NCBI RefSeq assembly: GCF_020524585.1
Contig: NZ_JAIVLK010000004.1
Location: 248,001-312,000, forward strand
Reading direction: 5' to 3'
DNA: 64,000 bases
From: Celeribacter naphthalenivorans
Lineage (GTDB): Bacteria; Pseudomonadota; Alphaproteobacteria; Rhodobacterales; Rhodobacteraceae
The notes under the pieces are model-generated. The model had not been told where the DNA came from and did not search any database. It was given only the letters and a program-made list of their open reading frames with translations. Position 1 is the stretch's first letter, and every line of letters begins with the position of its first letter. The translations under genes were made by a program, and so were the position numbers. Positions 1-64,000 of this stretch are shown here, one piece after another.

Positions 1-65
1 TTGTTAATCCTCCTTGTGATAGCAGGATGGGCAGGAACGCGGAGGGGGCCCGGCAGAAAAACCGA

Positions 66-94
66 TTGACCCCCTCCCGCCAGCGGCATATCGC
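66..94 (+). promoter_or_regulatory. Probable sigma70 promoter of metK
   Basis: A -35-like TTGACC (66-71) and a -10-like TATCGC (89-94) are separated by exactly 17 bases. Transcription would start near 100, a few bases before the first stem of the SAM/SAH riboswitch, so the riboswitch would form the very 5' end of the mRNA. Inferred from spacing and context only. Confidence 0.5.
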
Positions 95-108
95 ATGTTC
101 ATCAACGG

Positions 109-156
109 CCCACACAACGGCTTCCTGACGTGTGGGCGACATAATCTAATGGAGCA
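109..156 (+). ncRNA. SAM/SAH riboswitch in the metK leader
   Basis: A 7-bp stem pairs CCCACAC (109-115) with GTGTGGG (130-136). Between the arms lies AACGGCTTCCTGAC, and downstream comes TGGAGCA (150-156), which can pair back to the GGCTTCC loop as an H-type pseudoknot. This matches the SAM/SAH class known upstream of Rhodobacterales metK. The pseudoknot strand GGAG (151-154) is also the Shine-Dalgarno sequence of metK, whose ATG begins 10 bases later. Ligand binding should therefore hide the ribosome site and give product feedback on S-adenosylmethionine synthesis. Mechanism comes from family knowledge; the sequence match is direct. Confidence 0.92.
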
Positions 157-164
157 CGACCCCC

Positions 165-1346
165 ATGTCCCGCCAAGACTACGTATTCACCTCGGAATCC
201 GTTTCCGAAGGTCACCCCGACAAGGTGTGCGACCGCATTTCCGATGCCGTCCTCGACGCTTTGATTTCCGAAGAGCCCGAAGCGCGCGTCGCCTGCGAGA
301 CATTCGCCACCACGAACCGCGTCGTCATCGGCGGCGAGATCGGCCTCACCGATCAGGACAAGCTGCGCGGCTACATGGACAAGGTCGACGGTATCGTGCG
401 CGACTGTGTACGCGACATCGGTTATGAACAGGACAAGTTCCATTGGAAGACGCTGGAGGTGACGAACCTCCTGCACGAACAATCCGCCCATATCGCCCAA
501 GGCGTCGATGCCGCGGACAACAAAGACGAGGGCGCCGGCGATCAGGGCATCATGTTCGGCTTCGCGACGAATGAGACCGAGGCGATGATGCCCGCCCCGA
601 TCCAATTCTCTCACGCTATTCTGCGCCGTCTGGCCGAGGTGCGCAAAAACGGCACCGAGCCGGTGTTGGGCCCAGACGCCAAGGCGCAGCTTTCCGTGCG
701 CTACAAAGGCGGCAAGCCGGTCGAGGTGTCCTCGCTCGTGTTGTCGACCCAGCATCTGGACGAAAGCCTGACCTCTGACGACGTGCGCGCCATCGTGGCG
801 CCCTACATCGAAGAGGTGCTACCCGACGGCTGGCTGACCGCGAACACGGTCTGGCACGTCAACCCGACCGGCAAATTCGTCATCGGCGGCCCCGATGGCG
901 ACGCGGGGCTCACCGGGCGCAAGATCATCGTGGACACCTATGGTGGCGCAGCACCGCATGGTGGCGGGGCGTTTTCCGGCAAGGATCCGACCAAAGTGGA
1001 CCGTTCGGCTGCCTATGCTGCGCGCTATCTGGCGAAAAACGTCGTGGCGGCGGGGCTGGCCGACAAGGCGACGATCCAGCTCAGCTACGCCATCGGTGTG
1101 GCTGCTCCCCTGTCGATCTATGCCGATCTGCATGGCACGGGCAAAGTCGATGAGGCATTGATCGAAGCCGCGATCCCGAAGGTGATGGACCTGACCCCGC
1201 GCGGCATCCGCACCCATCTGGCGCTGAACAAACCGATCTACCAACGCACCGCCGCCTACGGCCATTTCGGCCGTGCGCCCGAGGCCGACGGTGGGTTCAG
1301 TTGGGAACTTACCGATCTGGCAGAAGCGTTGAACAACGCGGTCTGA
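165..1346 (+). CDS. metK: S-adenosylmethionine synthetase
   Basis: This cytosolic enzyme makes S-adenosylmethionine from methionine and ATP in two steps, releasing phosphate and pyrophosphate. The 393-residue length is normal for bacterial MetK. Signatures visible are GHPDK near residues 16-20, GAGDQG near 123-128 (methionine-binding loop region), and the glycine-rich GGGAFSGKD near 266-274, which belongs to the nucleotide and phosphate site. The ATG at 165 is chosen because GGAG at 151-154 precedes it at normal spacing and the protein begins directly with the conserved [11 protein letters not shown] region. Expression is probably controlled at translation by the SAM/SAH riboswitch just upstream. 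A strong terminator follows, so it is monocistronic or weakly linked to queF. Confidence 0.98.
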
Positions 1347-1358
1347 TCGGCCATAGAC

Positions 1359-1387
1359 AAAAGGGCGGGATTTCCCGCCCTTTTATT
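1359..1387 (+). terminator. Rho-independent terminator after metK
   Basis: A perfect stem AAAAGGGCGGGA / TCCCGCCCTTTT with a two-base loop (1359-1384) is followed by ATTTTG. It lies 13 bases after the metK stop and just before queF. Confidence 0.85.
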
Positions 1388-1405
1388 TTGGAGCCAGAGA
1401 GAGCC

Positions 1406-1870
1406 ATGGTTAAGACAGACACATCCAGCCTGACACAACTCGGCGGCGCGACTGCTTTGCCGGCCTCCCCTGAGGAAGCGGTGCTCGAACGTGTGCCGCA
1501 CACCCATGAGGGCCAGCGCTATGTGGCGCGGTTTACAGCGCCCGAGTTTACCTCGCTCTGTCCGATGACCGGCCAGCCGGATTTCGGCCATCTGATGATC
1601 GACTACATCCCGCGCAAATGGCTGGTGGAGAGCAAATCGCTCAAGCTGTTCCTCGGCTCGTTCCGCAATCACGGCGCGTTTCACGAGGATTGCTCGGTCT
1701 ATATCGGCAAGCGCCTGACCGAGTTTCTCGACCCCGAGTGGCTGCGCATCGGCGCCTATTGGTATCCGCGCGGAGGCATTCCGATTGACGTGTTTTGGGC
1801 CTCGGGACCGGATCCAAAAGACGTCTGGATCCCCGATCAGGGCGTGCCGCCTTACCGTGGGCGCGGGTAA
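1406..1870 (+). CDS. queF: NADPH-dependent 7-cyano-7-deazaguanine reductase
   Basis: QueF reduces preQ0 to preQ1 with NADPH in the queuosine pathway of tRNA wobble modification. The 154-residue protein is the short, unimodular type. Visible family landmarks are the nucleophilic Cys52 in [11 protein letters not shown], Asp59 seven residues later, the NADPH-binding motif ESKSLK at 75-80, and His93/Glu94 in AFHED. The frame is open upstream to 1301 but that stretch overlaps metK and the terminator. ATG 1406 gives the usual family N-terminus, with a purine-rich GAGAGAG just before it. The stop is 19 bases from the next gene, so the two may be co-transcribed. Confidence 0.93.
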
Positions 1871-1889
1871 TCGCCAACAGGAGGCCGAG

Positions 1890-2336
1890 ATGTCCGAGAC
1901 CCTGCGCGACCCTTTGGTGATGCTCATGGCCGGGATCGGCATTCCGATCTTTGCCGCCTTGAACGCGCAACTGGGCGCGCGCTTGGGGTCACCTGCTTTG
2001 GCGGCCTTGGTCTTCGCCGTTGTCGCCTTCAGTTCGATCTTTGTCTATCGCGCCGTTCTTGGCCCGCCCGTGCCGGTCCGGGAGCTGTTGCACCAACCGG
2101 CACATCTGTTTTTCGCGGGTGTGCTCTTTGCCTTCTACATCCTTTCGATCACCACGATCGCGCCCCGCTTCGGCGTGGGGAATGCGGTGTTCTTTGTGCT
2201 CTTGGGGCAAATTCTCTCTGCGGGCGTCATCGACCACTTCGGTCTGTTCGGCGCCGCGCGGGCGCCGATTTCCGCGATGCGCGCCGCAGGCATGCTGACC
2301 ATGGCGGCGGGGCTTTACATGATTCAGCGGGCCTGA
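1890..2336 (+). CDS. DMT-type small transporter, YdcZ family (DUF606)
   Basis: This is a 148-residue, very hydrophobic inner-membrane protein with about five predicted transmembrane segments, beginning near residue 9. It resembles the YdcZ/DUF606 branch of the drug/metabolite transporter superfamily, whose members are half-size and often work as pairs. The substrate is unknown. ATG 1890 is chosen because AGGAGG at 1879-1884 precedes it; the open frame reaches back to 1785 but would overlap queF. It is probably co-transcribed with queF and is followed by a short hairpin terminator. Nothing in the sequence ties it to preQ1 transport, although the position next to queF makes that worth considering. 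Confidence 0.7.
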   Translation: MSETLRDPLVMLMAGIGIPIFAALNAQLGARLGSPALAALVFAVVAFSSIFVYRAVLGPPVPVRELLHQPAHLFFAGVLFAFYILSITTIAPRFGVGNAVFFVLLGQILSAGVIDHFGLFGAARAPISAMRAAGMLTMAAGLYMIQRA

Positions 2337-2397
2337 GGGCGGGTCCGGTCAGTCTGGATTGCTTTCCATTGCTTTCCAGTCCGTTTCTTGGCAAAAG

Positions 2398-2420
2398 CCC
2401 CGCCGTAACACGCGGGGTTT
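2398..2420 (+). terminator. Terminator-like hairpin before trmB
   Basis: CCCCGC (2398-2403) pairs with GCGGGG across an eight-base loop and is followed by TTTT. It ends only four bases before the trmB start codon, so trmB has little room for its own Shine-Dalgarno sequence apart from the hairpin's GCGGGG arm. Confidence 0.65.
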
Positions 2421-2423
2421 TCC

Positions 2424-3197
2424 ATGTCTGACGATCAACAGCACCAATCAGGAGCCGAAGAGGGTGGTCACGCCTCCGGCGCACACGAAAGCGGCCACAC
2501 CTCCGGTGCTCCGTGGCGCAATTTCTATGGCCGTATTCACGGCAAGACGCTCAATCAGGCGCAAAAGGATTACCTCGAAGAGGACCTGCCCAAACTTGCC
2601 CCGGGGCCGGTGACCTGGGAAGAAAACCCGGAGCGCGAAAAGCTCGACCTGAGCGCGCGGTTCGGCGGCAAACCCGTTTGGCTCGAGGTTGGCTTTGGCG
2701 CTGGCGAGCATCTGATCCATATGGCGCAGAGCTATCCCGATGTGGCGATCATCGGCTGTGAGCCCTATGTCAATGGCGTGGCGTCGTGCCTCGGTCATAT
2801 CCGTCGTGTGGGCGGCCTCGACAATGTGGCGATCCACGCGGGTGATGCACGTGATCTGTTTGATGTGCTGCCGGACGAAAGTCTCGACAAAGCCTTTCTG
2901 AACTACCCCGATCCCTGGCCGAAAGCCCGTCACCACCGCCGTCGTTTCGTGACCGCAGAGCATCTCGAGCCGCTCTACCGCGCGCTGAAACTCGGTGCGG
3001 AATTCCGGGTGGCGACCGACATTCCGGATTATGTGCGCCAGACCATGGAAGAGGTGCCGCGCGCAGGGTTTGAATGGCTGGGCGAGAGCGCCGAGGATTG
3101 GCGCAAGCCGTGGTCGGATTGGTTCTCGACGCGTTACGAGAAAAAGGCGATCCGCGAAGGCCGCACGCCGCATTACATGACCTTTCGCAAAAACTGA
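2424..3197 (+). CDS. trmB: tRNA (guanine-N7)-methyltransferase
   Basis: TrmB transfers a methyl group from SAM to N7 of G46 in the variable loop of tRNA. The SAM-binding motif EVGFGAGEH, the acidic loop GCEPYVNG and the family signature NYPDPWPK are all present, and the C-terminus contains the conserved FSTRYE-type segment. Length is 257 residues. The first 30 residues form a low-complexity His/Gly/Ser/Glu extension before the conserved RNFYGR; it is longer than usual and probably disordered. ATG 2424 follows a terminator-like hairpin almost directly, so the true start could be slightly different, but no better Shine-Dalgarno/ATG pair exists before the conserved region. Confidence 0.94.
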   Translation: MSDDQQHQSGAEEGGHASGAHESGHTSGAPWRNFYGRIHGKTLNQAQKDYLEEDLPKLAPGPVTWEENPEREKLDLSARFGGKPVWLEVGFGAGEHLIHMAQSYPDVAIIGCEPYVNGVASCLGHIRRVGGLDNVAIHAGDARDLFDVLPDESLDKAFLNYPDPWPKARHHRRRFVTAEHLEPLYRALKLGAEFRVATDIPDYVRQTMEEVPRAGFEWLGESAEDWRKPWSDWFSTRYEKKAIREGRTPHYMTFRKN

Positions 3198-3207
3198 CGG
3201 AAACATC

Positions 3208-3231
3208 TGAGTATTTTGGCTGCAATGAAGA
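3208..3231 (+). repeat. Intergenic repeat copy 1 (TGAGTATTTT type)
   Basis: A 24-base stretch beginning TGAGTATTTTGGCTGCAA lies 11 bases after the trmB stop. A related 24-base stretch (19 of 24 identical) lies 12 bases after the trpF stop at 11422. Both sit in the same orientation directly after a gene. Function unknown. Confidence 0.45.
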
Positions 3232-3296
3232 CAGCCGATAGACCGCCTGCCGGGCTTGCGTTATCAGGTCTCCGGAGAATGTGAGGAGAACGACCC

Positions 3297-4646
3297 ATGT
3301 CCAGCCACGGCACCCCGATCCCGATGTCATCGCGCAAGAACGGGCCTTTGAAAGGCACGGCTGCGGTGCCCGGCGACAAATCCATTTCGCACCGGGCGCT
3401 GATTTTCGGTGCAATGGCGGTGGGCGAGACCAAGATCACCGGGCTGTTGGAGGGCGAAGACGTGCTCGACACCGCCAAGGCGATGCAGGCCTTGGGCGCT
3501 GATGTGGTGCGCGAGGGCGCGGGCGAATGGACCGTGCATGGTGTGGGCGTTGGCGGGTTCACGGAGCCCGAAGACATCATCGATTGCGGCAACTCGGGCA
3601 CGGGGGTGCGGCTGATCATGGGCTGCGTGGCGACATATGATTTTTGCACGACCTTCACGGGCGACGGTTCTTTGCGCAAACGGCCGATGGCGCGGGTGAC
3701 CGATCCTTTGGCGCTCTTCGGGACGCGGTCGGTTGGGCGCTCTGGCGGACGTTTGCCGCTGACGCTTGTGGGCGCTGCTGATCCGGTGCCGGTGGAATAT
3801 GAGACGCCGGTGCCCTCCGCGCAGGTGAAATCCGCAGTTTTGCTTGCGGGGCTCAACGCACCGGGCAAAACCGTGGTGATCGAGAAAGAAGCCACCCGCG
3901 ACCACACGGAGCGCATGCTCACGGGGTTTGGGGCCGAGGTCGTCACGGAGAAAACCCCCGAGGGCTACAATAAAATCACCCTCACCGGCCGCCCCGAATT
4001 GACCCCGCAAGAGGTCGCCGTGCCGCGCGATCCGTCCTCTGCGGCTTTCCCGGTCTGTGCGGCGTTGATCGTCGAAGGCTCGGATATTTTCGTGCCGGGC
4101 GTGAGCCAGAACCTGACGCGCAACGGGCTTTACACGACGTTGGTCGAGATGGGTGCCGAGATCGCGTTCGAGAATGAGCGCGAAGAGGGCGGCGAACCGG
4201 TGGCCGATCTGCGCGTGAAATACTCGAAACTCAAAGGCATCGAAGTGCCGCCCGAACGCGCCGCCTCGATGATCGACGAATATCCGATCCTGTCGGTGGT
4301 TGCGGCCTATGCCGAGGGCACCACGGTGATGCGGGGCGTCAAGGAATTGCGCGTCAAGGAATCGGATCGCATCGACGCCATGGCGCGCGGGCTTGAGGCT
4401 TGCGGGGTGACCATCGAAGAGGACGAGGACACGCTGATCGTCCATGGTCAGGGGGCGAACGGCGTCAAAGGCGGCGCCACCTGCGCGACCCATATCGACC
4501 ACCGGATTGCGATGTCCTTTCTCGTGCTGGGCATGGCCTCGAAAGAGCCGGTGATGGTCGATGACGGCAGCCCGATTGCCACCTCTTTCCCGGTTTTCGA
4601 GAAGCTGATGACAGACCTCGGCGCCTATGTGACGCGGAACAACTGA
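3297..4646 (+). CDS. aroA: 3-phosphoshikimate 1-carboxyvinyltransferase (class II EPSP synthase)
   Basis: This enzyme joins phosphoenolpyruvate to shikimate-3-phosphate, the sixth step of the chorismate pathway. The 449-residue protein shows the PGDKSISHR substrate motif near 25-33, RPM near 126, SAQVKSA, RDHTE and the C-terminal [10 protein letters not shown] segment. The overall sequence is of the class II (CP4-like) kind. Position 101 in GNSGTG is glycine, where the glyphosate-insensitive CP4 enzyme has alanine in GNAATG. A Shine-Dalgarno GAGGAGA sits nine bases before ATG 3297. The cytidylate kinase gene follows 63 bases later, a common alphaproteobacterial aroA-cmk arrangement leading towards rpsA. 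Confidence 0.96.
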
Positions 4647-4709
4647 AGCGCGGAAATTGACACGCCCGCGCGGCTGAGTCAGAACTTGTCTCCCGAACTG
4701 GAGGTTCAC

Positions 4710-5318
4710 ATGAGTTTCTGCATCGCCATCGATGGCCCCGCCGCCGCCGGCAAAGGCACGATTTCCAAAGCTGTCGCCAAGCATTTCGGATTTGCCCATC
4801 TCGACACGGGGCTTTTGTACCGTGCGACAGGGGCGAAGACATTCGAAGGGCTGACGCCGATCGAGGCGGCAGAGTCCCTGACGGCGAAGGATTTGGAGCG
4901 TGACGATCTGCGTTCGGGCGATGCCGGACAGGCCGCCTCGCGCGTGGCCGCCGTGCCCGAAGTTCGCGCCGCTTTGGTGGACTTTCAGCAGGCCTTTGCC
5001 CGTCGTGAAGGCGGTGCCGTTTTGGACGGGCGCGACATCGGTACGGTGATTTGCCCGGACGCCGAAGTGAAGCTCTATGTCATCGCCTCCGACGAGGTGC
5101 GCGCGACACGGCGGCATAAGGAATTGGTCGCGAAGGGCGAAGACATCTCTTTGGAGGCCGTCTTGGAAGACCTGCGTGAACGCGACGAGCGCGACGCGGC
5201 GCGGGCCACAGCGCCTTTGAAACCCGCCGACGATGCCACCGTGATCGACACGACCGAGATGAGCATCGACGAGGCGGTGGCTCAGGTGATCGCCCTGATC
5301 GAGGCCCGGCGGGGATGA
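4710..5318 (+). CDS. cmk: Cytidylate kinase
   Basis: Cmk phosphorylates CMP and dCMP with ATP for nucleotide salvage and recycling. The 202-residue protein begins [17 protein letters not shown], in which GPAAAGKGT is the P-loop. DGRDIGT near residue 110 and the arginine-rich lid segment (ERDERDAAR) are also present. ATG 4710 is preferred to an upstream in-frame TTG at 4686 because GGAGG lies six bases before the ATG and the conserved domain begins at its second residue. Its last four bases overlap the next start codon (ATGA), so the two genes are translationally coupled. Confidence 0.95.
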
Positions 5319-6262
5319 CGGCCAAGCTCGTCCTCCATCTGCCCGATCACGAGAGGGCGGCCTTGGAGGCGGGCAAGATGGCGTCGCTTTATCCGCGCCT
5401 CAAACGCATGATCGAACGGCGCGGCGGCAGGGTGGAGATCGCCCCACGCTTCCCGCCCACAGCGCCGGACGGCAACCTTCATGTCGTTGACAATGCCCGC
5501 AAACCGCATCCGGATGTGCTGATTTCTGCGCTGGCCTATCTTGAGGGCTGCTGGCATCTGGACCCCAAAGGCGTGCTGGCCGACAGCTCTATCGCCGAAC
5601 GCCCTTTCGATCCAGAGACGGTCGATCCGGTGGAGGCGGAGGCCTATGTGGCCACGCTCAGGGTGCGGTTTTCCGACCAGCGCAACTCGCGCTATCATCA
5701 AAAGAAATCCGTTGAGGAAATCGACCCAGAGGGCATCGTGGTCTTTCTGCAAGGCCCGCCGCCCTATCGTCGCGGGCATGCCTATATGGGGCTCGATGAG
5801 ATGCTGCGCACTGTGCTGGAGGGTGCGGGCGGGCGTCCCGTCTACATCAAACCGCATCCGATCCGCAAAGACGAAGGTGTGCAGGTGATCAAGGGCCTGA
5901 AAGAGCTGGGTTACAGGCCGATCAAGACCAACGCCAATGTGCATGACCTGTTGCGTCAGGCGGCGGTGACGGTCTCGGCCAATTCGGCGGCCTCTCTCGA
6001 AGGCTTCCTGCATGGCACGCCGACGCTTTTGTTCGCGCGCGCCGATTTCGATCAGGTGGCGGGGATCGTGCGGACGCCGGAGGACTTCGCCCCCGCGCTG
6101 GAGCAGGCTTTGGCGGGCAGGCGTGATTACACGAAATTTCTCACTTGGTATTTCTCGCAATGCCTGTGGCTGGACGATCCGGAGTTCGAGGCGCAGGTCA
6201 TGCGCCGCTTTGCGGAGATCGGATTTGATGCCGACCGGCTTGGGTTGTCAGATATTTCATGA
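5315..6262 (+). CDS. Capsule polysaccharide biosynthesis-like protein (KpsC/KpsS-like)
   Basis: The 315-residue cytosolic protein has two motifs typical of the C-terminal half of capsule/Kdo-transferase-like GT-B folds: KPHP near residue 190 and [14 protein letters not shown] near 226-239, the latter resembling the nucleotide-sugar-binding loop of the PF05159 group. It starts by a four-base ATGA overlap with cmk and so belongs to the aroA-cmk transcription unit. No signal peptide or membrane segment is seen. Assignment to the capsule family rests on these motifs only; acceptor and donor are unknown, and a nonpolysaccharide role cannot be excluded. Confidence 0.55.
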
Positions 6263-6294
6263 GGTGAGCGGATCGTTTCTGCTCAGCGGCATCG

Positions 6295-6323
6295 GCGCCG
6301 GGGCAAAACGGCGCGTTTTTGTT
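6295..6323 (+). terminator. Terminator after the cmk transcription unit
   Basis: GCGCCG (6295-6300) pairs with CGGCGC (6309-6314) over an eight-base loop and is followed by GTTTTTGTTT. Confidence 0.7.
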
Positions 6324-6439
6324 TAATGAAAACAAAACTCTGCGGAAAGGGTGGAGCGGGATGTGCGTTTCGGGAGATTTGTGTGTCGCTGCAGGTGCGC
6401 GCAGATTGAGGGCAACGCAACCTCTCTTGGAGACATCTC

Positions 6440-7072
6440 ATGTTTCTCGACAAATTGAACTGGCGCTATGCCACCAAAGTTATGGACCGGTAGAAACCGG
6501 TGGACGAGGCCAAAGTGGCCCGGATCGTCGAAGCCATCCGCATGGCGCCGACTTCGTCCGGGCTTCAGCCCTTTCACCTCTTCGTCATCCGCAACGCCGA
6601 GCTGAAATCCAAACTCAAAGCGGCGGCCAATGCCAAGGATTTGGTGACGGACAGTTCGCATTTCTTGGTCTTCGCCGCGTTTGACACCTACACGGAGGCG
6701 CGGATCGATGCGGTCGTGGCCCGTCATGCGGTCGAACGTCCGGGCACCGAGGCGGCACTCGACACCTATTACGACACGCTCAAGGCGTCTTACCTGCCGC
6801 GCCCGGATGACGTGAATTTCGATCACGCCGCACGTCAGACCTATAATGCACTGGGCTTTGCGCTGGCTGCCGCCGCCGAGCTTGAGGTCGACAGCACGCC
6901 GATGGAGGGGGTCGACAACGCGAAATTCGATGAGATTCTCGGGTTGAAAGACAAAGGCCTCAAATCCGTCGTGGCGCTTGCGCTTGGCACGCGACAGGCC
7001 GAGAGCGATTGGCTTTTGCCGCTCAAAAAGGTTCGCACGCCAGCCTATGATCTGGTCACGGATTTGAATTGA
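6440..7072 (+). pseudogene. Nitroreductase-family gene interrupted by an in-frame amber codon
   Basis: Reading from ATG 6440 gives MFLDKLNWRYATKVMDR, then TAG at 6491-6493, then KPVDEAKV and the rest of an oxygen-insensitive NAD(P)H nitroreductase-type flavoprotein. Conserved pieces after the stop include MAPTSSGLQPF near residue 35 and the C-terminal SDWLLPLKKVR. A GGAG Shine-Dalgarno sequence precedes ATG 6440, and the residues before the stop (NWRYATK) are the family's FMN-phosphate-binding start. The region is therefore one gene cut by a nonsense codon at position 18. Translation could restart at GTG 6500 to give 190 residues lacking the FMN-binding arginine, which would probably be inactive. 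A sequencing error or amber readthrough is the alternative. Confidence 0.78.
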
Positions 7073-7130
7073 GCCGCAGCGTGATCTTTTGAGGTGCTCA
7101 GCTGTGCTAAAATATATGTGACTTTGATGG

Positions 7131-7166
7131 AGGTGGCCAAAATTTTGCGGCCACCTTTTCTTTTTT
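7131..7166 (+). terminator. Terminator after the nitroreductase remnant
   Basis: AGGTGGCC (7131-7138) pairs with GGCCACCT (7149-7156) and is followed by a T-rich run TTTCTTTTTT. Confidence 0.85.
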
Positions 7167-7270
7167 GAACAGTGCTGTGCGAATTTATCTTGCCTGTTCC
7201 CTTACGCTGGGGCAATTTCGCGCGACTGCATGGACTGTGCAGTTGGACTTTTGCGCGAGGAGGACCCGAT

Positions 7271-7780
7271 ATGGAGCGCCGCGTAACCCCCTATGTACAA
7301 GTTCTGTATCGTTCTGTTGCCCGCCATGAAGATTTTCACCCCTCGGATCTCGACATCCTGCGGACCGCCATCAAATTCAATGCCGATCATGATGTGACCG
7401 GCATCCTGCTGCGCATCGACGAGCAGTTCTTTCAGGCGCTGCACGGTCCGGTGCTGCATATCGACGCGCTCATGACCCGCATCGCGGCTGACGACCGGCA
7501 TCAGAATGTAGAGATTCTGCTGCACGAAGAGGCTATGGAAACCTCGCCCTTTGCCGATTGGTCGATGTCCTATGACTCGATCCTCGGTTTCGAGCAGGAG
7601 TTAGGGCTGCAGGAGGACAACAGCTATCCGGTGATCACTCCCGATCGCGCCCGCGAACTCATCGCACTCTTCGCCAAAACCGCCACCAGCGTCGCCACCT
7701 ACGGCTCCGCCTTCCCCTACGCGCGGCTCTCGGGCGAAAACGACGCAGCCTATCTTGAGCGTCTCGACGGATTGGCGTGA
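7271..7780 (+). CDS. BLUF-domain blue-light sensor protein
   Basis: The N-terminal 95 residues form a BLUF domain, which binds FAD and senses blue light. The key residues align with AppA: Tyr13 in VLYRS (AppA Tyr21), Asn37 in KFNAD (Asn45), Gln55 in FFQALHG (Gln63), and the Trp of DWSM (Trp104). The protein has 169 residues, so about 70 residues follow the photosensor domain with no recognisable output domain, as in short PixD/BlsA-like proteins that act through a partner. ATG 7271 is chosen because GAGGAGG precedes it. It stands alone between two terminators. Its partner or target is not visible in the window. Confidence 0.88.
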   Translation: MERRVTPYVQVLYRSVARHEDFHPSDLDILRTAIKFNADHDVTGILLRIDEQFFQALHGPVLHIDALMTRIAADDRHQNVEILLHEEAMETSPFADWSMSYDSILGFEQELGLQEDNSYPVITPDRARELIALFAKTATSVATYGSAFPYARLSGENDAAYLERLDGLA

Positions 7781-7803
7781 GGGCGGGGCAAAGCTGATTT
7801 CCC

Positions 7804-7832
7804 TTGCTTTTCACGGGATTCGCGCCTATACG
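7804..7832 (+). promoter_or_regulatory. Probable promoter of rpsA
   Basis: TTGCTT (7804-7809) and TATACG (7827-7832) are spaced by 17 bases, about 190 bases before the rpsA start. This fits an alphaproteobacterial housekeeping promoter; no experimental support. Confidence 0.45.
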
Positions 7833-7877
7833 CGCGCCAGTCTATGAGGCCATCAGACGTCATCAAGACACTCCGGG

Positions 7878-7919
7878 CAGGGTCGAAGAACAGCTTCGGC
7901 CCTGATTTGTGTTTTTCCC
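7878..7919 (+). terminator. Terminator- or attenuator-like hairpin in the rpsA leader
   Basis: CAGGGTCGAAG (7878-7888) pairs with CTTCGGCCCTG (7894-7904) over a five-base loop, with one T-G pair, and is followed by ATTTGTGTTTTT. If the promoter at 7804 is real, this lies inside the rpsA leader, about 110 bases before the start codon, and could act as an attenuator. Alternatively it is the terminator of the BLUF gene. Confidence 0.5.
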
Positions 7920-8022
7920 GCAGTGCCTTCTGAGCGTTGGTTTTATAGGCAATCTGAAATCAAGACCGGTGGAGACAACCGCCCGGCCCGCATAAACGTA
8001 TGAAAAGGAATCTAGAGACCAC

Positions 8023-9702
8023 ATGGCTCAGAACGTATCTATGGAGGATTTCGAAGCCCTCCTGAATGAAAGCTTCGAAATTGACACCCCGGCCGAGGGC
8101 TCGGTTGTCAAAGGCAAAGTGATCGCGATTGAAGCAGGTCAAGCCATCATCGACGTCGGCTACAAAATGGAAGGCCGCGTTGATCTGAAAGAATTCTCCA
8201 ACCCGGGCGAAGCACCCTCCGTGGCCGTTGGCGACGAAGTCGAAGTGTTCCTCGACCGCGTTGAAAACGCCCGTGGCGAAGCCGTCATCTCCCGCGACAA
8301 AGCCCGTCGCGAAGAAGCCTGGGATCGTCTCGAAAAAGCCTACGCTTCCGAAGAGCGCGTCGAAGGCGCCATCTTTGGCCGCGTCAAAGGCGGTTTCACC
8401 GTCGATCTGGGCGGCGCTGTTGCCTTCCTTCCGGGCTCCCAAGTCGACGTCCGTCCGGTGCGCGACGCTGGCCCGCTCATGGGTCTCAAGCAGCCGTTCC
8501 AAATCCTCAAGATGGACCGTCGTCGTGGCAACATCGTTGTCTCCCGTCGTGCGATCCTCGAAGAGTCCCGTGCAGAACAGCGCGCTGAAGTCATCGGCAA
8601 CCTCACCGAAGGTCAGACCGTTGACGGTGTCGTCAAGAACATCACCGAATACGGTGCCTTTGTGGACCTCGGCGGTGTCGACGGCCTGCTGCACGTCACC
8701 GACATGGCATGGCGCCGTGTGAACCACCCGTCCGAGATCCTCTCCATCGGCGAGACGATCAAGGTTCAGGTGATCAAGATCAACAAAGACACTCACCGTA
8801 TCTCCCTCGGCATGAAACAGCTGCAGGACGATCCGTGGGATTCTGTTGAAGCCAAATACCCGCTCGAATCCGTGCACACCGGCCGCGTGACCAACATCAC
8901 CGACTACGGCGCATTCGTTGAGCTGGAAGCTGGCGTTGAAGGTCTGGTTCACGTCTCCGAGATGTCCTGGACCAAGAAGAACGTCCACCCGGGCAAAATC
9001 GTCTCCACGAGCCAAGAAGTGGAAGTCATGGTGCTCGAGATCGACCCGTCCAAGCGTCGCGTGTCCCTCGGCCTCAAACAAACCATGCGCAACCCGTGGG
9101 AGCTCTTTGCCGAGACTCACCCGGAAGGCACTGTGGTCGAAGGCGAAGTCAAGAACATCACCGAATTCGGTCTGTTCGTGGGTCTGCCGGGCGACATCGA
9201 CGGCATGGTTCACCTCTCCGACCTGTCTTGGGAAGAGCGTGGCGAGGATGCCATCCAGAACTACCACAAGAACGACATGGTCAAAGCCGTCGTCACCGAA
9301 GTGGACGTGGAAAAAGAGCGTATCTCTCTCTCCATCAAAGCTCTCGACGACAGCTTCTCCGGTGCGGTTGAGGGCGTGAAGCGCGGCTCCATCGTGACCG
9401 TGACCGTGACCGCCATCGAAGACGGCGGCATCGAAGTGGAATATGAAGGTGCGAAATCCTTCATCCGCCGCTCCGACCTGTCCCGTGACCGTGCGGAACA
9501 GCGCCCCGAGCGCTTCCAGATCGGTGACCACATCGATGTGCGCGTGACCAACGTGGATCAGAAAACCCGTCGTCTGGGTCTGTCCATCAAAGCACGCGAA
9601 ATCGCGGAAGAGAAAGAAGCCGTCGAACAGTACGGTTCCTCCGACTCCGGCGCGTCCCTGGGTGATATCCTCGGCGCGGCTCTGAAGTCCGGCGACGAGT
9701 AA
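8023..9702 (+). CDS. rpsA: 30S ribosomal protein S1
   Basis: S1 binds mRNA on the small ribosomal subunit and helps initiation on structured leaders. The 559-residue protein has the six S1/OB repeats expected of proteobacterial S1, recognisable by repeated segments such as GAFVDLGGVDGLLHVTDM and GAFVELEAGVEGLVHVSEM followed by G.I..V-type strands. The C-terminus ends in a serine/glycine-rich tail. Codon use is strikingly biased to CTC, CGT, GAA and AAA compared with neighbours, as expected of a highly expressed gene. The start follows AAGGAATC. rpsA upstream of ihfB is a common proteobacterial order; here a terminator separates them. Confidence 0.98.
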   Translation: MAQNVSMEDFEALLNESFEIDTPAEGSVVKGKVIAIEAGQAIIDVGYKMEGRVDLKEFSNPGEAPSVAVGDEVEVFLDRVENARGEAVISRDKARREEAWDRLEKAYASEERVEGAIFGRVKGGFTVDLGGAVAFLPGSQVDVRPVRDAGPLMGLKQPFQILKMDRRRGNIVVSRRAILEESRAEQRAEVIGNLTEGQTVDGVVKNITEYGAFVDLGGVDGLLHVTDMAWRRVNHPSEILSIGETIKVQVIKINKDTHRISLGMKQLQDDPWDSVEAKYPLESVHTGRVTNITDYGAFVELEAGVEGLVHVSEMSWTKKNVHPGKIVSTSQEVEVMVLEIDPSKRRVSLGLKQTMRNPWELFAETHPEGTVVEGEVKNITEFGLFVGLPGDIDGMVHLSDLSWEERGEDAIQNYHKNDMVKAVVTEVDVEKERISLSIKALDDSFSGAVEGVKRGSIVTVTVTAIEDGGIEVEYEGAKSFIRRSDLSRDRAEQRPERFQIGDHIDVRVTNVDQKTRRLGLSIKAREIAEEKEAVEQYGSSDSGASLGDILGAALKSGDE

Positions 9703-9723
9703 TCTCCTCCGAGAGACTGATAG

Positions 9724-9753
9724 AAAGGCCCCGCTTTTGCGGGGCCTTTTTTA
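9724..9753 (+). terminator. Strong terminator after rpsA
   Basis: AAAGGCCCCGC pairs with GCGGGGCCTTT around a TTTT loop and is followed by a run of T (9747-9752). Confidence 0.9.
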
Positions 9754-10098
9754 TGTGATCTCTTTCGTGCGGTAAAAATCGTTTTCGTCTGAATTTTGCA
9801 GTGAAACAGAGCGGAAAAGCGGTTTGCCATCGCAAAGTGGCCCGAATCGCTTTGGCCTTTGCCGCGACGCGGCAAATCGGGTGGTGCGGGGAAAAGCCCA
9901 GATTCGCATCGGCAAGTTGGATTTTTAGGCTAAAACTCAGCACATTAGGGCAAAAAAATCTTGCTCCGTCCCCTACGAGACGCTTCCCCGGATCGTGATC
10001 CCATCCTATAGTCAGTCTATGAAAAACACATGCGGACGACGATGTTGCTGCATGAGATGAGAACGCAAAAAGCGCCTGATATGTAAGGGGGGACTTTC
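9753..10098. other. Intergenic region before ihfB, no gene seen
   Basis: About 345 bases without a credible coding frame; base composition is more AT-rich than the flanks. It must contain the ihfB promoter. A TATAGT hexamer at 10007-10012 could be a -10 box but lacks a clear -35. The ihfB Shine-Dalgarno AAGGGGGGA ends about five bases before the start. Confidence 0.4.
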
Positions 10099-10380
10099 AT
10101 GATCCGGTCCGAGCTGATCCAGAAGATCGCCGACGAGAACCCGCATCTTTATCAACGAGATGTGGAGCGTATCGTAAATACGATTTTCGAGGAAATCATC
10201 GAAGCGATGGCGCGTGGCGATCGGGTGGAGCTGCGCGGTTTTGGCGCGTTTTCCGTCAAGAAGCGCGATGCCAGAATGGGGCGCAACCCGCGCACCGGCG
10301 AGAGCGTGCCTGTTGAGGAAAAACACGTGCCGTTCTTCAAAACCGGTAAGCTGCTGCGCGACCGTTTGAACGACGAATAA
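10099..10380 (+). CDS. ihfB: Integration host factor subunit beta
   Basis: IHF beta pairs with IHF alpha and bends DNA sharply at specific sites, supporting recombination, replication and sigma54 transcription. The 93-residue protein has the DNABII-family pattern: [10 protein letters not shown] at the start, the [22 protein letters not shown] beta-arm with the intercalating proline within GRNPRTGE, and FFKTGK near the end. The Shine-Dalgarno AAGGGGGG is unusually strong. Phage and island integrases commonly depend on IHF, so this is a candidate host partner of the integrase at 33.5 kb, by inference only. It is followed 18 bases later by a LapA-domain gene. Confidence 0.96.
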
Positions 10381-10398
10381 GACGATAGAGGCCTCCCC

Positions 10399-10746
10399 AT
10401 GCGATACATCCGTTACGCTTTTCTCGCGGCGCTTGCCGTGGTGTTGGTGACTGTTGCCATCGCGAACCGGGGCACGGTGACCCTCAATCTTCTGCCCGCC
10501 GATTTGGCAGTGCTGAGCGGCGTGTCGATGTCGATCAGCCTGCCGCTCTTTGTGGTGATCTTTGGTGCCATCGTAGCGGGGCTTTTGATCGGCTTCGTCT
10601 GGGAATGGATGCGCGAATACAAACACCGCTCCGCCGCCTCGACGCATAAGCGCGAGAAGGAACAGTTGGCCCGCGAAGTGAGCAAGCTGAAAACCGACAA
10701 GGCGAAGAAAGAGGGCGACGAAGTCCTCGCTTTGCTGGAACGCTGA
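10399..10746 (+). CDS. LapA-domain (DUF1049) inner-membrane protein
   Basis: The 115-residue protein has two transmembrane segments, at about residues 5-22 and 43-68, followed by a basic, lysine-rich coiled-coil-like tail. This is the architecture of LapA/YciS-type proteins, which help lipopolysaccharide assembly control in enterics together with LapB. In alphaproteobacteria the partner is often absent and the role is not established. It follows ihfB by 18 bases (GAGG Shine-Dalgarno) and precedes trpF by 22 bases, so the three genes probably share a transcript. Confidence 0.78.
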
Positions 10747-10768
10747 CCCGCGAGCCCCGGACAGACTG

Positions 10769-11410
10769 ATGGACACACGCGTAAAAATCTGCGGGCTGAA
10801 AACGCCCGAGGCGGTCGCCGCTGCCGTGGACGCAGGGGCGCAGTACTTGGGCTTTGTCTTCTTTCCGAAATCCCCGCGTCACGTCGAGGTCGCCACCGCA
10901 CGCGATCTGGCGATGGAAGTGCCGGTGGGCGTCGCGAAAGTGGCGCTTGTGGTCAATCCGACAGATGCGGAACTCGACCGCATCACCTCAGAGGTGCCGC
11001 TCGATATGTTGCAGCTTCACGGCAAGGAAAGCCCGGAGCGGGTTGCGGACGTGCGCGCGCGCTACGGCTTGCCGGTGATGAAGGCCGTGGGCGTGGCAAC
11101 CGCCGAAGACGTGCCCGCGCTCGACGCTTATGGCATGGTCTGCGACCAGCTTTTGGTCGATGCCAAAGCCCCGAAAGGCGCGGACTTGCCGGGTGGCAAT
11201 GGTCTGGCCTTTGACTGGCGGCTGATTTCCAAACGCGCCTGGAACCGGCCCTGGATGCTGGCGGGCGGGCTGACGCCGGAGAATGTCGTCTTGGCGATCC
11301 AGATGACGGGTGCGAAGCAGGTGGATGTCTCCTCCGGCGTGGAAAGCGCGCCGGGGGTCAAGGATGCGGCGAAAATCCGTGCCTTTATCGAGGCAATCCG
11401 CGCGGCTTGA
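10769..11410 (+). CDS. trpF: Phosphoribosylanthranilate isomerase
   Basis: TrpF catalyses the Amadori rearrangement of phosphoribosylanthranilate in tryptophan synthesis. The 213-residue TIM-barrel protein begins with the signature VKICGLK (catalytic Cys8 in ICG), then [12 protein letters not shown], and ends with [10 protein letters not shown] and the phosphate-binding VDVSSGVES. It lies 100 bases before trpB, the usual trpF-trpB order of Rhodobacterales. trpA is separated and on the other strand at 23.6 kb. Confidence 0.96.
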
Positions 11411-11421
11411 CCGGCAATCCA

Positions 11422-11445
11422 TGAGTATTTTTGCAGCAAAGGAAA
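11422..11445 (+). repeat. Intergenic repeat copy 2 (TGAGTATTTT type)
   Basis: TGAGTATTTTTGCAGCAAAG and following bases match the element at 3208 (19 of 24 bases), with the same orientation and the same distance (about 11 bases) after a stop codon. Function unknown. Confidence 0.45.
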
Positions 11446-11510
11446 CGGGCGCGCTTTACGGTGCCGGGCCTCTGCGCTACATCCTGTGAGATCCGCAAAG
11501 GAGCATCGCG

Positions 11511-12761
11511 ATGAACGATCTTTTCAACAGCTTCATGAGTGGCCCCGACGAGAAGGGCCGCTTTGGTATCTACGGCGGGCGGTTCGTGTCGGAGACACTG
11601 ATGCCGCTGATCCTCTCCTTGGAAGAGGAATACAACAAGGCCAAGGACGATCCGGCGTTCTGGGAAGAGATGCGCGATCTCTGGAAGCATTACGTGGGCC
11701 GTCCGTCGCCGCTCTATTTTGCGGAGAAGATGACCGACGAGCTGGGTGGCGCGAAGATTTATCTCAAGCGCGAAGAGTTGAACCACACTGGCGCGCATAA
11801 GATCAACAATGTGCTGGGGCAGATTTTGCTCGCGCGTCGTATGGGCAAAACCCGGATCATCGCTGAAACCGGCGCGGGCCAGCACGGCGTAGCGACGGCG
11901 ACGGTCTGTGCCAAATTCGGTCTGGAGTGCATCGTCTACATGGGCGCCACCGACGTGGAGCGGCAAAAGCCGAATGTCTTCCGCATGCAGCTTTTGGGCG
12001 CCAAGGTTGTGCCGGTGGAGTCCGGTCGCGGCACGCTTAAGGATGCGATGAACGACGCGCTGCGCGATTGGGTGACCAATGTGCGCGACACGTTTTATTG
12101 CATCGGCACGGTGGCGGGGCCGCACCCCTATCCGGCGATGGTGCGCGATTATCAGGCCATCATCGGTCAGGAAACCCGCTGGCAGCTGGCCGAGCAAGAA
12201 GGCGAAGGTCGTCTTCCCGATACGCTCGTGGCGGCTGTGGGTGGTGGCTCGAACGCCATGGGGCTGTTCCACCCGTTCCTTGACGATGAGAGCGTGAACA
12301 TCATCGGCGTCGAGGCCGGTGGTCACGGCGTTGACGACCGGATGGAGCATTGCGCCTCTCTGACGGGCGGTCGTCCGGGCGTTTTGCACGGCAACCGCAC
12401 CTACCTGTTGCAGGACGAAGACGGGCAAATCCTCGAAGGTCATTCGATCTCTGCGGGTCTGGATTATCCGGGGATCGGGCCGGAGCACAGCTGGCTGCAT
12501 GACACCAAGCGCGCGACTTACGTGTCGATCACGGATAAGGAGGCGCTTGAGGCCTTCCAATTCTGTTGCCGCACGGAGGGTATCATCCCGGCGCTCGAAT
12601 CGAGCCATGCGGTGGCCCATGTGATGAAAATCGCGGGCGATTTGCCGAAGGATCACATCATCGTTGTGAACCTTTCGGGGCGGGGTGACAAAGACATCTT
12701 CACCGTGGCGCGCCATCTGGGCGCGGACCTCGCAGGTGAAGAAGGCCGCGACATGGAGTGA
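11511..12761 (+). CDS. trpB: Tryptophan synthase beta chain
   Basis: TrpB condenses indole with serine using pyridoxal phosphate and forms an alpha2beta2 complex that channels indole from TrpA. The 416-residue protein shows the PLP lysine Lys97 in [17 protein letters not shown] (catalytic glutamate region) and the phosphate-binding GGGSNAMG near 243-250. Length and N-terminus ([13 protein letters not shown]) match the standard TrpB1 class that works with TrpA. AAAGGAG precedes ATG 11511 at good spacing. A bidirectional terminator follows. Confidence 0.97.
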
Positions 12762-12783
12762 TCGCACTCTGAAAGTCTTTGGC

Positions 12784-12812
12784 AAAAGCCGTCCCTTGGG
12801 GCGGCTTTTTTT
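12784..12812. terminator. Bidirectional terminator between trpB and the DUF2237 gene
   Basis: AAAAGCCGTCCC (12784-12795) pairs with GGGGCGGCTTTT (12798-12809), followed by TTTATG on the plus strand and preceded by A-rich sequence, so it can serve the convergent genes on both strands. Confidence 0.85.
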
Positions 12813-13185
12813 ATGCGTCCGCAGCGTGGCGTCGCAAAATGTCCAAAGGCACGATCTCTAGCGCTCGCAAATGCGTGGCGGCCAGCGTCACCTGCGGCGC
12901 ACAGCCTTCGTCATGGGCTTGGAGGAACCGCGCGGCGCAGAGGCACCACTGATCCCCCGGTTTCAGACCGGCAAAGCCATATTCCGGGCGCGGGGTCGAC
13001 AGGTCATTGCCGACATACTTCGAATAGGCCAGAAACTCCGCCGTCATCACCGCGCAGACCGTGTGGCTGCCATGATCCTCGGCGCAGGTGTTGCAGGCGC
13101 CATCGCGGAAAAATCCAGTCACAGGATCGGTGGAGCAGGGCGCGAGCGTGCCGCCCAAGACATTGAGGGAAGGGGCCTTTTCCAT
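12811..13185 (-). CDS. DUF2237 family protein
   Basis: The 124-residue protein is a clear DUF2237 member, with NVLGGTLAPCSTDPVTGFF at the start, GSHTVCAVMT in the middle and GDQWCLCAARF followed by ALEIVPLDIL at the end. Several cysteines (in APCSTD, CNTC and WCLC) are typical of the family. Function is not established; no signal peptide. The start at 13185 is preferred because GGAG lies six bases before it; an ATG four codons upstream overlaps the stop of the preceding gene (TGATG). It is the last gene of a pth-DUF2332-DUF2237 operon. Confidence 0.82.
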   Translation of the reverse strand: MEKAPSLNVLGGTLAPCSTDPVTGFFRDGACNTCAEDHGSHTVCAVMTAEFLAYSKYVGNDLSTPRPEYGFAGLKPGDQWCLCAARFLQAHDEGCAPQVTLAATHLRALEIVPLDILRRHAADA

Positions 13186-13196
13186 TTTGATCTCCA

Positions 13197-14234
13197 TCAC
13201 AGTTGTGGCGCGATCCAGTCGATCCAGCGCCCGTGAAAATCGAACCGCCCGAGGTCGTATTCTGTACCGCCGGGCCAAAGCGTGAGCGTCAGCTTTGCAC
13301 CGGGTCCATGCCCATCGGCCTCCATGGCAAGGCGCGCGAGTGGTGCGTCTTCCGTGGCGCGCGCGCCGGCTTCCGCCAACAAGGCCTCCCCCCGATCCTG
13401 GGTGTCTTGCGGGAAATATTGCCAAGCCACCGTATGGTAAACCAGATGCAGACGCCCGTCCAAGCGTTGCGACAGTCTCGCCTCTAGCCAATCGATGGCG
13501 TCGGCTTGGTCCACGCGCGGCGGATGCTTTGCGGCCAGATCGAGCGCGGCAGAGATGCGCTTGAACCGTGCCGACTGGTCGGGCCAGATGAAGGACAAAA
13601 GCCTGAGCCGTTCCGACACCGGATCACGCGGGCTGAGGTCCACGCCTTGTCGGTCTGCGACGGTAAATCCCTGTGGCTTTGGCGCGTGGCTGCGCCAATC
13701 GGGCGTCAAGATCACGGGGCTGTCCGAGGGGCCGAAATCCCCGCCGGGCGCGCAGAGGCGAAAGCGGTCGAAATTCAGGTTCAACCCCGCACTCGCGCCC
13801 AATTCCGACAGAACCAAGGGCAGGTCAAACCGTTCGGTCAAAGCATCGGCCGCAAGGATCAGCGCTGCCGCCCGGGCCACTTCGTTGGTTTGCGGCGCAT
13901 CGTTCAGGCGTTCACTGACATAGCTCTCATGTCGGGAGATGGCGGCACAGGCGGCCTCGTGCAGCTCCGCCTCTGTCGGGCCATGCGGCGGGTAGAATGA
14001 GGCCAATTCCGGGTCTTGCCCCTCAATCACAAGCCCATGCAAAGCGCCCGCCAGACGCAGCGGGACAGAGGCGCCATGGCCGGAAATGTCGCCGGGCCAA
14101 GTGGTGATGCGCCTGGCTATGGGGCCGGCGGGCAGGCCGAGATTGGCAAACCCCTCAAGCAGCGTGGCGGTGAACGGCGAACCAAGGTTCCGGCAGGCGC
14201 GGGCCTGATCGAGGAACGCCGCGCACCACCTCAT
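13197..14234 (-). CDS. DUF2332 family protein
   Basis: This 345-residue protein belongs to the DUF2332 family. The central SELGASAGLNLNFDR segment resembles a Rossmann-type nucleotide-binding loop of SAM-dependent methyltransferases, and the C-terminus has LVYHTVAWQYF and a WPGGTEYDLG-type stretch characteristic of the family. No activity is known. Its ATG overlaps the pth stop by four bases (ATGA) and its stop overlaps the alternative DUF2237 start, so translation of the three genes is coupled. Whether it acts on tRNA or peptidyl-tRNA is only suggested by its neighbour. Confidence 0.78.
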   Translation of the reverse strand: MRWCAAFLDQARACRNLGSPFTATLLEGFANLGLPAGPIARRITTWPGDISGHGASVPLRLAGALHGLVIEGQDPELASFYPPHGPTEAELHEAACAAISRHESYVSERLNDAPQTNEVARAAALILAADALTERFDLPLVLSELGASAGLNLNFDRFRLCAPGGDFGPSDSPVILTPDWRSHAPKPQGFTVADRQGVDLSPRDPVSERLRLLSFIWPDQSARFKRISAALDLAAKHPPRVDQADAIDWLEARLSQRLDGRLHLVYHTVAWQYFPQDTQDRGEALLAEAGARATEDAPLARLAMEADGHGPGAKLTLTLWPGGTEYDLGRFDFHGRWIDWIAPQL

Positions 14235-14911
14235 TGGAATTTGTCTTTGAGCTTTTGCAGCGGCGAGCGGGTGTCCTCGGCGGGCGGTTCCGGTGTTTTT
14301 GCCGGTTGCGCCTTTTGCGGTTTGGTCCCGGTCGAGCTGCGCGGCGGTGCGGTTCTGAGCGCGACCGCATTGGAAAACTTTGCAGGCTCATCATCGGCCA
14401 GAGCGGCGGCACCATCGGAGCAGCCGCGGATCACATCGTCGAGCCAGTCTTGTTCGGCCTTGGCGAAATCCGACAACACATAGGGTGCCACACGGTCCTT
14501 ATGCCCCGGATGCCCGATGCCGAGCCGCACGCGGTCATACTCCGCACCGATATGCTGATGGATCGAACGCAGCCCGTTATGCCCCGCATGTCCGCCGCCG
14601 GATTTGACCCGCACCTTGCCAGGCGCCAGATCCAGCTCATCGTGGAACACCACCACATCGGCGGGGGTGAGTTTGTAGAACCGCATCGCCTCGCCGACGG
14701 CTTGGCCCGAGAGGTTCATGAAGGTTTCGGGCTTGAGCAAAATCACCTTGTCGCCGCCCAGACGCCCCTCGGTCATCTGGCCCTGAAACTTCGCCCGCCA
14801 CGGGCCAAATCCATGATCCTCGGCGATCCGGTCCAGAACCATAAAGCCGATATTGTGACGGTTGTGCGCGTATTTCGCGCCGGGGTTGCCGAGGCCAACG
14901 AAGAGTTTCAT
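14231..14911 (-). CDS. pth: Peptidyl-tRNA hydrolase
   Basis: Pth releases peptides from peptidyl-tRNA dropped by ribosomes. The protein has the classic N-terminus MKLFVGLGNPG, the catalytic His in NRHNIGF near residue 20, PETFMNLSG and the HDELD segment carrying the catalytic Asp. It has 226 residues, longer than the usual 190 because of a proline/serine/lysine-rich tail after residue 190 that is probably disordered. The start at 14911 (GGAG seven bases before) is preferred to the longer open frame. It sits downstream of rplY, a widespread bacterial arrangement, but a terminator lies between them. Confidence 0.96.
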   Translation of the reverse strand: MKLFVGLGNPGAKYAHNRHNIGFMVLDRIAEDHGFGPWRAKFQGQMTEGRLGGDKVILLKPETFMNLSGQAVGEAMRFYKLTPADVVVFHDELDLAPGKVRVKSGGGHAGHNGLRSIHQHIGAEYDRVRLGIGHPGHKDRVAPYVLSDFAKAEQDWLDDVIRGCSDGAAALADDEPAKFSNAVALRTAPPRSSTGTKPQKAQPAKTPEPPAEDTRSPLQKLKDKFQ

Positions 14912-14987
14912 GCGGGTCTCCTTTGGACATGACACCTAAAGCCTCTGCGCCGGATTTGCGAGTCCCCCTGACATGCGAAAGGCCACA

Positions 14988-15020
14988 ACGAAAAACGCGG
15001 GCCCCGAAGGACCCGCGTTT
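14988..15020 (-). terminator. Terminator after rplY
   Basis: On the minus strand AAACGCGGGTC (15020-15010) pairs with GGCCCGCGTTT (15003-14993), with a CTTCGG loop, followed by T residues. Confidence 0.85.
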
Positions 15021-15046
15021 CAAATCTCGCCAGAGGCTGCGGAGGA

Positions 15047-15673
15047 TTATTCCTCTGCAGCGGCCTCTGCAGCTTCGTCCTCATCGGATGCACCACCGCC
15101 GAGACCGGCCGGGGCTGCGATGTTGGCGATCACGAAGTCACGTTCGATGACCGGTTTCACGCCAGCCGGCAGGGTCACGTTGGAGATGTGGTACACATCG
15201 CCAATGTTGCCGCCGGTGATGTCGAGGGTGATTTTTTCCGGAATGTCGGAAGCGGTCACGATCAGCTCGACGTCGGTACGGACGTGGGTCACAACGCCAC
15301 CGCGTTTGATGCCCGGAGCGGCCTCTTCGCCGACGATTTCGACGGGGATGAAGAGGTTGATGCGGGAGTTGCGGTGCAGACGCATGAAGTCGACGTGAGT
15401 CGGAAGGTCTTTCACAACGTCACGCTGAACGCCGCGGCAGATCACGCGGACGTCGTCCTGGCCTTCAACTTTGAGGTTGAAGAGCGTGGACAGGAAACGG
15501 CCTTGTTTCAGGCGCTTCAGCAGCTCGTTGAATTTGATGTTGATCGGAAGCGGTTCTTTGTCATCACCGTAAACGATCCCCGGAACCAGACCGTCGCGAC
15601 GAGCCTGACGAGCGGCGCCCTTGCCTGTCCCCGTACGTTCCAAGGCAATAAGATCAGGAATCTCACCAGCCAT
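15047..15673 (-). CDS. rplY: 50S ribosomal protein L25, general stress (CTC) type
   Basis: L25 binds 5S rRNA in the central protuberance. This is the long, two-domain CTC form (208 residues): an N-terminal L25 barrel ([24 protein letters not shown]) and a C-terminal beta domain ending in an Ala/Glu-rich tail. The start at 15673 (MAGEIPDL) follows a GGAG Shine-Dalgarno; the frame is open 12 codons further upstream but without one. A leader hairpin lies about 22 bases upstream. Codon bias is strong, as expected of a ribosomal protein gene. Confidence 0.96.
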
Positions 15674-15694
15674 TTTGAATTCTCCATAAATAGG

Positions 15695-15723
15695 GCGGGA
15701 CTCCTCCAAGGCTGTAGTCCCGC
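15695..15723 (-). promoter_or_regulatory. Leader stem-loop upstream of rplY
   Basis: On the minus strand GCGGGACT (15723-15716) pairs with AGTCCCGC (15702-15695) over 13 bases, a short distance before the rplY Shine-Dalgarno sequence. It may be a translational control element or an mRNA 5' stabiliser; no known family recognised. Confidence 0.35.
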
Positions 15724-15881
15724 GTGAAGTCGTGGCCTTACACGGGAATCGGTGAAATGGGAAGGCTTTTGTTGCCAGGGCCGCATGGTTTCCCGCAAAG
15801 GGGCCTCTTGGGGGGCTTTGCCTTGGTGGCGTGAAAAATCTGTTGTGTCCAGCGGACCATCCCTCTTACCTGTAAAACAAT

Positions 15882-15901
15882 TTCTCAAAGCGCTTTGAGA
15901 A
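15882..15901. promoter_or_regulatory. 20-bp perfect palindrome, LacI-operator-like
   Basis: TTCTCAAAGCGCTTTGAGAA is a perfect palindrome, 43 bases before the MFS transporter gene in the divergent rplY/MFS interval. The central AAAGCGCTTT with a CG step at the dyad resembles LacI-family operators. No LacI-type gene is in the window. Confidence 0.5.
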
Positions 15902-15944
15902 TCCCATAAAGACTTCCATCGGGCCAAATGCAGAGGATCAAACC

Positions 15945-17096
15945 ATGTCACAATCTCTCCTTAAGGCCATCACCGTTTCCCGTACGCCTTTGGCGGCTCT
16001 GGGGGCGACTGGGTTTCTGTGGGGCACATTCGCGGCCATGGTGCCCGTGGTCAAAATGCGCGCCGAGGCCTCGGATGCCGTCTTCGGGCTGGCGCTTTTG
16101 GGCTCGGCGGCAGGCGGTATGTTGGCCATGTATCTTGCTCCGGCGCTCAACAAAAAACTCGGGCGGCTGGCCTTGCCGGTCCTTGGCCTGTGCTCGCTCA
16201 TCGCGTTGCAATTGCCGGTTTTGGTGACCAGCCCCTTGAGCCTGTTTCCCGTCATGCTGGTTTTGGGCATGGTTGTAGCGAGTTTCGACGTGAACGCCAA
16301 TTTGCGGATTTCCAGCCTTGAGGAGCAGCACGGCCTTCATCTCATGAACCTCAATCACGCGATGTTTTCCCTCTGCTTCGGGATGGCCTCTCTGGCGGTC
16401 GGGGCGATGCGCGCGCGCGGGATGGCGCTGGAACAGGTGCTGCCGCTGATGAGCGTGGTGATTTTTGCGGCGGGGATTTTGACGATCGAACGTCGGGGCT
16501 TTGTCGCGGAAGACGAGGATCAGAGCCCGACGCCCGATAGGCTGCCTTGGCGGGCGATCCTGTTGATCGCTCTGATGATGTTTGTCGCCTTCGTGAGTGA
16601 AAACACGGTGGAGACTTGGTCGGCGCTGTTTCTGGAACGCGAATTGGGCGGCGCGCCGGGGCAGGGGGGATTCGGGCCTGCGATGCTGGGGTTTACCATG
16701 GCCGCGTTTCGACTGGCCGGGCAGTTGACGACGGAGCGTTTGGGCGAGCGCCGCGTGATCTTTTGGTCGGGCCTCATCGGCATGTGCGGCGCGGTGGCCT
16801 TGTCTCAGGCGCCGACACAGGGCATGGCTTTGCTGGGGATCGCGCTCATGGCCACCGGGCTGGCGGTGATCGTGCCGACGGCGACCTCGCTTTTGGGCAA
16901 GCTCAGCCATCGCAGGCAACGCGACATGGCCATTTCCCGCGCTTGGATGATCGGTTTTGTCGGCTTTTTCGTCGGGCCGACCTCGATTGGCTATCTCTCC
17001 GAACATTTCGGATTGCGTGTGGCCTTTCTGGTAGTGGCAGGGCTCATCGGGTTGATCCTCCCGGCGATTCTGAGCCTGCCCACGCGAAAAGACTGA
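15945..17096 (+). CDS. MFS transporter
   Basis: The 383-residue protein has about 12 hydrophobic segments arranged as two six-helix halves around an acidic central loop (residues 186-200), which is the major facilitator layout. It is most like the YbjJ-type proteins of unknown substrate. No MFS drug-efflux motif is strong enough to call a substrate. The ATG at 15945 follows GAGGATC. The palindrome at 15882 is well placed to control it as an operator. The gene is convergent with lldD, and a GC hairpin at 17095 separates them. Confidence 0.82.
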   Translation: MSQSLLKAITVSRTPLAALGATGFLWGTFAAMVPVVKMRAEASDAVFGLALLGSAAGGMLAMYLAPALNKKLGRLALPVLGLCSLIALQLPVLVTSPLSLFPVMLVLGMVVASFDVNANLRISSLEEQHGLHLMNLNHAMFSLCFGMASLAVGAMRARGMALEQVLPLMSVVIFAAGILTIERRGFVAEDEDQSPTPDRLPWRAILLIALMMFVAFVSENTVETWSALFLERELGGAPGQGGFGPAMLGFTMAAFRLAGQLTTERLGERRVIFWSGLIGMCGAVALSQAPTQGMALLGIALMATGLAVIVPTATSLLGKLSHRRQRDMAISRAWMIGFVGFFVGPTSIGYLSEHFGLRVAFLVVAGLIGLILPAILSLPTRKD

Positions 17097-17116
17097 GGCG
17101 GCACAGAGGCCGCCTC
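17095..17116. terminator. Convergent GC-rich hairpin between MFS and lldD
   Basis: GAGGCGGC (17095-17102) pairs with GCCGCCTC (17109-17116), loop ACAGAG. It overlaps the MFS stop region and lies 12 bases from the lldD stop; no long T run. Confidence 0.5.
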
Positions 17117-17127
17117 GTCATTTGGCG

Positions 17128-18291
17128 TTAGGCCCAGCGTCCGGCGAAATCTTCCGGCACACGCAGGATGTCGCGGTCGACATCCTCGATATGTTTGCGC
17201 CCGCAAAGGGCCATGGAGATGTCCATCTCCTTATGAATGACTTCGAGCGCCTTGGTCACACCAGCTTCGCCCATGGCGCCGAGGCCATGCACAAAGGCGC
17301 GGCCGATATAGGTGCCTTTCGCGCCCATCGCCATCGCCTTGAGCACGTCCTGACCGGAGCGAATGCCGCTGTCGATATGGACCTCGACCTGATCGCCCAC
17401 AGCGTCCAAAATCGGCGGCAGCGCGCGGATTGACGACAGCGCGCCGTCCAACTGCCGCCCGCCGTGGTTCGACACGACGATGGCATCGCAGCCGACCTTG
17501 GCGGCCATGATGGCGTCTTCCGGCTCCATCACCCCCTTGAGGATCAGCGGCCCGCCCCACATTTCTTTGATGGCTTCGATCTTACCCCAGTCGAGGCGCG
17601 GATCGAATTGTTCGGCGGTCCATTTGAACAGCGACGACGGATCGTCGACGTTTTTGGCGTGGCCGACGATATTGCCAAAGCTGCGGCGTTTGGTCTGGAG
17701 CATTTCAAGCCCCCAACCCCATTTCGTCGCCAGATCGGCGATCACGGGAGGGGTCAGTTTCGGCGGGGCGGAGAGGCCGTTTTTCAGGTCCTTGTGGCGT
17801 TGGCCGAGGATTTGCAGATCGAGCGTGAGAACGAGGGCGGAGACACCTGCATCCTTGGCGCGCTGGATGATGTTTTTCAGGAAGTCCTGATCGCGCATCA
17901 CATAGAGCTGAAACCAAAAAGGCTTGCTGGTGTGTTCCGCCACATCCTCGATCGAACAGATCGACATGGTCGAGAGCGTGAAGGGGACGCCGAATTTCTC
18001 CGCCGCTTTCGCCGCTTTGATCTCGCCATCGGCACGCTGCATGCCGGTGAGGCCGACGGGGGCCAGCGCAACCGGCATGGCCACGTCCTGGCCGATCATT
18101 TTCGTGGCGGTGGAGCGGCCTTCCATATCAACAGCAACACGTTGGCGCAGGCGGATTTGGTCGAAATCCGACACATTCTCGCGAAAGGTCTGCTCGGTCC
18201 AGGACCCGCTTTCACAATAGTCGTAGAACATCTTCGGCGTGCGCCGTTTGTGCAGCCGCTTCAGATCGTTGATGTTGGTGATGACCGTCAT
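17128..18291 (-). CDS. lldD: L-lactate dehydrogenase (FMN, quinone-linked)
   Basis: LldD oxidises L-lactate to pyruvate with FMN and passes electrons to the respiratory chain at the inner membrane. The 387-residue protein shows the alpha-hydroxy-acid oxidase pattern: PVALAPVGLTGM, PFWFQLYV, LTLDLQILGQRHKDLKNG (the membrane-facing region), and the catalytic SNHGGRQLDG containing the active His and Arg. DSGIRSGQDVLKA and GRAFVHGLGA form the FMN phosphate site. The start at 18291 follows GAAGAG; the longer open frame lacks a Shine-Dalgarno. Other alpha-hydroxy acids are possible substrates. Confidence 0.9.
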   Translation of the reverse strand: MTVITNINDLKRLHKRRTPKMFYDYCESGSWTEQTFRENVSDFDQIRLRQRVAVDMEGRSTATKMIGQDVAMPVALAPVGLTGMQRADGEIKAAKAAEKFGVPFTLSTMSICSIEDVAEHTSKPFWFQLYVMRDQDFLKNIIQRAKDAGVSALVLTLDLQILGQRHKDLKNGLSAPPKLTPPVIADLATKWGWGLEMLQTKRRSFGNIVGHAKNVDDPSSLFKWTAEQFDPRLDWGKIEAIKEMWGGPLILKGVMEPEDAIMAAKVGCDAIVVSNHGGRQLDGALSSIRALPPILDAVGDQVEVHIDSGIRSGQDVLKAMAMGAKGTYIGRAFVHGLGAMGEAGVTKALEVIHKEMDISMALCGRKHIEDVDRDILRVPEDFAGRWA

Positions 18292-18402
18292 ATCACTCTT
18301 CTTTGCCGAATTGGTTTGATTGCATAACCAATTCGCACAAATTTCGAGGCACTCCAAGGCGCAATTCGAAAGGCGCCAAGGCTCTGTCTTCAGGGGCTCC
18401 GC

Positions 18403-19305
18403 TCAGAGCGCCATGAAAATCTCGAGCGTTTCCACCAATTGCAGGTCCATATACTCGATGCTGAACGACAGCTCCGGCAGCAGGGCGGGGAGTGCGGCCT
18501 GATTGCTTGGGTTGATCAGAGCATAGAACAGGGGCTCAAGACCTACCCAGCTTTGCCACGTGTTGAAGGCGGCTTGCTCAAGCGCGGGGACGGGCGGCGC
18601 ATCGGATTGCGCCGGCCGCGTAAAGGTCAGGTTGAAGATGTTCTGATTGAAGGTCGAGAGGTCCGTCGCCAAGTCTTCGCGACGGGAGGTACTGGCCTCC
18701 TCAGCTTGATCGAGATAGATCAGACAGGCGTCCTTCCCCGCTAGTTGCAGCAGCCGACTTTGATCGCCAGCGGTGGCAATGAGGCGGCTGCGCATCAGGT
18801 GGTCAGGGGGCAGTTCGACCGAGGTTTTCAGCTCCAAAGATTGCGCCACATTGCGCCAAAGCTTTTCGAGCGACTGGGATTTGAACGTGAGTTTCAACAC
18901 CTCCTCATCCTGCATTCCCTCCGCCAGAAAAGCCGCCGCTTTCTTGTCGAGCCCGTTCCAGATCATTTCAGCGGAGCCGAGCTGGGTCAGGATGTTGCCA
19001 TTGCTGATCGGGGCAATGCCGCGCGCGGGATCGCCCTCTTTGAGCGCCATAAAAGCGGCCGCGACTTCGCGCCGCGTGTCGGACACCAGAGTGCGATTTC
19101 GCGGTACATCGATGCCGGCCTGCACAAAACACATGCTGCGGACGAGACGATGCGCAAGCGCAGTTTGACGTCCGATCAATTGAATTTGGCGTTCATAAAC
19201 GGCGGCATTGGATGCGCTCTCTGTGTCGGGTTCTGCCGCAATCAGGCAAACCGGCAGTAGCCCGAGGGTCAGGATCAGAAGGAGGAACTTACGCAATGCG
19301 GACAT
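18403..19305 (-). CDS. Secreted protein with PilJ/type IV pili chemotaxis N-terminal-like repeats
   Basis: The 300-residue protein has a Sec signal peptide (residues 1-24, ending LIAAEPD). The mature part contains two segments resembling the type IV pili methyl-accepting transducer N-terminal helix: QLIGRQTALAHRLVRSMCFVQAG near 42-64 and a second, RSRLIATAGDQSRLLQLAGKDACL, near 170-195. In complete receptors this is the periplasmic four-helix sensing domain. Here no membrane anchor or signalling domain follows, so it is a stand-alone periplasmic protein of unknown role. It lies 111 bases upstream of lldD on the same strand but without obvious coupling. Confidence 0.6.
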   Translation of the reverse strand: MSALRKFLLLILTLGLLPVCLIAAEPDTESASNAAVYERQIQLIGRQTALAHRLVRSMCFVQAGIDVPRNRTLVSDTRREVAAAFMALKEGDPARGIAPISNGNILTQLGSAEMIWNGLDKKAAAFLAEGMQDEEVLKLTFKSQSLEKLWRNVAQSLELKTSVELPPDHLMRSRLIATAGDQSRLLQLAGKDACLIYLDQAEEASTSRREDLATDLSTFNQNIFNLTFTRPAQSDAPPVPALEQAAFNTWQSWVGLEPLFYALINPSNQAALPALLPELSFSIEYMDLQLVETLEIFMAL

Positions 19306-19374
19306 GAGACTCTCGGCTTTTAGGTGGCCAGAGACTCCGTGATTCTCCTTTCCATAGGATTAAGTCGCGCTATG

Positions 19375-19409
19375 GGGATGAAAAAAAAGCCCGCCAAAAG
19401 CGGGCTTTT
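19375..19409 (-). terminator. Terminator of the carboxyspermidine operon
   Basis: AAAAAGCCCGC (19409-19399 on the minus strand) pairs with GCGGGCTTTTT (19393-19383) over a five-base loop, followed by more T residues. Confidence 0.88.
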
Positions 19410-19434
19410 TCAGTCTCGTGATGTCAAAACGCGA

Positions 19435-20679
19435 TCAGGCGTCCCAGGCCTTGTCTTCGCCGCCAAGCCCGCCGATCTGCACGCGGGTCGGAAGACCCAT
19501 CTTGTCGAGCAGGGTAAAGAACGGTTTCGGGTCCAGTTCCTCGACGTTTTTCATCGTGCCCGCGTCCCAATCGCCAGAGGCGATGAGCATCGCGGCGGCC
19601 ACCGGCGGCACGCCTGCGGTGTAGGAAATGCCCTGCGAGCCGACCTCGTTATAGGCCTCTTTGTGGTCCGCTACGTTGTAGACGAAGACCTCGAAATCTT
19701 TGCCATCCTTGGTGCCTTTGACCAGATCGCCGATGCAGGTCTTGCCCTCGTAATTGGGCGCCAGAGAGGAGGGATCGGGCAGCACGGCCTTGACCACTTT
19801 CAGCGGCACAACTTCGAGGCCTTCGGCGGTTTTCACCGGCTGTTCGGACAGAAGGCCGAGGTTTTGCAACACGGTGAAGACGTTGATGTAATGCTCGCCA
19901 AAGCCCATCCAGAAGCGCACATCGGCCTGCGGATAGTTGGTCGCGAGGCTGTGCACTTCATCGTGGCCCGACTGATAGGCGCGGCAGGTGCCCACGACCG
20001 GCAGGTCCCAATCGTGCCCGCTCTCAAACATTTTCTTCTCTTTCCACTGGCCGTCTTCCCAATAGTAGACGACGCCGGTGAATTCGCGGAAGTTGATCTC
20101 CGGGTCGAAGTTCGTGGCGAAATATTTGCCATGCGAACCCGCGTTGATGTCGACGATGTCGATCGACTTGACCTCATCCATCATGTCGATGGCAAAGCGC
20201 GCGTAGGCGTTCACCACCCCCGGATCGAACCCCGCGCCGAGGATGGCGGTGACGCCCTTCTCGGCGCAGAGATCGCGTTTCTTCCACTCGTAGTTGCCAT
20301 ACCACGGCGGGGTTTCGCAGATCTTTGTCGGGTCTTCGTGAATGGCCGTGTCGATATAGGCCGCACCCGTCTCGATACAGGCGTCGAGCACAGTCATGTT
20401 CACGAAAGCGGAACCCACGTTGATCACGATCTGAGCGCCGATTTTCTCGATCAGGGCGGCGACGGCTTTGCTGTCCATCGCGTTGACCTGATGGGCCTCA
20501 AGAACGCCCTCCTGTTTCATCGCGGCCTTGTCCCGGACCGACTCAAGGATCGCTTCGCATTTCGAAAGCGTCCGGCTTGCGATATGAATTTCGCCAAGCA
20601 CATCGTTGTTTTGGGCGCATTTATGCGCGACGACCTGAGCGACGCCGCCGGCGCCGATGATGAGTACGTTCTGTTTCAA
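19435..20679 (-). CDS. Carboxynorspermidine/carboxyspermidine dehydrogenase (LYS1/saccharopine dehydrogenase family)
   Basis: This 414-residue enzyme has an N-terminal NAD(P)-binding Rossmann motif VLIIGAGGVAQVVAHKC and the family segments NVGSAFVNMTVLDACIETGAAYIDTA and GAGFDPGVVNAYARFA. Together with the decarboxylase gene 45 bases upstream it forms the alternative route to (nor)spermidine, in which aspartate semialdehyde and putrescine (or diaminopropane) are reductively condensed and then decarboxylated. Spermidine is the expected product in alphaproteobacteria, by family knowledge. The start codon is TTG at 20679, with AAGGGGG nine bases upstream; no ATG lies near. Saccharopine dehydrogenase itself is less likely given the partner. 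Confidence 0.88.
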   Translation of the reverse strand: MKQNVLIIGAGGVAQVVAHKCAQNNDVLGEIHIASRTLSKCEAILESVRDKAAMKQEGVLEAHQVNAMDSKAVAALIEKIGAQIVINVGSAFVNMTVLDACIETGAAYIDTAIHEDPTKICETPPWYGNYEWKKRDLCAEKGVTAILGAGFDPGVVNAYARFAIDMMDEVKSIDIVDINAGSHGKYFATNFDPEINFREFTGVVYYWEDGQWKEKKMFESGHDWDLPVVGTCRAYQSGHDEVHSLATNYPQADVRFWMGFGEHYINVFTVLQNLGLLSEQPVKTAEGLEVVPLKVVKAVLPDPSSLAPNYEGKTCIGDLVKGTKDGKDFEVFVYNVADHKEAYNEVGSQGISYTAGVPPVAAAMLIASGDWDAGTMKNVEELDPKPFFTLLDKMGLPTRVQIGGLGGEDKAWDA

Positions 20680-20724
20680 CTGTAGAGACCCCCTTATCGT
20701 TTCGGGTGGTGAATGGAGCAGCGC

Positions 20725-21819
20725 TTAGCCAAGTGCTGCGACGAAATCCTCGTAACCGAAGTCACGCACCAGTTTGACGGAGCCGTCGAGTTCGCGAATG
20801 GCGATCCCCGGCATCTTCACCCCGTTAAACCAGTTCTTTTTAACCATTGTGTAACCGGCTGCATCGTCGATGGAGATTTTATCCCCGATTTCGAGCGGTT
20901 TGTCGAATTTGGCATCGCCAAAGATGTCGCCCGCCAGACATGTCTTGCCCGCGATCTGATACTCATACGTGCCGTTTTGCGGTAGTTTCGCAGTTTCGCG
21001 GTAGATCAGCAGATCGAGCATATGGGCTTCGATGGAGCTGTCGACGATGGCCACCTTTTTACCGTTGTCGATGATGTCGAGCACCGAAACCTCGAGCGTG
21101 GTCGATTTGGTGATCGAGGCCTCGCCGGGTTCCAGATAGACCTGCACGCCCATCGCGTCGGAGAAAGATTTCAGCCGATCCGCCAGCTTGTCGAGCGGGT
21201 AGTTTTCGCCGGTGAAATGAATGCCGCCGCCGAGAGAGACCCAATCCAAAGTTTTCAAAAACGAACCAAAATCGCGTTCAATCCGGCTCAATTGCTCTGA
21301 AAAGAGGACAAAGTCATCATTCTCGCAATTATAGTGGATCATCACGCCATTGATGCGGTCGGAGGCCATCTCAAGCCGTGCCATGTCCCATTCGCCCAGA
21401 CGCGAAAAGGGCCGCGCCGGGTCGGCAAGATCAAAGCCTGAGGTCGAGAACCGCGGATTGAGGCGCAGGCCGGTGGCGATGCCGCGGGCCTTGTCGCCGA
21501 AGCGGTCGAGTTGGCCCAGCGAGTTGAAGATGATCTTGTCGGCGTAGCTCACCGCCTCGTCGATCTCATTGTCGGCCCATCCGACGGAATAGGCATGGGT
21601 TTCCTTGCCGAATTTCTCGGCCCCAAGGCGCAATTCATAGAGCGAGGACGACGTGGTCCCATCCATGTAGTCGCGCATGAAATCGAACACGGGCCAAGTG
21701 GAGAAACACTTGAGCGCCAACAAAGCCTTCGCCCCGGAGTTTTCCCGCAGCCAGGCGATTTTTTCCATGTTCGGAAGAAGGCGCGCCTTGTCGATCAGGT
21801 AATACGGCGTCTGGATCAT
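20725..21819 (-). CDS. nspC: Carboxynorspermidine/carboxyspermidine decarboxylase
   Basis: NspC is a PLP enzyme of the alanine-racemase/DapDC fold that removes CO2 from carboxyspermidine or carboxynorspermidine. The 364-residue protein begins TPYYLIDK, has the PLP lysine Lys37 in ALLALKCFSTW, the glycine-rich SLGGGIHFTGENYP loop and the C-terminal partner-site cysteine region KTCLAGDIFGD. The start at 21819 follows a GGGGGAATGAG Shine-Dalgarno-like run. It is the first gene of a two-gene unit with the dehydrogenase. An arrangement of this kind usually substitutes for the SAM-decarboxylase/spermidine-synthase pathway. Confidence 0.92.
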   Translation of the reverse strand: MIQTPYYLIDKARLLPNMEKIAWLRENSGAKALLALKCFSTWPVFDFMRDYMDGTTSSSLYELRLGAEKFGKETHAYSVGWADNEIDEAVSYADKIIFNSLGQLDRFGDKARGIATGLRLNPRFSTSGFDLADPARPFSRLGEWDMARLEMASDRINGVMIHYNCENDDFVLFSEQLSRIERDFGSFLKTLDWVSLGGGIHFTGENYPLDKLADRLKSFSDAMGVQVYLEPGEASITKSTTLEVSVLDIIDNGKKVAIVDSSIEAHMLDLLIYRETAKLPQNGTYEYQIAGKTCLAGDIFGDAKFDKPLEIGDKISIDDAAGYTMVKKNWFNGVKMPGIAIRELDGSVKLVRDFGYEDFVAALG

Positions 21820-22133
21820 CTCATTCCCCCAACGGGCCCCCAAAGGTCAAAAAGGAACGGCTTTAGGGGGCTGCACTTAGGGCGATTCAACCGATGAGGC
21901 AAGAAAAACATCGGCAATAAAATGTGACAGTTTTCTGAGAAGCTGCGCGGACAAGGGCGACGAAAACCTGATGCTGTGGTCCGCGGGGCGCGCTTGACCG
22001 GGTGCCCATGGTTGCGATCCTGAGCCTCATGCGCGATCCGGGAATTCCCTTGAGGTGCGCCGCCCCCATATGCCCCCCATATGCCCTCATTTGCCGCTGG
22101 TCGGCGAGACGCTTTATGAGGGCAGTCGCTTTC
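21820..22133. other. Intergenic region upstream of nspC, no gene seen
   Basis: About 314 bases with no convincing coding frame on either strand. It contains a short tandem CCCCATATG/CCCCCATATG (22066-22082) and must hold the promoter of nspC and the terminator of the next minus-strand gene; neither could be assigned. Confidence 0.35.
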
Positions 22134-23144
22134 TCAAGTTTCGGTTGGCAACAGGCTGATCCCTTCGTCACGCAGGAGCGGCGCGAGATCGTCCAGCGTC
22201 CAGAGCTCATTGATGTGATGCACGCCGCAGTCTGTCCGTCCCGCAAGCGCCAGGGTGACGAAGACCGCCACGGCCGCAGTGATCTCCGCCTCTCGCCGCC
22301 CGTCGAGCAGGCGCCAGCGTTCTACATCCTGCCCCTCAATCCGGCCACGCAGCTGAACTGCAACGGCGGCGCGATCCGAACCGATCCGCAGATGGCTCAG
22401 GCTCCAGTGCAGCAGGCGACGGCCAATGGGGCGCCGCGCAAGGGTGGCCATCAGGCGCAGGCTGCTGCGTGTGATCAGTGGCGAAATCAACGCGAGCCGG
22501 GTTGCGGCGTTTGTGTGCCCCTGACGGCGCAACACATGTTGATCGGCAAAATCGAACGGGATGCTGAGGACTTCGGGCACATCGGAGCCGGGGCGCAGCC
22601 TTTCGATCTCTCCCGGCGACAGATCGCGCAGGTTGTCGAGCGTCCAGTCGATCGCCGCCGCGCCATGGGCATCGCCGCCGCTCAAAAGGACATGGATGCG
22701 CAGGAGATCGACACTGTCAAAACCGACACAGGCGGCTTCTGCCAAGAGCGTACTCAACCCCGGAGCCAAGCCGACGGACAGCACGGCCAGCCCGCCGTTT
22801 TCGCGAGCCAAAGGGTCCAGATCTTCGATCCGACGCAAAACGGCGTCCGTCGCGGAGATGTCGATATAGCGCAGCCCACCTGTGAGAACGGTGCGGGCAA
22901 AGTCGGCATCGGGGGCGTCGATACAGGTGATCACCGTGTCGATGCCCATAAGCGCCTTGTCCCAGCTGGCCGGGTCATTCAGATCAACATGCGTGGCGGC
23001 ACAACCGAGCTTTCGCGCCAGATGTGTTGCTTTTGTCATGTCGCGCCCGCCGAGGTGCAGGCTTGCTGCGCCTGTCGCCAGAATCCGCGTCGCGATCAAA
23101 CGTCCGACGTGCCCGGTGCCGCCGACGATCAAAATGTGGTTCAT
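22134..23144 (-). CDS. Saccharopine dehydrogenase-like NAD(P)-binding oxidoreductase
   Basis: The 336-residue protein starts MNHILIVGGTGHVGRLIA, a dinucleotide-binding GxxGxxG Rossmann motif, and continues with the saccharopine-dehydrogenase-type pattern VDLNDPASWDKAL...VITCIDAPDADF and GGLRYIDISATDA. Membership in the family is clear but the substrate is not. The start at 23144 is chosen because the conserved motif begins there with AAGG upstream; the longer frame has no support. It is divergent from an HxlR-type regulator gene 94 bases away, the classic arrangement of a regulator next to its target. Confidence 0.72.
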   Translation of the reverse strand: MNHILIVGGTGHVGRLIATRILATGAASLHLGGRDMTKATHLARKLGCAATHVDLNDPASWDKALMGIDTVITCIDAPDADFARTVLTGGLRYIDISATDAVLRRIEDLDPLARENGGLAVLSVGLAPGLSTLLAEAACVGFDSVDLLRIHVLLSGGDAHGAAAIDWTLDNLRDLSPGEIERLRPGSDVPEVLSIPFDFADQHVLRRQGHTNAATRLALISPLITRSSLRLMATLARRPIGRRLLHWSLSHLRIGSDRAAVAVQLRGRIEGQDVERWRLLDGRREAEITAAVAVFVTLALAGRTDCGVHHINELWTLDDLAPLLRDEGISLLPTET

Positions 23145-23238
23145 TTGTCTTGCCTTGTCTTTCACTGGTCTTCCCCGCCATGTTGGGCGGAACGGCCACA
23201 AAGCATGGCGACTCATCACTCACCAAACGGGAAGCGCC

Positions 23239-23589
23239 ATGACGACCTCCGATTCCTCTTTCGCACAGTGTCCGACCCGGCCTCCGGGGCCGGAGAGCTG
23301 TGGGGCGGAGGACTGGCTCGCCTTTCTTGGTCACCGCTGGAATGCGATGATCCTTTGGCACTTGAGCGAGGGATCGCTGCGCTATGGCGCTTTACAGGAC
23401 CGTTTGCCGGGGATTTCGCCGAAGGTGCTGAGTGAGCGGCTTGCGGGGCTGGTGGCGCGTGGGTTGGTCACGCGTCAGGAGGTGCGCGCGGCGCCGCCTG
23501 AGGTGCATTATGCGCTGACCCAGAAAGGCATAGAGCTGCGCGAGATCATCGCACAGCTCTATGAATGGGCTGAAAATTCAGAAGCCTAA
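23239..23589 (+). CDS. HxlR-family transcriptional regulator
   Basis: The 116-residue protein is a winged-helix regulator of the HxlR type: FLGHRWNAMILWHLSEGSLRYGALQDRLPGISPKVLSERLAGLVARGLV is the helix-turn-helix core, followed by the wing containing YALTQKG. Cys11 and Cys21 near the N-terminus could be redox-sensitive, as in some HxlR/QorR/YodB proteins, but this is inference. ATG 23239 has only a weak Shine-Dalgarno (GGGAAG). It probably controls the divergently transcribed oxidoreductase. It is followed immediately by trpA on the opposite strand, with only four bases between stops. Confidence 0.85.
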   Translation: MTTSDSSFAQCPTRPPGPESCGAEDWLAFLGHRWNAMILWHLSEGSLRYGALQDRLPGISPKVLSERLAGLVARGLVTRQEVRAAPPEVHYALTQKGIELREIIAQLYEWAENSEA

Positions 23590-23593
23590 AGCG

Positions 23594-24385
23594 TCACGCG
23601 CGATGCGCGCCATCCGCCAAGGACTTCACATAGGCTGCAACCTCTTCGACCGATTTGCCTTCTGCGATCTCGCTGACGATGGCTGAGCCGACCACGGTGC
23701 CGTCGGCGACCGCGGCGATCTCTTCGGCCTTTTCCGGTGTGCGCACGCCAAAGCCCACGATCACCGGCAGGTCGGTCTTGGCCTTGATCCGCGCCACTTC
23801 CGGGGCGACATCGGCGCCCGACGCGGCGGCGGCCCCGGTGGTCCCGGTCACCGAGACGTAATAAACAAAGCCGGAGGTGTTTTGCAGCACGGTCGGCAGG
23901 CGTTTGTCATCGGTCGTGGGGGTTGCCAGACGGATGAAGTTCAGCCCCGCTTTCTGTGCCGGAATGCAGAGCTCGTCGTCTTCCTCGGGCGGCAGATCCA
24001 CGACGATCAACCCGTCGATCCCGGCCTCGACCGCATCGGCCAAAAACTGATCCACGCCATGCGAATAAATCGGGTTGTAATAGCCCATCAGAACGATCGG
24101 CGTGGTTGTGTCGGTTTTGCGGAATTCTTTCGCCAAGCCGAGCGTCTTGTTCAGCGTCATGCCCTGATCCAGCGCGCGTTGACCGGCCAGCTGAATGGTC
24201 GGGCCGTCGGCCATCGGATCGGTGAAGGGCAGGCCCAGCTCGATGATGTCGACACCGGCCTCGGGCAGCGCCTTGACGATTTCGAGAGACTTCGCCTCAT
24301 CCGGATCGCCCGCCATGACATAAGCGACGAAAGCTTTCTTTCCGGCGGCTTTCAATTCGGCGAATTTGGCGTCGATACGGGTCAT
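23594..24385 (-). CDS. trpA: Tryptophan synthase alpha chain
   Basis: TrpA cleaves indole-3-glycerol phosphate to indole and glyceraldehyde-3-phosphate. The 263-residue TIM barrel contains the catalytic glutamate in [17 protein letters not shown] near residues 46-62, with the catalytic Asp in the same loop (DPMADGP), and the phosphate-binding GFGVRTPE and GSAIV segments. GGAG lies before ATG 24385. It is separated from trpFB by 11 kb and lies on the opposite strand, so the subunits of the synthase complex are made from different transcripts. Confidence 0.96.
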
Positions 24386-24496
24386 GTGGCGGCACTCCAT
24401 TAGCTTGCGCAAAAGGGAGTGCAACAAATGCGGGGCAAGAGCAAGGGGGCAGCGCGTTTATCGCGGCCTCAAAGGGTTCAGAGGCTCAGGCCAGCC

Positions 24497-24910
24497 TCAA
24501 CCTGCCGGTTTCGCGGGCGTGGTCATGATGATCCAACTTGTGCCGAACCGATCCACACACATGCCAAAGCCCGGCGAAAAGAAGGAGGGACCATATTCCA
24601 TCGTCGGCACGCCGCCCTCGACCAAAGCGCCGAAAATACGCCGCCCGTCGGCGACCGTGTCGGTGGAGACGGTGACGGAGACCGAAGATTGCGGTTTGGA
24701 CGCGACATGCGGCGGGTAGTCCGAGGCCATGAGATCGCCATAGGGCGACATCAGCGCGGCATGCATGATGGCTTCGGAATGGGCGTAGCCTTCGGGCGCC
24801 TCGGGCATGTCTTTGTAGCGCATGAGGTCGAGATCGCCGCCCAACACCTGGGCGTAGGCGCGCATGGCCTCTTCGCAATGGCCTTCGAAATGCAAATACG
24901 GTGTGATCAT
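24497..24910 (-). CDS. VOC-family (PhnB-like) protein
   Basis: This 137-residue protein begins MITPYLHFEGHCEEAM, the characteristic opening of the PhnB/3-demethylubiquinone-methyltransferase-like glyoxalase-fold group, and ends FGMCVDRFGTSWII. The vicinal oxygen chelate fold is expected, but the usual metal ligands cannot be assigned with certainty. GGGGAGG precedes the start. Substrate unknown. It lies 112 bases upstream of trpA on the same strand. Confidence 0.8.
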   Translation of the reverse strand: MITPYLHFEGHCEEAMRAYAQVLGGDLDLMRYKDMPEAPEGYAHSEAIMHAALMSPYGDLMASDYPPHVASKPQSSVSVTVSTDTVADGRRIFGALVEGGVPTMEYGPSFFSPGFGMCVDRFGTSWIIMTTPAKPAG

Positions 24911-25045
24911 GACAGCCTCCCCATCATTTCTCCTGACATTTCATCTGTCAGGATACGCCTGTTGCACGATTCCCGCAAAGCGCGGCTTGCGCGAGGCTGC
25001 GTTGGGCCTTAGACAGCCTAGGACTTTCGAACAAAGGAGGCCGCA

Positions 25046-26143
25046 ATGGGCTTCAAGATGGGCATCGTCGGTCTGCCGAACGTGGGCAAATCGACGCTTT
25101 TCAATGCGCTGACCAAAACCGCCGCGGCGCAGGCGGCGAACTTTCCGTTCTGTACCATCGAGCCCAACGTGGGCGACGTGGCGGTGCCGGACCCGCGTTT
25201 GGACAAGCTGGCAGAGATCGCCGGCTCGAAACAGATCATCCCGACACGCATGTCTTTCGTCGACATCGCGGGTCTGGTGAAAGGCGCCTCCAAGGGTGAG
25301 GGCCTCGGCAACCAGTTCCTGGCAAATATTCGCGAGTGTGACGCCATCGCTCACGTCGTGCGCTGTTTCGAGGACGGTGACGTGACCCACGTCGAGGGCC
25401 GCGTCGATCCGGTGGACGATGCGCAGGTGATCGAGATGGAGCTGATGCTCGCCGATCTGGAAAGCATCGCCAAACGTCGCGCCAACCTTGTGCGCAAACT
25501 CAAGGGCAACGACAAAGAGGCCAAGCTTCAGGACGATCTTCTGGCGCGCGCGCAGGCGGCTCTGGAGGCCGACAAACCGGCCCGCACCGTCGAGATCACC
25601 GAGGAAGAGCGCAAGCAGTGGAACATGCTGCAACTTCTGACGCAAAAGCCGATCCTTTACGTCTGCAACGTCGAGGAAGAGAACGCCGCCAAGGGCAACG
25701 CCTTCTCTGACGCGGTCGCGAAAATGGCCGAAGAGCAGGGCGCAGGCACCGTGGTGATCTCCGCCAAGATCGAGGAAGAAATTTCCCAGCTCGAAGGCGA
25801 CGAAGCCGAGATGTTCCTTGAGGAACTGGGTCTGCACGAGGCCGGTCTCGACCGTCTGATCCGGGCGGGCTACGAGCTGTTGCACCTTGAGACCTACTTC
25901 ACGGTCGGCCCGAAAGAGGCCCGCGCCTGGACCATCACCAAAGGCACCGCCGCACCGCAGGCCGCCGGTGTGATCCATGGTGACTTTGAGCGTGGCTTCA
26001 TCCGGGCTGAGACCATCGCCTATGACGATTTCATCGCCTGCAAGGGCGAAGCTGGCGCGAAAGAAGCGGGCAAGATGCGCGCCGAAGGCAAAGGCTACAT
26101 CGTGCAAGACGGCGATGTGATGCACTTCCTGTTCAACACCTGA
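25046..26143 (+). CDS. ychF: Ribosome-binding ATPase/GTPase YchF
   Basis: YchF is an Obg-related P-loop NTPase that prefers ATP and binds the 70S ribosome and 50S subunit. The 365-residue protein has GLPNVGKST near residues 8-16 (G1), DIAGLVKGASKGEG (G3), an altered G4 NVEE in place of NKxD as expected for the ATP-preferring family, and a C-terminal TGS domain ending RAEGKGYIVQDGDVMHFLFNT. The ATG follows AAAGGAGG. It is followed by a terminator that also faces dgt. Confidence 0.96.
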   Translation: MGFKMGIVGLPNVGKSTLFNALTKTAAAQAANFPFCTIEPNVGDVAVPDPRLDKLAEIAGSKQIIPTRMSFVDIAGLVKGASKGEGLGNQFLANIRECDAIAHVVRCFEDGDVTHVEGRVDPVDDAQVIEMELMLADLESIAKRRANLVRKLKGNDKEAKLQDDLLARAQAALEADKPARTVEITEEERKQWNMLQLLTQKPILYVCNVEEENAAKGNAFSDAVAKMAEEQGAGTVVISAKIEEEISQLEGDEAEMFLEELGLHEAGLDRLIRAGYELLHLETYFTVGPKEARAWTITKGTAAPQAAGVIHGDFERGFIRAETIAYDDFIACKGEAGAKEAGKMRAEGKGYIVQDGDVMHFLFNT

Positions 26144-26165
26144 TCGGGGTTGCAGCGAGATTTGG

Positions 26166-26194
26166 AAAGGCGGTCTTCGGGCCGCCTTTTTCGT
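26166..26194 (+). terminator. Terminator after ychF
   Basis: AAAGGCGGTC (26166-26175) pairs with GGCCGCCTTT (26180-26189) around a TTCG tetraloop and is followed by T residues. Confidence 0.85.
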
Positions 26195-27535
26195 TTAAAG
26201 CCGGTCGAACACCGATCCCATGCGCGGCGCAAACAGCCGCTCATAGGTCTTGAGCAACGCTGCATCCGTCATGCTCGCCACATAGTCGCAGATCACCCGC
26301 AGATCGCCCTTGGCCTCCGCATAGCGTTCCTGATGATCGCGGGGCAAAAGCCGCTCGGGATCGGAACAGAGCGCCTCAAACACAGAGACCACCATTTGCT
26401 GGCCCTTGAATTCGAGCTGCTGCACGTTGGGGCTTTTGATCACCACTTTGAACACCAAATCCTTCAGCGCCTTCAACACCGGACGCCGCGCGGCGGGCAG
26501 GCTGGCGCGATAGCGTAGGAGCGGTTCGTTGAATTCAGTCACTTCGGTGTATTCGACGGCGGTGATCAGATAATTCACAAACCGCGAAATAAACCGCTTG
26601 CGGGTGTCGCGTCCGCCGAACAGCCCGTCGAGCATCTGGCCGTAGACGTCATTGCCGAACTCCTCGCGTTTGTTTTCCTTCAACCAGTCAAGGAAATCGC
26701 CAAGGGTTTCGGCGGGCGCATGCGCCACAAAGTCCTCGCGCGTCAAAAGCGTGAGCGCAATCGCGTCCTCCAGATCGTGCACCCCGTAGGCGATGTCATC
26801 GGCCAGATCCATGATGCTGCAATCAAAGGATTTATGCAGCGCCTTGCGGTGTTTCCCGGCCTCCACTGGCCCCATGGCACAAAACGCCGCGCGGTCTTCG
26901 GGCGAGAGCGGTGACAGCACCCACTCGACCACGTCTTGCTCGCTGTCGAGGTAACATTTGGGCGGCGTTGAGGCCTCCGTGTCGATGAGTTTGAGCGTGT
27001 CGGGGCCGTCGCTCAATTTGGGCCTAAGCGCGGAAGTGCGGGCTTGGGTGTAAGAAACCGGGTATTTCAACAGGCCCAAAAGGCTGCGCCGGGTGAGGTT
27101 GGCACCGCTCTGCGCCGAAAAGCTTTCCAAACGTGACAAAATACGCAGGCTTTGACCATTGCCCTCGAAGCCGCCCGCTTCGCGCATGCAGTAATTCAGC
27201 GCCACCTCGCCGCCGTGACCAAAGGGCGGATGGCCCAGATCATGCGAACAACCCACGGCATGGATCATCGAGCGATCCGGCAGATGGGCGGTGGCGGGAT
27301 GTAGGGGAAAGCTTTGCTCCAACTGCCGCGCCAGACCTCCGGCGATCTGCGCGACTTCCAGAGAATGCGTCAGACGGGTGCGATAGAAATCGCTGTCGCC
27401 CAGATTGAGGATCTGCGTCTTGCCCTGAAGTCGCCGAAAGGAGGCGGAATGGATCACACGGGCATAATCCACATCGCCCGCACCGCGCGCGTCTTCGGAA
27501 TGTCCGCTCCATGTCTCTCTGCGTTCAAGCCACAT
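26195..27535 (-). CDS. dgt: Deoxyguanosinetriphosphate triphosphohydrolase-like protein
   Basis: The 446-residue protein belongs to the HD-domain dNTPase family. The metal-binding set is visible as RTRLTHSLEVAQIA (first His), then GCSHDLGHPPFGHGGE (His-Asp), and MDLADDIAYGVHDLEDA (last Asp). These enzymes hydrolyse dNTPs to nucleoside and triphosphate and tune dNTP pools. It is the longer, dGTPase-like type 2 common in alphaproteobacteria. The start at 27535 is chosen because GAGGAGG lies five bases upstream. Related dGTPases can limit phage growth, but position and sequence here suggest housekeeping. Confidence 0.87.
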   Translation of the reverse strand: MWLERRETWSGHSEDARGAGDVDYARVIHSASFRRLQGKTQILNLGDSDFYRTRLTHSLEVAQIAGGLARQLEQSFPLHPATAHLPDRSMIHAVGCSHDLGHPPFGHGGEVALNYCMREAGGFEGNGQSLRILSRLESFSAQSGANLTRRSLLGLLKYPVSYTQARTSALRPKLSDGPDTLKLIDTEASTPPKCYLDSEQDVVEWVLSPLSPEDRAAFCAMGPVEAGKHRKALHKSFDCSIMDLADDIAYGVHDLEDAIALTLLTREDFVAHAPAETLGDFLDWLKENKREEFGNDVYGQMLDGLFGGRDTRKRFISRFVNYLITAVEYTEVTEFNEPLLRYRASLPAARRPVLKALKDLVFKVVIKSPNVQQLEFKGQQMVVSVFEALCSDPERLLPRDHQERYAEAKGDLRVICDYVASMTDAALLKTYERLFAPRMGSVFDRL

Positions 27536-27596
27536 CTGCGCCTCCTCGTGGTTTGCGCGCACCATATGGGGCACGACGCGGGAAGGCCAGATGGGG

Positions 27597-27629
27597 AAAC
27601 CCCGGAGCGACGGGGAGGCCGCTCCGGGG
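27597..27629 (-). terminator. Terminator of the phytase-like gene
   Basis: CCCCGGAGCG (27629-27620 on the minus strand) pairs with CGCTCCGGGG (27609-27600) over a ten-base loop and is followed by TTTCC. Confidence 0.65.
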
Positions 27630-27635
27630 CAGTAA

Positions 27636-28946
27636 TTATTCCGCCTTCAAAAACTCGGCGACGTCGAGAAGGATCATCTCGTTGTCGTCAACCCGGCCTT
27701 GCTGGCGACCGGTCGAGAAGGGGTAGTTGTTGTCATTGGCGACGACGATGGTGGTTTCATCGACACGATCCACATCCTCGATGGTGAAATAGGGGAAGGT
27801 GTAGACCCCATCCATCGTGCCACGCGGCGCGATGCCGTCCGGGTCCTGAATGTTCATCAGGTCGATATAGGCGATTTTCTCCAGGACATTGTTCTCATCC
27901 ATCCGCTCCAGATCGATGAGATAGATGCGTTTGAACATCGCCGGTTGCTCGGACCAGCCCTCGCGCGGGTCGCCTTGGAAGTTGTCGCGCTCGATGATCA
28001 GGCCACGGGTGCCTTCGATCAGGTTGAAATCGCCGATGGCATGGTTTTCGTCCTCAAGCGGGAAATAGCGCACCGTGTCGGCCCATGCACCGGTCTCGGT
28101 GGACAGCTCGAACATCGACAGAACCGGCTTGCCGCCGACATGTTTCTTGCCACCGGTTTCCGGGTCATAGACCGGCTTTTCCAACAGCGGATAAAGCGTT
28201 TTCATATCCTCGGACAAAGCCATGCCCTCATAGCCGCCGGAGCGGTAGGAGACGACGGTCTCGGGCAGGGCGCCGCCGGGGTTCGGCGTGGCGACAAAGA
28301 AGTTGTCGGGCGATTGGATCAATTGGCCGCCCGGCTCGGTCGCCAGCACGCGGAGCACTTCGCCCGCGCCGTTCACTTCGATGATCCACGGACCGAATTC
28401 GTCACCGATCCAGAAATTTTCACCAACCGGCTGGATGGATTCGAGATCGAAATCCGCGCCCGTGAGCGTGCGGGCCTCGGTGGCTTCGTTCATGATCGGG
28501 AAGGGGACGACGTGGTCCGGGTCGGACAGTTGGATCGTTTTTTCGATGCCAACGCGACCGGTCTCCCAATCGACTTTGACGATGTTGAACATCAGGACGA
28601 TGTCCGACGAATTGGCTTTCGTGCCAAAGCCATTGTCCGTCAGCACGAGGAAACGGTCGTCCCCCATGGACCGGATGCCGGAAAACCCCTGAAGCGGCTG
28701 GCCGGGGAAGGGCAGCGACAGGCCGGTGGCCTCTTGGAAATTGCTGTAAAGCGCCTCATTGCGCGCGCCATTGGTGAAGCGGCCGGAGGTATTGTAATAG
28801 GCAGAAGCGCCTTCGGGGGCGGGAACAAAAGTGTGGCCGGAAAGCTCGGCTTGGGCCTTGAGCGTGGCGGGGAAGGCCTCTTGGGCTTGGGCTGCGCCGG
28901 CAAGCATGAGGGCCGCAAGGGCTGCACCGTAAACGGTCTTGGTCAT
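27636..28946 (-). CDS. Secreted esterase-like activity of phytase family protein
   Basis: The 436-residue protein has a clear Sec signal peptide (MTKTVYGAALAALMLAGAAQAQ, cleaved after AQA), so it is periplasmic or exported. The mature protein resembles the 'esterase-like activity of phytase' beta-propeller family, with GFSGIRSMGDDRFLVLTDNGFG, FWIGDEFGPWI, GGYEGMALSEDMKTLYPLLE and the C-terminal TTIVVANDNNYPFS. Such proteins probably act on phosphate esters or similar substrates. Activity is not proven for the family as a whole. The start at 28946 is set by the signal peptide. Confidence 0.78.
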   Translation of the reverse strand: MTKTVYGAALAALMLAGAAQAQEAFPATLKAQAELSGHTFVPAPEGASAYYNTSGRFTNGARNEALYSNFQEATGLSLPFPGQPLQGFSGIRSMGDDRFLVLTDNGFGTKANSSDIVLMFNIVKVDWETGRVGIEKTIQLSDPDHVVPFPIMNEATEARTLTGADFDLESIQPVGENFWIGDEFGPWIIEVNGAGEVLRVLATEPGGQLIQSPDNFFVATPNPGGALPETVVSYRSGGYEGMALSEDMKTLYPLLEKPVYDPETGGKKHVGGKPVLSMFELSTETGAWADTVRYFPLEDENHAIGDFNLIEGTRGLIIERDNFQGDPREGWSEQPAMFKRIYLIDLERMDENNVLEKIAYIDLMNIQDPDGIAPRGTMDGVYTFPYFTIEDVDRVDETTIVVANDNNYPFSTGRQQGRVDDNEMILLDVAEFLKAE

Positions 28947-29083
28947 GTCACTGTCCTGTGTGTGATGCGTTTCTTTTGCGCTCGGGCACCCATGCGGCCC
29001 AAAGCGATGCGCGCAAAGAACCGAAGAAACGCAACGGATTTGCGACCGTTTGGTCAAAATCCCACAAAACTTGCGTGACAGCT

Positions 29084-30484
29084 TTACATCAGCTTGCGCA
29101 TCATCCCCAAAGCGCGTTTGCGCCAGCCTTTGAAGGGCGGCTCGGCCAGTGCCATGGCGTTGCGCTTGGCCTGACGCACCACGGGTTTCAGGTGGCTGAA
29201 GGTCTCAAATCCAGCGCGACCATGATAGCTGCCCTGACCGGAGGCGCCGACGCCGCCGAAGGGAAGCGTGCCAAAACCCACATGGATCGCAACATCGTTC
29301 ACCGTCACGCCGCCGGAGATGGAATTCTCGAGCCAAAGCGCTTGCTCGTCCTTGTCGTCCGAGAAGACATAAAGCGCCAGCGGATGGTCGCGGGCGGCGA
29401 CGAAATCCAATGCCTCTTGCGGGTCGTCATAGGGGATAAGCGGCAGGATCGGGCCAAAGATTTCTTCCTGCATCAGGGCGATGTCTTGCGGCGGATTAAG
29501 CACCACGGCGGGGGCGAATTTGCGGGCGTTGCCTGTGGCTCCTTCGAGGCGGAAGACTTGCGCGCCTTGCGCTTCGGCCTCCGCCAGCATGGCGGTCAGG
29601 CGGGCGTGATGGCGTTCGGAAATGATCGCGGCGTAATCGGCGCTTTCAGGCCCATCCGGAAAGAAATGCATGAAACCGCCCATGATCGCATCCGCCATGG
29701 ACAGCATCTTTTTGCGCGGCACCAAAACGTAATCGGGCGCCACGCAAACCTGCCCGGCATTCATCGCCTTGCCCCAGGCAATCCGCCGCCCCGCGCGGTC
29801 GAGATCGGCATGGGGCATGATGACGGCGGGGCTTTTGCCGCCCAGCTCCAAGGTGACAGGTGTGAGATTGCGCGCCGCCGCTTCGGCCACCTTGCGCCCG
29901 ACCGAGGTGGAGCCGGTGAAGAACAGATGATCGAAGGGCAGGGCCGAAAACGCCTCTGCGATCTCCGGCCCGCCGGTGACGGTCGTGACCTCTTCGGGGG
30001 AAAAAGCGCCTGAGAGCATCTCGGCCAAAGCCGCAGAGGTGCGGGGCGTCAATTCAGAGGGTTTGAGCATCACGCGATTGCCCGCCGCCAAGGCCGCGAC
30101 CATCGGCGCCAGCGCAAGCTGCACCGGGAAATTCCACGGCGAGATGATGCCGACAACGCCCAGCGGTTGCGGTCGGATTTCGGCGCGGGCGGGTTTGTAC
30201 ACAAGCGGCACAGGCGCGCGACGCACCCGCATCCAGCGTTTCAAATGTTTCTTGGCCTGGCGAATCTCGCCCAGAACCAAGTCGATGTCGTAGAGGCGGC
30301 TTTCGATCGCGGGGCGATGGGAAAAATCATCGGACATCGCCGCAATCAGCGCGGGTTCGGCCGAGAGCAGGGCCTCTTGCAACCGCGTCAAACGGTCCAG
30401 CCGCAGGTCCAGATCGACAACCGGCTGACCGCGTTGGGCGGTCTTTTGGCGGCGGAACATCTCGGTTATTTGGGCGGTCATGTC
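29084..30484 (-). CDS. Coniferyl-aldehyde-dehydrogenase-like aldehyde dehydrogenase
   Basis: The 466-residue protein is a class-3-like NAD(P)-dependent aldehyde dehydrogenase. Landmarks are GIISPWNFPVQLALAP (substrate/cofactor cleft), FTGSTSVGRKVA (cofactor loop), VTLELGGKSP (general-base Glu) and NAGQVCVAPDYVLVP (nucleophilic Cys). The best match in pattern is CalB, which oxidises coniferyl aldehyde to ferulate, but fatty or other aromatic aldehydes are equally possible. The N-terminus before residue 20 is variable; 30484 is chosen as the start on weak evidence. No partner gene of aromatic catabolism is nearby. Confidence 0.82.
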   Translation of the reverse strand, partial: DMTAQITEMFRRQKTAQRGQPVVDLDLRLDRLTRLQEALLSAEPALIAAMSDDFSHRPAIESRLYDIDLVLGEIRQAKKHLKRWMRVRRAPVPLVYKPARAEIRPQPLGVVGIISPWNFPVQLALAPMVAALAAGNRVMLKPSELTPRTSAALAEMLSGAFSPEEVTTVTGGPEIAEAFSALPFDHLFFTGSTSVGRKVAEAAARNLTPVTLELGGKSPAVIMPHADLDRAGRRIAWGKAMNAGQVCVAPDYVLVPRKKMLSMADAIMGGFMHFFPDGPESADYAAIISERHHARLTAMLAEAEAQGAQVFRLEGATGNARKFAPAVVLNPPQDIALMQEEIFGPILPLIPYDDPQEALDFVAARDHPLALYVFSDDKDEQALWLENSISGGVTVNDVAIHVGFGTLPFGGVGASGQGSYHGRAGFETFSHLKPVVRQAKRNAMALAEPPFKGWRKRALGMMRKLM

Positions 30485-30550
30485 GGCCTCTCGCATCGTT
30501 TCGGGCATTCAGCCAGAAAAGATGGGCAAGAAAAAGGCCCGCCGGAGCGC

Positions 30551-30658
30551 TCAGACGCCGTTGCGGCTCAGGGCGCGGCGTAACGTGGCGCGAAACCCGT
30601 TGCGCGACGGCTCCCACAAACAGCCCAGCACAAAGGCGAAAGGTCTAATCTCGGTCAT
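30551..30658 (-). CDS. Possible 35-residue basic protein upstream of the aldehyde dehydrogenase
   Basis: An ATG at 30658 opens a 35-codon frame on the minus strand preceded by GGGGGA at eight bases. The product is MTEIRPFAFVLGCLWEPSR followed by an Arg/Asn-rich end, with a hydrophobic N-terminal half and a basic C-terminal half. It lies 66 bases before the aldehyde dehydrogenase start. No family is recognised; a chance frame is quite possible. Confidence 0.3.
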   Translation of the reverse strand: MTEIRPFAFVLGCLWEPSRNGFRATLRRALSRNGV

Positions 30659-31005
30659 GTCGCGGGTCCCCCAAACAACACACAGATGGCTCTGATGCGC
30701 TGGTAAGGACAAAATGTCTCAGACAGGTGACAACTCTGCGAAAGCGCTGTGACGCAACGAGGGATGGCATGCCACCCCATGATCGAACTGCCTAAAAACT
30801 CTGCAAATAAAGCGTTTCTCAAAAAACTTGAGGCACTCAATTTTTGAGAAACGCAGCAATATCAATTCAGTGTGGCTACGTTTTGCGCTCAATCTGAAAC
30901 AGATTAAACGAAAAACGCTTTAGAAGCACATTCCAACTGATCTCTGGATTACCGGAACCGCATCCATTAGCATAAGCCTGAAGAGAGTTGTGCAAGGGTT
31001 CAGGG
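30659..31005. other. Intergenic region upstream of the UDP-sugar genes
   Basis: About 347 bases, AT-rich compared with the flanks, with no coding frame of note. It contains the large inverted repeat at 30812-30854 and must hold the promoter of the ugd-epimerase unit; a clean -35/-10 pair could not be fixed. Confidence 0.4.
30812..30854. repeat. 43-bp compound inverted repeat upstream of ugd
   Basis: GCGTTTCTCAAAAA (30812-30825) is perfectly repeated in inverse as TTTTTGAGAAACGC (30841-30854). Inside, TTGAG (30828-30832) pairs with CTCAA (30836-30840) around GCA. No T run follows on either strand that would make it a simple terminator. It lies about 150 bases before ugd. Confidence 0.6.
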
Positions 31006-32172
31006 ATGAAGATTGCGGTTGCCGGGATCGGCTATGTGGGGATGTCGAACGCGGTTTTGCTCGCGCAGCATCATGAGGTTGTCGCGGTGGATATTTCCGA
31101 GAGCCGTGTTCAGATGGTCAACGCGCGCAAGTCGCCGATTGTCGATGCCGAGCTTGAGGATTTCCTTGCCCACAAAGAGCTGAACCTGTCGGCCACGACG
31201 GACGGGGCCTCGGCCTACACCGGCGCGGATTTCGTCATCGTGGCAACGCCCACGAATTACGATGAAAAGTCGAATTATTTCGACACCTCCTCGGTGGAAG
31301 CCGTGATCGCACAGGTCATCGCGGTGAACCCGACGGCGACCATCGTGGTGAAATCGACCATCCCCGTCGGTTTCGTCACCCGCGTGCGGGCAGAGATGAA
31401 CACGGATCAAGTGATCTTTTCGCCGGAATTCCTGCGCGAAGGCCGTGCACTCTACGACAACCTGCATCCCAGCCGGATCATCGTGGGTGAGCAATCGGAC
31501 CGTGCCCGCACCTTTGCCGATCTCCTGGTCGAGGGCGCCGTGGACAAGGATGTGCCGGTGCTCTTCACCGATGCCGATGAGGCCGAGGCGATCAAGCTTT
31601 TCGCCAACACCTACCTCGCCATGCGCGTCGCGTTCTTCAACGAATTGGACAGCTACGCCATGGCGCGCGGCATGGATACGCGTCAGATCATCGACGGCAT
31701 CGGCTTGGATCCGCGCATCGGCAGCCATTACAACAACCCGTCGTTTGGCTACGGCGGCTATTGCCTGCCGAAAGACACCAAACAGTTGCTCGCCAACTAT
31801 TCCGAAGTGCCGCAAAATCTGATCGCGGCCATCGTCGAGACCAACCGCACGCGCAAGGATTTCCTCGCCGACCGGATCATCGCCAAAGGCCCGAAGGTCG
31901 TGGGCGTCTACCGCCTCGTGATGAAAGCGGGCTCGGACAATTTCCGCCAGTCGTCGATTCAGGGCATCATGAAGCGGATCAAGGCCAAGGGCATCGAAGT
32001 GATCGTCTATGAGCCGGTGCTCGAGGACGACGATTTCTTTGGCTCGCGCGTGGTACGAGATCTGGATGCGTTCAAATCGGAGGCCGATGTCATCATCGCC
32101 AATCGTATGACCGATGATGTTGAAGATGTTGCGGACAAGATTTTCACCCGCGACCTGTTCCACGCCGACTAA
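31006..32172 (+). CDS. ugd: UDP-glucose 6-dehydrogenase
   Basis: Ugd oxidises UDP-glucose to UDP-glucuronate in two NAD-dependent steps, giving the precursor of acidic exopolysaccharides. The 388-residue protein is the short form typical of enterobacterial-like Ugd: [17 protein letters not shown] Rossmann motif, [18 protein letters not shown], and the catalytic Cys in [15 protein letters not shown]. The ATG at 31006 has AGGG seven to ten bases before. The next gene starts 12 bases after its stop and uses its product, so the two form an operon for UDP-galacturonate. Confidence 0.94.
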
Positions 32173-32184
32173 GGACTGCCCCCC

Positions 32185-33195
32185 ATGCCTACCGCTCTCG
32201 TCACCGGCGCCGCCGGGTTCATTGGCTCTTTCGTCTGTCGCACTCTTTTGGAAGAGGGCTGGCGCGTTATCGGTCTCGACTGCCTGTCGGATTACTACGA
32301 TGTGGCTTTGAAAGAGCGCCGCGAAGAGACTTTGTCGGCCTACGAGGGCTACCGCTCCGTGCATGACAAGGTCGAAACCCCCGGCCTGTTGATGTCGCTG
32401 TTCGCAGAGGAAAAGCCCGATGTGGTGATCCACCTCGCGGCGCAGGCGGGGGTGCGCTATTCGATCGAGAACCCGCGGTCTTACCTTGAGAGCAACATCA
32501 TCGGCACTTTTGAATTGCTGGAGGCCGCGCGGGCCCATCCGCCCAAACACATGCTCTTGGCCTCGACCTCATCGGCCTACGGCGCCAACACCGTGATGCC
32601 CTATCAGGAGGTGGTGAAGGCAGATCATCAGATGTCCTTCTATGCGGCGACGAAAAAATCAACTGAAAGCATGGCGCACAGCTACGCGCATCTCTTCGGC
32701 CTGCCGATCACCATGTTCCGCTTTTTCACGGTCTATGGCCCTTGGGGGCGGCCCGACATGGCGCTCTTCAAATTCACCAAGGCGATCCTCGAAGGTAAGC
32801 CCATCGACGTCTACAATTACGGCGATATGAAGCGCGATTTCACCTATGTCGAAGACCTCGTGCATGCCATTCGCCTGTTGATCGACGCGGTGCCCGTGCG
32901 GCCCGAAGACGGCGTGGTCGAAGAGGGCGACAGCCTCTCGCCCGTGGCGCCCTACCGCGTGGTGAACATCGGCAACTCGGACGCCGTGCAGCTCACCGAT
33001 TTCATCGCCGCCATCGAGGCTGCGACCGGCCAGACCGCCGAACGCAACCTGATGGAAATGCAGCCGGGCGACGTGCCCGCGACCTGGGCCGACGCCTCTT
33101 TGCTCAAACGCCTGACAGGCTACGCCCCGAAAACCTCCGTGCCCGAAGGCGTCGCCAATTTCGTGCGCTGGTATCGGCAATATTACAACGCCTGA
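32185..33195 (+). CDS. UDP-glucuronate 4-epimerase-like NAD-dependent epimerase
   Basis: The 336-residue extended SDR protein begins with the Rossmann motif ALVTGAAGFIGSF, has the catalytic YxxxK in SFYAATKKS with Ser/Thr in STSSAYG, and RFFTVYGPWGRPDMA, a segment typical of UDP-glucuronate 4-epimerases (GAE/LspL-like) rather than GalE. It most likely interconverts UDP-glucuronate and UDP-galacturonate. The position directly after ugd supports this. The pair would supply uronic acid residues for capsule, LPS or exopolysaccharide; no glycosyltransferase genes are adjacent. Confidence 0.87.
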   Translation: MPTALVTGAAGFIGSFVCRTLLEEGWRVIGLDCLSDYYDVALKERREETLSAYEGYRSVHDKVETPGLLMSLFAEEKPDVVIHLAAQAGVRYSIENPRSYLESNIIGTFELLEAARAHPPKHMLLASTSSAYGANTVMPYQEVVKADHQMSFYAATKKSTESMAHSYAHLFGLPITMFRFFTVYGPWGRPDMALFKFTKAILEGKPIDVYNYGDMKRDFTYVEDLVHAIRLLIDAVPVRPEDGVVEEGDSLSPVAPYRVVNIGNSDAVQLTDFIAAIEAATGQTAERNLMEMQPGDVPATWADASLLKRLTGYAPKTSVPEGVANFVRWYRQYYNA

Positions 33196-33272
33196 TCGCC
33201 GACGCTTTTCCGTGCGATATGACGTGAGATTTTGCCTTGTGTCTCTGTGACGGCTCCATTACACGGGTCGAC

Positions 33273-33362
33273 GGAGACGTGGCCGAGTGGTCGAAGGCGC
33301 TCCCCTGCTAAGGGAGTAGGCGGGAAACCGTCTCGAGGGTTCGAATCCCTTCGTCTCCGCCA
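33273..33362 (+). tRNA. tRNA-Ser (anticodon GCU)
   Basis: A 90-base class II tRNA with CCA encoded. The acceptor stem GGAGACG pairs with CGTCTCC, the anticodon loop reads CTGCTAA giving GCU, a long variable arm follows, and the T arm contains GGTTCGAATCC. It reads serine AGC/AGU codons. Its 3' end is the attachment site of the island that follows. Confidence 0.97.
33349..33362 (+). repeat. attL: 3' end of tRNA-Ser, left core of the island
   Basis: CTTCGTCTCCGCCA is the last 14 bases of the tRNA gene and is repeated exactly at 48192-48205. The bases on either side differ (C versus A before, C versus T after), so the core is exactly 14 bp. Confidence 0.88.
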
Positions 33363-33397
33363 CCCACCATTTTCATACAGTTATATTCAGACCTACT

Positions 33398-33424
33398 CAG
33401 CGCCATATGGCGCTGTTTTTGTTT
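33398..33424 (+). terminator. Terminator after tRNA-Ser
   Basis: CAGCGCCATATGGCGCTG (33398-33415) is an 18-base perfect palindrome followed by TTTTTGTTT. Confidence 0.85.
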
Positions 33425-33486
33425 GATTATATGCATTCGTTGTTGATCTTCGAATTTCTTCGATTACACTCATTTCTGTTCAATGG

Positions 33487-33505
33487 GTGGTATAAAATGT
33501 GGTAT
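33487..33505 (+). repeat. Left GTGGTAT pair (candidate integrase arm sites)
   Basis: GTGGTAT occurs at 33487-33493 and again at 33499-33505 (12-base period). The same pair, with the same period and orientation, occurs at 48111-48129 near the right end. The left pair sits just before the integrase start codon. Confidence 0.6.
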
Positions 33506-33509
33506 ATCC

Positions 33510-34679
33510 ATGGCTCTCCATAGCGGCAAACTGACCAAGAATCTGGTGCGAACGCTTGGTCCCGGTCGGCATGGCGACGGAAACGGTCTCTATCTTGTGG
33601 TAGACCCCAGCGGCGCACGGCGCTGGATTGTGCGCGTCACCGTCAAGGGGCAGCGGAATCGGGAAGGCAAACCCCTGCGCACCGATTTTGGTTTGGGTGG
33701 CGCGGACATCGTGACGTTGAACCAAGCGCGTGACCGTGCGCTTGAATATCGCCGCATGGCGAAGCAAGGCCTCAATCCGCGCTACAATGTCCGTCAAGAG
33801 GTGCCTTGTTTTGAAGAGATCGCCCAGCAGGTTCACATTGAGCGTCTGCCGACGTGGAAGAATCCCAAGCACGGGCAGCAATGGATCAACACGCTCGCTG
33901 AATATGCCTTCCCGAAGATCGGGCGCTTGCCGGTATCGGAGGTCGGGCAGCCCGAGGTGTTGCAGGTTCTGCTTCCGATCTGGACCGAGAAACACGAAAC
34001 AGCCAAGCGCGTTGCGCAACGGATCAAGGCCGTGCTGGATGTGGCAAAGTCGAAGGGCTTCTACACTGGCGAAAACCCCGTCAACACGATCCGCGATGCC
34101 AAGGTGTTGCCGCGCGTCAAACAGAAGGTGCAGCACCACAAGGCGATGCGCTGGCAAGATGTGCCCGCCTTCTATGCCGACCTTGCGACGCGGGACGCCA
34201 CAGCGGCAAAAGCGCTAATGTTCACCTGCCTGACTGCAAGCCGGACCAGCGAGGTCTTGCAGGCCCGTTGGGACGAGTTTGATTTCGATGCGATGCTCTG
34301 GACGATCCCGGATGAACGGATGAAGGCCGGAGAGGAACACCGCGTCCCCCTGACACCCCAGATGATCGCCATATTGGAGCCATTGAAGGTGCTGCGATCA
34401 GAGGCGGTGTTTGAGGGGCAGAAACGACACAAGCCGTTGTCAAACATGGCCATGCTGATGCTTCTGCGACGCATGAAGATCGAAGGGATTACCGTGCATG
34501 GCTTCCGCTCGACTTTCCGCGATTGGGCTGCAGAGCGGCCTGATGTGTCCCGCGAGGTGGCTGAGATGAGCTTGGCGCACAAGGTGGGGTCGGATGTCGA
34601 GCGCGCCTATGCGCGGTCAGACCTGTTGGAGAAACGGCGCATTCTAATGGAGCAGTGGTGTTCCTATGTTACTGGGTAA
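33510..34679 (+). CDS. int: P4-type tyrosine integrase
   Basis: The 389-residue integrase catalyses site-specific recombination between the tRNA-Ser core and the excised circle. It has the N-terminal DUF4102-like arm-binding domain (LTKNLVRTLGPGRHGDGNGLYLVV), a central core-binding region, and the catalytic domain with Arg in LTASRTSEVLQ, the His-x-x-Arg in HGFRSTFRDW, and the nucleophilic Tyr in VERAYARSDLLEKR. An in-frame ATG at 33483 lies upstream, but starting there would translate the GTGGTAT repeats, so 33510 is preferred; neither has a good Shine-Dalgarno. Position and orientation just after the tRNA are typical of island integrases. Confidence 0.95.
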   Translation: MALHSGKLTKNLVRTLGPGRHGDGNGLYLVVDPSGARRWIVRVTVKGQRNREGKPLRTDFGLGGADIVTLNQARDRALEYRRMAKQGLNPRYNVRQEVPCFEEIAQQVHIERLPTWKNPKHGQQWINTLAEYAFPKIGRLPVSEVGQPEVLQVLLPIWTEKHETAKRVAQRIKAVLDVAKSKGFYTGENPVNTIRDAKVLPRVKQKVQHHKAMRWQDVPAFYADLATRDATAAKALMFTCLTASRTSEVLQARWDEFDFDAMLWTIPDERMKAGEEHRVPLTPQMIAILEPLKVLRSEAVFEGQKRHKPLSNMAMLMLLRRMKIEGITVHGFRSTFRDWAAERPDVSREVAEMSLAHKVGSDVERAYARSDLLEKRRILMEQWCSYVTG

Positions 34680-34825
34680 TGCTGAGCCTGCAAAGCTTGC
34701 CGCTAAATATTCTGCTTGGTGACTGAACCAAGGCGAAGCGTACCGAACAGAAATGAACTCTTTCAAAACAAAGCTTAGACACTTAATGTCTGATGGATGT
34801 TCATGTTATGTTTTCGAGGTGCGAT

Positions 34826-35632
34826 ATGAAAGAAGAGCAGTTTTTTGTCGAAAAAGGGGAAGTAACTCGCGCACGAATGAAGCTGGCAGTCGATTTGGAA
34901 GAATTGCTGTTAAAGCTTGAATTGAAAACTGAAGATCCTGCGGAAGAAATGAATTGCGTGGCTTTATTGCTGCAGGCACGCGTGACAAGTGTGCCAATCG
35001 CAGTAGGACAAACCCGATTGAGTTCATTTTCTCATGAACTTAAAGATAAGGCTGCGTTATCGAGATCTTTTGAGGGAGCGATTGCTGCAGCGGCGAAGGT
35101 GAAACCGCACTTCCCCGACGACAGCAATATCGCTCAGAAATTCATAAAAATGTGCGAGGATCTGCTCCAGCAAAATGATGCCGGGATGGATGTTTTGCAG
35201 AAAACTCGGGATGCGATGAGATCGCATGACATGGATATTCCGGTTCAAGTTGCGATTGCTCTTCGAGTTATATTGGAGCGCTTCTCCGGAAGAAAATTGG
35301 TGAAAACTAATAATATAAATTGGGGGCCGGAATCGGGGAAACTGAGCATTTATGATACGTTACGGTCAGTCTATGATCTCATGGGCATTGGGACTGATAG
35401 CCGAGCCCCGGCAAATAAAGCTATGCAAGCCAGCGAAGACAATGAAATGCTGGCTTATTTCCAAGAATATTTCTTGAATCCTAGGCTGACGCGAATAGAT
35501 TACCTAGACTTCATTGAAGATACACTGGCTTGTCCGGCTAATTTGGAGCTGGAGGACATGCCTGCTCAACCTCTTATGATTATGCCATTTCCTGACGAAA
35601 AGCCAGAATGGGTGCCTTTCGCCTGCGTGTGA
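34826..35632 (+). CDS. Hypothetical island protein, 268 residues
   Basis: I do not recognise this protein. It is acidic, mostly helical in appearance, without signal peptide or membrane segments. Residues 20-45 are rich in Leu/Glu and could form a coiled coil (LAVDLEELLLKLELKTED). The C-terminal 40 residues are rich in Pro/Met/Glu. ATG 34826 is preferred over in-frame ATGs at 34793 and 34808 because GAGG lies six bases before it. The codon use is clearly AT-richer than the chromosome. It stands alone between the integrase and convergent small genes. Confidence 0.6.
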   Translation: MKEEQFFVEKGEVTRARMKLAVDLEELLLKLELKTEDPAEEMNCVALLLQARVTSVPIAVGQTRLSSFSHELKDKAALSRSFEGAIAAAAKVKPHFPDDSNIAQKFIKMCEDLLQQNDAGMDVLQKTRDAMRSHDMDIPVQVAIALRVILERFSGRKLVKTNNINWGPESGKLSIYDTLRSVYDLMGIGTDSRAPANKAMQASEDNEMLAYFQEYFLNPRLTRIDYLDFIEDTLACPANLELEDMPAQPLMIMPFPDEKPEWVPFACV

Positions 35633-35769
35633 AATGCCGAACCATGGCGACGATAAGTTGGCCCTATTTCAACAATCGAATGCAATAAGCGTTTCCTCAG
35701 AAGTCTTGATTGAGCAGCTAAAATGATTTGAGTTCCACCTTTTGGTGGAGCCTGACCTACAACGCTGGA

Positions 35770-36060
35770 TTACCTGTCTTCTGCAAACAAGCTCTCATGG
35801 TGTCGCTGATGTTCATCTTCAGCATATTTTGTGCTTCTCGCTTGGACTAAATAGTCGCCACTTGTAAGCCCGCCGACAGTGAAAGTGTGAGCTCTTTTTG
35901 ACATCGTATTGTCATGGACGTTTTTCGAGGAGACAACTGTGTCGTCTTCGCTATCGTCAACTATGTCATTGTCATAAGCGTTGAACAAATCTTCGAGCTT
36001 AATATCGCCGTAGATGTAATAGATGGCCCCCAGAATGACGATCAGGATCAATGTTTCCAT
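35770..36060 (-). CDS. Small single-pass membrane protein, 96 residues
   Basis: The N-terminal 17 residues (METLILIVILGAIYYIY) form one transmembrane segment, followed by a strongly acidic stretch (DNDIVDDSEDD) and a polar tail rich in His/Lys/Glu. The topology is probably an N-terminal anchor with a cytoplasmic or periplasmic acidic tail. GGAG precedes the start at seven bases. No family recognised. It lies downstream of the lipoprotein gene on the same strand, so the two envelope proteins may be expressed together. Confidence 0.6.
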   Translation of the reverse strand: METLILIVILGAIYYIYGDIKLEDLFNAYDNDIVDDSEDDTVVSSKNVHDNTMSKRAHTFTVGGLTSGDYLVQARSTKYAEDEHQRHHESLFAEDR

Positions 36061-36122
36061 AGTCGAACTCCTTTTTATCTCCTGGCTCTAAAGTGGACGT
36101 TTCTCGATTTGACAGCATTGCA

Positions 36123-36148
36123 CGGTGCCGCCGGATTGAGCGGCACCG
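36123..36148 (-). terminator. GC hairpin after the lipoprotein gene
   Basis: CGGTGCCGC (36148-36140 on the minus strand) pairs with GCGGCACCG (36131-36123). It begins nine bases after the stop; there is no T run, so termination efficiency is uncertain. Confidence 0.5.
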
Positions 36149-36156
36149 AATTGGGG

Positions 36157-36747
36157 TTATCTCTGCGCGAGTTTTGTCACTGTGCCGCCCGCCTTCTGCA
36201 GGCTCGCGACAATTCCGTCATGCATTTTACCAATGAACTGGGAACTGTTGCCAAATGCGCTGCTGGCGAGTTGCTTGCCGAGCTCGGCGGGTGAAACACC
36301 CCCTGTTTTTTCGGTAAAGCTGCTGTAGACATCGACATTCACACCGCCACGGTATGGCCAGACGCAAACCGTGTAGCCGGTGCTTTCGCCATAGCCCGCA
36401 AAATCACGGTCACTGGCCCGGATGACGGCCATGGCTCCATCACAGGTTGCAACCAGAGCTCCCCCGGTCAATGCACCGAGATTGCTTCCGGCCAGCGCAT
36501 CCTTGACTTCCAGCGCGCCCGGTTGAGCGGGTAGACTTGCAGGGGTAACTGAGCGCTGCACATTGGCGCTGCTTACGCGTGTTTTTACTGCAGCCACAGT
36601 GGCATCAGTGACAGTGGAGGCTGAAAGCCCCGTGACGCGATAGGTTGTCACTGCACGTTTCGTTTCCACCGTTGGCGCTCCGCAGCCTGCCAGTGCAAAT
36701 GTACCAGTTAATAACACTGCCATGATAAATTTGGGGTTGAGGTTCAT
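36157..36747 (-). CDS. Putative lipoprotein, 196 residues
   Basis: The protein starts MNLNPKFIMAVLLTGTFALAGC, a lipoprotein signal with lipobox LAGC and lipidated Cys22. The mature part has alternating Val/Thr/Ser-rich strands, then GGALVATCDGAMAVIRASDRDFAGYG and YTVCVWPYRGGVNVDVYS, which suggests a small beta-rich outer-membrane lipoprotein. Two further cysteines could pair. AGAAGGAG precedes the start codon at good spacing; the upstream open frame is not used. GC content is higher than in neighbouring island genes. No function recognised. Confidence 0.72.
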   Translation of the reverse strand: MNLNPKFIMAVLLTGTFALAGCGAPTVETKRAVTTYRVTGLSASTVTDATVAAVKTRVSSANVQRSVTPASLPAQPGALEVKDALAGSNLGALTGGALVATCDGAMAVIRASDRDFAGYGESTGYTVCVWPYRGGVNVDVYSSFTEKTGGVSPAELGKQLASSAFGNSSQFIGKMHDGIVASLQKAGGTVTKLAQR

Positions 36748-36828
36748 ATTGGTCTCCTTCTGAAAAAATGCTGGCTCAAAAACGAACTGCGTGGCTGGCA
36801 AGAATTGGGTGCTTTGTAAGGGCTGGTT

Positions 36829-37359
36829 TCAGCACAATTGTCTTGGCCGTATTCGGCTTTGCTCCCAGCGTGCCTGATCAAGAGTGGAACGCTCTGCGGT
36901 ACGTGCTCGATCAATCATGCAGAGGCAGAAGTTTTGCAGGGCATCTGTTAAATGTGCGGTGTTAAGTGCGAAGGATTGTCCGCCGAGACTGGCCTGATGG
37001 CGGTTTCCGTCTTCGAACTTTACGAGGCAGAGATACACCGCAATACAGTCGCCGCCACGATAGGCAAATTGCAGACCAGCCTTGTGATGATCCAGATTGC
37101 CACTGCCATCCCAGCTCAGAACAGCCGCGCGACAGAGATCTTCATGTATATCTTGCATCTTTATTTGGCGACCATGAGACCGAAGAGCATCACCACATTC
37201 CCTAAATACTGGCAGCAGAATGTGGTGACGGAGGACGGACCAGACCTGTTGTTCTGAGAGGTCACCAATCGAGGGCATGTGCGTCTGCCATGGCGCTTTA
37301 TCGTATGCTGAGGACCTAAACATCTCAGAATTTCCAATACTCAAATTGATCGCCGTCAT
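36829..37359 (-). CDS. Hypothetical island protein, 176 residues
   Basis: No family recognised. The protein has no signal peptide or membrane segment; a central region with LQFAYRGGDCIAVYLCLVKFEDG looks beta-rich and is followed by a helical, Cys-containing end (NFCLCMIDRARTAERS). Start choice is uncertain: ATG 37359 has no Shine-Dalgarno, whereas the in-frame ATG at 37323 has GGAA about eight bases before it. It lies 81 bases upstream of the lipoprotein gene on the same strand. Confidence 0.5.
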   Translation of the reverse strand: MTAINLSIGNSEMFRSSAYDKAPWQTHMPSIGDLSEQQVWSVLRHHILLPVFRECGDALRSHGRQIKMQDIHEDLCRAAVLSWDGSGNLDHHKAGLQFAYRGGDCIAVYLCLVKFEDGNRHQASLGGQSFALNTAHLTDALQNFCLCMIDRARTAERSTLDQARWEQSRIRPRQLC

Positions 37360-37679
37360 GAGCGCTATTAAGCGTAATCGGGCAGATTTAGAGAGATCAT
37401 TCTGTGAATATAATTCTGTGTCAACGCATTGATTTTATTATTATTGTGTGTGGATATAACTTCCTTTGCAAGGCGGGAAATTGTTGCGTTGTAACTTCTC
37501 TGGCGAAGGTCAAATGTTTCTTTTTACGTCCGACTTTCTTCGATCTGGCTGAATTTGCCTGATTTTGGCTTGCAGGCGTGCAGCGCAGTTGAACATGATC
37601 TCTCGACAGGTATGAGAGAAGTTCCCGTGCAAGCTGCTTTTGTTGCGCGAGAACTTCCCTCCTAAGCCTTTTTCTGCGG
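37360..37679. other. AT-rich noncoding interval with AACTTC repeats
   Basis: About 320 bases without a gene. AACTTC followed by C/T occurs at 37458, 37493 and 37652, and once inverted (AGAAGTT at 37617). The last two form an imperfect inverted repeat: AGAAGTTCCCGTGCAA (37617-37632) against TTGCGCGAGAACTTCC (37643-37658). It may be the terminator of the relaxase-like gene or part of a transfer or replication site. Confidence 0.4.
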
Positions 37680-38906
37680 TCAGAGCAGCAGTCTCACCTC
37701 CGGCAATCCCGCCGGGGCTATTCTTGTGCCCATCGGAAAATAGCTCAATGGTACCTTTCGATCAGCGCCAATTTCTTCGCGGGGATAAAATGTCGTTGCC
37801 ATGAAGGCGGGTTTGTAACGGGTTAGGCAGCGCTCAAGTTCAAAACCGGTGATATTCGGCACTTTGGGGTTTAGATATCCATAGTGCTCCAAAATCGGCA
37901 TGAGAATCCCAAAGTCTGCTTGGTCTGGATAGCTGTGCCCATACCAGTCCTCGGCCAAAAGATAATCACGGAATAAGATCATATCCAATGTTTCCATTTT
38001 GAAAAACGGCAGGCTTTGCCCGGTATCTTTGCCGTCGACATAGATATCAGCGAGCAAAAACGACCCGCCGTATTTGTTCCACGGACAGAGGGCAGCATAC
38101 TCGAGAAAACGCCGCAACAGGTGTAGGTCTGAGCGCTTTGGCTGCCAGCGAAAACGAGGGTTGATATCACGGTCGACGCTGAGGTGATCCGCTTTCTTGA
38201 TAAGTTGTGCGAGCGGATCATGAAACGAGATATGTTCCAGATAATTTTCGAGCAACGACACTGCGGTCGTGCTGAGGCATCGCAGCGAAGACAGCAGCTC
38301 TGGTGGGACAATCGACCGCCATAGATCAGATGCAGCGGCCTCGTGGCCACGCACGAGACGAGAGCTTTGGTATTCCAACAGCACATGAGTGACGCTGTGT
38401 TTCTGGGCCCAGTCCCACATCGTCGTTTCGGTCGGATCCCACTTTGAACCAATTGGCTCTGGCTGGTTCAACTCACCGAACCCTCGATCCTGTTCTTCGA
38501 GGCGAGCCGGATAGACATGAAAAGTGGTGAGAACCTTGCCGACATCGTGCAGCAAACCACCAATAAAGGCAGCAATCACCAAGCTCTGATCGAAATTTTC
38601 TTCATCTTCGGCCAATGTTGCCGCAATTGAGGCGGTCTCCAGCGAGTGGTAGAACAAGCCTCCAGCCGTTCTGTGATGGAACGTGCTGCTGGCGGGCAAG
38701 CACATCATATAGCGCAGGCAATTCGCGATCATTTGGTGAATAAGTTGCTTGTCCGCAGCTCGAAACAAATCGAGGCGATTGACGACCAGACGGATCAGCT
38801 TTTGGTAAGACTGGAGCGTGAGTTCGGGGTGAAAAATTGGGTACCGCGACGCGCGGTAATATCGACCGAAGCTCAGGGCATGGCTATCATCTTGTAAATG
38901 CAGCAT
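37680..38906 (-). CDS. MobH/TraI-type HD-domain relaxase-like protein
   Basis: The 408-residue protein matches the N-terminal 'TraI_2/putative helicase' HD domain found in MobH relaxases of SXT-like and ICEclc-like elements. It has LPASSTFHHRTAGGLFYHSLE near residues 74-94, with the three-His arrangement HH...H, and GLLHDVGK near 117-124, the HD motif that coordinates metal. In MobH elements this domain nicks the transfer origin. The C-terminal part is shorter than in full TraI. No other transfer gene is recognisable except possibly the small gene directly upstream (three bases between stop and start), so a mobilisation role is inferred, not shown. Confidence 0.68.
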   Translation of the reverse strand: MLHLQDDSHALSFGRYYRASRYPIFHPELTLQSYQKLIRLVVNRLDLFRAADKQLIHQMIANCLRYMMCLPASSTFHHRTAGGLFYHSLETASIAATLAEDEENFDQSLVIAAFIGGLLHDVGKVLTTFHVYPARLEEQDRGFGELNQPEPIGSKWDPTETTMWDWAQKHSVTHVLLEYQSSRLVRGHEAAASDLWRSIVPPELLSSLRCLSTTAVSLLENYLEHISFHDPLAQLIKKADHLSVDRDINPRFRWQPKRSDLHLLRRFLEYAALCPWNKYGGSFLLADIYVDGKDTGQSLPFFKMETLDMILFRDYLLAEDWYGHSYPDQADFGILMPILEHYGYLNPKVPNITGFELERCLTRYKPAFMATTFYPREEIGADRKVPLSYFPMGTRIAPAGLPEVRLLL

Positions 38907-38909
38907 ATG

Positions 38910-39389
38910 TTAATCCTCGAAGTCATATTTTGGTTTGGAGCGGCAGAATTTGCGCAGCTCTGCGAGACGCTCAGTGCGGAACCGGATCACCGCCATTTGA
39001 CGCTCGATTTCGATAAGGTTTTCCCGAATATCGCTGGGGAAATCGGCAAATATACGAGCGCTATATCGGTACTTGCCGCGCAACCTCACGGGTTCCGTGG
39101 GAGTGAACTTTTGTCCGCTGATGTTGCGACTTTTTCCACGAAACTTGACCCACTCGACCCGCGGCCCCAACATATCGGCTCTGACCCGGACGATGACGCC
39201 TAGGTTCACGCTCTGGCCCTCGCGTTTGCGATACTCGGTGAGAAGTTCAACCGCTTGGTCTCGAAGGGTCTGGGCGTCTTCGATCAACACTGCTTCGAGT
39301 TCGGGGAGCCAGTTGAGGAGACATTTTTCAAATTCGAAAGCCAAGTCGACGGAGGTTATCGGTGCCTTATTTTCTTCGTCATGCATCAC
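38910..39389 (-). CDS. Hypothetical protein coupled to the relaxase-like gene, 159 residues
   Basis: No family is certain. The protein is charged and basic in its second half (VKFRGKSRNISGQKFTPTEPVRLRGKYRYS), which suggests nucleic-acid binding, with a predicted helical C-terminus (ENLIEIERQMAVIRFRTERLAELRKFCRSKPK). Its stop lies three bases before the start of the HD relaxase-like gene, so the pair is cotranslated. By position it could be a relaxase accessory protein, comparable with MobI of SXT-type elements, but sequence similarity was not verified. Confidence 0.5.
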   Translation of the reverse strand: MMHDEENKAPITSVDLAFEFEKCLLNWLPELEAVLIEDAQTLRDQAVELLTEYRKREGQSVNLGVIVRVRADMLGPRVEWVKFRGKSRNISGQKFTPTEPVRLRGKYRYSARIFADFPSDIRENLIEIERQMAVIRFRTERLAELRKFCRSKPKYDFED

Positions 39390-39395
39390 TTGTCC

Positions 39396-39572
39396 TCACA
39401 CACACAGACAACTAAAATGACGACCAGATTTAGCGGTGTGCTTTTCATGGCTGCTGAGTTGGATGCGTCGAGCATTTCGCGACATTGTTCTTAATGTTAC
39501 GGTCGGCGAGGGCCGTCGCATCGTGGGACGAGAAACAGGAAGCGCACGACGGGCAAGTGACAGGTCATTCAT
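39396..39572 (-). CDS. Possible small arginine-rich protein, 58 residues
   Basis: An ATG at 39572 overlaps the stop of the C-terminal HTH-gene frame by four bases (ATGA), the usual mark of translational coupling. The product is very basic (RR, RNARR and HEKH stretches, one Cys pair near the end: SCLC). It ends just before the hypothetical gene at 39389. The overlap argues for a real gene, the composition less so. Confidence 0.35.
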   Translation of the reverse strand: MNDLSLARRALPVSRPTMRRPSPTVTLRTMSRNARRIQLSSHEKHTAKSGRHFSCLCV

Positions 39573-39946
39573 CGTGCATCGCCCCCTTTTATCTTGAGAT
39601 GGCCAGTCTTGTTGTTCGTTGAGGCGAGATCGAGAATGATTTTGACTTGCTGGGTCCAACCGTCCGATTCAACAGGCTTTGGCCAACGGCCCGGCAAGCG
39701 GTAAAAGCTTCTCCCGTGCTCGTCGCGTAGTTGGACGATAAGTTCATTCAGCGGTGAAATACCCTCGCGGGCTAGGCGCTCATCCCATGTGCGCTCAAAA
39801 ATGCTCTGGCCAGCCGGAACCAACTGGAGGGTGGCATGAGATTGCCATTCCGCCGCATCAATAGACTGGGGTCTTTTTTCTTTTCTTTTTTCCCAAGACA
39901 TTTTTGTCCACTTACGTGGGACATTTTTGTCTCGCTCTTCGCACAA
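39569..39946 (-). CDS. C-terminal part of the HTH gene, in the shifted frame
   Basis: This frame overlaps the 3' part of the HTH gene. It contains SIFERTWDERLAREGISPLNELIVQLRDEHGRSFYRLPGRWPKP, which looks like a genuine folded domain, unlike the tail read in the first frame. It can be joined to the N-terminal frame by one extra A within the A6-G-A4-G-A6 tract at 39891-39874, giving a protein of about 250 residues. Its stop overlaps the start of the small downstream gene (ATGA). It may be a separate start at 39946, a mutation, or slippage. Confidence 0.55.
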   Translation of the reverse strand: MCEERDKNVPRKWTKMSWEKRKEKRPQSIDAAEWQSHATLQLVPAGQSIFERTWDERLAREGISPLNELIVQLRDEHGRSFYRLPGRWPKPVESDGWTQQVKIILDLASTNNKTGHLKIKGGDAR

Positions 39947-40320
39947 GAATGTCCGGGTTTAGCCTTATGAAGGAGGACCACTTTGTCCGCTTCTTCTGTT
40001 TCGCGAAGTTCTTGGGCCGCCTGACGCGATGAAATGGAAGGTGTATATTCCGTGGAATGGCCTTGCCCGCTTCCACGCTTGATTTCGAACCAATTTTTGT
40101 CAAGTTCGCGGACCAAGCGCTGGACGGTCTTCTCACTTTTGAGCCCCAAATCTTTACAAACGGTCGCGTGGGAAGGCCATGCTTTGCCACGGTTATCGTT
40201 GTACCGAAGCACAGCCAGATAGACCGCAAAGTGCACAGCGCGCGCGCTCAAAGTGGTGTCTTTGACCAAAAGGCGCAGCCATTGAAGTTGAACCTCTTTG
40301 AAGGGACGGAGGTCAGACAT
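39772..40320 (-). CDS. HTH_36-type replication/plasmid-like DNA-binding protein, N-terminal frame
   Basis: The first 100 residues form a winged helix of the HTH_36 kind, with KEVQLQWLRLLVKDTTLSARAVHFAVYLA, YNDNRGKAWPSHATVCKDLGLKSEKTVQRLVREL and KNWFEIKRGSGQG. Such domains occur in plasmid replication initiators and island regulators. After residue 147 the frame runs into LMRRNGNLMPPSSW and stops, and the conserved-looking continuation is in the next frame, so the gene is split at an A-rich tract. The start ATG follows the stop of the Xis-like gene directly (TAGCAATG), so the two are coupled. AT-rich codon use supports an island origin. Confidence 0.68.
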   Translation of the reverse strand: MSDLRPFKEVQLQWLRLLVKDTTLSARAVHFAVYLAVLRYNDNRGKAWPSHATVCKDLGLKSEKTVQRLVRELDKNWFEIKRGSGQGHSTEYTPSISSRQAAQELRETEEADKVVLLHKAKPGHSCAKSETKMSHVSGQKCLGKKEKKKDPSLLMRRNGNLMPPSSWFRLARAFLSAHGMSA

Positions 40321-40322
40321 TG

Positions 40323-40523
40323 CTATTGCCCCTCCGTTGTGATTCTATTTTTCAAAAGCCACGTGTTCAGGTCTGAGCCTGCATATTTCACCCGCCGCCC
40401 AAATTTTATGTAACTCGGTCCGCGATGTTCGTGTCTCCAGCGCGCTCTTTTCTGTCGTGTTCCGAGCACGTCTAGCTCGACATCATCATCGTCATATAGC
40501 CTTTCATTTTCAAACAGTTCCAT
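40323..40523 (-). CDS. AlpA/Xis-like helix-turn-helix protein
   Basis: This 66-residue protein ends with HRGPSYIKFGRRVKYAGSDLNTWLLKNRI, the MerR-like helix-turn-helix seen in AlpA and excisionase proteins (pattern PxYxKxGRxVxYxxxDLxxWL). The N-terminus is very acidic (ENERLYDDDDVELD). GGAGG lies seven bases before ATG 40523. It probably directs excision of the island or controls its integrase, and is cotranscribed with the HTH_36 gene, whose ATG overlaps its end region. Confidence 0.8.
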   Translation of the reverse strand: MELFENERLYDDDDVELDVLGTRQKRARWRHEHRGPSYIKFGRRVKYAGSDLNTWLLKNRITTEGQ

Positions 40524-40650
40524 TTCAATCCTCCGCGAACATGCTGATGTTTTTCGTCACGAATCAGCATCGCAGATTTCCGATGGCTGCGCCTCAAACG
40601 GTTAGGAAGACGAGTGGAGTTGGAGTTTCGATGTTTTTCTAAAAAACATA

Positions 40651-40677
40651 TTGACAATCATTTTTAACGGTTATTTT
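40651..40677 (+). promoter_or_regulatory. Possible promoter of the defence operon
   Basis: A consensus -35 TTGACA (40651-40656) is followed after 15 bases by TATTTT (40672-40677), about 110 bases before the Type ISP gene and inside the divergent interval with the Xis-like gene. Spacing is short of the ideal 17. Confidence 0.35.
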
Positions 40678-40787
40678 TGGGTGGTTTTCGTTGGGGCCGA
40701 TGTGCATTTGGTACTGGTGTGAAATGGCAAAGGGCGCTAAAAACGCAGCCAAATTATTCAAAATAATGGGCTTTTCGGGGGAGCAGA

Positions 40788-43700
40788 ATGGAATTGCACG
40801 AGCTTCTGGAGGGATATCGCGCGGCATCGCAAAATGAGCGTGAAAAGGGCGATTACTTTGAGCGGCTGGTCCGCGTCTTCCTTGAAAACGACGATACGCA
40901 GAAGCAATTCTACTCCGAGGTGGTGCCGTTCTCCGAATGGGCGAAAGCGCAGGGGTGGAGTAAGGCGGACACCGGGATTGATCTGGTTGCTACACTCGCG
41001 GATGGATCGGGATACGCGGCGATCCAGTGCAAGTTCTACGCGCCGAACCACAGCATCCAGAAACCCGACATCGACAGCTTCATCTCGGCGGCTTCGAACG
41101 ATCTGTTCACACGCCTGATCATCGCTGACACCACCCGCAAGGAGTTTGGCAGGAACGCCAGAGAAACCCTCGACAAGCTGTCAAAGGACTGGAACCGGAT
41201 CGGGATCAACGAGCTTGAGTCGAGCCGGATCGACTGGTCGCAGTTCATCCGCACCGGCACGATCAGCCTCGCGCCCAAGAAGCAGCTTCGTGACCACCAG
41301 CGCGATGCGCTGCAAGAAGTCATGGACGGCTTGTCAGAAGCCGACCGCGGCAAGCTGATCATGGCTTGCGGCACAGGCAAGACATTCACCGGACTGCGGA
41401 TTGCCGAAACCATCGCGGGCAAAGGCAGGCGTGTGCTCTTCATGGTGCCCTCACTTGCGCTCATGTCGCAGACCGTGCGCGAATGGAAGAACGACTGCCA
41501 AGAGGATTTTACCGCATTCTCAGCATGTTCCGATACCAAAGTCGGGCGCAATGCCGATGCCGACAGCCTCGATCTGAACGTGCATGATTTGGCCTTCCCG
41601 GCGACGACTGACCCAGAGCGGCTGGCCCGTCAGGTCAACGATGCACCCGCCGACAAGATGACGGTCGTTTTCTCGACCTATCATTCGATTGACGTGCTGA
41701 CGCGGGCGCAAAAGCAATACGGGCTGCCCGAGTTCGATCTGGTTATCTGTGACGAGGCGCACCGCACCACCGGCGTCACGTTGAAGGACGAGGACGACAG
41801 CAACTTTGTCCGCATTCACAGCAATGACCATGTGGCCGCAAAGAAACGGCTCTACATGACGGCCACACCCCGCATTTTTGGGGATGCCGCCAAGCGCAAG
41901 GCCGATGACCACGACGCCGAGCTGGCCTCGATGGACGATGAGACCAAGTTCGGCAAAGATCTGTTCCATCGCGGGTTCGGTTGGGCCATCGAGAACGAGC
42001 TTTTGACCGACTATAAAGTGGTCGTTCTGGCGGTGGACGAGGGGCTTATCTCAACCACCATTCAGAACCGCCTCAAAGAAAGCTCCGAACTCAAACTGGA
42101 CGACGCAACCAAGATTATCGGCTGCTACAAGGCTCTAACGAAATCCGATCTAGCTGCCGATCTGGAATTCGACCCGCGACCTATGCGCCGCGCACTGGCT
42201 TTCTGCCAAAGCATTGATAAATCGCGAGCGATCCAAAACGAATTCACTCAAGTCGTTGAGGAATACACCGGCAACGAGCTGATCGACGACGCCCGCCACC
42301 TCTACACCGAAGTCCGCCACATCGACGGCAGCTTCAACGCCAGCGCGCGCGAGGAAATGCTGAATTGGCTCAAGACCGATGCGGGCGACGACACCTGCCG
42401 CATCCTGACCAATGCCAAGGTTCTCTCTGAGGGGGTGGACGTGCCCGCGCTTGACGCCATCATGTTCATGCACCCGCGCAAGAGCCAGATCGACGTTGTG
42501 CAATCCGTTGGCCGCGTTATGCGCCGCGCCGAGGGCAAGAAGCTCGGCTATGTCATCCTGCCCGTGGCCATCCCGCCCAATACCAAGCCCGAAGAGGCGC
42601 TGAACGACAACGAACGCTACAAGGTCGTCTGGCAAATCCTCAACGCCCTGCGCGCCCACGACGAACGCCTAGACGCCCGCATCAACCAAGCCAAGATTGG
42701 CGAAGACATCAGCGACAAGGTGGAGCTGGTCCGCATCTCCTCGGAATCCGAGCTGCGTGAACTGACCGCCGTGGTCGATGACTTCGCCACCTCAAAATCC
42801 AAAGCGGCTAAAAAATCGGATATCGGCAGCGATGCACCCGAGCGCCGCCAAAGCGATGCGGTCATCGAACAAACCGAAATGGTCTTCGACGAATTCACCC
42901 GCGCCATCATGGCCAAGATCGTCGAAAAATGCGGCACCCGCGAATATTGGGATACCTGGGCCAAGGACATCGCCAAGATCGCCCAGACCCACATCACGCG
43001 CATCACAACCATCATCGCCAAGGGTGGGCCCGAACGCACCGCCTTCCTCGCCTTTCTCGAAGAACTGCATGACGACCTGAATCCCGAGATTTCCGAGGCC
43101 GAAGCCATCGAGATGCTGGCCCAGCACCTCATCACCAAGCCGGTTTTTGATGCGCTCTTCAAAGGCAGCCGCTTCACCAAGGAAAACCCCGTTTCCCGCG
43201 CGATGGAGATCGTGCTGGGTCAGCTCCATGAGCACAATCTGGAAAAGGAATCCGACAGCCTCGCCAAATTCTACGCCAGCGTGGAACGCCGCGCGGCGGA
43301 TGTGAAAACCGCCCAAGGTCGCCAGACGCTCATCACCGAGCTTTACGACAAGTTCTTTCGCACGGCCTTCCCCGTGCTGACCGCGCGGCTTGGCATCGTC
43401 TACACCCCTGTCGAGGTGGTGGATTTCATCATCCACTCGGTCAATGACGTGCTGAAAGCGCAGTTCGGCCAGACGCTCGGCTCCAAGGGTGTGCATATCC
43501 TTGACCCCTTCACCGGCACCGGTACCTTCATCACCCGCCTGCTGCAATCGGGCCTGATCGCGCAGGACGAGTTGGAGCACAAATACAAGCACGAGATCCA
43601 CGCCAACGAGATCGTGCTCTTGGCCTATTACATCGCCGCCGTGAACATCGAGACGGTCTATCACGAACTGGCCTATGGCTCGCTCTCGGCCAACGCGCCC

Positions 43701-45677
43701 TATGACCCGTTCGAGGGCATCCTGCTGACCGACACCTTCCAGATGTATGAGCAGGAACGCGACATGGTCGCCAACCTTCTGCCCGATAACTCGGAGCGCC
43801 GGACCAAGCAAAAGGCGTTGGATATCCGCGTGATTATTGGCAACCCGCCTTATTCCGCAGGGCAGAACAGCGCGAACGATAACGCTGCGAACATCGCCTA
43901 TCCGCAATTGGATGCAAAAATCCGCGACACCTATGCCGCGCACTCGACGGCAACCCTAAAAAATTCGCTTTACGACAGCTATATCCGAGCCTTCCGTTGG
44001 GCGAGTGATCGGATTGGCAATGCTGGCGTCATGGCATTCGTGACCAATGCGAGTTGGATCGACGGGAACGCCGCTGATGGGATGCGCAAATGCCTCGCCG
44101 AAGAGTTCAGCGATCTCCACATCTTCCATCTTCGCGGCAATCAGCGAACGTCCGGAGAGATTTCGCGTAAGGAAGGTGGCAAGATTTTCGGGTCGGGCAG
44201 CCGTGCGCCGATTGCGATTTCGGTGCTCGTCAAGAATCCCGACGCCACCGCACTCGGGCATATCCATTTTCATGACATCGGCGACTACCTCGACCAGAAG
44301 AAAAAGCTGGCGATCATTCGGAACTTTGGCTCAGTTGATGGCATTTCGAAAGCCAACGGCTGGAAAAATATCACGCCGGATGAAAATAATGATTGGCTTG
44401 ATCAGGTGGATCGCAGCTTCGATAAATATATAGAAATCGCTGCAAAAAACGGCGCCAGTGTATTCTCAAGATACTCTGGCGGCCTAAAAACGAACCGTGA
44501 CGCATGGATCTATGCTTCGTCAGTAGCGATGCTTGAAGGTCAAATTTCTAGAAGCGTTGACTTCTTTAATCAGCAGCTTGACGAATTTACCTCTTCGTCA
44601 ACCCCCCTTCCTGCCAAGGACTTTGTTAAAAAAGACCCAAGTTTTTTTAGCTGGACTGACAAGGCCTACAAGCTGATCGAGTCCGGTAAAGGTCAGCAGA
44701 TATCGAGAGAGAAGTTTCGCATCGGCATGTTTAGGCCTTTCGACAAGCGCCATTTCTACTTTGACGAAAACTTGATCGAACGACCGGGTTCTTGGAAGGA
44801 TTTCTATCCACCTTCTGGGGTTGGTGAAGGCGTAAATCGGACAATCTGCGTCTCAGGTAGGGGCCATCGCGGAGCGTTTTCAAGCTTGATGGCTGACTCC
44901 GTCCCGAACTACAATTTTGCCGATATAGATAACAATCAATGCTTCCCCCTCTATCTCTATGAAGAAACCCAACCCGATGACGGCCTCTTCGCGGCCTCGG
45001 GCGATCAGACGAGCGGCCTCACCCGCCGCGATGCGATCACCGATCAAGGTCTCGCGCATTTCCAAGCTGCCTATCCGGGGGAAGAAATCAGCAAGGAAGA
45101 CCTGTTCTATTACATCTACGGTCTGCTGCACTCGCCCGATTACCGCGAGCGCTTCGCCAACAACCTCGCCAAACAGCTCCCCCGCATCCCGGCGGTGAAA
45201 ACCTTTGCCGACTTCGCCGCCTTCCGCGACGCGGGTCGCGCCCTAGGCGATCTGCATGTGAATTTCGAAACCGTCACGCCCTACATGGTCACCTTCAAGG
45301 AAGGCGACCACCGCCTGATCCCCGAGGCCGAGGCCACGCCTGCGAAATTCTACCGCGTCAAAAAGATGAAGTTCGGTGGCAAGGGCAAGGAAAAGGACCG
45401 CACTACCGTCATCTACAACGAAAACATCACCATGCAGAACATTCCGCTGGAAGCCTATGACTACGTGGTCAACGGCAAACCCGCGCTGGAATGGGTGATG
45501 GAACGCCAGGTGGTCAAGGCCGACAAGGCCAGCGGCATCGTAAACGACGCCAACGACTATGCCAACGAAACTGTCGGCGATCCGCGCTATCCGCTGGAGC
45601 TGTTCCAGAGGGTGATCACGGTGAGCCTTGAGACGATGAAAATAGTGAACAGCCTGCCAGGGCTGGAGATTGAGTGA
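40788..45677 (+). CDS. Type ISP restriction-modification enzyme (nuclease-helicase-methyltransferase)
   Basis: The 1,629-residue single polypeptide carries all functions of a Type ISP enzyme (LlaBIII-like). Domains in order: Mrr-like PD-(D/E)xK nuclease at 1-150 (Asp65, then Gln80-Cys-Lys82); superfamily 2 translocase with Walker A CGTGKT near 194-199, DEAH at 322-325, MTATP near 357 and SVGRVMRR near 574; N6-adenine methyltransferase with motif I DPFTGTGTF from 906 and motif IV NPPY at 1019-1022; a specificity region about 1180-1390; then a C-terminal domain. The enzyme methylates its site and cuts unmethylated DNA after translocating along it. The specificity region is AT-richer than both flanks. 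Its stop overlaps the next start (TGATG). Confidence 0.93.
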   Translation: MELHELLEGYRAASQNEREKGDYFERLVRVFLENDDTQKQFYSEVVPFSEWAKAQGWSKADTGIDLVATLADGSGYAAIQCKFYAPNHSIQKPDIDSFISAASNDLFTRLIIADTTRKEFGRNARETLDKLSKDWNRIGINELESSRIDWSQFIRTGTISLAPKKQLRDHQRDALQEVMDGLSEADRGKLIMACGTGKTFTGLRIAETIAGKGRRVLFMVPSLALMSQTVREWKNDCQEDFTAFSACSDTKVGRNADADSLDLNVHDLAFPATTDPERLARQVNDAPADKMTVVFSTYHSIDVLTRAQKQYGLPEFDLVICDEAHRTTGVTLKDEDDSNFVRIHSNDHVAAKKRLYMTATPRIFGDAAKRKADDHDAELASMDDETKFGKDLFHRGFGWAIENELLTDYKVVVLAVDEGLISTTIQNRLKESSELKLDDATKIIGCYKALTKSDLAADLEFDPRPMRRALAFCQSIDKSRAIQNEFTQVVEEYTGNELIDDARHLYTEVRHIDGSFNASAREEMLNWLKTDAGDDTCRILTNAKVLSEGVDVPALDAIMFMHPRKSQIDVVQSVGRVMRRAEGKKLGYVILPVAIPPNTKPEEALNDNERYKVVWQILNALRAHDERLDARINQAKIGEDISDKVELVRISSESELRELTAVVDDFATSKSKAAKKSDIGSDAPERRQSDAVIEQTEMVFDEFTRAIMAKIVEKCGTREYWDTWAKDIAKIAQTHITRITTIIAKGGPERTAFLAFLEELHDDLNPEISEAEAIEMLAQHLITKPVFDALFKGSRFTKENPVSRAMEIVLGQLHEHNLEKESDSLAKFYASVERRAADVKTAQGRQTLITELYDKFFRTAFPVLTARLGIVYTPVEVVDFIIHSVNDVLKAQFGQTLGSKGVHILDPFTGTGTFITRLLQSGLIAQDELEHKYKHEIHANEIVLLAYYIAAVNIETVYHELAYGSLSANAPYDPFEGILLTDTFQMYEQERDMVANLLPDNSERRTKQKALDIRVIIGNPPYSAGQNSANDNAANIAYPQLDAKIRDTYAAHSTATLKNSLYDSYIRAFRWASDRIGNAGVMAFVTNASWIDGNAADGMRKCLAEEFSDLHIFHLRGNQRTSGEISRKEGGKIFGSGSRAPIAISVLVKNPDATALGHIHFHDIGDYLDQKKKLAIIRNFGSVDGISKANGWKNITPDENNDWLDQVDRSFDKYIEIAAKNGASVFSRYSGGLKTNRDAWIYASSVAMLEGQISRSVDFFNQQLDEFTSSSTPLPAKDFVKKDPSFFSWTDKAYKLIESGKGQQISREKFRIGMFRPFDKRHFYFDENLIERPGSWKDFYPPSGVGEGVNRTICVSGRGHRGAFSSLMADSVPNYNFADIDNNQCFPLYLYEETQPDDGLFAASGDQTSGLTRRDAITDQGLAHFQAAYPGEEISKEDLFYYIYGLLHSPDYRERFANNLAKQLPRIPAVKTFADFAAFRDAGRALGDLHVNFETVTPYMVTFKEGDHRLIPEAEATPAKFYRVKKMKFGGKGKEKDRTTVIYNENITMQNIPLEAYDYVVNGKPALEWVMERQVVKADKASGIVNDANDYANETVGDPRYPLELFQRVITVSLETMKIVNSLPGLEIE

Positions 45678-47203
45678 TGAGATTTCATGTTCTGCCCCGG
45701 AAGGTGACTAGGCCACGCAGCGGGAAAAACGAAGTTTTTCTTACGATCGATCATTGGAACGACTATTCGTATGTCACCAGTTTTCATGTCTATGTTTTCG
45801 ACGAGAATGGAGTCGGTGCCGAGTTGCCAAATATTCGCATAGGTTTCGTCGGTCAAACTACTGACGTTGAAACCTATAAAAAGCTTGAGGAAGGTTTCGA
45901 GGCACTTTCGCAAGAATTCTTCTCTCTGGGCATCGGAGTCGAATACTATAGGCAGCTTCATTCTGACTTCAGTGAAGCCTGGCGCGCTCAATATCTGGAA
46001 GGGTTGCAAGATGTCGTTTGGAACCTGGATCACTTGGAGCGTGTTGAGCACGAAAAGGTGTTTCAAACAAGTCATTTGCGGTCGGTCACTGTTAGCCGAA
46101 TTCGCGATCAATATGCGAGCGTGTTACGCGGCGATGTTGAGCTGACCGATTTCGATTTTGGCTTTCAGATGCCACAAACTGAAAAGTTCGCAGGGTTCGA
46201 CCTTCAATTTAAAGTTTCCGCGAACTCCACACCAAGCACGAACATGCACGCTTTGATCGGGCGAAATGGCGTGGGTAAAACCACACTCTTGACTGAAATG
46301 GTGAATTCAGTCCTGCAAAAAGAGGAGAGTGCCTCTTACTTTTACAAAAACGAGTGGCATGGGCCGCAGCGTATCGTTGGGAACTATTTTAATCGGGTCC
46401 TGTCGGTCGCCTTTAGTGCATTCGATCCATTTGAACTTCCCGCAAAGAATGAGGAGGAGACATACCAGTACATCGGACTGACGGACCTTTCTGACTCCGG
46501 CAAAACCATAACAAAATCGAAAGACCAGCTTTACGAGGAATTTATAGAGGGGCTCAAAATCTGTTTTGGGGAGCCAAGACGAAAGAGTCGTTGGATTCAG
46601 GCGGTTGAAACGCTCCAAAGTGATAAAAACTTTGAAGAAATGCGGCTTCTTGAGCTTGTAGATCTGAGCGAAAATGAGGCTTTGGATATTGCGCTGCGCC
46701 GGATCAAGAAAATGAGTTCTGGGCATACGATCGTAATTCTGATCATGACTTTGCTCGTTGCGAACGTAGAAGAGAAGACATTGGTTCTTTTTGACGAGCC
46801 AGAGGGGCACCTACATCCCCCTCTATTATCTGCTTTGATGAGAAGTTTGAGCCAGTTGCTATTCACTAGAAACGCTGTCGCAATTATTGCTACCCATTCG
46901 CCCGTGGTCCTTCAGGAAATTCCCGCTTCCTGTGTGTGGAAGGTTTTTCGGGAGCGGCGGAGCTCAGATAAAATGAGGCCGAAAACTGAGACGTTTGGGG
47001 AGAATGTGGGTGTTCTAACCCGCGAGGTTTTCGGTCTTGAAGTTGAAAAATCCGGTTTTCATAACGTGTTGCGCCATTTGGTTGAGCGAGGCGGGACCTA
47101 CGATGATATCCTGGAAACGCTTGGCAAACATCTCGGTGCCGAGGCAAGGGGAATTCTTCGCGCAATGGTTGCAAATCGCGATGAAAATGACATGAAGCAA
47201 TGA
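45677..47203 (+). CDS. SMC-like AAA ATPase, Septu PtuA-like component
   Basis: The 508-residue protein has an N-terminal domain of about 185 residues (MRFHVLPRKVTRP, then DEN/ELPNIRIGFVG) of unknown fold, followed by an ABC/SMC-like ATPase: Walker A IGRNGVGKTTLL at 194-205, signature region SSGHTIV near 351, Walker B and catalytic Glu in LFDEPEGHLHP (Asp373, Glu374), and ATHSPVV (H-loop). This AAA_21 type pairs with HNH nucleases in Septu (PtuAB). Its ATG overlaps the Type ISP stop by one base and its stop overlaps the HNH start by four, so all three are one operon. The N-terminal domain is not typical of classical PtuA, so a distinct subtype is likely. Confidence 0.82.
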   Translation: MRFHVLPRKVTRPRSGKNEVFLTIDHWNDYSYVTSFHVYVFDENGVGAELPNIRIGFVGQTTDVETYKKLEEGFEALSQEFFSLGIGVEYYRQLHSDFSEAWRAQYLEGLQDVVWNLDHLERVEHEKVFQTSHLRSVTVSRIRDQYASVLRGDVELTDFDFGFQMPQTEKFAGFDLQFKVSANSTPSTNMHALIGRNGVGKTTLLTEMVNSVLQKEESASYFYKNEWHGPQRIVGNYFNRVLSVAFSAFDPFELPAKNEEETYQYIGLTDLSDSGKTITKSKDQLYEEFIEGLKICFGEPRRKSRWIQAVETLQSDKNFEEMRLLELVDLSENEALDIALRRIKKMSSGHTIVILIMTLLVANVEEKTLVLFDEPEGHLHPPLLSALMRSLSQLLFTRNAVAIIATHSPVVLQEIPASCVWKVFRERRSSDKMRPKTETFGENVGVLTREVFGLEVEKSGFHNVLRHLVERGGTYDDILETLGKHLGAEARGILRAMVANRDENDMKQ

Positions 47204-48111
47204 GAAATCTGCCCCAACCGCCTTTTGGAGCCACGGAACTTTTTGACGAGAGTGTTAACGGTCTTACCGACGATGCACTTCGCGAAAAGTTCGAAAATAA
47301 TCGGGATAAAGTGGTTTCTGCATTTAATGACTTTGCGGCAAAAACCGCTGCAGTGTCATGGTGCGCATTGCCTCGATGGGGCCGAGGACATGATGAAGCT
47401 AAAGTTGCCGGAGAGCTTACAAAGGGTGATCTAGTCAATTTGTACGACAGTGGCGTCGTGAAATCCAAGGCAAGGCCACGTGACATTTACGACGCTATCA
47501 AGCTCGCGGCTCATGATGAGTGTCCATATTGTGGTGGTGTTGGTGACATAGGTTTTGACGGAGAACTTGGCACGGCCGATCACTTTTTGCCGAAATCAAG
47601 ATTTCCTGTTTATTCCGTTCTGCCCTTGAACTTAGTGCCCGCTTGTAGTGTGTGTAATAAGGGAATGGGTGATAACTTCCCTACTGAACGCGAAAAGCAA
47701 CCGTTGCACCCCTACTTAGATTCCCCTCATTTCTTCAACGTGAAATGGACGTCGGCTCAAATTGTTGAAGATTTGCCGGTTATGGCGAACTTCAGTGTCG
47801 TTCCGCCTGAAGATTGGTCAGAAATCGATAAAGCTCGTGTAAAGGCTCATTTCGATGACTGTTCACTGGCCTCGCGATACCGGTCTCGTGTCTCATCTGA
47901 GGTAACCCCATTAATTTCACAGCGCAAATCTAGCTTGTCTTGGCTCAGTGCAGAAAAGTTTAAGGCGCACCTGCAAACGGTGGCTGACGAAAGTAGTCTG
48001 CCGATCAATGGCTGGAAGCGGACCCTGTATGCGGCATTGGCGGCGTCGGATTGGTTCTGTAGTCGCGAGCGGTTGGTCGACAAGGAGGAGGAGGTGCTCT
48101 TTGTGCCGTAG
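47200..48111 (+). CDS. HNH endonuclease, Septu PtuB-like component
   Basis: The 303-residue protein has a zinc-finger HNH core: Cys108-x2-Cys111 (CPYC), Asp127-His128 (TADHFLPKSRF, catalytic His), Asn144 (PLNLVPAC) and Cys149-x2-Cys152-Asn153 (CSVCN). This is the PtuB-like arrangement. The N-terminal 100 residues and the C-terminal 100 are alpha-helical and unassigned. Start ATGA overlap with the ATPase gene shows strict coupling. The likely role is DNA or RNA cleavage on infection once released or activated by the ATPase, by analogy with Septu. It is the last gene of the island; the GTGGTAT repeats begin at its stop codon. Confidence 0.84.
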   Translation: MRNLPQPPFGATELFDESVNGLTDDALREKFENNRDKVVSAFNDFAAKTAAVSWCALPRWGRGHDEAKVAGELTKGDLVNLYDSGVVKSKARPRDIYDAIKLAAHDECPYCGGVGDIGFDGELGTADHFLPKSRFPVYSVLPLNLVPACSVCNKGMGDNFPTEREKQPLHPYLDSPHFFNVKWTSAQIVEDLPVMANFSVVPPEDWSEIDKARVKAHFDDCSLASRYRSRVSSEVTPLISQRKSSLSWLSAEKFKAHLQTVADESSLPINGWKRTLYAALAASDWFCSRERLVDKEEEVLFVP

Positions 48112-48129
48112 TGGTATGAAGTGTGGTAT
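48111..48129 (+). repeat. Right GTGGTAT pair (candidate integrase arm sites)
   Basis: GTGGTAT at 48111-48117 and 48123-48129, with the same 12-base period and orientation as the left pair (17 of 19 bases identical over the whole array). It lies 62 bases before attR. Confidence 0.6.
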
Positions 48130-48191
48130 GTTTTTATTTATCTTTAAAATTATTAACTTAAAATCAGAACTTGATAGGTTTACTGGGCGGA

Positions 48192-48205
48192 CTTCGTCTC
48201 CGCCA
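48192..48205 (+). repeat. attR: right core of the island
   Basis: An exact copy of CTTCGTCTCCGCCA from the tRNA-Ser 3' end; it marks the original chromosome junction before integration. Confidence 0.88.
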
Positions 48206-48469
48206 TTAGGCTCTTTTGCGTGGCAAAAGATACCGACACTCTACCTGCATCAAAAGAGTTGGTATTGCTTTCCTGCCCTGAGGCAGGGGCTGGCAATTGG
48301 CTTGTCGGCCTCAAAGGCTTCACGGGTTCCCAGAGCGGGCAGACGGTGAGACTAGACTAAATGGTCAATTTTCGCGTCTTAGAGCTATCGGAACCAGACA
48401 TGACGCGGTAAATGAAAACCCGACAGTCCCGCAAAGACACAAGACATTCATTGCCGTAGGAAAATATTC
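48206..48469. other. Chromosomal interval between attR and nadQ
   Basis: About 264 bases with no gene. It contains an imperfect hairpin CCTGCCCTGAGGCAGG (48274-48289). It should hold the nadQ promoter; none was fixed. Confidence 0.35.
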
Positions 48470-49354
48470 GTGTCCGAGAGCCTCGCATACGCCGAACTGA
48501 TCGCCGTTCTCGTCGCTGTGACGGACAATGAGCCGCGTGTCATGACGATTGATGCCGGGGAAGCCTTGCCGTCAGGGCCGTTTGAGACGAGCCATCGCAC
48601 GCTGCAAAGTGGGCTGCGCGCCTGGGTGGAAAGCCAGACCGGGCACCCCGTCGGATATCTGGAACAGCTCTATACCTTTGCGGATCGTGACCGGGCGCTT
48701 GATGCCGGGACCGGTGCGGCGCAAACGCGACATATTTCGATTGGATATCTGGGGCTTGTCCGCGAACAGGTGGCCCTCGGCGCCGGACGCCCGGAGTGGC
48801 ACAGCTGGTATGAATATTTCCCGTGGGAAGATCACCGGGACGGCCGTCCTGATCTGTTGACGGGTCTCTCAGAGCGGCTTTTGGACTGGGCTGGCGATCA
48901 CGAGGTCCGTAGGCAGAGGGTCGACTTTCTTTTCGGGCTCAATGGTCAGCTCTGGAACGAAGATCTGGTCTTGCAACGCTATGAGTTGATCTATGAGGCC
49001 GAGCTTGAGAAAGTGGCGGGGTTCGGTCGTCAAATGGCGAGCGATCATCGGCGCATTCTGGCCACCGGGATCACGCGGCTCAGGGCCAAGATCAAATATT
49101 ACCCCGTGGTCTTCGAATTGATGCCCGATAGCTTCACGCTCTTGGATCTTCAGCGGATGACCGAGGCCTTGGCGGGGGTGAGGCTGCATAAATCGAACTT
49201 CCGTCGGCAGATCGATCAGCAGAACCTGATCGAGGAAACCGGCGAGATGTCGAGTGAGACGGGCGGGCGGCCTGCCAAGCTGTTCCGCTACCGGCCCGCC
49301 GTCGTCGAAGCGAGCAGCCTTTCGGGCGCGCGCCTCCCTTATTCACGACACTGA
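48470..49354 (+). CDS. nadQ: Nudix-type NAD biosynthesis regulator, NadQ family
   Basis: The 294-residue protein has an N-terminal nudix-like domain without an intact nudix box (residues 1-140) and a C-terminal winged helix with GVRLHKSNFRRQIDQQNLIEE and TGGRPAKLFRYR, the pattern of NrtR/NadQ-type regulators of NAD synthesis. In alphaproteobacteria NadQ represses nadABC and senses a NAD-related metabolite (family knowledge). The start is GTG 48470 with TAGGAAA upstream. It is 80 bases before nadA, in the same direction, with two operator-like palindromes between them. Confidence 0.82.
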   Translation: MSESLAYAELIAVLVAVTDNEPRVMTIDAGEALPSGPFETSHRTLQSGLRAWVESQTGHPVGYLEQLYTFADRDRALDAGTGAAQTRHISIGYLGLVREQVALGAGRPEWHSWYEYFPWEDHRDGRPDLLTGLSERLLDWAGDHEVRRQRVDFLFGLNGQLWNEDLVLQRYELIYEAELEKVAGFGRQMASDHRRILATGITRLRAKIKYYPVVFELMPDSFTLLDLQRMTEALAGVRLHKSNFRRQIDQQNLIEETGEMSSETGGRPAKLFRYRPAVVEASSLSGARLPYSRH

Positions 49355-49365
49355 CTGTCATGGTC

Positions 49366-49394
49366 TTGACATAAACTCAGATGGAGAATAAGTC
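49366..49394 (+). promoter_or_regulatory. Probable nadABC promoter
   Basis: A perfect -35 TTGACA (49366-49371) and a weak TAAGTC (49389-49394) at 17 bases. The spacer is filled by the first operator-like site, so bound repressor would block RNA polymerase. Confidence 0.45.
49371..49390 (+). promoter_or_regulatory. NadQ operator-like site 1 (imperfect)
   Basis: ATAAACTC-AGATG-GAGAATA carries the same CTC-N5-GAG core as site 2, but with imperfect arms. It lies within the promoter spacer. Confidence 0.45.
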
Positions 49395-49404
49395 ATGCCT
49401 CGGA

Positions 49405-49423
49405 TGTACTCAAATCGAGTACA
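49405..49423 (+). promoter_or_regulatory. NadQ operator-like site 2 (perfect palindrome)
   Basis: TGTACTCAAATCGAGTACA has two perfect 7-base arms around AAATC. It ends one base before the nadA Shine-Dalgarno AGGAGGA. It lies 34 bases after site 1, about three helical turns. Confidence 0.65.
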
Positions 49424-49434
49424 AGGAGGACCCT

Positions 49435-50403
49435 ATGACGACCATGCGCTTGCCTGAGCTTTACGACCGCGTTTCCAAAATCATTCCGCACCCGGACTGG
49501 ATGCTGTTTGAGGATGACATTGCGGCCATTCTCGAGCTGAAAAAACAGAAAAACGCGGTCATCCTCGCGCATAATTACCAGACCCCCGAAATCTTTCACG
49601 GGGTGGCCGACATCGTGGGTGATAGTCTGGCTCTGGCGCGTAAAGCCGTGGACGTCGAGGCCGATGTCATCGTGCTGGCGGGCGTGCATTTCATGGCGGA
49701 AACGGCCAAGCTCTTGAACCCGGAAAAGACCGTTCTGATCCCGGACATGCGCGCGGGTTGTTCTTTGGCGGAGTCGATCACGCCGGAAGACATCGCACTT
49801 TTGCGGGCCGCGCATCCGGATGTGCCGGTCGTCACCTATGTGAACACCTCCGCCGCCGTCAAAGCCGCCTCCGACATTTGCTGCACCTCCGGCAACGCCA
49901 AGCAGGTTGTCGAATCTCTCGGCGTGCCCAAGGTTCTGATGCTGCCGGATGAATACCTGGCCCAAAACGTCGCGCGGGACACGGATGTCGAACTGATCGC
50001 ATGGAAGGGTCACTGCGAAGTCCATGAACTGTTCACCCCGCAAGATGTGCGCAGCATGCGCGAGGCCTATCCCGGCGTGACCATCCTCGCGCATCCCGAA
50101 TGCCCGCCCGAGGTCGTCGCAGAGGCGGATTTCTCCGGCTCGACGGCGGTGATGTCGAATTATGTCGGGGAGGCAAAACCCGCGCGCGTGCTGCTTTTGA
50201 CCGAGTGTTCGATGAGCGACAACGTGGCGGTGAACCACCTGGATGTGGAGTTTGTGCGGCCCTGTAACCTCTGTCCGCATATGAAACGGATCAGCCTGCG
50301 CAACATCCGCGAGACGCTTGAGACCGGGCTTCACGAAGTGACCATTGATCCTGCGGTCGCGGATGATGCGCGTCGCGCGGTCGAGCGCATGCTCGCAGTC
50401 TGA
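49435..50403 (+). CDS. nadA: Quinolinate synthase A
   Basis: NadA condenses iminoaspartate with dihydroxyacetone phosphate to make quinolinate, using a [4Fe-4S] cluster. The 322-residue protein shows AHNYQTPEIFHGVADIVGDSL, the cluster cysteines in DMRAGCSLA, in the GHCEVH segment and in RPCNLCPHM, and HPECPPEV. Start ATG 49435 follows AAGGAGGA; the open frame before it overlaps the operator. nadB begins at the overlapping TGATG, so nadABC forms one operon. Confidence 0.95.
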   Translation: MTTMRLPELYDRVSKIIPHPDWMLFEDDIAAILELKKQKNAVILAHNYQTPEIFHGVADIVGDSLALARKAVDVEADVIVLAGVHFMAETAKLLNPEKTVLIPDMRAGCSLAESITPEDIALLRAAHPDVPVVTYVNTSAAVKAASDICCTSGNAKQVVESLGVPKVLMLPDEYLAQNVARDTDVELIAWKGHCEVHELFTPQDVRSMREAYPGVTILAHPECPPEVVAEADFSGSTAVMSNYVGEAKPARVLLLTECSMSDNVAVNHLDVEFVRPCNLCPHMKRISLRNIRETLETGLHEVTIDPAVADDARRAVERMLAV

Positions 50404-51962
50404 TGCAGAGCCTTGAAAAGCTGGCGGGCCAGGTCGTCGTTGTCGGGAGCGGTATTGCCGGCCTGATGACAGCGCTCGAACTGGCGCCTCGGCCCGTGGT
50501 GCTGGTCACCCGCGCCGAACTTGGTCGCGAAAGCTCAAGTCTCTGGGCGCAGGGTGGCATTGCCGCAAGTCTTGGGCCGGATGACGATCCCGAGCTGCAT
50601 CTTGCCGATACGCTCGCGGCCGGGGCGGGGCTTTGCGATCAGGAGGTGGCGCGAGGGATTCTCTCGGACGCGGGCGATGCAATCGCGACCCTGGAACACT
50701 ACGGCGTGCGGTTCGACCGCAAGGCCGATGGAACCTTTTCCCTCGGTCTCGAGGCGGCCCACGGGCGGCGCCGCATCCTTCATGCAGGTGGCGACGGATC
50801 GGGTGCCGCGATCACATTGGCCTTGGCCGAAGCCGTGCGCCGGACGCCGTCGATCACGCTGTTGACCGGCGTGGAGGCGCGCCGAGTGCTCACCGAAGAA
50901 GGGCGTGTCACCGGGCTTTTGCTTCAGACGGAGACAGAGGCGGGCATTCTGTCCACGACGCAGGTGGTGCTGGCGACCGGCGGTCTTGGCGGTCTCTTTG
51001 ATGCCACAACCAACCCCTCCGGCAATGTCGGGCAGGGCGTCATGATGGCCGCCCGCGCAGGCGCGCTTCTGACCGATATGGAGTTCGTGCAATTCCATCC
51101 CACCGCGCTCGATGTCCCGCGCACGCCGCTGCCCCTCGTCAGCGAAGCGGTCCGGGGCGAGGGGGCGTGGCTGCTCAACGGGGCAGGCGCGCGGTTTATG
51201 CAGGACACTGAAGGGGCGGAGCTTGCCCCGCGTGACGTGGTGGCCCGTGCGATCCATGCCCAGATCGCGCAGGGGCAGCGTGTTTATCTCGATGCGTCCC
51301 GCATGCTTGGTCCGCGATTTGCCACAGCCTTTCCCACCATCGACCGCCTGTGCCGTGAGGCAGGGATTGATCCCGCGCGCGACCCGATCCCGGTCCGCCC
51401 GGCGGCGCATTACCACATGGGCGGCGTGGCCACGGACGCCTTTGGTCGCACAAGTCTTGCGGGCCTCTGGGCGGTTGGAGAATGCGCCGCGACGGGGCTG
51501 CATGGGGCCAATCGGCTCGCCAGCAACTCTCTTTTGGAGGCGGTGGTCATGGCGCGCCGTGCGGCGAAGGCTTTAGGCGAAACTCCGGCTTCCGCGACAA
51601 AAGGGGCTCTGCGCACAGCTCTGGCCCAGCCCTTGCCTCGCACCGACGTGGATACTGTTCGCCCCATCGTTTCCAACCATCTCGGGCTGATCCGTGACAA
51701 GGCCGGGATTGACGACGCGATCCGCCGTTTGCGTCCGCTGGTCTTGGATGACGGCCCGGCCTCTGATCCCGCGCTCGTTGCGCTCTCGATCGCATGCTTT
51801 GCCGCGCTGCGTCTGGAGACGCGGGGCGGACATGCGCGGCGGGATTTTCCGAACCTACTGAGCAAACCCATCCGCCACCGGATGGACCTTGATGACATTC
51901 TGGCCGCGACCGCTGATCTGGGCCCGGCCAAGCCTCCCCTCGTTTCGGAGTATATGACGTGA
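50403..51962 (+). CDS. nadB: L-aspartate oxidase
   Basis: NadB oxidises aspartate to iminoaspartate with FAD, the first step of de novo NAD synthesis, and hands the unstable product to NadA. The 519-residue flavoprotein begins with the dinucleotide-binding VVVGSGIAGLMTALEL, followed by SSLWAQGGIAASLG, the substrate-binding HGRRRILH, EFVQFHPTAL, and HYHMGGVATDAFGRTSLAGLWAVGECA. It overlaps nadA by one base and nadC by four (GTGA). The C-terminus is the shorter helical domain of the succinate dehydrogenase/fumarate reductase family. Confidence 0.95.
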   Translation: MQSLEKLAGQVVVVGSGIAGLMTALELAPRPVVLVTRAELGRESSSLWAQGGIAASLGPDDDPELHLADTLAAGAGLCDQEVARGILSDAGDAIATLEHYGVRFDRKADGTFSLGLEAAHGRRRILHAGGDGSGAAITLALAEAVRRTPSITLLTGVEARRVLTEEGRVTGLLLQTETEAGILSTTQVVLATGGLGGLFDATTNPSGNVGQGVMMAARAGALLTDMEFVQFHPTALDVPRTPLPLVSEAVRGEGAWLLNGAGARFMQDTEGAELAPRDVVARAIHAQIAQGQRVYLDASRMLGPRFATAFPTIDRLCREAGIDPARDPIPVRPAAHYHMGGVATDAFGRTSLAGLWAVGECAATGLHGANRLASNSLLEAVVMARRAAKALGETPASATKGALRTALAQPLPRTDVDTVRPIVSNHLGLIRDKAGIDDAIRRLRPLVLDDGPASDPALVALSIACFAALRLETRGGHARRDFPNLLSKPIRHRMDLDDILAATADLGPAKPPLVSEYMT

Positions 51963-52813
51963 CCCTTTCTCCTCTGCCTCACCTGATGATCGAACCCGTC
52001 GTGCGCCGCGCGCTTGAAGAGGATCTCGGCCTTGCCGGGGACATCACGTCGATGGGGGCAATCCCCGCCGGGCATCGCTCGGTCGTCACCGCCGTGTCCC
52101 GCACGCAAGGCGTCATTGCCGGCCTCGATTGTGCCGAAATTGCCTGTCACCTCGTCGATCCGAAGATCAAATTTACTCGCCTCGTCGAAGATGGTGCGCC
52201 CGTGTCGCCCGGCACCCATATCGCCACCTTTGAAGGCCCGTCGCGGAGCTTGCTGACTGCCGAACGCACGGCGCTTAATTTCATGGGGCATCTGTCCGGC
52301 ATCGCCTCTGTCACGGCGGAGCTGGTGCGCGCGGTCTCTGGCACGAAGGCGGCGATCACCTGTACGCGCAAGACCACGCCGGGGCTGCGGGCGTTGGAGA
52401 AATATGCGGTGCGCGCGGGCGGGGGGATGAATCATCGCTACTCTCTCGCCGACGCGGTTCTGATCAAGGACAACCATATCGCTTTGGCCGGTGGGATCCG
52501 CCCGGCGCTTGAAGGTGTGTGGGCTGTGGCGGGGCATCTTGTGAAGATCGAGATCGAGGTGGACACGTTGGATCAACTGGCCCAAGTGCTTGAAATCGGC
52601 GCGGACGCCGTGTTGCTGGACAACATGTCCCCTGAGATGTTGCGCGAGGCCGTGGCCATGGTGGATGGGCGCGCGATCACCGAAGCCTCGGGCGGCATCA
52701 CGCCGGAAACGGCGGCTTCCGTGGCGGCTTCTGGTGTGGATTTGATCTCTCTGGGCTGGATCACCCATAGCGCGCCGGTGCTGGATATCGGGCTGGATTT
52801 CATGCCGGAATAA
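51959..52813 (+). CDS. nadC: Nicotinate-nucleotide pyrophosphorylase (quinolinate phosphoribosyltransferase)
   Basis: NadC converts quinolinate and PRPP to nicotinate mononucleotide with loss of CO2. The 284-residue protein shows EEDLGLAGDIT, the substrate-binding RTALNFMGHLSGIAS, CTRKTTPGLRALEKYAV, GGGMNHRYSLADAVLIKDNH and EASGGITPE, all typical. The start codon is GTG 51959, overlapping the nadB stop. It completes the NAD module, which is closed by a short palindromic hairpin about 110 bases downstream. Confidence 0.95.
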   Translation: MTLSPLPHLMIEPVVRRALEEDLGLAGDITSMGAIPAGHRSVVTAVSRTQGVIAGLDCAEIACHLVDPKIKFTRLVEDGAPVSPGTHIATFEGPSRSLLTAERTALNFMGHLSGIASVTAELVRAVSGTKAAITCTRKTTPGLRALEKYAVRAGGGMNHRYSLADAVLIKDNHIALAGGIRPALEGVWAVAGHLVKIEIEVDTLDQLAQVLEIGADAVLLDNMSPEMLREAVAMVDGRAITEASGGITPETAASVAASGVDLISLGWITHSAPVLDIGLDFMPE

Positions 52814-53079
52814 GGGATGGCGTAGGTCAGCAAGGCTGCCCTCCAGGACGTTTCGCGAAAAAATCGGCCTTTTCATAGGGGTACGCAGGACTGCGTGCCC
52901 TTCGCCGCCGTCGCGGTTCAGTCGGGACTAGTCCCGAGTTTTCGGCAACTCTCTCCAAAATCATATCGAGCTGCGGCCCCTTGAGGGCGCGCGCTGCCCC
53001 CTTTGTCACCCGGTTCTGCCGTGGGGGGCTAAGGGCGTGTTTGGATTCTTCCCAAAATGCCACTTTTTCCACCCTCGAA
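52814..53079. other. Noncoding interval after nadC
   Basis: No credible gene. A GTG-started 81-codon frame on the minus strand (53072-52827) has an Arg-rich, unlikely composition and is not annotated. The interval holds the hairpin at 52922. Confidence 0.4.
52922..52943 (+). terminator. Candidate terminator of nadABC
   Basis: TCGGGACTAGTCCCGA (52922-52937) is a 16-base perfect palindrome followed by GTTTTC. Confidence 0.5.
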
Positions 53080-53087
53080 TGTATACA
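53080..53087. promoter_or_regulatory. GntR operator-like site, distal TGTATACA
   Basis: TGTATACA palindrome, repeated at 53185. Just after it, GTATT...AATAC (53089-53105) forms another small inverted repeat. These are plausible autoregulatory sites of the GntR gene. Confidence 0.4.
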
Positions 53088-53184
53088 AAGTATTCTGGGT
53101 CAATACAAAAAATAGCCTGTTTTCACTAAAAAAATGGTGAACATGTTCAAAAACAGCATTGATCGACGTCAGGAATCAACTCAT

Positions 53185-53192
53185 TGTATACA
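53185..53192. promoter_or_regulatory. GntR operator-like site, proximal TGTATACA
   Basis: A second TGTATACA (within ATTGTATACATAT) ends one base before the chosen GntR start codon. Occupancy here would block transcription or translation start. Confidence 0.4.
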
Positions 53193-53193
53193 T

Positions 53194-53940
53194 ATGAGCC
53201 AAGAGAAAACCGTCTATAGCAAATTGCGCAGCATGATCCTGAATGGCGCCTTCGACGCCGGAGAGCGGCTGACTGAACTGAAAGTCTGTGAAGCACTGGG
53301 GGTGTCGCGGACGCCGGTCAGGGCCGCTCTGTTGCAGCTGGCGTCTCAGAATCTGGTCATTGGACAAAGCAATCGGGGGTACACCGTGCGCGGCATCACC
53401 GTCGAAGACGTGTGGGGCGCAAATGTTGTGCGCTCGGTCCTCGAGGGCGCTGCCGCCGGTATGGTGGCGCGCGAGGGGGTGGACGGCGATGTGCGTGACA
53501 CGCTTGAGCAAAGCCTGAAGGACTACGGCCAGCTCGCGCGGCATGTCGAACTGTCGGATGATTTCCTGAATAACCATTCGGCTGCGAACCGGGTTTTTCA
53601 CGAAACAATCGTTTCTGCGTCCAAAAATGAAAGCCTTTTTCGGTCGATTGAGACGCTGGCCTATATGCCCGTCCAGATCAACCGCGTGGTGTTCGCGTCG
53701 GATCGCGACTTTGCCATTCAGACCGTGCAATCCGGGCTGGCGGAGCATCAGAGCGTCTTGGCCGCGATGCTGTCGGGGGACGGAATGGCGGCGGAATTGC
53801 TGATGCGCACGCACAGTCAAAAAGCGTTGCGCGGCATCGAACATGTGCAGGGGGTGCTCGGGCTGGGGCCTGAATACCGCCAGATGCCATTTCACAAGTT
53901 CATCGGGGGCCTCGGGATTTCCGTGGTCGCCGCAGAATAA
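53194..53940 (+). CDS. GntR-family (FCD) transcriptional regulator
   Basis: The regulator has an N-terminal winged helix (TVYSKLRSMILNGAFDAGERLTELKVCEALGVSRTPVRAALLQL) and a C-terminal helical FCD ligand-binding domain with the metal/ligand His residues in FHETIVSA and HQSVLAAM. The ATG at 53194 gives the standard family start (248 residues), but no Shine-Dalgarno is present; upstream in-frame ATGs at 53134 and 53143 also lack one, so the message may be leaderless or poorly translated. It probably controls the catabolic and transport operon that follows 19 bases later. Confidence 0.85.
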   Translation: MSQEKTVYSKLRSMILNGAFDAGERLTELKVCEALGVSRTPVRAALLQLASQNLVIGQSNRGYTVRGITVEDVWGANVVRSVLEGAAAGMVAREGVDGDVRDTLEQSLKDYGQLARHVELSDDFLNNHSAANRVFHETIVSASKNESLFRSIETLAYMPVQINRVVFASDRDFAIQTVQSGLAEHQSVLAAMLSGDGMAAELLMRTHSQKALRGIEHVQGVLGLGPEYRQMPFHKFIGGLGISVVAAE

Positions 53941-53959
53941 AAGCTAAATTGGAGGAAAA

Positions 53960-54493
53960 ATGCCTGAAGCTGCAGTGAACGAGTTTTGGAAAGATATCAA
54001 ACCCATCGCAGAGGTGTTCAAGCCGGACGCCGGTCGCGATGTCTACATGAGCAATGTGGCTGACGCGGACGAAAAATATTTCGTGCCCTTCACCGACACG
54101 GTGTTTTCCCGGCCGCTCTGGATTTCGCCGAGCCAAAACAAATGGTGCGATATCCTGATGGCGAAAGAGGCGGGTCTTGTGAACCGTCACTATCACCCGC
54201 ACGAAGTGTTCGCCTACACGATCAGTGGCAAGTGGGGCTATCTCGAGCACGATTGGACCGCGACCGCAGGGGATTTCATCTACGAGTCTCCGGGCGAGGG
54301 GCACACGCTTGTGGCCTATGACCATCCCGATCCGATGCGCGCGTTTTTCATCGTGAAGGGGCCGCTGCTTTGGCTCGATCAAGACGGCGAAGTTGAAGGC
54401 TACATGGATGTCCACGACTACCTGAAAATGTGCCGTGATCATTACGAGAAAATCGGGATCGGCGCAGATTACATCGATGGCCTCATCCGGTGA
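53960..54493 (+). CDS. Cupin dioxygenase, 2,4'-dihydroxyacetophenone dioxygenase-like
   Basis: The 177-residue protein has a single cupin barrel with the metal-binding set HYHPHEVFAYTISGKWGYLEHDW near residues 78-100 and GEGHTLVAYDHPDP near 114-127. The pattern resembles 2,4'-dihydroxyacetophenone dioxygenase, which splits the C-C bond next to the ketone, but similar cupins act on other diketones and acetyl compounds. A strong GGAGG lies before the ATG. It is the first enzyme gene of the operon and overlaps the next by four bases (GTGA). Confidence 0.72.
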   Translation: MPEAAVNEFWKDIKPIAEVFKPDAGRDVYMSNVADADEKYFVPFTDTVFSRPLWISPSQNKWCDILMAKEAGLVNRHYHPHEVFAYTISGKWGYLEHDWTATAGDFIYESPGEGHTLVAYDHPDPMRAFFIVKGPLLWLDQDGEVEGYMDVHDYLKMCRDHYEKIGIGADYIDGLIR

Positions 54494-55527
54494 GCCATCT
54501 CGCCCTTCACTGGCATGGGCGGCGGGATTTGCGGGTGGAGGCGCGTGAGCGTCCTCCGCTTGCACCGGATGAGGTGCGTTTGTCCGTGGCCTATTGCGGG
54601 ATTTGCGGAAGTGATCTGCATGAATATGCGCAGGGGCCGCAGGCCATCCCGACGGTCACACCGCACCGTCTCTCCGGCGTGAAGGCGCCGCTTGTGATCG
54701 GACATGAGTTTTGCGGAACCGTCATTGAGGTCGGGTCTGACGTGCAGTCGATCGCACTCGGTGATCGCGTTGCGGTCGAGCCGGAATATCGGTGCGGTGT
54801 CTGCACGGCCTGCGTGCGCGGAGATTACCATCTGTGCGACGATTGGGGTTTCGCGGGGCTGATGGGGCATGGTGGCATGGCGCAAGAAGCCGCCGTTCCC
54901 GCCTATATGTTGCACAGATTGCCGGACGGGGTGTCCTTCGAGGACGCCGCACTTTTGGAGCCGGCTGCGGTCGCGCGGCACGCGATCAACCGCGCGGGCG
55001 AAGTCTACGGAGCACGCTGTGCTGTGGTTGGGGCAGGGCCGATTGGTCTTCTGCTGGTCCAGCTCCTAAAGCTGTTCGGCGCGTCCGAGATCGTGGCAAC
55101 CGACATGTCCGAGGCCCGTTGTGCCAAGGCATTGGCATTGGGGGCGGACAGGGCGTTCTCACCGCGCGACGACGCTCTGACGGCCAATCACTTCGACGTG
55201 GTGTTCGAGGCGGTGGGCGTGCAATCGGCGCTGGATGCCGCGCTTACGGCGACGCGGAAAGGCGGCAAAGTTATTCTCGCGGGCCTCTTCGTTGAAACGG
55301 CCCAGATGAACCTCTTCGACATGGTCAATCGGGAAGTGAGCCTGTTGACGACGCTCGGGTATCGTGACTGCTACCCGGATCTCATGAACCACATTGCGAC
55401 GGGCCGGTTCGCGCCTGCGCAGATCGTCACCCGAAAGGTGCCGTTGGACAGAGCCGTGGAGGACGGCTTCGAGGCGCTTTTGGGGCGACCGGAAGAAATC
55501 AAGATTTTGGTACAGCCGAACGGCTGA
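54490..55527 (+). CDS. Zinc-dependent alcohol dehydrogenase (2,3-butanediol dehydrogenase-like)
   Basis: This 345-residue medium-chain dehydrogenase has the catalytic zinc Cys in CGICGSDLHEY and His-Glu in GHEFCGTV, the structural zinc set CGVCTACVRGDYHLC, and the cofactor motif VVGAGPIGLLLVQLLK. It resembles (R,R)-butanediol/sorbitol dehydrogenases. The start is GTG 54490 overlapping the cupin stop, so the two are translated together. The likely role is oxidation of a secondary hydroxyl group in the same substrate or its product. Confidence 0.88.
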   Translation: MSHLALHWHGRRDLRVEARERPPLAPDEVRLSVAYCGICGSDLHEYAQGPQAIPTVTPHRLSGVKAPLVIGHEFCGTVIEVGSDVQSIALGDRVAVEPEYRCGVCTACVRGDYHLCDDWGFAGLMGHGGMAQEAAVPAYMLHRLPDGVSFEDAALLEPAAVARHAINRAGEVYGARCAVVGAGPIGLLLVQLLKLFGASEIVATDMSEARCAKALALGADRAFSPRDDALTANHFDVVFEAVGVQSALDAALTATRKGGKVILAGLFVETAQMNLFDMVNREVSLLTTLGYRDCYPDLMNHIATGRFAPAQIVTRKVPLDRAVEDGFEALLGRPEEIKILVQPNG

Positions 55528-55545
55528 AACCGAACAGGAGGAACT

Positions 55546-56313
55546 ATGCAAAGCACACTTTTTGACGTGACGGGACGTGTCGCGGTGGTCACCGGCGGTG
55601 CGTCGGGCATCGGTTTGGGGATCGCGACAGCGCTGGCCCGTGCAGGTGCGAATGTGGTCATCGCGGACCTGAATGGCACCGAAGCGGAGGCCGTGGCACA
55701 GAGATTGGCGACCGAAACATCATCGGAAACGATGGGGCTGGCCGTCGATGTGACGTCAACCGAGCAGGCCGAGGCCCTGATGGCCAAGACGCTTGAGCGC
55801 TTCGGGCGGCTGGACATTCTGGTGAACAACGCGGGCATCGGCATTCATTGTCGGCCCGAAGAGATGACCATGGAGCAATGGGATCTCAACGTCGCCGTGA
55901 ACCTTCGCAGCGTCTTCCATCTCTCCAAGCTGGCCTATGACAGCCTGCGCGAGGGCGGTGGAAAGATCATCAATATCGGCTCCATGTATTCGATTTTCGG
56001 TGCGGGCGAAGTCCCCGCCTATGCCGCCAGCAAAGGGGGCGTGGTGCAGCTGACCAAGAGCCTCGCCGTGGCCTGGGCCGAACAAGACATTCAAGTCAAT
56101 GCGATCTTGCCCGGGTGGATCAACACGGGCCTCGGCGCGCAAGGGCGTCGTGAGATGGAGGGTCTGAACGAACGGGTGTTGGCACGCACACCAGCCGCCC
56201 GTTGGGGAGAGCCCGAAGATCTTGCCGGGGTGGCGGTCTTTCTGGCCTCCGACGCATCAAAATACATCACTGGCGTCAGTATCCCGGTGGATGGAGGCTA
56301 CTCGGTTGCTTGA
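55546..56313 (+). CDS. Short-chain dehydrogenase/reductase
   Basis: The 255-residue classical SDR has the cofactor motif VTGGASGIGLGIA near residues 16-28, NNAGIG near 94-99, the catalytic Ser in INIGSMYS and YAASKGG (Tyr-x3-Lys), then ILPGWINTGL. The Asp after strand 2 (VIADLN) suggests NAD rather than NADP. It is most like gluconate 5-dehydrogenase or diacetyl/acetoin-type reductases, which suits the neighbouring dehydrogenase. GGAGG precedes the start. Confidence 0.88.
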   Translation: MQSTLFDVTGRVAVVTGGASGIGLGIATALARAGANVVIADLNGTEAEAVAQRLATETSSETMGLAVDVTSTEQAEALMAKTLERFGRLDILVNNAGIGIHCRPEEMTMEQWDLNVAVNLRSVFHLSKLAYDSLREGGGKIINIGSMYSIFGAGEVPAYAASKGGVVQLTKSLAVAWAEQDIQVNAILPGWINTGLGAQGRREMEGLNERVLARTPAARWGEPEDLAGVAVFLASDASKYITGVSIPVDGGYSVA

Positions 56314-56368
56314 GTGAAGACGCAATACCCGGCCGGAGGAGACCGGGAAACCAAGAGAGGAGAAAACT

Positions 56369-57649
56369 ATGAATAAGAAAACGCACAACATAGCTCACCT
56401 AAATCGCAGAGGATTTCTGAAAGCAGGGGCGGCCTCTGCGGCGGCGGTGGGTCTTTACAGCCCAGCCTTTGCAGCGGAGCGGACCATCAAAATCGGCATG
56501 GTCATGCCGCAGACCGGGCCTTTGGCCTTTTTCTCTGAACACGTCGATTTCGTGCTCGGACAGGTGCAGAAGGCCACCGGCGGTCAACTGACCATCGACG
56601 GGCGCCAGTACCCTTTTGAAATTCTTTTGCGGGACAGCCAGTCGAACCCGAACAGGGCGTCCGAAGTCGCGGCCCAACTGATCCTCGATGAGGGTGTCGA
56701 TCTGATGATCGCCGCCGCGACCCCCGAAACCACCGTGCCCGTTTCGGATATGTGCGAGTTGAATGGCGTGCCCTGTGTCACCAACGACACGCCGCTTGAA
56801 CCCTATTTCCAGGCGCGCGGGGGCGATCCCGACGTCGGCTTTGAATGGACGAACCATTTCTTCTTTTCCGGCACGCAGTCGGCGGGCACGAACCTCAACA
56901 TGTTCGGTCAGATTGCGTCCGACAAGATGGTCGGCGCGCTCTGGCCGAACGACGGCGACGGCAATGCCTTCGCGCAGAGCTATCCGCCGCTGTTCGACAG
57001 CCTCGGGTACGGTCTCTCGGACCCGGGCCGGTTTGACATGCCGCTGAGTTCCTATGCCGCAGCGGTCTCGCAGTTCAAAGCCGACGGCGTCGACTTGATC
57101 TACGGTGTCATTCCGCCGCCTGAATTCACGACCTTCTGGAACGAGGCCGCTCAGCAGAAATTCCAGCCGAAATTGGTCTATGCCGGGAAGACGGTTCAAT
57201 TCCCGGCCGCGATCGAACCCTTTGGCGCGCGTGCCGAAGGGCTGATCACCGAGGTGTGGTGGGCGCCGAGCTATCCCTATGCTTCGACCATGACAGGGCA
57301 GAGTTCTCAGGAGTTGGCGGATGAGTATGAGGCGGCTTCCGGGCGCCAATGGTCGATGCCGCTCGCCTATCGTCACTCGCTGTTCGAGGTGATTTTCGAC
57401 GGTCTCAAGCGTGTGCAGGATCTCGACGATCCGGCCTCGATCCAGGCCGCCTTCAACGAGACCGATATGGTGTCCGTTGTGGGGCCGATCAACTTCCAGA
57501 CGGGGCCGCTTCCGAACACCTGCATGACGCCCACGGCGGGTGGTCAATGGGTCAAAGGCGACAAGTTCCCGCTGAATCTGGTCATTTGCGACAATGAGTT
57601 TGCGCCAGAGGTTCCCGTTCAAGGCGAAGTGCAGCCTTTGACGTATTGA
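56369..57649 (+). CDS. Branched-chain amino acid-type ABC transporter substrate-binding protein
   Basis: The 426-residue periplasmic protein has a Tat-type signal NRRGFLKAG at residues 12-20 and a cleavage site after AFA. The mature part is a Peripla_BP_6/LivJ-like fold beginning TIKIGMVMPQTGPLAFFSEH. It carries LRDSQSNPNRASEVAAQLIL and IAAATPETTVPVSDMCE, typical of the amide/urea/short-chain branch. Tat export suggests folding before export. The ligand is unknown; it belongs to the LivGFHM-type transporter downstream. An intercistronic hairpin follows at 57656. Confidence 0.88.
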   Translation: MNKKTHNIAHLNRRGFLKAGAASAAAVGLYSPAFAAERTIKIGMVMPQTGPLAFFSEHVDFVLGQVQKATGGQLTIDGRQYPFEILLRDSQSNPNRASEVAAQLILDEGVDLMIAAATPETTVPVSDMCELNGVPCVTNDTPLEPYFQARGGDPDVGFEWTNHFFFSGTQSAGTNLNMFGQIASDKMVGALWPNDGDGNAFAQSYPPLFDSLGYGLSDPGRFDMPLSSYAAAVSQFKADGVDLIYGVIPPPEFTTFWNEAAQQKFQPKLVYAGKTVQFPAAIEPFGARAEGLITEVWWAPSYPYASTMTGQSSQELADEYEAASGRQWSMPLAYRHSLFEVIFDGLKRVQDLDDPASIQAAFNETDMVSVVGPINFQTGPLPNTCMTPTAGGQWVKGDKFPLNLVICDNEFAPEVPVQGEVQPLTY

Positions 57650-57655
57650 GTCTCT

Positions 57656-57682
57656 CCCTCAATCCGCAGGGCGGGTTGAGGG
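57656..57682 (+). promoter_or_regulatory. Intercistronic stem-loop after the binding-protein gene
   Basis: CCCTCAATCCGC (57656-57667) pairs with GCGGGTTGAGGG (57671-57682), three-base loop. No T run directly follows; it probably stabilises the binding-protein mRNA or partly terminates. Confidence 0.6.
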
Positions 57683-57710
57683 GCCTCTTTCCAACGCGAT
57701 GGAGAAAATC

Positions 57711-58439
57711 TTGAAACCACTTCTCGAACTTCGAGGGGTCTCGAAAGCCTTTGGCGGCATCGAGGTCTTCAATGATGTCAGCCTCACGCTCGAGCCGGGA
57801 GCCCGTTTGGGCATTCTCGGCCCAAATGGTGCGGGCAAGAGCACGATGTTCAACCTGATTTCCGGCCTGCATCGTCCGACCGGCGGTGAGATGCTCTACG
57901 AAGGTCACAATCTGGGTCAAATGAAGCCTTGGAACGCCTGTCGGCGTGGCATCGGGCGCACTTTTCAAATTCCACAGCCGTTTGGCGACATGACGGTCGC
58001 CGAAAACGTGATCGTCGGATGCACATCCGGCGCAGGGCTTAGCCTGCATGAGGCGCGTGATCGCGCGCATGACATTCTGGAGATGACCGGGCTCGGGGAT
58101 CACCGGGACAAGTTGGCAAAGTCTTTGGCCCTGTTGGACCTCAAACGTCTGGAGCTTGCGAAAGCGGCGGCGATGAAGCCAAAGCTTTTGTTGCTCGATG
58201 AGATCGCGGGCGGGTTGACCGAGGCGGAATGCGACACGCTTCTCGACATCTTGCAAAAGGTCGTGCGGCGCGACACGGCCGTGATCTGGATCGAACATGT
58301 CGTGCATGCGCTCACGCGGTTTGTCGACGAAGTCGCAGTGCTCGCCGACAAGCAGATTGTCGTGCGGGGGCAGATTGATGAGGTTTTGGAGAACGCCGAA
58401 GTGCGCCGCCTCTATTTCGGAGCGGAGGCGGAAGTATGA
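57711..58439 (+). CDS. livG: ABC transporter ATP-binding protein, LivG-like
   Basis: The protein has Walker A GPNGAGKST, the Q-loop in IPQPFGDMT, LALLDLKRLELAKA in place of the canonical LSGGQ (a frequent LivG variant) and Walker B LLLLDEIAGGLTEAE. It powers import with the LivF partner. The start is uncertain: TTG 57711 has GGAG at ideal spacing, while ATG 57699 has none, so the TTG is preferred (242 residues). Its stop overlaps the livF start (ATGA). Confidence 0.85.
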   Translation: MKPLLELRGVSKAFGGIEVFNDVSLTLEPGARLGILGPNGAGKSTMFNLISGLHRPTGGEMLYEGHNLGQMKPWNACRRGIGRTFQIPQPFGDMTVAENVIVGCTSGAGLSLHEARDRAHDILEMTGLGDHRDKLAKSLALLDLKRLELAKAAAMKPKLLLLDEIAGGLTEAECDTLLDILQKVVRRDTAVIWIEHVVHALTRFVDEVAVLADKQIVVRGQIDEVLENAEVRRLYFGAEAEV

Positions 58440-59146
58440 GCGCGTTGTTAAGCATTCGGGATCTTCATCTGAATTACGGTCAGTTCGCCGCCTTGCACGG
58501 CATGGATATCGACATCGATGCCGGTGAAATCGTCGCTGTCATCGGGGCGAACGGGGCGGGGAAAAGCTCGCTGATCCGGGGCATTTGTGGCACCGAAGGC
58601 GATGCCAAAGGCAGCATCACACTCGACGGGCGCGAGCTTTTGGGCCTGACGCCGCCGGACATCGTTCATGCCGGGATCGGTCTCGTGCCGGAGGGCCGGC
58701 GCATTTTTCCGTCGCTGAGCGTCGAAGAGAATATTCTTTTGGGTGGGCAACTGGGACAGCTCCACGGCAAGGACCCGTGGACGCTTGAGCGCATCTATGA
58801 ACTGTTCCCGGACCTCGTGCCCAAACGCCACATTTCCGGGACGATGCTCTCGGGCGGCCAGCAACAGATGATCGCGATCGCGCGCGCGTTGATGACCAAC
58901 CCGCGTGTGCTTTTGTGCGACGAGATCAGCCTCGGCCTCGCCCCGACGATCATCGGGCGCCTCTACGAACAGCTGATCAAACTTGCGTCCGAAGGTTTGG
59001 CGATCCTCGTGGTCGAACAGGCCATGCGCAAAGCGTTGGAAATTTCCGACCGGTACTACTGCCTGCTCGAAGGCCATGTGTCTTTGTCCGGCGCCTCCGA
59101 TGAGGCGGATGAGACACGTGTCGCGCAAGCTTATTTTGGGAGATAG
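58436..59146 (+). CDS. livF: ABC transporter ATP-binding protein, LivF-like
   Basis: The 236-residue ATPase has Walker A GANGAGKSS, the signature MLSGGQQQMIAIARAL, and Walker B VLLCDEISLGLAP. It forms the second nucleotide-binding subunit of the importer with LivG. The overlap with livG and the two-base gap before the permease show one transcript. Confidence 0.9.
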   Translation: MSALLSIRDLHLNYGQFAALHGMDIDIDAGEIVAVIGANGAGKSSLIRGICGTEGDAKGSITLDGRELLGLTPPDIVHAGIGLVPEGRRIFPSLSVEENILLGGQLGQLHGKDPWTLERIYELFPDLVPKRHISGTMLSGGQQQMIAIARALMTNPRVLLCDEISLGLAPTIIGRLYEQLIKLASEGLAILVVEQAMRKALEISDRYYCLLEGHVSLSGASDEADETRVAQAYFGR

Positions 59147-59148
59147 AC

Positions 59149-60015
59149 GTGGAACTGGTAAATACTCTTGTGCAGGGCACGCTTTTGGGCGGCCTTTTCG
59201 CGCTCTACGCGCTGGGCCTGAGTCTGGTGTTTGGCGTGATGCGGATCGTCAATATCGCGCATGGCGATTTGATCGTCCTCTTGGCCTACGTCGGTCTGAC
59301 CGTGACCGAATTTTTCGGGGTGTCCATCGTCGTGGCCGCGCCTGCGGTGCTGCTTTTGGCGGCGGGCGCGGGGTGGTTTCTTCAGCGGGGACTTTTCGAA
59401 TTTGTGCCGCGGCACGATCCGCTGATCCCGCTTCTTGTCGCCTTCGGTCTGTCGATCATCTTGCAGAACTTGATGCTGCTCGGATTTGGCGCCGACCCGC
59501 AAAAACTCAGCATCGGGCGGCTCGAGCAAGCCAGCGTTGAGATCCTTCCCGATCTGCATGTCGGCGTCTTCTCTCTGTTGATCTTCGGGGCCGCCGTGGC
59601 CCTCATCGGAGGGTTGCAGTTGATGATCTACCGCACCTCTTTCGGGCGCGCCCTGCGGGCTGTGTCGGACAACGAGGCGAATGCCGCCATGCTGGGTCTG
59701 GATACGCGTGCGGTGTTTCGAAAGGCCTTTGTCATCGTGATGGTGACCGTTGCCATCGCGGCAATGCTCATGTCCGTGCGCGGGAACTTTGATCCGGCCA
59801 GCGGCCCGACGCGCCTGTTGACCGCCTTCGAGGCCATCGTGATCGGCGGCCTCGGCTCCATGTGGGGCACCTTGGTTGGCGGCGTCATCATTGGCATTGC
59901 GCAAATGGTGGGCGCGCAGATCGATGCCTCATGGCAGGTGCTGTCCGGCCATTTGGTCTTTCTGATCCTTCTCATCCTGCGCCCGCGCGGCCTCTTTCCC
60001 AAAAATGACGGGTGA
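59149..60015 (+). CDS. livH: ABC transporter permease, LivH-like
   Basis: The 288-residue inner-membrane permease has about eight hydrophobic segments, starting LVNTLVQGTLLGGLFALYALGLSLVFGVMRIVNIAHG, the typical LivH opening, and the conserved EAIVIGGLGSMWGTLVGGVIIG loop that contacts the ATPases. The start codon is GTG at 59149. It pairs with LivM to form the channel. Confidence 0.9.
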   Translation: MELVNTLVQGTLLGGLFALYALGLSLVFGVMRIVNIAHGDLIVLLAYVGLTVTEFFGVSIVVAAPAVLLLAAGAGWFLQRGLFEFVPRHDPLIPLLVAFGLSIILQNLMLLGFGADPQKLSIGRLEQASVEILPDLHVGVFSLLIFGAAVALIGGLQLMIYRTSFGRALRAVSDNEANAAMLGLDTRAVFRKAFVIVMVTVAIAAMLMSVRGNFDPASGPTRLLTAFEAIVIGGLGSMWGTLVGGVIIGIAQMVGAQIDASWQVLSGHLVFLILLILRPRGLFPKNDG

Positions 60016-60019
60016 CATC

Positions 60020-60997
60020 ATGACTTCTGGATCCCAAAAGCTTCCTCTCGCCGTCCTCGGTCTTTCCGTGGCTGTCATGGTCCCGCTTCCGTTCTTTGTG
60101 GACAATGGCACCATGCGCTATTTGACCGACCTGTTTATCATCATGTCCGTCGCCCAATTGTGGAACCTGTTGGCCGGGTTCGGCGGTGTTGTCTCGATCG
60201 GTCAGCACGCCTTTGTCGGTGCAGGGGGCTATGCCTTCTTTGGCCTGACGACGCATCTGGGGCTGAACCCGTTCCTGAGCATGGCACTGACACTGCCTTT
60301 CGGTGCGTTGCTGTCGCTTCCGGTCTTTGCAATCCTGAGCCGCATGCGCGTCGCCTATTTTGCCATCGGCAGTTGGGTGTTGGCGGAGGTCTTCATGTTG
60401 GTGGCCGGCAAGCTGCCGGGCTTTGGCGGCGGCTCAGGCATCAGCTTGCGTCCGCAGATTGTAAAGGCCTTCGGGGCCAGCACCTCGTCGCGCGTTGAGA
60501 ACATCTATTGGCTCAGCTTTGCCATTCTGGTTCTCGTGATCTTCCTGATCATCCTCGTGATGCACTCGCGCCGTGGCTATTCGCTCCGCGCGATGCGGGA
60601 CAATGAAACGGCGGCCATGGCGCTCGGCGTCAATCCGAATGCGGTCAAGGCGATGCTCTTTGTCGTCTCCGGCGCCTTCCTGTCGCTTCTCGGCGCCGTG
60701 AATACGCTGCAAAAACTGCGGGTCAATCCGAGCGGCTCTTTCAGTCTGACCGACTGGACGGTGTTCATCATCTTCATGGTGGTGATCGGCGGCATGGGCC
60801 GGATCATCGGGCCGATCATTGGCGCTGTGCTCTTTGTGCTCCTTCGGGAAAACCTCTCGGGATACGGGCCGATCTATATGATCATCCTCGGCGCTGCAGC
60901 CATTGGGATGATGCTCTTTGAGCCCGGCGGCATTGCGGTGCTGGTGCAGCGCTGGAAATTGAAAAAGGCCAAGACACAGGAGTTGGAGGAGGCTTGA
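60020..60997 (+). CDS. livM: ABC transporter permease, LivM-like
   Basis: The 325-residue permease shows LFIIMSVAQLWNLLAGFGGVVSIGQHAFVGAGGY, the LivM signature, and RAMRDNETAAMALGVNPNAVK in the cytoplasmic coupling region. ATG 60020 has GGTGA before it; an in-frame ATG at 60005 within the end of livH has no Shine-Dalgarno. It is the last gene of the transporter operon and is followed by a hairpin terminator. Confidence 0.9.
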   Translation: MTSGSQKLPLAVLGLSVAVMVPLPFFVDNGTMRYLTDLFIIMSVAQLWNLLAGFGGVVSIGQHAFVGAGGYAFFGLTTHLGLNPFLSMALTLPFGALLSLPVFAILSRMRVAYFAIGSWVLAEVFMLVAGKLPGFGGGSGISLRPQIVKAFGASTSSRVENIYWLSFAILVLVIFLIILVMHSRRGYSLRAMRDNETAAMALGVNPNAVKAMLFVVSGAFLSLLGAVNTLQKLRVNPSGSFSLTDWTVFIIFMVVIGGMGRIIGPIIGAVLFVLLRENLSGYGPIYMIILGAAAIGMMLFEPGGIAVLVQRWKLKKAKTQELEEA

Positions 60998-61048
60998 GGT
61001 CACTATCCCAAGCCCCTTCCCAACACGAAGGCTGACCGACAAAGAGTT

Positions 61049-61093
61049 GGGGGAGCATTTGGGTCTTTTGCGATGACCGAATGCTCCCCCTTT
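61049..61093 (+). terminator. Long hairpin after the transporter operon
   Basis: GGGGGAGCATT (61049-61059) pairs with AATGCTCCCCC (61080-61090), with inner GGTC/GACC pairing; followed by TTT. It separates livM from hupT. Confidence 0.65.
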
Positions 61094-61219
61094 GGCGACA
61101 GGCATTCATGGAATGCCCGCGCCGGATCGTCTCATTCGCCATATGCGCCAAAACCGGGCGGCATTTCCTATTGCGTCCCAGTGTCTTGCCTGACACGCTT
61201 AGGCACCGGAGGCGATCAG

Positions 61220-62551
61220 ATGACGAATATTTCCTCTCGACTGGGTGATGAGCTAAAGCCTGGCTTCGATGACGCGGCGTGGGTCGATGTGCTCGACGCC
61301 GTGGATAAGACCTATGCCGAGTTGGTCGATTATCAGGAACAGCTGGAAGCCCGAAACACGGAACTTTCCACACTGCGCAGCTTCCTTCGGTCGATCATGA
61401 CCTCGATCTCCGATTATCTCGTCGTGACGGACAAGGACGGGTTTGTCGCCGATCTCAGCCAATCCTTTTGTGCCGCCATTGGTGGCGATAAGGACGCGTT
61501 GATCGGGCGGCCCGTCGTGGGGTTCTTTGAAGGCGAGATGCGGGATCGCATGAGTGCGGCCATGTCCGAAGTCGCGCGCGAGAAGGTGGAACAGACCTTT
61601 GAAGTCGATCTCGAAACCTTAAACGGGGCAAGCCCGGTGGATTTTCGCGTCGCGCCCCGGCTGGACCGGCGCAAACGGATCAGCGGGTTCATCCTGACCG
61701 GTCGGCCGCTTGGCGAATTGCGTCAGGCCTATCATGAGCTTGAAAGCAGCCATGAGGAGTTGAAACAGGCGCAGACCCAATTGGTGCGCACCGAAAAACT
61801 GGCCTCTTTGGGGCGGTTGCTCGCGGGCGTGGCGCATGAGTTGAACAACCCGATTTCCTTTGTCTATGCCAACACCCACAGTCTGCAAAAATACCTCGAC
61901 CGCTTTGAATCCTATTTCGAACAGGTGCAATCGGGCGCGAGCCGCGAAGAGCTTGTCGCCTTGCGCGCGGAGCTTAAACTCGAACGTGATCTGAAAAACC
62001 TGCGTGTCGCCATCGAGGGCGCGCGGGACGGGGCCGAGCGGGTGCGCGACATCGTCGAAGACCTGCGCCGACTGTCCGCCGAAGGATCGGGAGAGGTGGC
62101 GCCCTTCGACTTGACGCAAACCGCCAAGATCGGTGCGCAATGGGTGCAGCGCGGCCTGAAGCGTCAGGTGAAAATCACGGTGACGGGCGAAAGCTCCTGC
62201 ATGGCGCTGGGCCGTTCGGGCCATGTGCAGCAGGTGATCATGAATCTGGTCCAGAATGCCGCCGACGCGATGGAGGACATCGAGGCCCCGGAGATTCAGG
62301 TTCGGCTGTCTTACGAAGGCGATATGGCCGTCATGCAGGTCTGCGACAACGGACCGGGCGTGCCCGAAGACCTGCGTGCCGCGATTTTCGACCCGTTCTT
62401 CACCACGAAAGCGGTGGGGCGTGGCACGGGGCTCGGTCTTTCGATTTCTCAAAAGATCGTCGAAGAACATGGCGGGACGCTCAGCTATGTGCAGGGGGTC
62501 GCCAAAGGCGCCTGTTTCCGCCTCGCACTCAAGAGAGGGGATCAGCGTTGA
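61220..62551 (+). CDS. hupT: Sensor histidine kinase HupT
   Basis: HupT is a soluble histidine kinase that, with the regulatory hydrogenase HupUV, tells the response regulator HupR whether hydrogen is present. The 443-residue protein has a short N-terminal coiled region, a PAS domain (about 52-165), a helical linker with [33 protein letters not shown] (His206), and a C-terminal ATPase domain with [17 protein letters not shown] and GTGLGLSIS. No membrane segment is present, as expected. ATG 61220 follows GGAGG. It overlaps hupU by four bases (TTGA). Confidence 0.92.
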
Positions 62552-63543
62552 ATATCCTCTGGCTGCAATCGGGGGGCTGTGGCGGCTGCACCATGTCGTT
62601 GCTCTGTGCCGAAAGCCCCAATCTCATGGACCTCTTTGACGCTGCGGGACTTGAGTTCCTGTGGCACCCCTCGCTCTCAGAGGCGAGCGGGGCGGAGGTG
62701 CGTGATCTGTTGCAGGCCATCGAAGACGGGGCCCAGACGCTCGACATTCTCTGCATCGAAGGCTCAATCATTCACGGGCCAAAAGGCACCGGGCGCTACC
62801 ACATGCTCGGGGGCACCGGGCGTTCGATGCTCGATTGGGTGCAAAGCCTCGCGCCCAAAGCCGCTCATGTGGTGGCTGTCGGCACCTGTGCGACCTATGG
62901 CGGCGTGACCTCTGCGGGGGACAATCCGTCCGATGCCACGGGCGTACAATACGACGGACGCCACAGCGGCGCGGCCTTGCCCGCGACGTTTCGGTCCCGC
63001 GCGGGTCTGCCCGTCATCAATATCTCCGGCTGTCCGACCCATCCCGATTGGGTGACCGAAACCTTGATGCTTTTGGCCAGCGACGCTTTGGGCGCAGAGG
63101 ATCTCGACAGCTACGCCAGACCGCGGTTTTTCGCGGACAATCTTGTGCACCATGCCTGCACCAAGAACGAATTCTACGAATATAAAGCCTCGGCTGAGGA
63201 GCTCAGCCAGATGGGCTGTATGATGGAGCATCTCGGCTGTATCGGCACACAGGCGGTGGGCGATTGCAACATCCGGCTCTGGAACGGCGAAGGCAGCTGC
63301 ACGCGGGCGGGCTACCCATGCATCAACTGCACAGCGCCGGAGTTCGAAGAGCCGGGGCATGGCTTTACCGAGACCCCGAAATTCGCGGGCATCCCTGTGG
63401 GACTGCCGACCGATATGCCGAAAGCCTGGTTCATGGCGCTGGCCTCTCTGTCGAAACGTGCGACCCCGGAACGTGTCGCGCGGAACGCGACCGCCGACCG
63501 TATTCTCGTTCCTCCCTCAGTGAAGAGCCGCAAGAATGACTGA
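62548..63543 (+). CDS. hupU: Regulatory [NiFe] hydrogenase small subunit
   Basis: HupU is the iron-sulfur subunit of the hydrogen-sensing hydrogenase. The 331-residue protein starts at TTG 62548, which overlaps the hupT stop, and begins [18 protein letters not shown] with the proximal-cluster cysteines Cys11 and Cys14. Other cluster ligands are in VGTCATYGG, ISGCPTHPDW, then HHACTKNEFYEY and DCNIRLWNGEGSC...YPCINC. It has no Tat signal, unlike energy-conserving uptake hydrogenases, which fits a cytoplasmic sensor. The large open frame further upstream in the same phase is only a shadow of hupT. Confidence 0.94.
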   Translation: MNILWLQSGGCGGCTMSLLCAESPNLMDLFDAAGLEFLWHPSLSEASGAEVRDLLQAIEDGAQTLDILCIEGSIIHGPKGTGRYHMLGGTGRSMLDWVQSLAPKAAHVVAVGTCATYGGVTSAGDNPSDATGVQYDGRHSGAALPATFRSRAGLPVINISGCPTHPDWVTETLMLLASDALGAEDLDSYARPRFFADNLVHHACTKNEFYEYKASAEELSQMGCMMEHLGCIGTQAVGDCNIRLWNGEGSCTRAGYPCINCTAPEFEEPGHGFTETPKFAGIPVGLPTDMPKAWFMALASLSKRATPERVARNATADRILVPPSVKSRKND

Positions 63544-64000
63544 CAACACGACCCTTTTGGTTGGCCCTTTCAATCGTGTTGAGGGCGATCTTGAGCTTCG
63601 TCTCGATGTGCAGGACGGCCGGGTTGCGGCCGCCTATGCCAATTCGCCGCTGTTTCGCGGGTTTGAACGCATCATGGAGGGCAAAGCGCCGATGGATGCG
63701 CTCACCATCGTGCCGCGCATCTGTGGCATTTGTTCGATCAGCCAATCCATGGCGGCGGCGATGGCGCTCGCGGATTTTGCGGGCAAAACGCCCAGCCCGG
63801 ACGGCGCGAAGGTCGCCCAGCTTTTGCATATGGTCGAAAACGTGTCCGACCATCTCATGCATTTCAATCTCTTCTTCATGCCGGATTTCGCGCGCCCTGT
63901 GTATGCCGACCGGCCTTGGCACGGGCGCGCGGTGGACCGCTTTACGGCGGCCAAAGGATCGGCGCTGAAACGTGCGACCGAGGCCCGCGCCGGGCTGTTG
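63536..64000 (+). CDS. hupV: Regulatory [NiFe] hydrogenase large subunit, 5' part
   Basis: The gene starts at ATG 63536, overlapping the hupU stop, and runs off the window (155 codons seen). The N-terminus has VGPFNRVEGDLELRL, the large-subunit opening, and RICGIC near residues 62-67, the first pair of nickel-ligand cysteines, followed by SISQSMAAAMALADFAG. It binds the NiFe active site and pairs with HupU. The C-terminal nickel ligands lie outside the window. Confidence 0.93.
   Translation, partial: MTDNTTLLVGPFNRVEGDLELRLDVQDGRVAAAYANSPLFRGFERIMEGKAPMDALTIVPRICGICSISQSMAAAMALADFAGKTPSPDGAKVAQLLHMVENVSDHLMHFNLFFMPDFARPVYADRPWHGRAVDRFTAAKGSALKRATEARAGLL

Follow-up and report, generated by a model that had tools for sequence, protein, structure and literature searches.

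In a 64,000-nucleotide stretch of Celeribacter naphthalenivorans DNA (hereafter, the window), we identified a three-gene operon that joins a predicted Type ISP restriction-modification (R-M) enzyme to a predicted PtuAB-like ATPase/HNH pair. It represents known parts newly combined, not a new system. The pair belongs to an already known type of module that usually occurs without an R-M partner and has been fitted to several R-M operon ends. The reading we favor, and consider probable, is a layered defence in which the ISP enzyme acts first and an exchangeable, probably autonomous PtuAB-like nuclease forms the second line, both being carried by an integrative element (Table 1).

Table 1. Features of the ISP operon and of the integrative element that carries it (window coordinates)
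Feature	Coordinates	Strand	Evidence and remarks
tRNA-Ser(GCU) gene	33273..33362	+	ARAGORN; last 14 bases (33349-33362) are attL
Tyrosine integrase	33483..34679	+	Pfam Phage_int_M, Arm-DNA-bind_3, Phage_integrase
MobH-like HD protein, 408 aa	37680..38906	-	Pfam TraI_2; NCBIfam MobH 121 bits, under the cut-off of 200
MobI-like protein	38910..39389	-	Pfam MobI, 47 bits
Helix-turn-helix protein, divergent from the operon	39772..40320	-	Pfam HTH_36
Type ISP R-M enzyme, 1629 aa (predicted)	40788..45677	+	Pfam domains, LlaBIII match, motifs
PtuA-like ABC ATPase (PDC-M01A / lambda Ea59 family), 508 aa (predicted)	45677..47203	+	PADLOC, AlphaFold, fold match, motifs
ATPase N-terminal region, ~residues 1-153	45677..46135	+	Extra relative to E. 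coli Septu PtuA, common to the subfamily
PtuB-like HNH nuclease (PDC-M01B / lambda Ea31 family), 303 aa (predicted)	47200..48111	+	PADLOC, fold match, invariant residues
attR, copy of the tRNA-Ser 3' end, element end	48192..48205	.	14-nt direct repeat

Organization of the operon and its Type ISP enzyme

The order of the three genes (ISP, ATPase, HNH; 40788-48111), their common plus strand, and their coordinates were verified. At the first junction, GAGTGATGAG, the ISP stop codon TGA (45675-45677) shares one base with the ATPase ATG at 45677; the open reading frame list places the ATPase start at a GTG at 45674, but relatives align from the first residue of the ATG form onward. At the second junction, CAATGAGA, the HNH ATG at 47200 lies in a four-base overlap with the ATPase stop. 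Both overlaps, by which the original prediction had linked the three genes, are confirmed by the junction sequence, and such overlapping genes on one strand suggest that the ISP enzyme and the pair are co-expressed. Promoter and terminator scans of the DNA gave counts at the level of shuffled sequence (6 vs. 4.5 +/- 2.1 and 8 vs. 10.1 +/- 3.2, respectively). The G+C content is 0.566 for the ISP gene, 0.474 for the ATPase gene, and 0.496 for the HNH gene.

The first gene encodes a predicted Type ISP enzyme that carries the motifs of its type. Its Pfam domains, in the order Mrr_cat_2, ResIII, Helicase_C, ISP_coupler, N6_Mtase, and Type_ISP_C, form the single-chain layout of this type: Mrr nuclease, SF2 helicase, coupler, N6 methyltransferase, and specificity domain. 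The protein matches LlaBIII (4xqk; 1221 bits over residues 14-1629) and LlaGI (1150 bits over most of its length), both with the same domain order. The motifs ACGTGKT (193), DEAH (322), DPFTGTG (906), and GNPPY (1018) are present, and we take them to be those of the ATPase and methyltransferase; QCKFY (80) is also found, and the PD-QXK form of the nuclease motif is given in the accessible part of PMC3874165. According to the same excerpts, LlaBIII and LlaGI are single-chain enzymes, whereas the window ISP gene is trailed by a nuclease pair.

The PtuAB-like ATPase/HNH pair

The second and third genes are a predicted PtuAB-like ATPase/HNH pair, the PADLOC candidate PDC-M01: near full-length matches were obtained to both models, PDC-M01A for the ATPase (640 bits over 2-504) and PDC-M01B for the HNH protein (317 bits over 1-289), and the genes adjoin with a four-base overlap. 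The ATPase, which is present in a single copy in its own genome, also matches the PADLOC PtuA1 model PDLC00282 (588 bits, residues 3-505) and carries the motifs GRNGVGKTT, SSGH, LVLFDEPE, and THSP, among them Walker A, signature, and Walker B. In the HNH protein, residues C108, C111, D127, H128, N144, C149, and C152 are invariant in all 37 rows aligned.

Comparison of the predicted structures (pLDDT 89.5 for the AlphaFold model of the ATPase and 91.1 for that of the HNH protein) points to the same families. The best VIA-align match of the ATPase is chain 9vhe_E of the retron-Eco7 complex (Z 18.5 over residues 145-508), and rows 1-18 (Z 14.7-18.5) are all chains of PtuA or of retron PtuAB, the highest row outside this group having Z 14.7; whole-chain Foldseek TM-scores against the listed PtuA chains are low (0.26-0.40). 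For the HNH protein, VIA-align against 45 chains gave 9u9y_H of the retron Ec78 effector complex as the best match (Z 11.4, residues 1-278), and rows 1-10 of 11 are PtuAB or retron-complex chains, assumed to be PtuB by chain, in agreement with a PtuB-type HNH protein; Foldseek returned weak matches (E 0.043).

The original prediction had regarded the N-terminal domain of the ATPase as atypical of PtuA. Relative to the solved PtuA structures this stands, for they align from residue 144-159 onward, and the core begins at residue 159 versus residue 2 of E. coli Septu PtuA (8eea_C); a core at the N-terminus was thus not found in the window ATPase, such a position being a trait of 8eea and not clearly a defining one for Septu. 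Within the subfamily, however, the domain is typical, being covered by the PDLC00282 match and aligned in 15 of 15 rows, the window included. A domain unique to the window ATPase was rejected, since the region is common to relatives including lambda Ea59.

Septu and retron I-A PtuAB likewise consist of an ABC ATPase and an HNH protein encoded by adjoining genes, the PtuA fold covering residues 145-508 and the PtuB fold running along the HNH protein. The window pair differs from them in that its ATPase is longer by ~150 residues at the N-terminus, in a structure-based identity of ~15%, and in having an R-M gene upstream. Because such identities and the low TM-scores place the modeled pair far from the tested PtuAB, its trigger and target may differ from theirs. 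Identity to the window proteins is 44% for lambda Ea59 (ATPase) and 29% for lambda Ea31 (HNH protein); the two lambda genes show the same four-base overlap, and ea59-ea31 adjoins int.

An integrative element in a tRNA-Ser gene

A 14.8-kb integrative element inserted in tRNA-Ser carries the operon as cargo, along with genes for an integrase and for MobH-like and MobI-like proteins (the MobH-like one is presumably a shortened relaxase). Homology to three relatives (G689, G678, and G686) ends exactly at 33362. As the two flanks in G689, one with tRNA-Ser and the other with nrtR, lie on separate contigs, the insertion site is placed by the att repeats, by the three relatives diverging at the tRNA end, and by a parallel element in G688, a species of the same genus. 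The 20-base context of attR, GGCGGACTTCGTCTCCGCCA, recurs at the attR of this G688 element, which occupies the same tRNA and carries an EcoprrI-like hsdM-hsdS-prrC-hsdR operon (PrrC match, 457 bits). A related integrase end was observed on a G678 contig (L184).

Distribution of the pair and its R-M partners

The ATPase neighbor set comprised 76 non-redundant loci, left once rows that aligned over <400 residues or had E > 1e-40, as well as 15 shorter duplicate loci, were removed; 10 of 91 plasmid records and 1 of 24 phage records contributed to it. The HNH gene is present in 71 of these loci and an ISP gene in two, the window and G232 (L043). G232 repeats the ISP-ATPase-HNH order (identities of 79%, 54%, and 36%, respectively) with a 3-base gap at the ISP/ATPase junction and a 1-base overlap at the ATPase/HNH junction; the packed composite of ISP and Septu-like genes anticipated by the original prediction thus exists and is seen again. 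Under random gene order, with 3,900 genes assumed per genome and the clustering of defence genes ignored, ~1.6e-5 ISP neighbors would be expected in the family sample minus the window.

With seven R-M queries, a type I R-M gene was found <=50 bases upstream of the pair in at least two further loci, and no R-M gene was detected directly upstream in 72 of the 76, so that the PDC-M01 loci examined, unlike the window, mostly lack an attached R-M gene. In all four linked loci (two ISP, two type I), the R-M genes come first and the pair follows. Two ATPase clusters 63-65% identical to the window ATPase (L002/L053, where L053 is a viral contig, and L003/L004/L191, where L191 lies outside the rows of the upstream comparison) showed no R-M gene; in G773, whose ATPase is 80% identical to that of L003, the pair terminates an hsdR-hsdS-orf-hsdM operon.

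The reciprocal set of 29 ISP loci was drawn from the own family (10 of 10 same-family matches, window included), a class sample (10 of 14 other genomes, four contig-end fragments being left out), viral contigs (5 of 5), and plasmid records (4 of 189), and has the ATPase-HNH pair beside ISP in two loci. ISP genes 75-79% identical to that of the window are accompanied by other modules, namely PDC-M53 (L055), SIR2-HerA (L058), and AbiL/RloB (L059), or by none recognized; in L063, the gene after ISP encodes an AAA_13 protein that matches PrrC weakly (E 9e-7).

Of the 390 genomes in the order sample, 11 have the ATPase at E <= 1e-40. Nine newly retrieved loci with flanks of ~1.5 kb or less gave no ISP match, nor did G262 (L045), and the remaining locus is the window. 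A conserved three-gene ISP system was rejected, G232 being the only further case among the loci examined. Searches of the open-licence literature found, judging by titles, no paper pairing Type ISP with Septu, nothing linking ea59 with PtuA, and, among the matches listed, no title on Septu or PtuA in an embedded combination with hsdM or prrC.

One system or two modules

The distinct composite that the original prediction thought possible is not supported as a co-evolved three-gene system: the window and G232 are placed apart in both the ATPase and the ISP trees and share no excess of private residues. Their ISP proteins have 3 such residues in common (rank 39 of 45 pairs), and no co-adaptation of ISP with the pair was seen. 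A search for ISP-specific residues in the ATPase gave no signal, as the private columns shared with the window number 8 for G232, 7 for L003, and 11 for L050. A pair found mostly without ISP genes and giving full protection by itself had been named as telling against a distinct system; the first half of this applies, 74 of the 76 loci being free of an ISP gene. Both trees are compatible with a single gain of the composite followed by losses, which may have occurred.

Random clustering alone seems not to account for the overlaps and for the four loci (two with ISP, two with type I) in which the pair comes after the R-M genes, which makes a functional link between the pair and restriction possible. 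That the pair may back up restriction or sense its failure, as the original prediction also proposed, gains circumstantial support from the two type I operons that the pair ends and from the EcoprrI-like R-M/PrrC operon held by the same tRNA in the sister species.

Alternative readings of the operon

We observed the gene content, overlaps, motifs, predicted folds, element ends, and exchange of modules, and we infer the co-expression, activity, trigger, and target that a layered defence would involve: (i) the Type ISP enzyme would methylate host sites and cleave unmodified incoming DNA, (ii) the pair would be translated off the same mRNA through the coupled stop-start overlaps and would self-assemble into an ATP-gated complex, and (iii) a phage surviving restriction would switch the pair on, and the activated pair would cut nucleic acid (tRNA or DNA), halting infection. 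The pair would then be an exchangeable cassette, placed at the R-M gene 3' end so that the two are co-expressed, and would not belong to the restriction enzyme itself. In the available portion of PMC13096335, Septu EcB88, a PtuAB, works without an R-M gene and cleaves tRNA-Tyr in a manner requiring its Walker and HNH residues.

The main rival to layered defence is a PrrC-like guard, in which ISP would keep the pair latent until phage inhibition of restriction freed a tRNA-cutting nuclease and growth stopped, as in EcoprrI. The PrrC operon at the same tRNA site of the sister species, the two type I operons ending in the pair, the neighbor of ISP in L063 with its weak PrrC match, and the cleavage of tRNA-Tyr by both retron-Eco7 PtuAB and Septu EcB88 (PMC11555353 and PMC13096335, as excerpted) all point this way; nevertheless, with ISP absent from nearly all ATPase loci, no excess of private residues shared by the two ISP-linked cases, and an HNH protein that is separate and PtuB-like instead of part of a PrrC-type chain, we hold such a guard to be possible but unlikely. 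Capture of two unrelated defence cassettes by one element, the overlaps reflecting compact insertion and no joint use, appears quite improbable. Defence genes do cluster on mobile elements, the G+C content differs between the modules, the pair occurs in few ISP loci, and most ATPase loci have no R-M gene detected directly upstream; against this, the junctions are exact in the window and tight in G232, and the R-M-then-pair order is kept in four loci. Least probable is a shared DNA substrate, whereby the pair would act as a DNA nuclease on nicks or ends left by ISP and complete restriction: translocating ISP enzymes cleave at random positions that lie between two sites, according to the part of PMC3874165 available, and nicks would presumably arise during this cleavage, but the pair mostly lacks an ISP partner and, in the excerpts cited above, two other PtuAB cut tRNA.

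Implications for R-M operons with embedded nucleases

The window operon, as read from its genes, resembles EcoprrI-PrrC, where an anticodon nuclease is embedded among R-M genes, in that R-M genes and an ABC-ATPase nuclease share one predicted operon, in the window one of overlapping genes on one strand. The R-M system is of type I (type IC) there and ISP here, and the window nuclease is a separate HNH protein with no PrrC homolog: AAA_13, the family of the G688 PrrC, is absent from the 16 Pfam families matched by the ATPase at E <= 0.1, and PrrC is not among the best 25 of 146 PADLOC families. As described in the accessible text of PMC11411939, TgvAB is a two-gene module in the type I R-M operon of V. 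cholerae VPI-2 that is anti-phage when produced in E. coli, and the embedded systems of Payne et al. are grouped with it as two-gene defence inside R-M operons; TgvAB is GmrSD-like, whereas the window pair is PtuAB-like and accompanies ISP.

Plug-in nucleases in type I R-M operons are already known (PrrC, TgvAB). A bolder generalization, to which we give little credence, is that the EcoprrI principle is general and R-M operons offer, at their ends, a docking slot for guard ABC-ATPase nucleases (PrrC, PtuAB, RloC-like, AbiL/RloB), a Type ISP enzyme with a two-protein PtuAB guard firing when phage disables restriction; Type ISP enzymes would bring to it a single-chain, biochemically tractable R-M partner. 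The four operons with the pair (two ISP, two type I), plus the PrrC of the sister species at the same tRNA, form a natural exchange series that lets one ask whether plug-in nucleases serve independently as a second line or stand guard over restriction. Since lambda ea59-ea31 belongs to the same family, an activity found for the pair would suggest a testable role for these phage genes.

Operon structure and protein families

The positions of the three open reading frames in the window (table) and the one-base and four-base overlaps that join them were confirmed. The first gene encodes a protein with the expected Type ISP domains from Pfam in the correct order; it matches LlaBIII over residues 14-1629 (1221 bits), and nuclease, helicase, and methyltransferase motifs were all found in it. 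The ATPase and HNH proteins, hereafter the pair, belong to the PADLOC candidate PDC-M01: the ATPase scores 640 bits against PDC-M01A and 588 bits against PtuA1 over almost its entire length, and the HNH protein scores 317 bits against PDC-M01B. In one published use of PADLOC, in the part available to us, PDC-M01 is an unpublished candidate with hits partly overlapping Septu calls (PMC11811056).

The predicted ATPase model (pLDDT 89.5) aligns best with a retron-Eco7 complex chain (Z 18.5, rmsd 5.2, 312 residues, model residues 145-508), the top non-PtuA match having a Z of 14.7. Since whole-chain Foldseek TM-scores against the PtuA chains listed are low (0.26-0.40), the PtuA likeness is at the level of domains rather than of the whole chain. 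The original prediction of an N-terminal domain atypical of PtuA holds in so far as about 150 extra residues are present, but the region is aligned in all 15 of 15 rows. The HNH model (pLDDT 91.1) aligns with a retron Ec78 effector complex chain (Z 11.4, rmsd 5.1, 193 residues), and PtuAB or retron-complex chains account for 10 of the 11 rows with Z ≥ 2 among 45 chains compared; Foldseek by itself gave a weak match (E 0.043). Four cysteines, which may bind zinc, and the HNH-motif residues D127-H128 and N144 are invariant in 37/37 rows.

The phage lambda proteins Ea59 and Ea31 are 44% and 29% identical to the window ATPase and HNH protein, respectively, their genes share the same 4-base overlap, and the Ea59 match spans ATPase residues 1-507. 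By homology to the window pair, ea59-ea31 resemble genes of a PtuAB-type pair; among the open-licence papers searched, none treated ea59 and PtuA together.

Coordinates of the operon and of related or neighboring features
Feature	Locus	Coordinates	Strand
Type ISP gene	window	40788-45677	+
PtuA-like ATPase gene	window	45677-47203	+
PtuB-like HNH gene	window	47200-48111	+
NrtR-like regulator and three frames	window	48470-52813	
EcoprrI-like hsdM-hsdS-prrC-hsdR element, same tRNA-Ser gene	L181 (G688)	1758-13387	
Second integrase-like gene of this element	L181 (G688)	4765-5784	
hsdR-hsdS-orf305-hsdM-ATPase-HNH, six genes	L197 (G773)	14524 to 5241	minus
AAA_13 protein (PDC-S06)	L063 (G247)	12557-15037	
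AbiLi/RloB pair	L059 (Peteryoungia plasmid)	3072-4975	
SIR2-HerA	L058 (viral contig)	11033-13825	
ea59/ea31	L085 (phage lambda)	2998-5462	

Genomic context of the pair

The ATPase census (87 loci with long alignments, collapsed to 77 clusters at 95% identity, 76 of them with at least 300 bases upstream) does not bear out ISP-AAA-HNH as a conserved order: an HNH gene is present at 71 of the 76 non-redundant loci and an ISP gene at only two, the window and genome G232. Among 295 same-family genomes, the ATPase (E ≤ 1e-100) occurs in 5 and ISP (E ≤ 1e-200) in 10; the two that carry both have them adjacent (co-occurrence P 0.01 with the window, 0.12 without it). Direct adjacency would be rare if gene order were random. 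Of the 385 genomes sampled across the class, 6 carry the ATPase (E ≤ 1e-25) and 15 carry ISP, with both present in the window only.

The pair also adjoins type I systems. In genome G773, the pair, whose ATPase shares 80% identity with the L003 protein, ends a type I operon with matches to an R subunit (3h1t, E 4e-21) and to EcoKI HsdS (2y7c, E 4e-21); the 305-residue protein of this operon has no PDB match at E 0.1, and four of the five junctions are 4-base overlaps, the hsdM/ATPase junction being a gap of 33 bases. On viral contig L146, a remoter pair (29%) begins 4 bases past an HsdS-like frame (Methylase_S 21.1 bits, slightly under the cut-off of 22) that is preceded by an HsdM match. Looser cases are a D12 methyltransferase 223 bases upstream (L188) and an upstream cytosine methyltransferase with a very-short-patch endonuclease (L040). 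These cases are a minimum, as only seven R-M queries were used; they revealed no additional R-M gene starting or ending in the 50 bases before the pair. Among the other genes lying up to about 65 bases upstream are those for nSTAND (L087), HATPase_c (L041), and AAA_21 (L128) proteins and S24 peptidases (L133).

Exchange of modules at ISP loci

On the ATPase tree, L002, L003, L004, and L053 form a group with the window (100/100), L050 is next (100/99), and G232 joins last (98/86). On the ISP tree, built by a quick method, the window and G232 do not pair as sisters either: G232 clusters with L056 and L074 (support 96), and the fork holding the window has weaker support. The ISP clade containing both, 75-79% identical to the window ISP, carries the pair at two loci; other members have PDC-M53 (L055), SIR2-HerA (L058), AbiL/RloB (L059), or unrecognised genes (L057, L068), and some have nothing recognised beside ISP. 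These relationships suggest that modules have been exchanged among loci, and a single gain followed by losses may also be envisaged.

Among 29 ISP loci (28 and the window), at least 9 have a close neighbor matching PADLOC (E ≤ 1e-5, same strand, within about 60 bases; the scan covered 20 genes of 15 loci, unscanned loci counting as misses). The pair, PDC-M53, and generic PIF1/RecD helicases account for two of these cases each, and AbiL/RloB, PDC-S06, and a methyltransferase for one each. The AAA_13 protein of L063, a weak PrrC match, lies a few bases after the ISP gene; its PDC-S06 match starts about 3 bases past the ISP stop, and the longest frame begins earlier. The AbiLi/RloB pair of L059 is immediately upstream of ISP, and SIR2-HerA of L058 is 173 bases downstream.

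Integrative element at the tRNA-Ser gene

The operon is the last cargo ahead of attR in an element of 14,843 bases between two copies of the tRNA-Ser 3' end, with an integrase gene adjoining the tRNA and MobH-like and MobI-like genes. Chromosome similarity to three genomes (G689, G678, and G686) ends exactly at the final tRNA-Ser base, and the ISP gene (E ≤ 1e-50) is absent from the other 19 of the 20 genus genomes searched. In a species of the same genus (G688), an integrase 77% identical at the protein level follows the same tRNA, the 20-base attR context is identical, and before attR lie hsdM, hsdS, a PrrC homologue (457 bits), and hsdR (EcoR124_C). M-S-C-R is the gene order of prr. This element also has a second integrase-like gene. 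Beyond attR in the window, an NrtR-like regulator (NrtR_WHD) lies upstream of three frames, which, from reading their sequences, we take to resemble nadA, nadB, and nadC.

Possible roles of the pair

The window pair is related to PtuAB by descent, whereas its likeness to PrrC is one of genomic context. According to the available parts of the published accounts, the PtuAB proteins of Septu EcB88 and retron-Eco7 cleave tRNA-Tyr, a different Septu PtuAB is reported to act on nicked DNA, and no R-M enzyme is described as having a part in this (PMC13096335, PMC11555353). The accessible portion of another source describes prrC as embedded in an R-M operon and PrrC as latent under the type I enzyme until freed by T4 infection (PMC3874165).

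By analogy with PrrC, the pair could be a latent nuclease guarding restriction and released when it fails, a reading that the shared context recommends and that we nevertheless regard as rather unlikely. We favor, as the probable explanation, a second line of defense that works on its own and is expressed together with restriction, because an R-M neighbor is usually absent beside the pair, the two ISP-linked cases separate on both trees, and neither ISP nor the ATPase has an excess of private changes shared between these cases.

No paper on the combination of ISP with a PtuAB-like pair was found among the open-licence papers searched. The composite is real, slightly recurrent, and built of known kinds, its parts being ordinary. 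Of most use are the pattern of exchange and the finding that a PrrC operon occupies this tRNA in G688.
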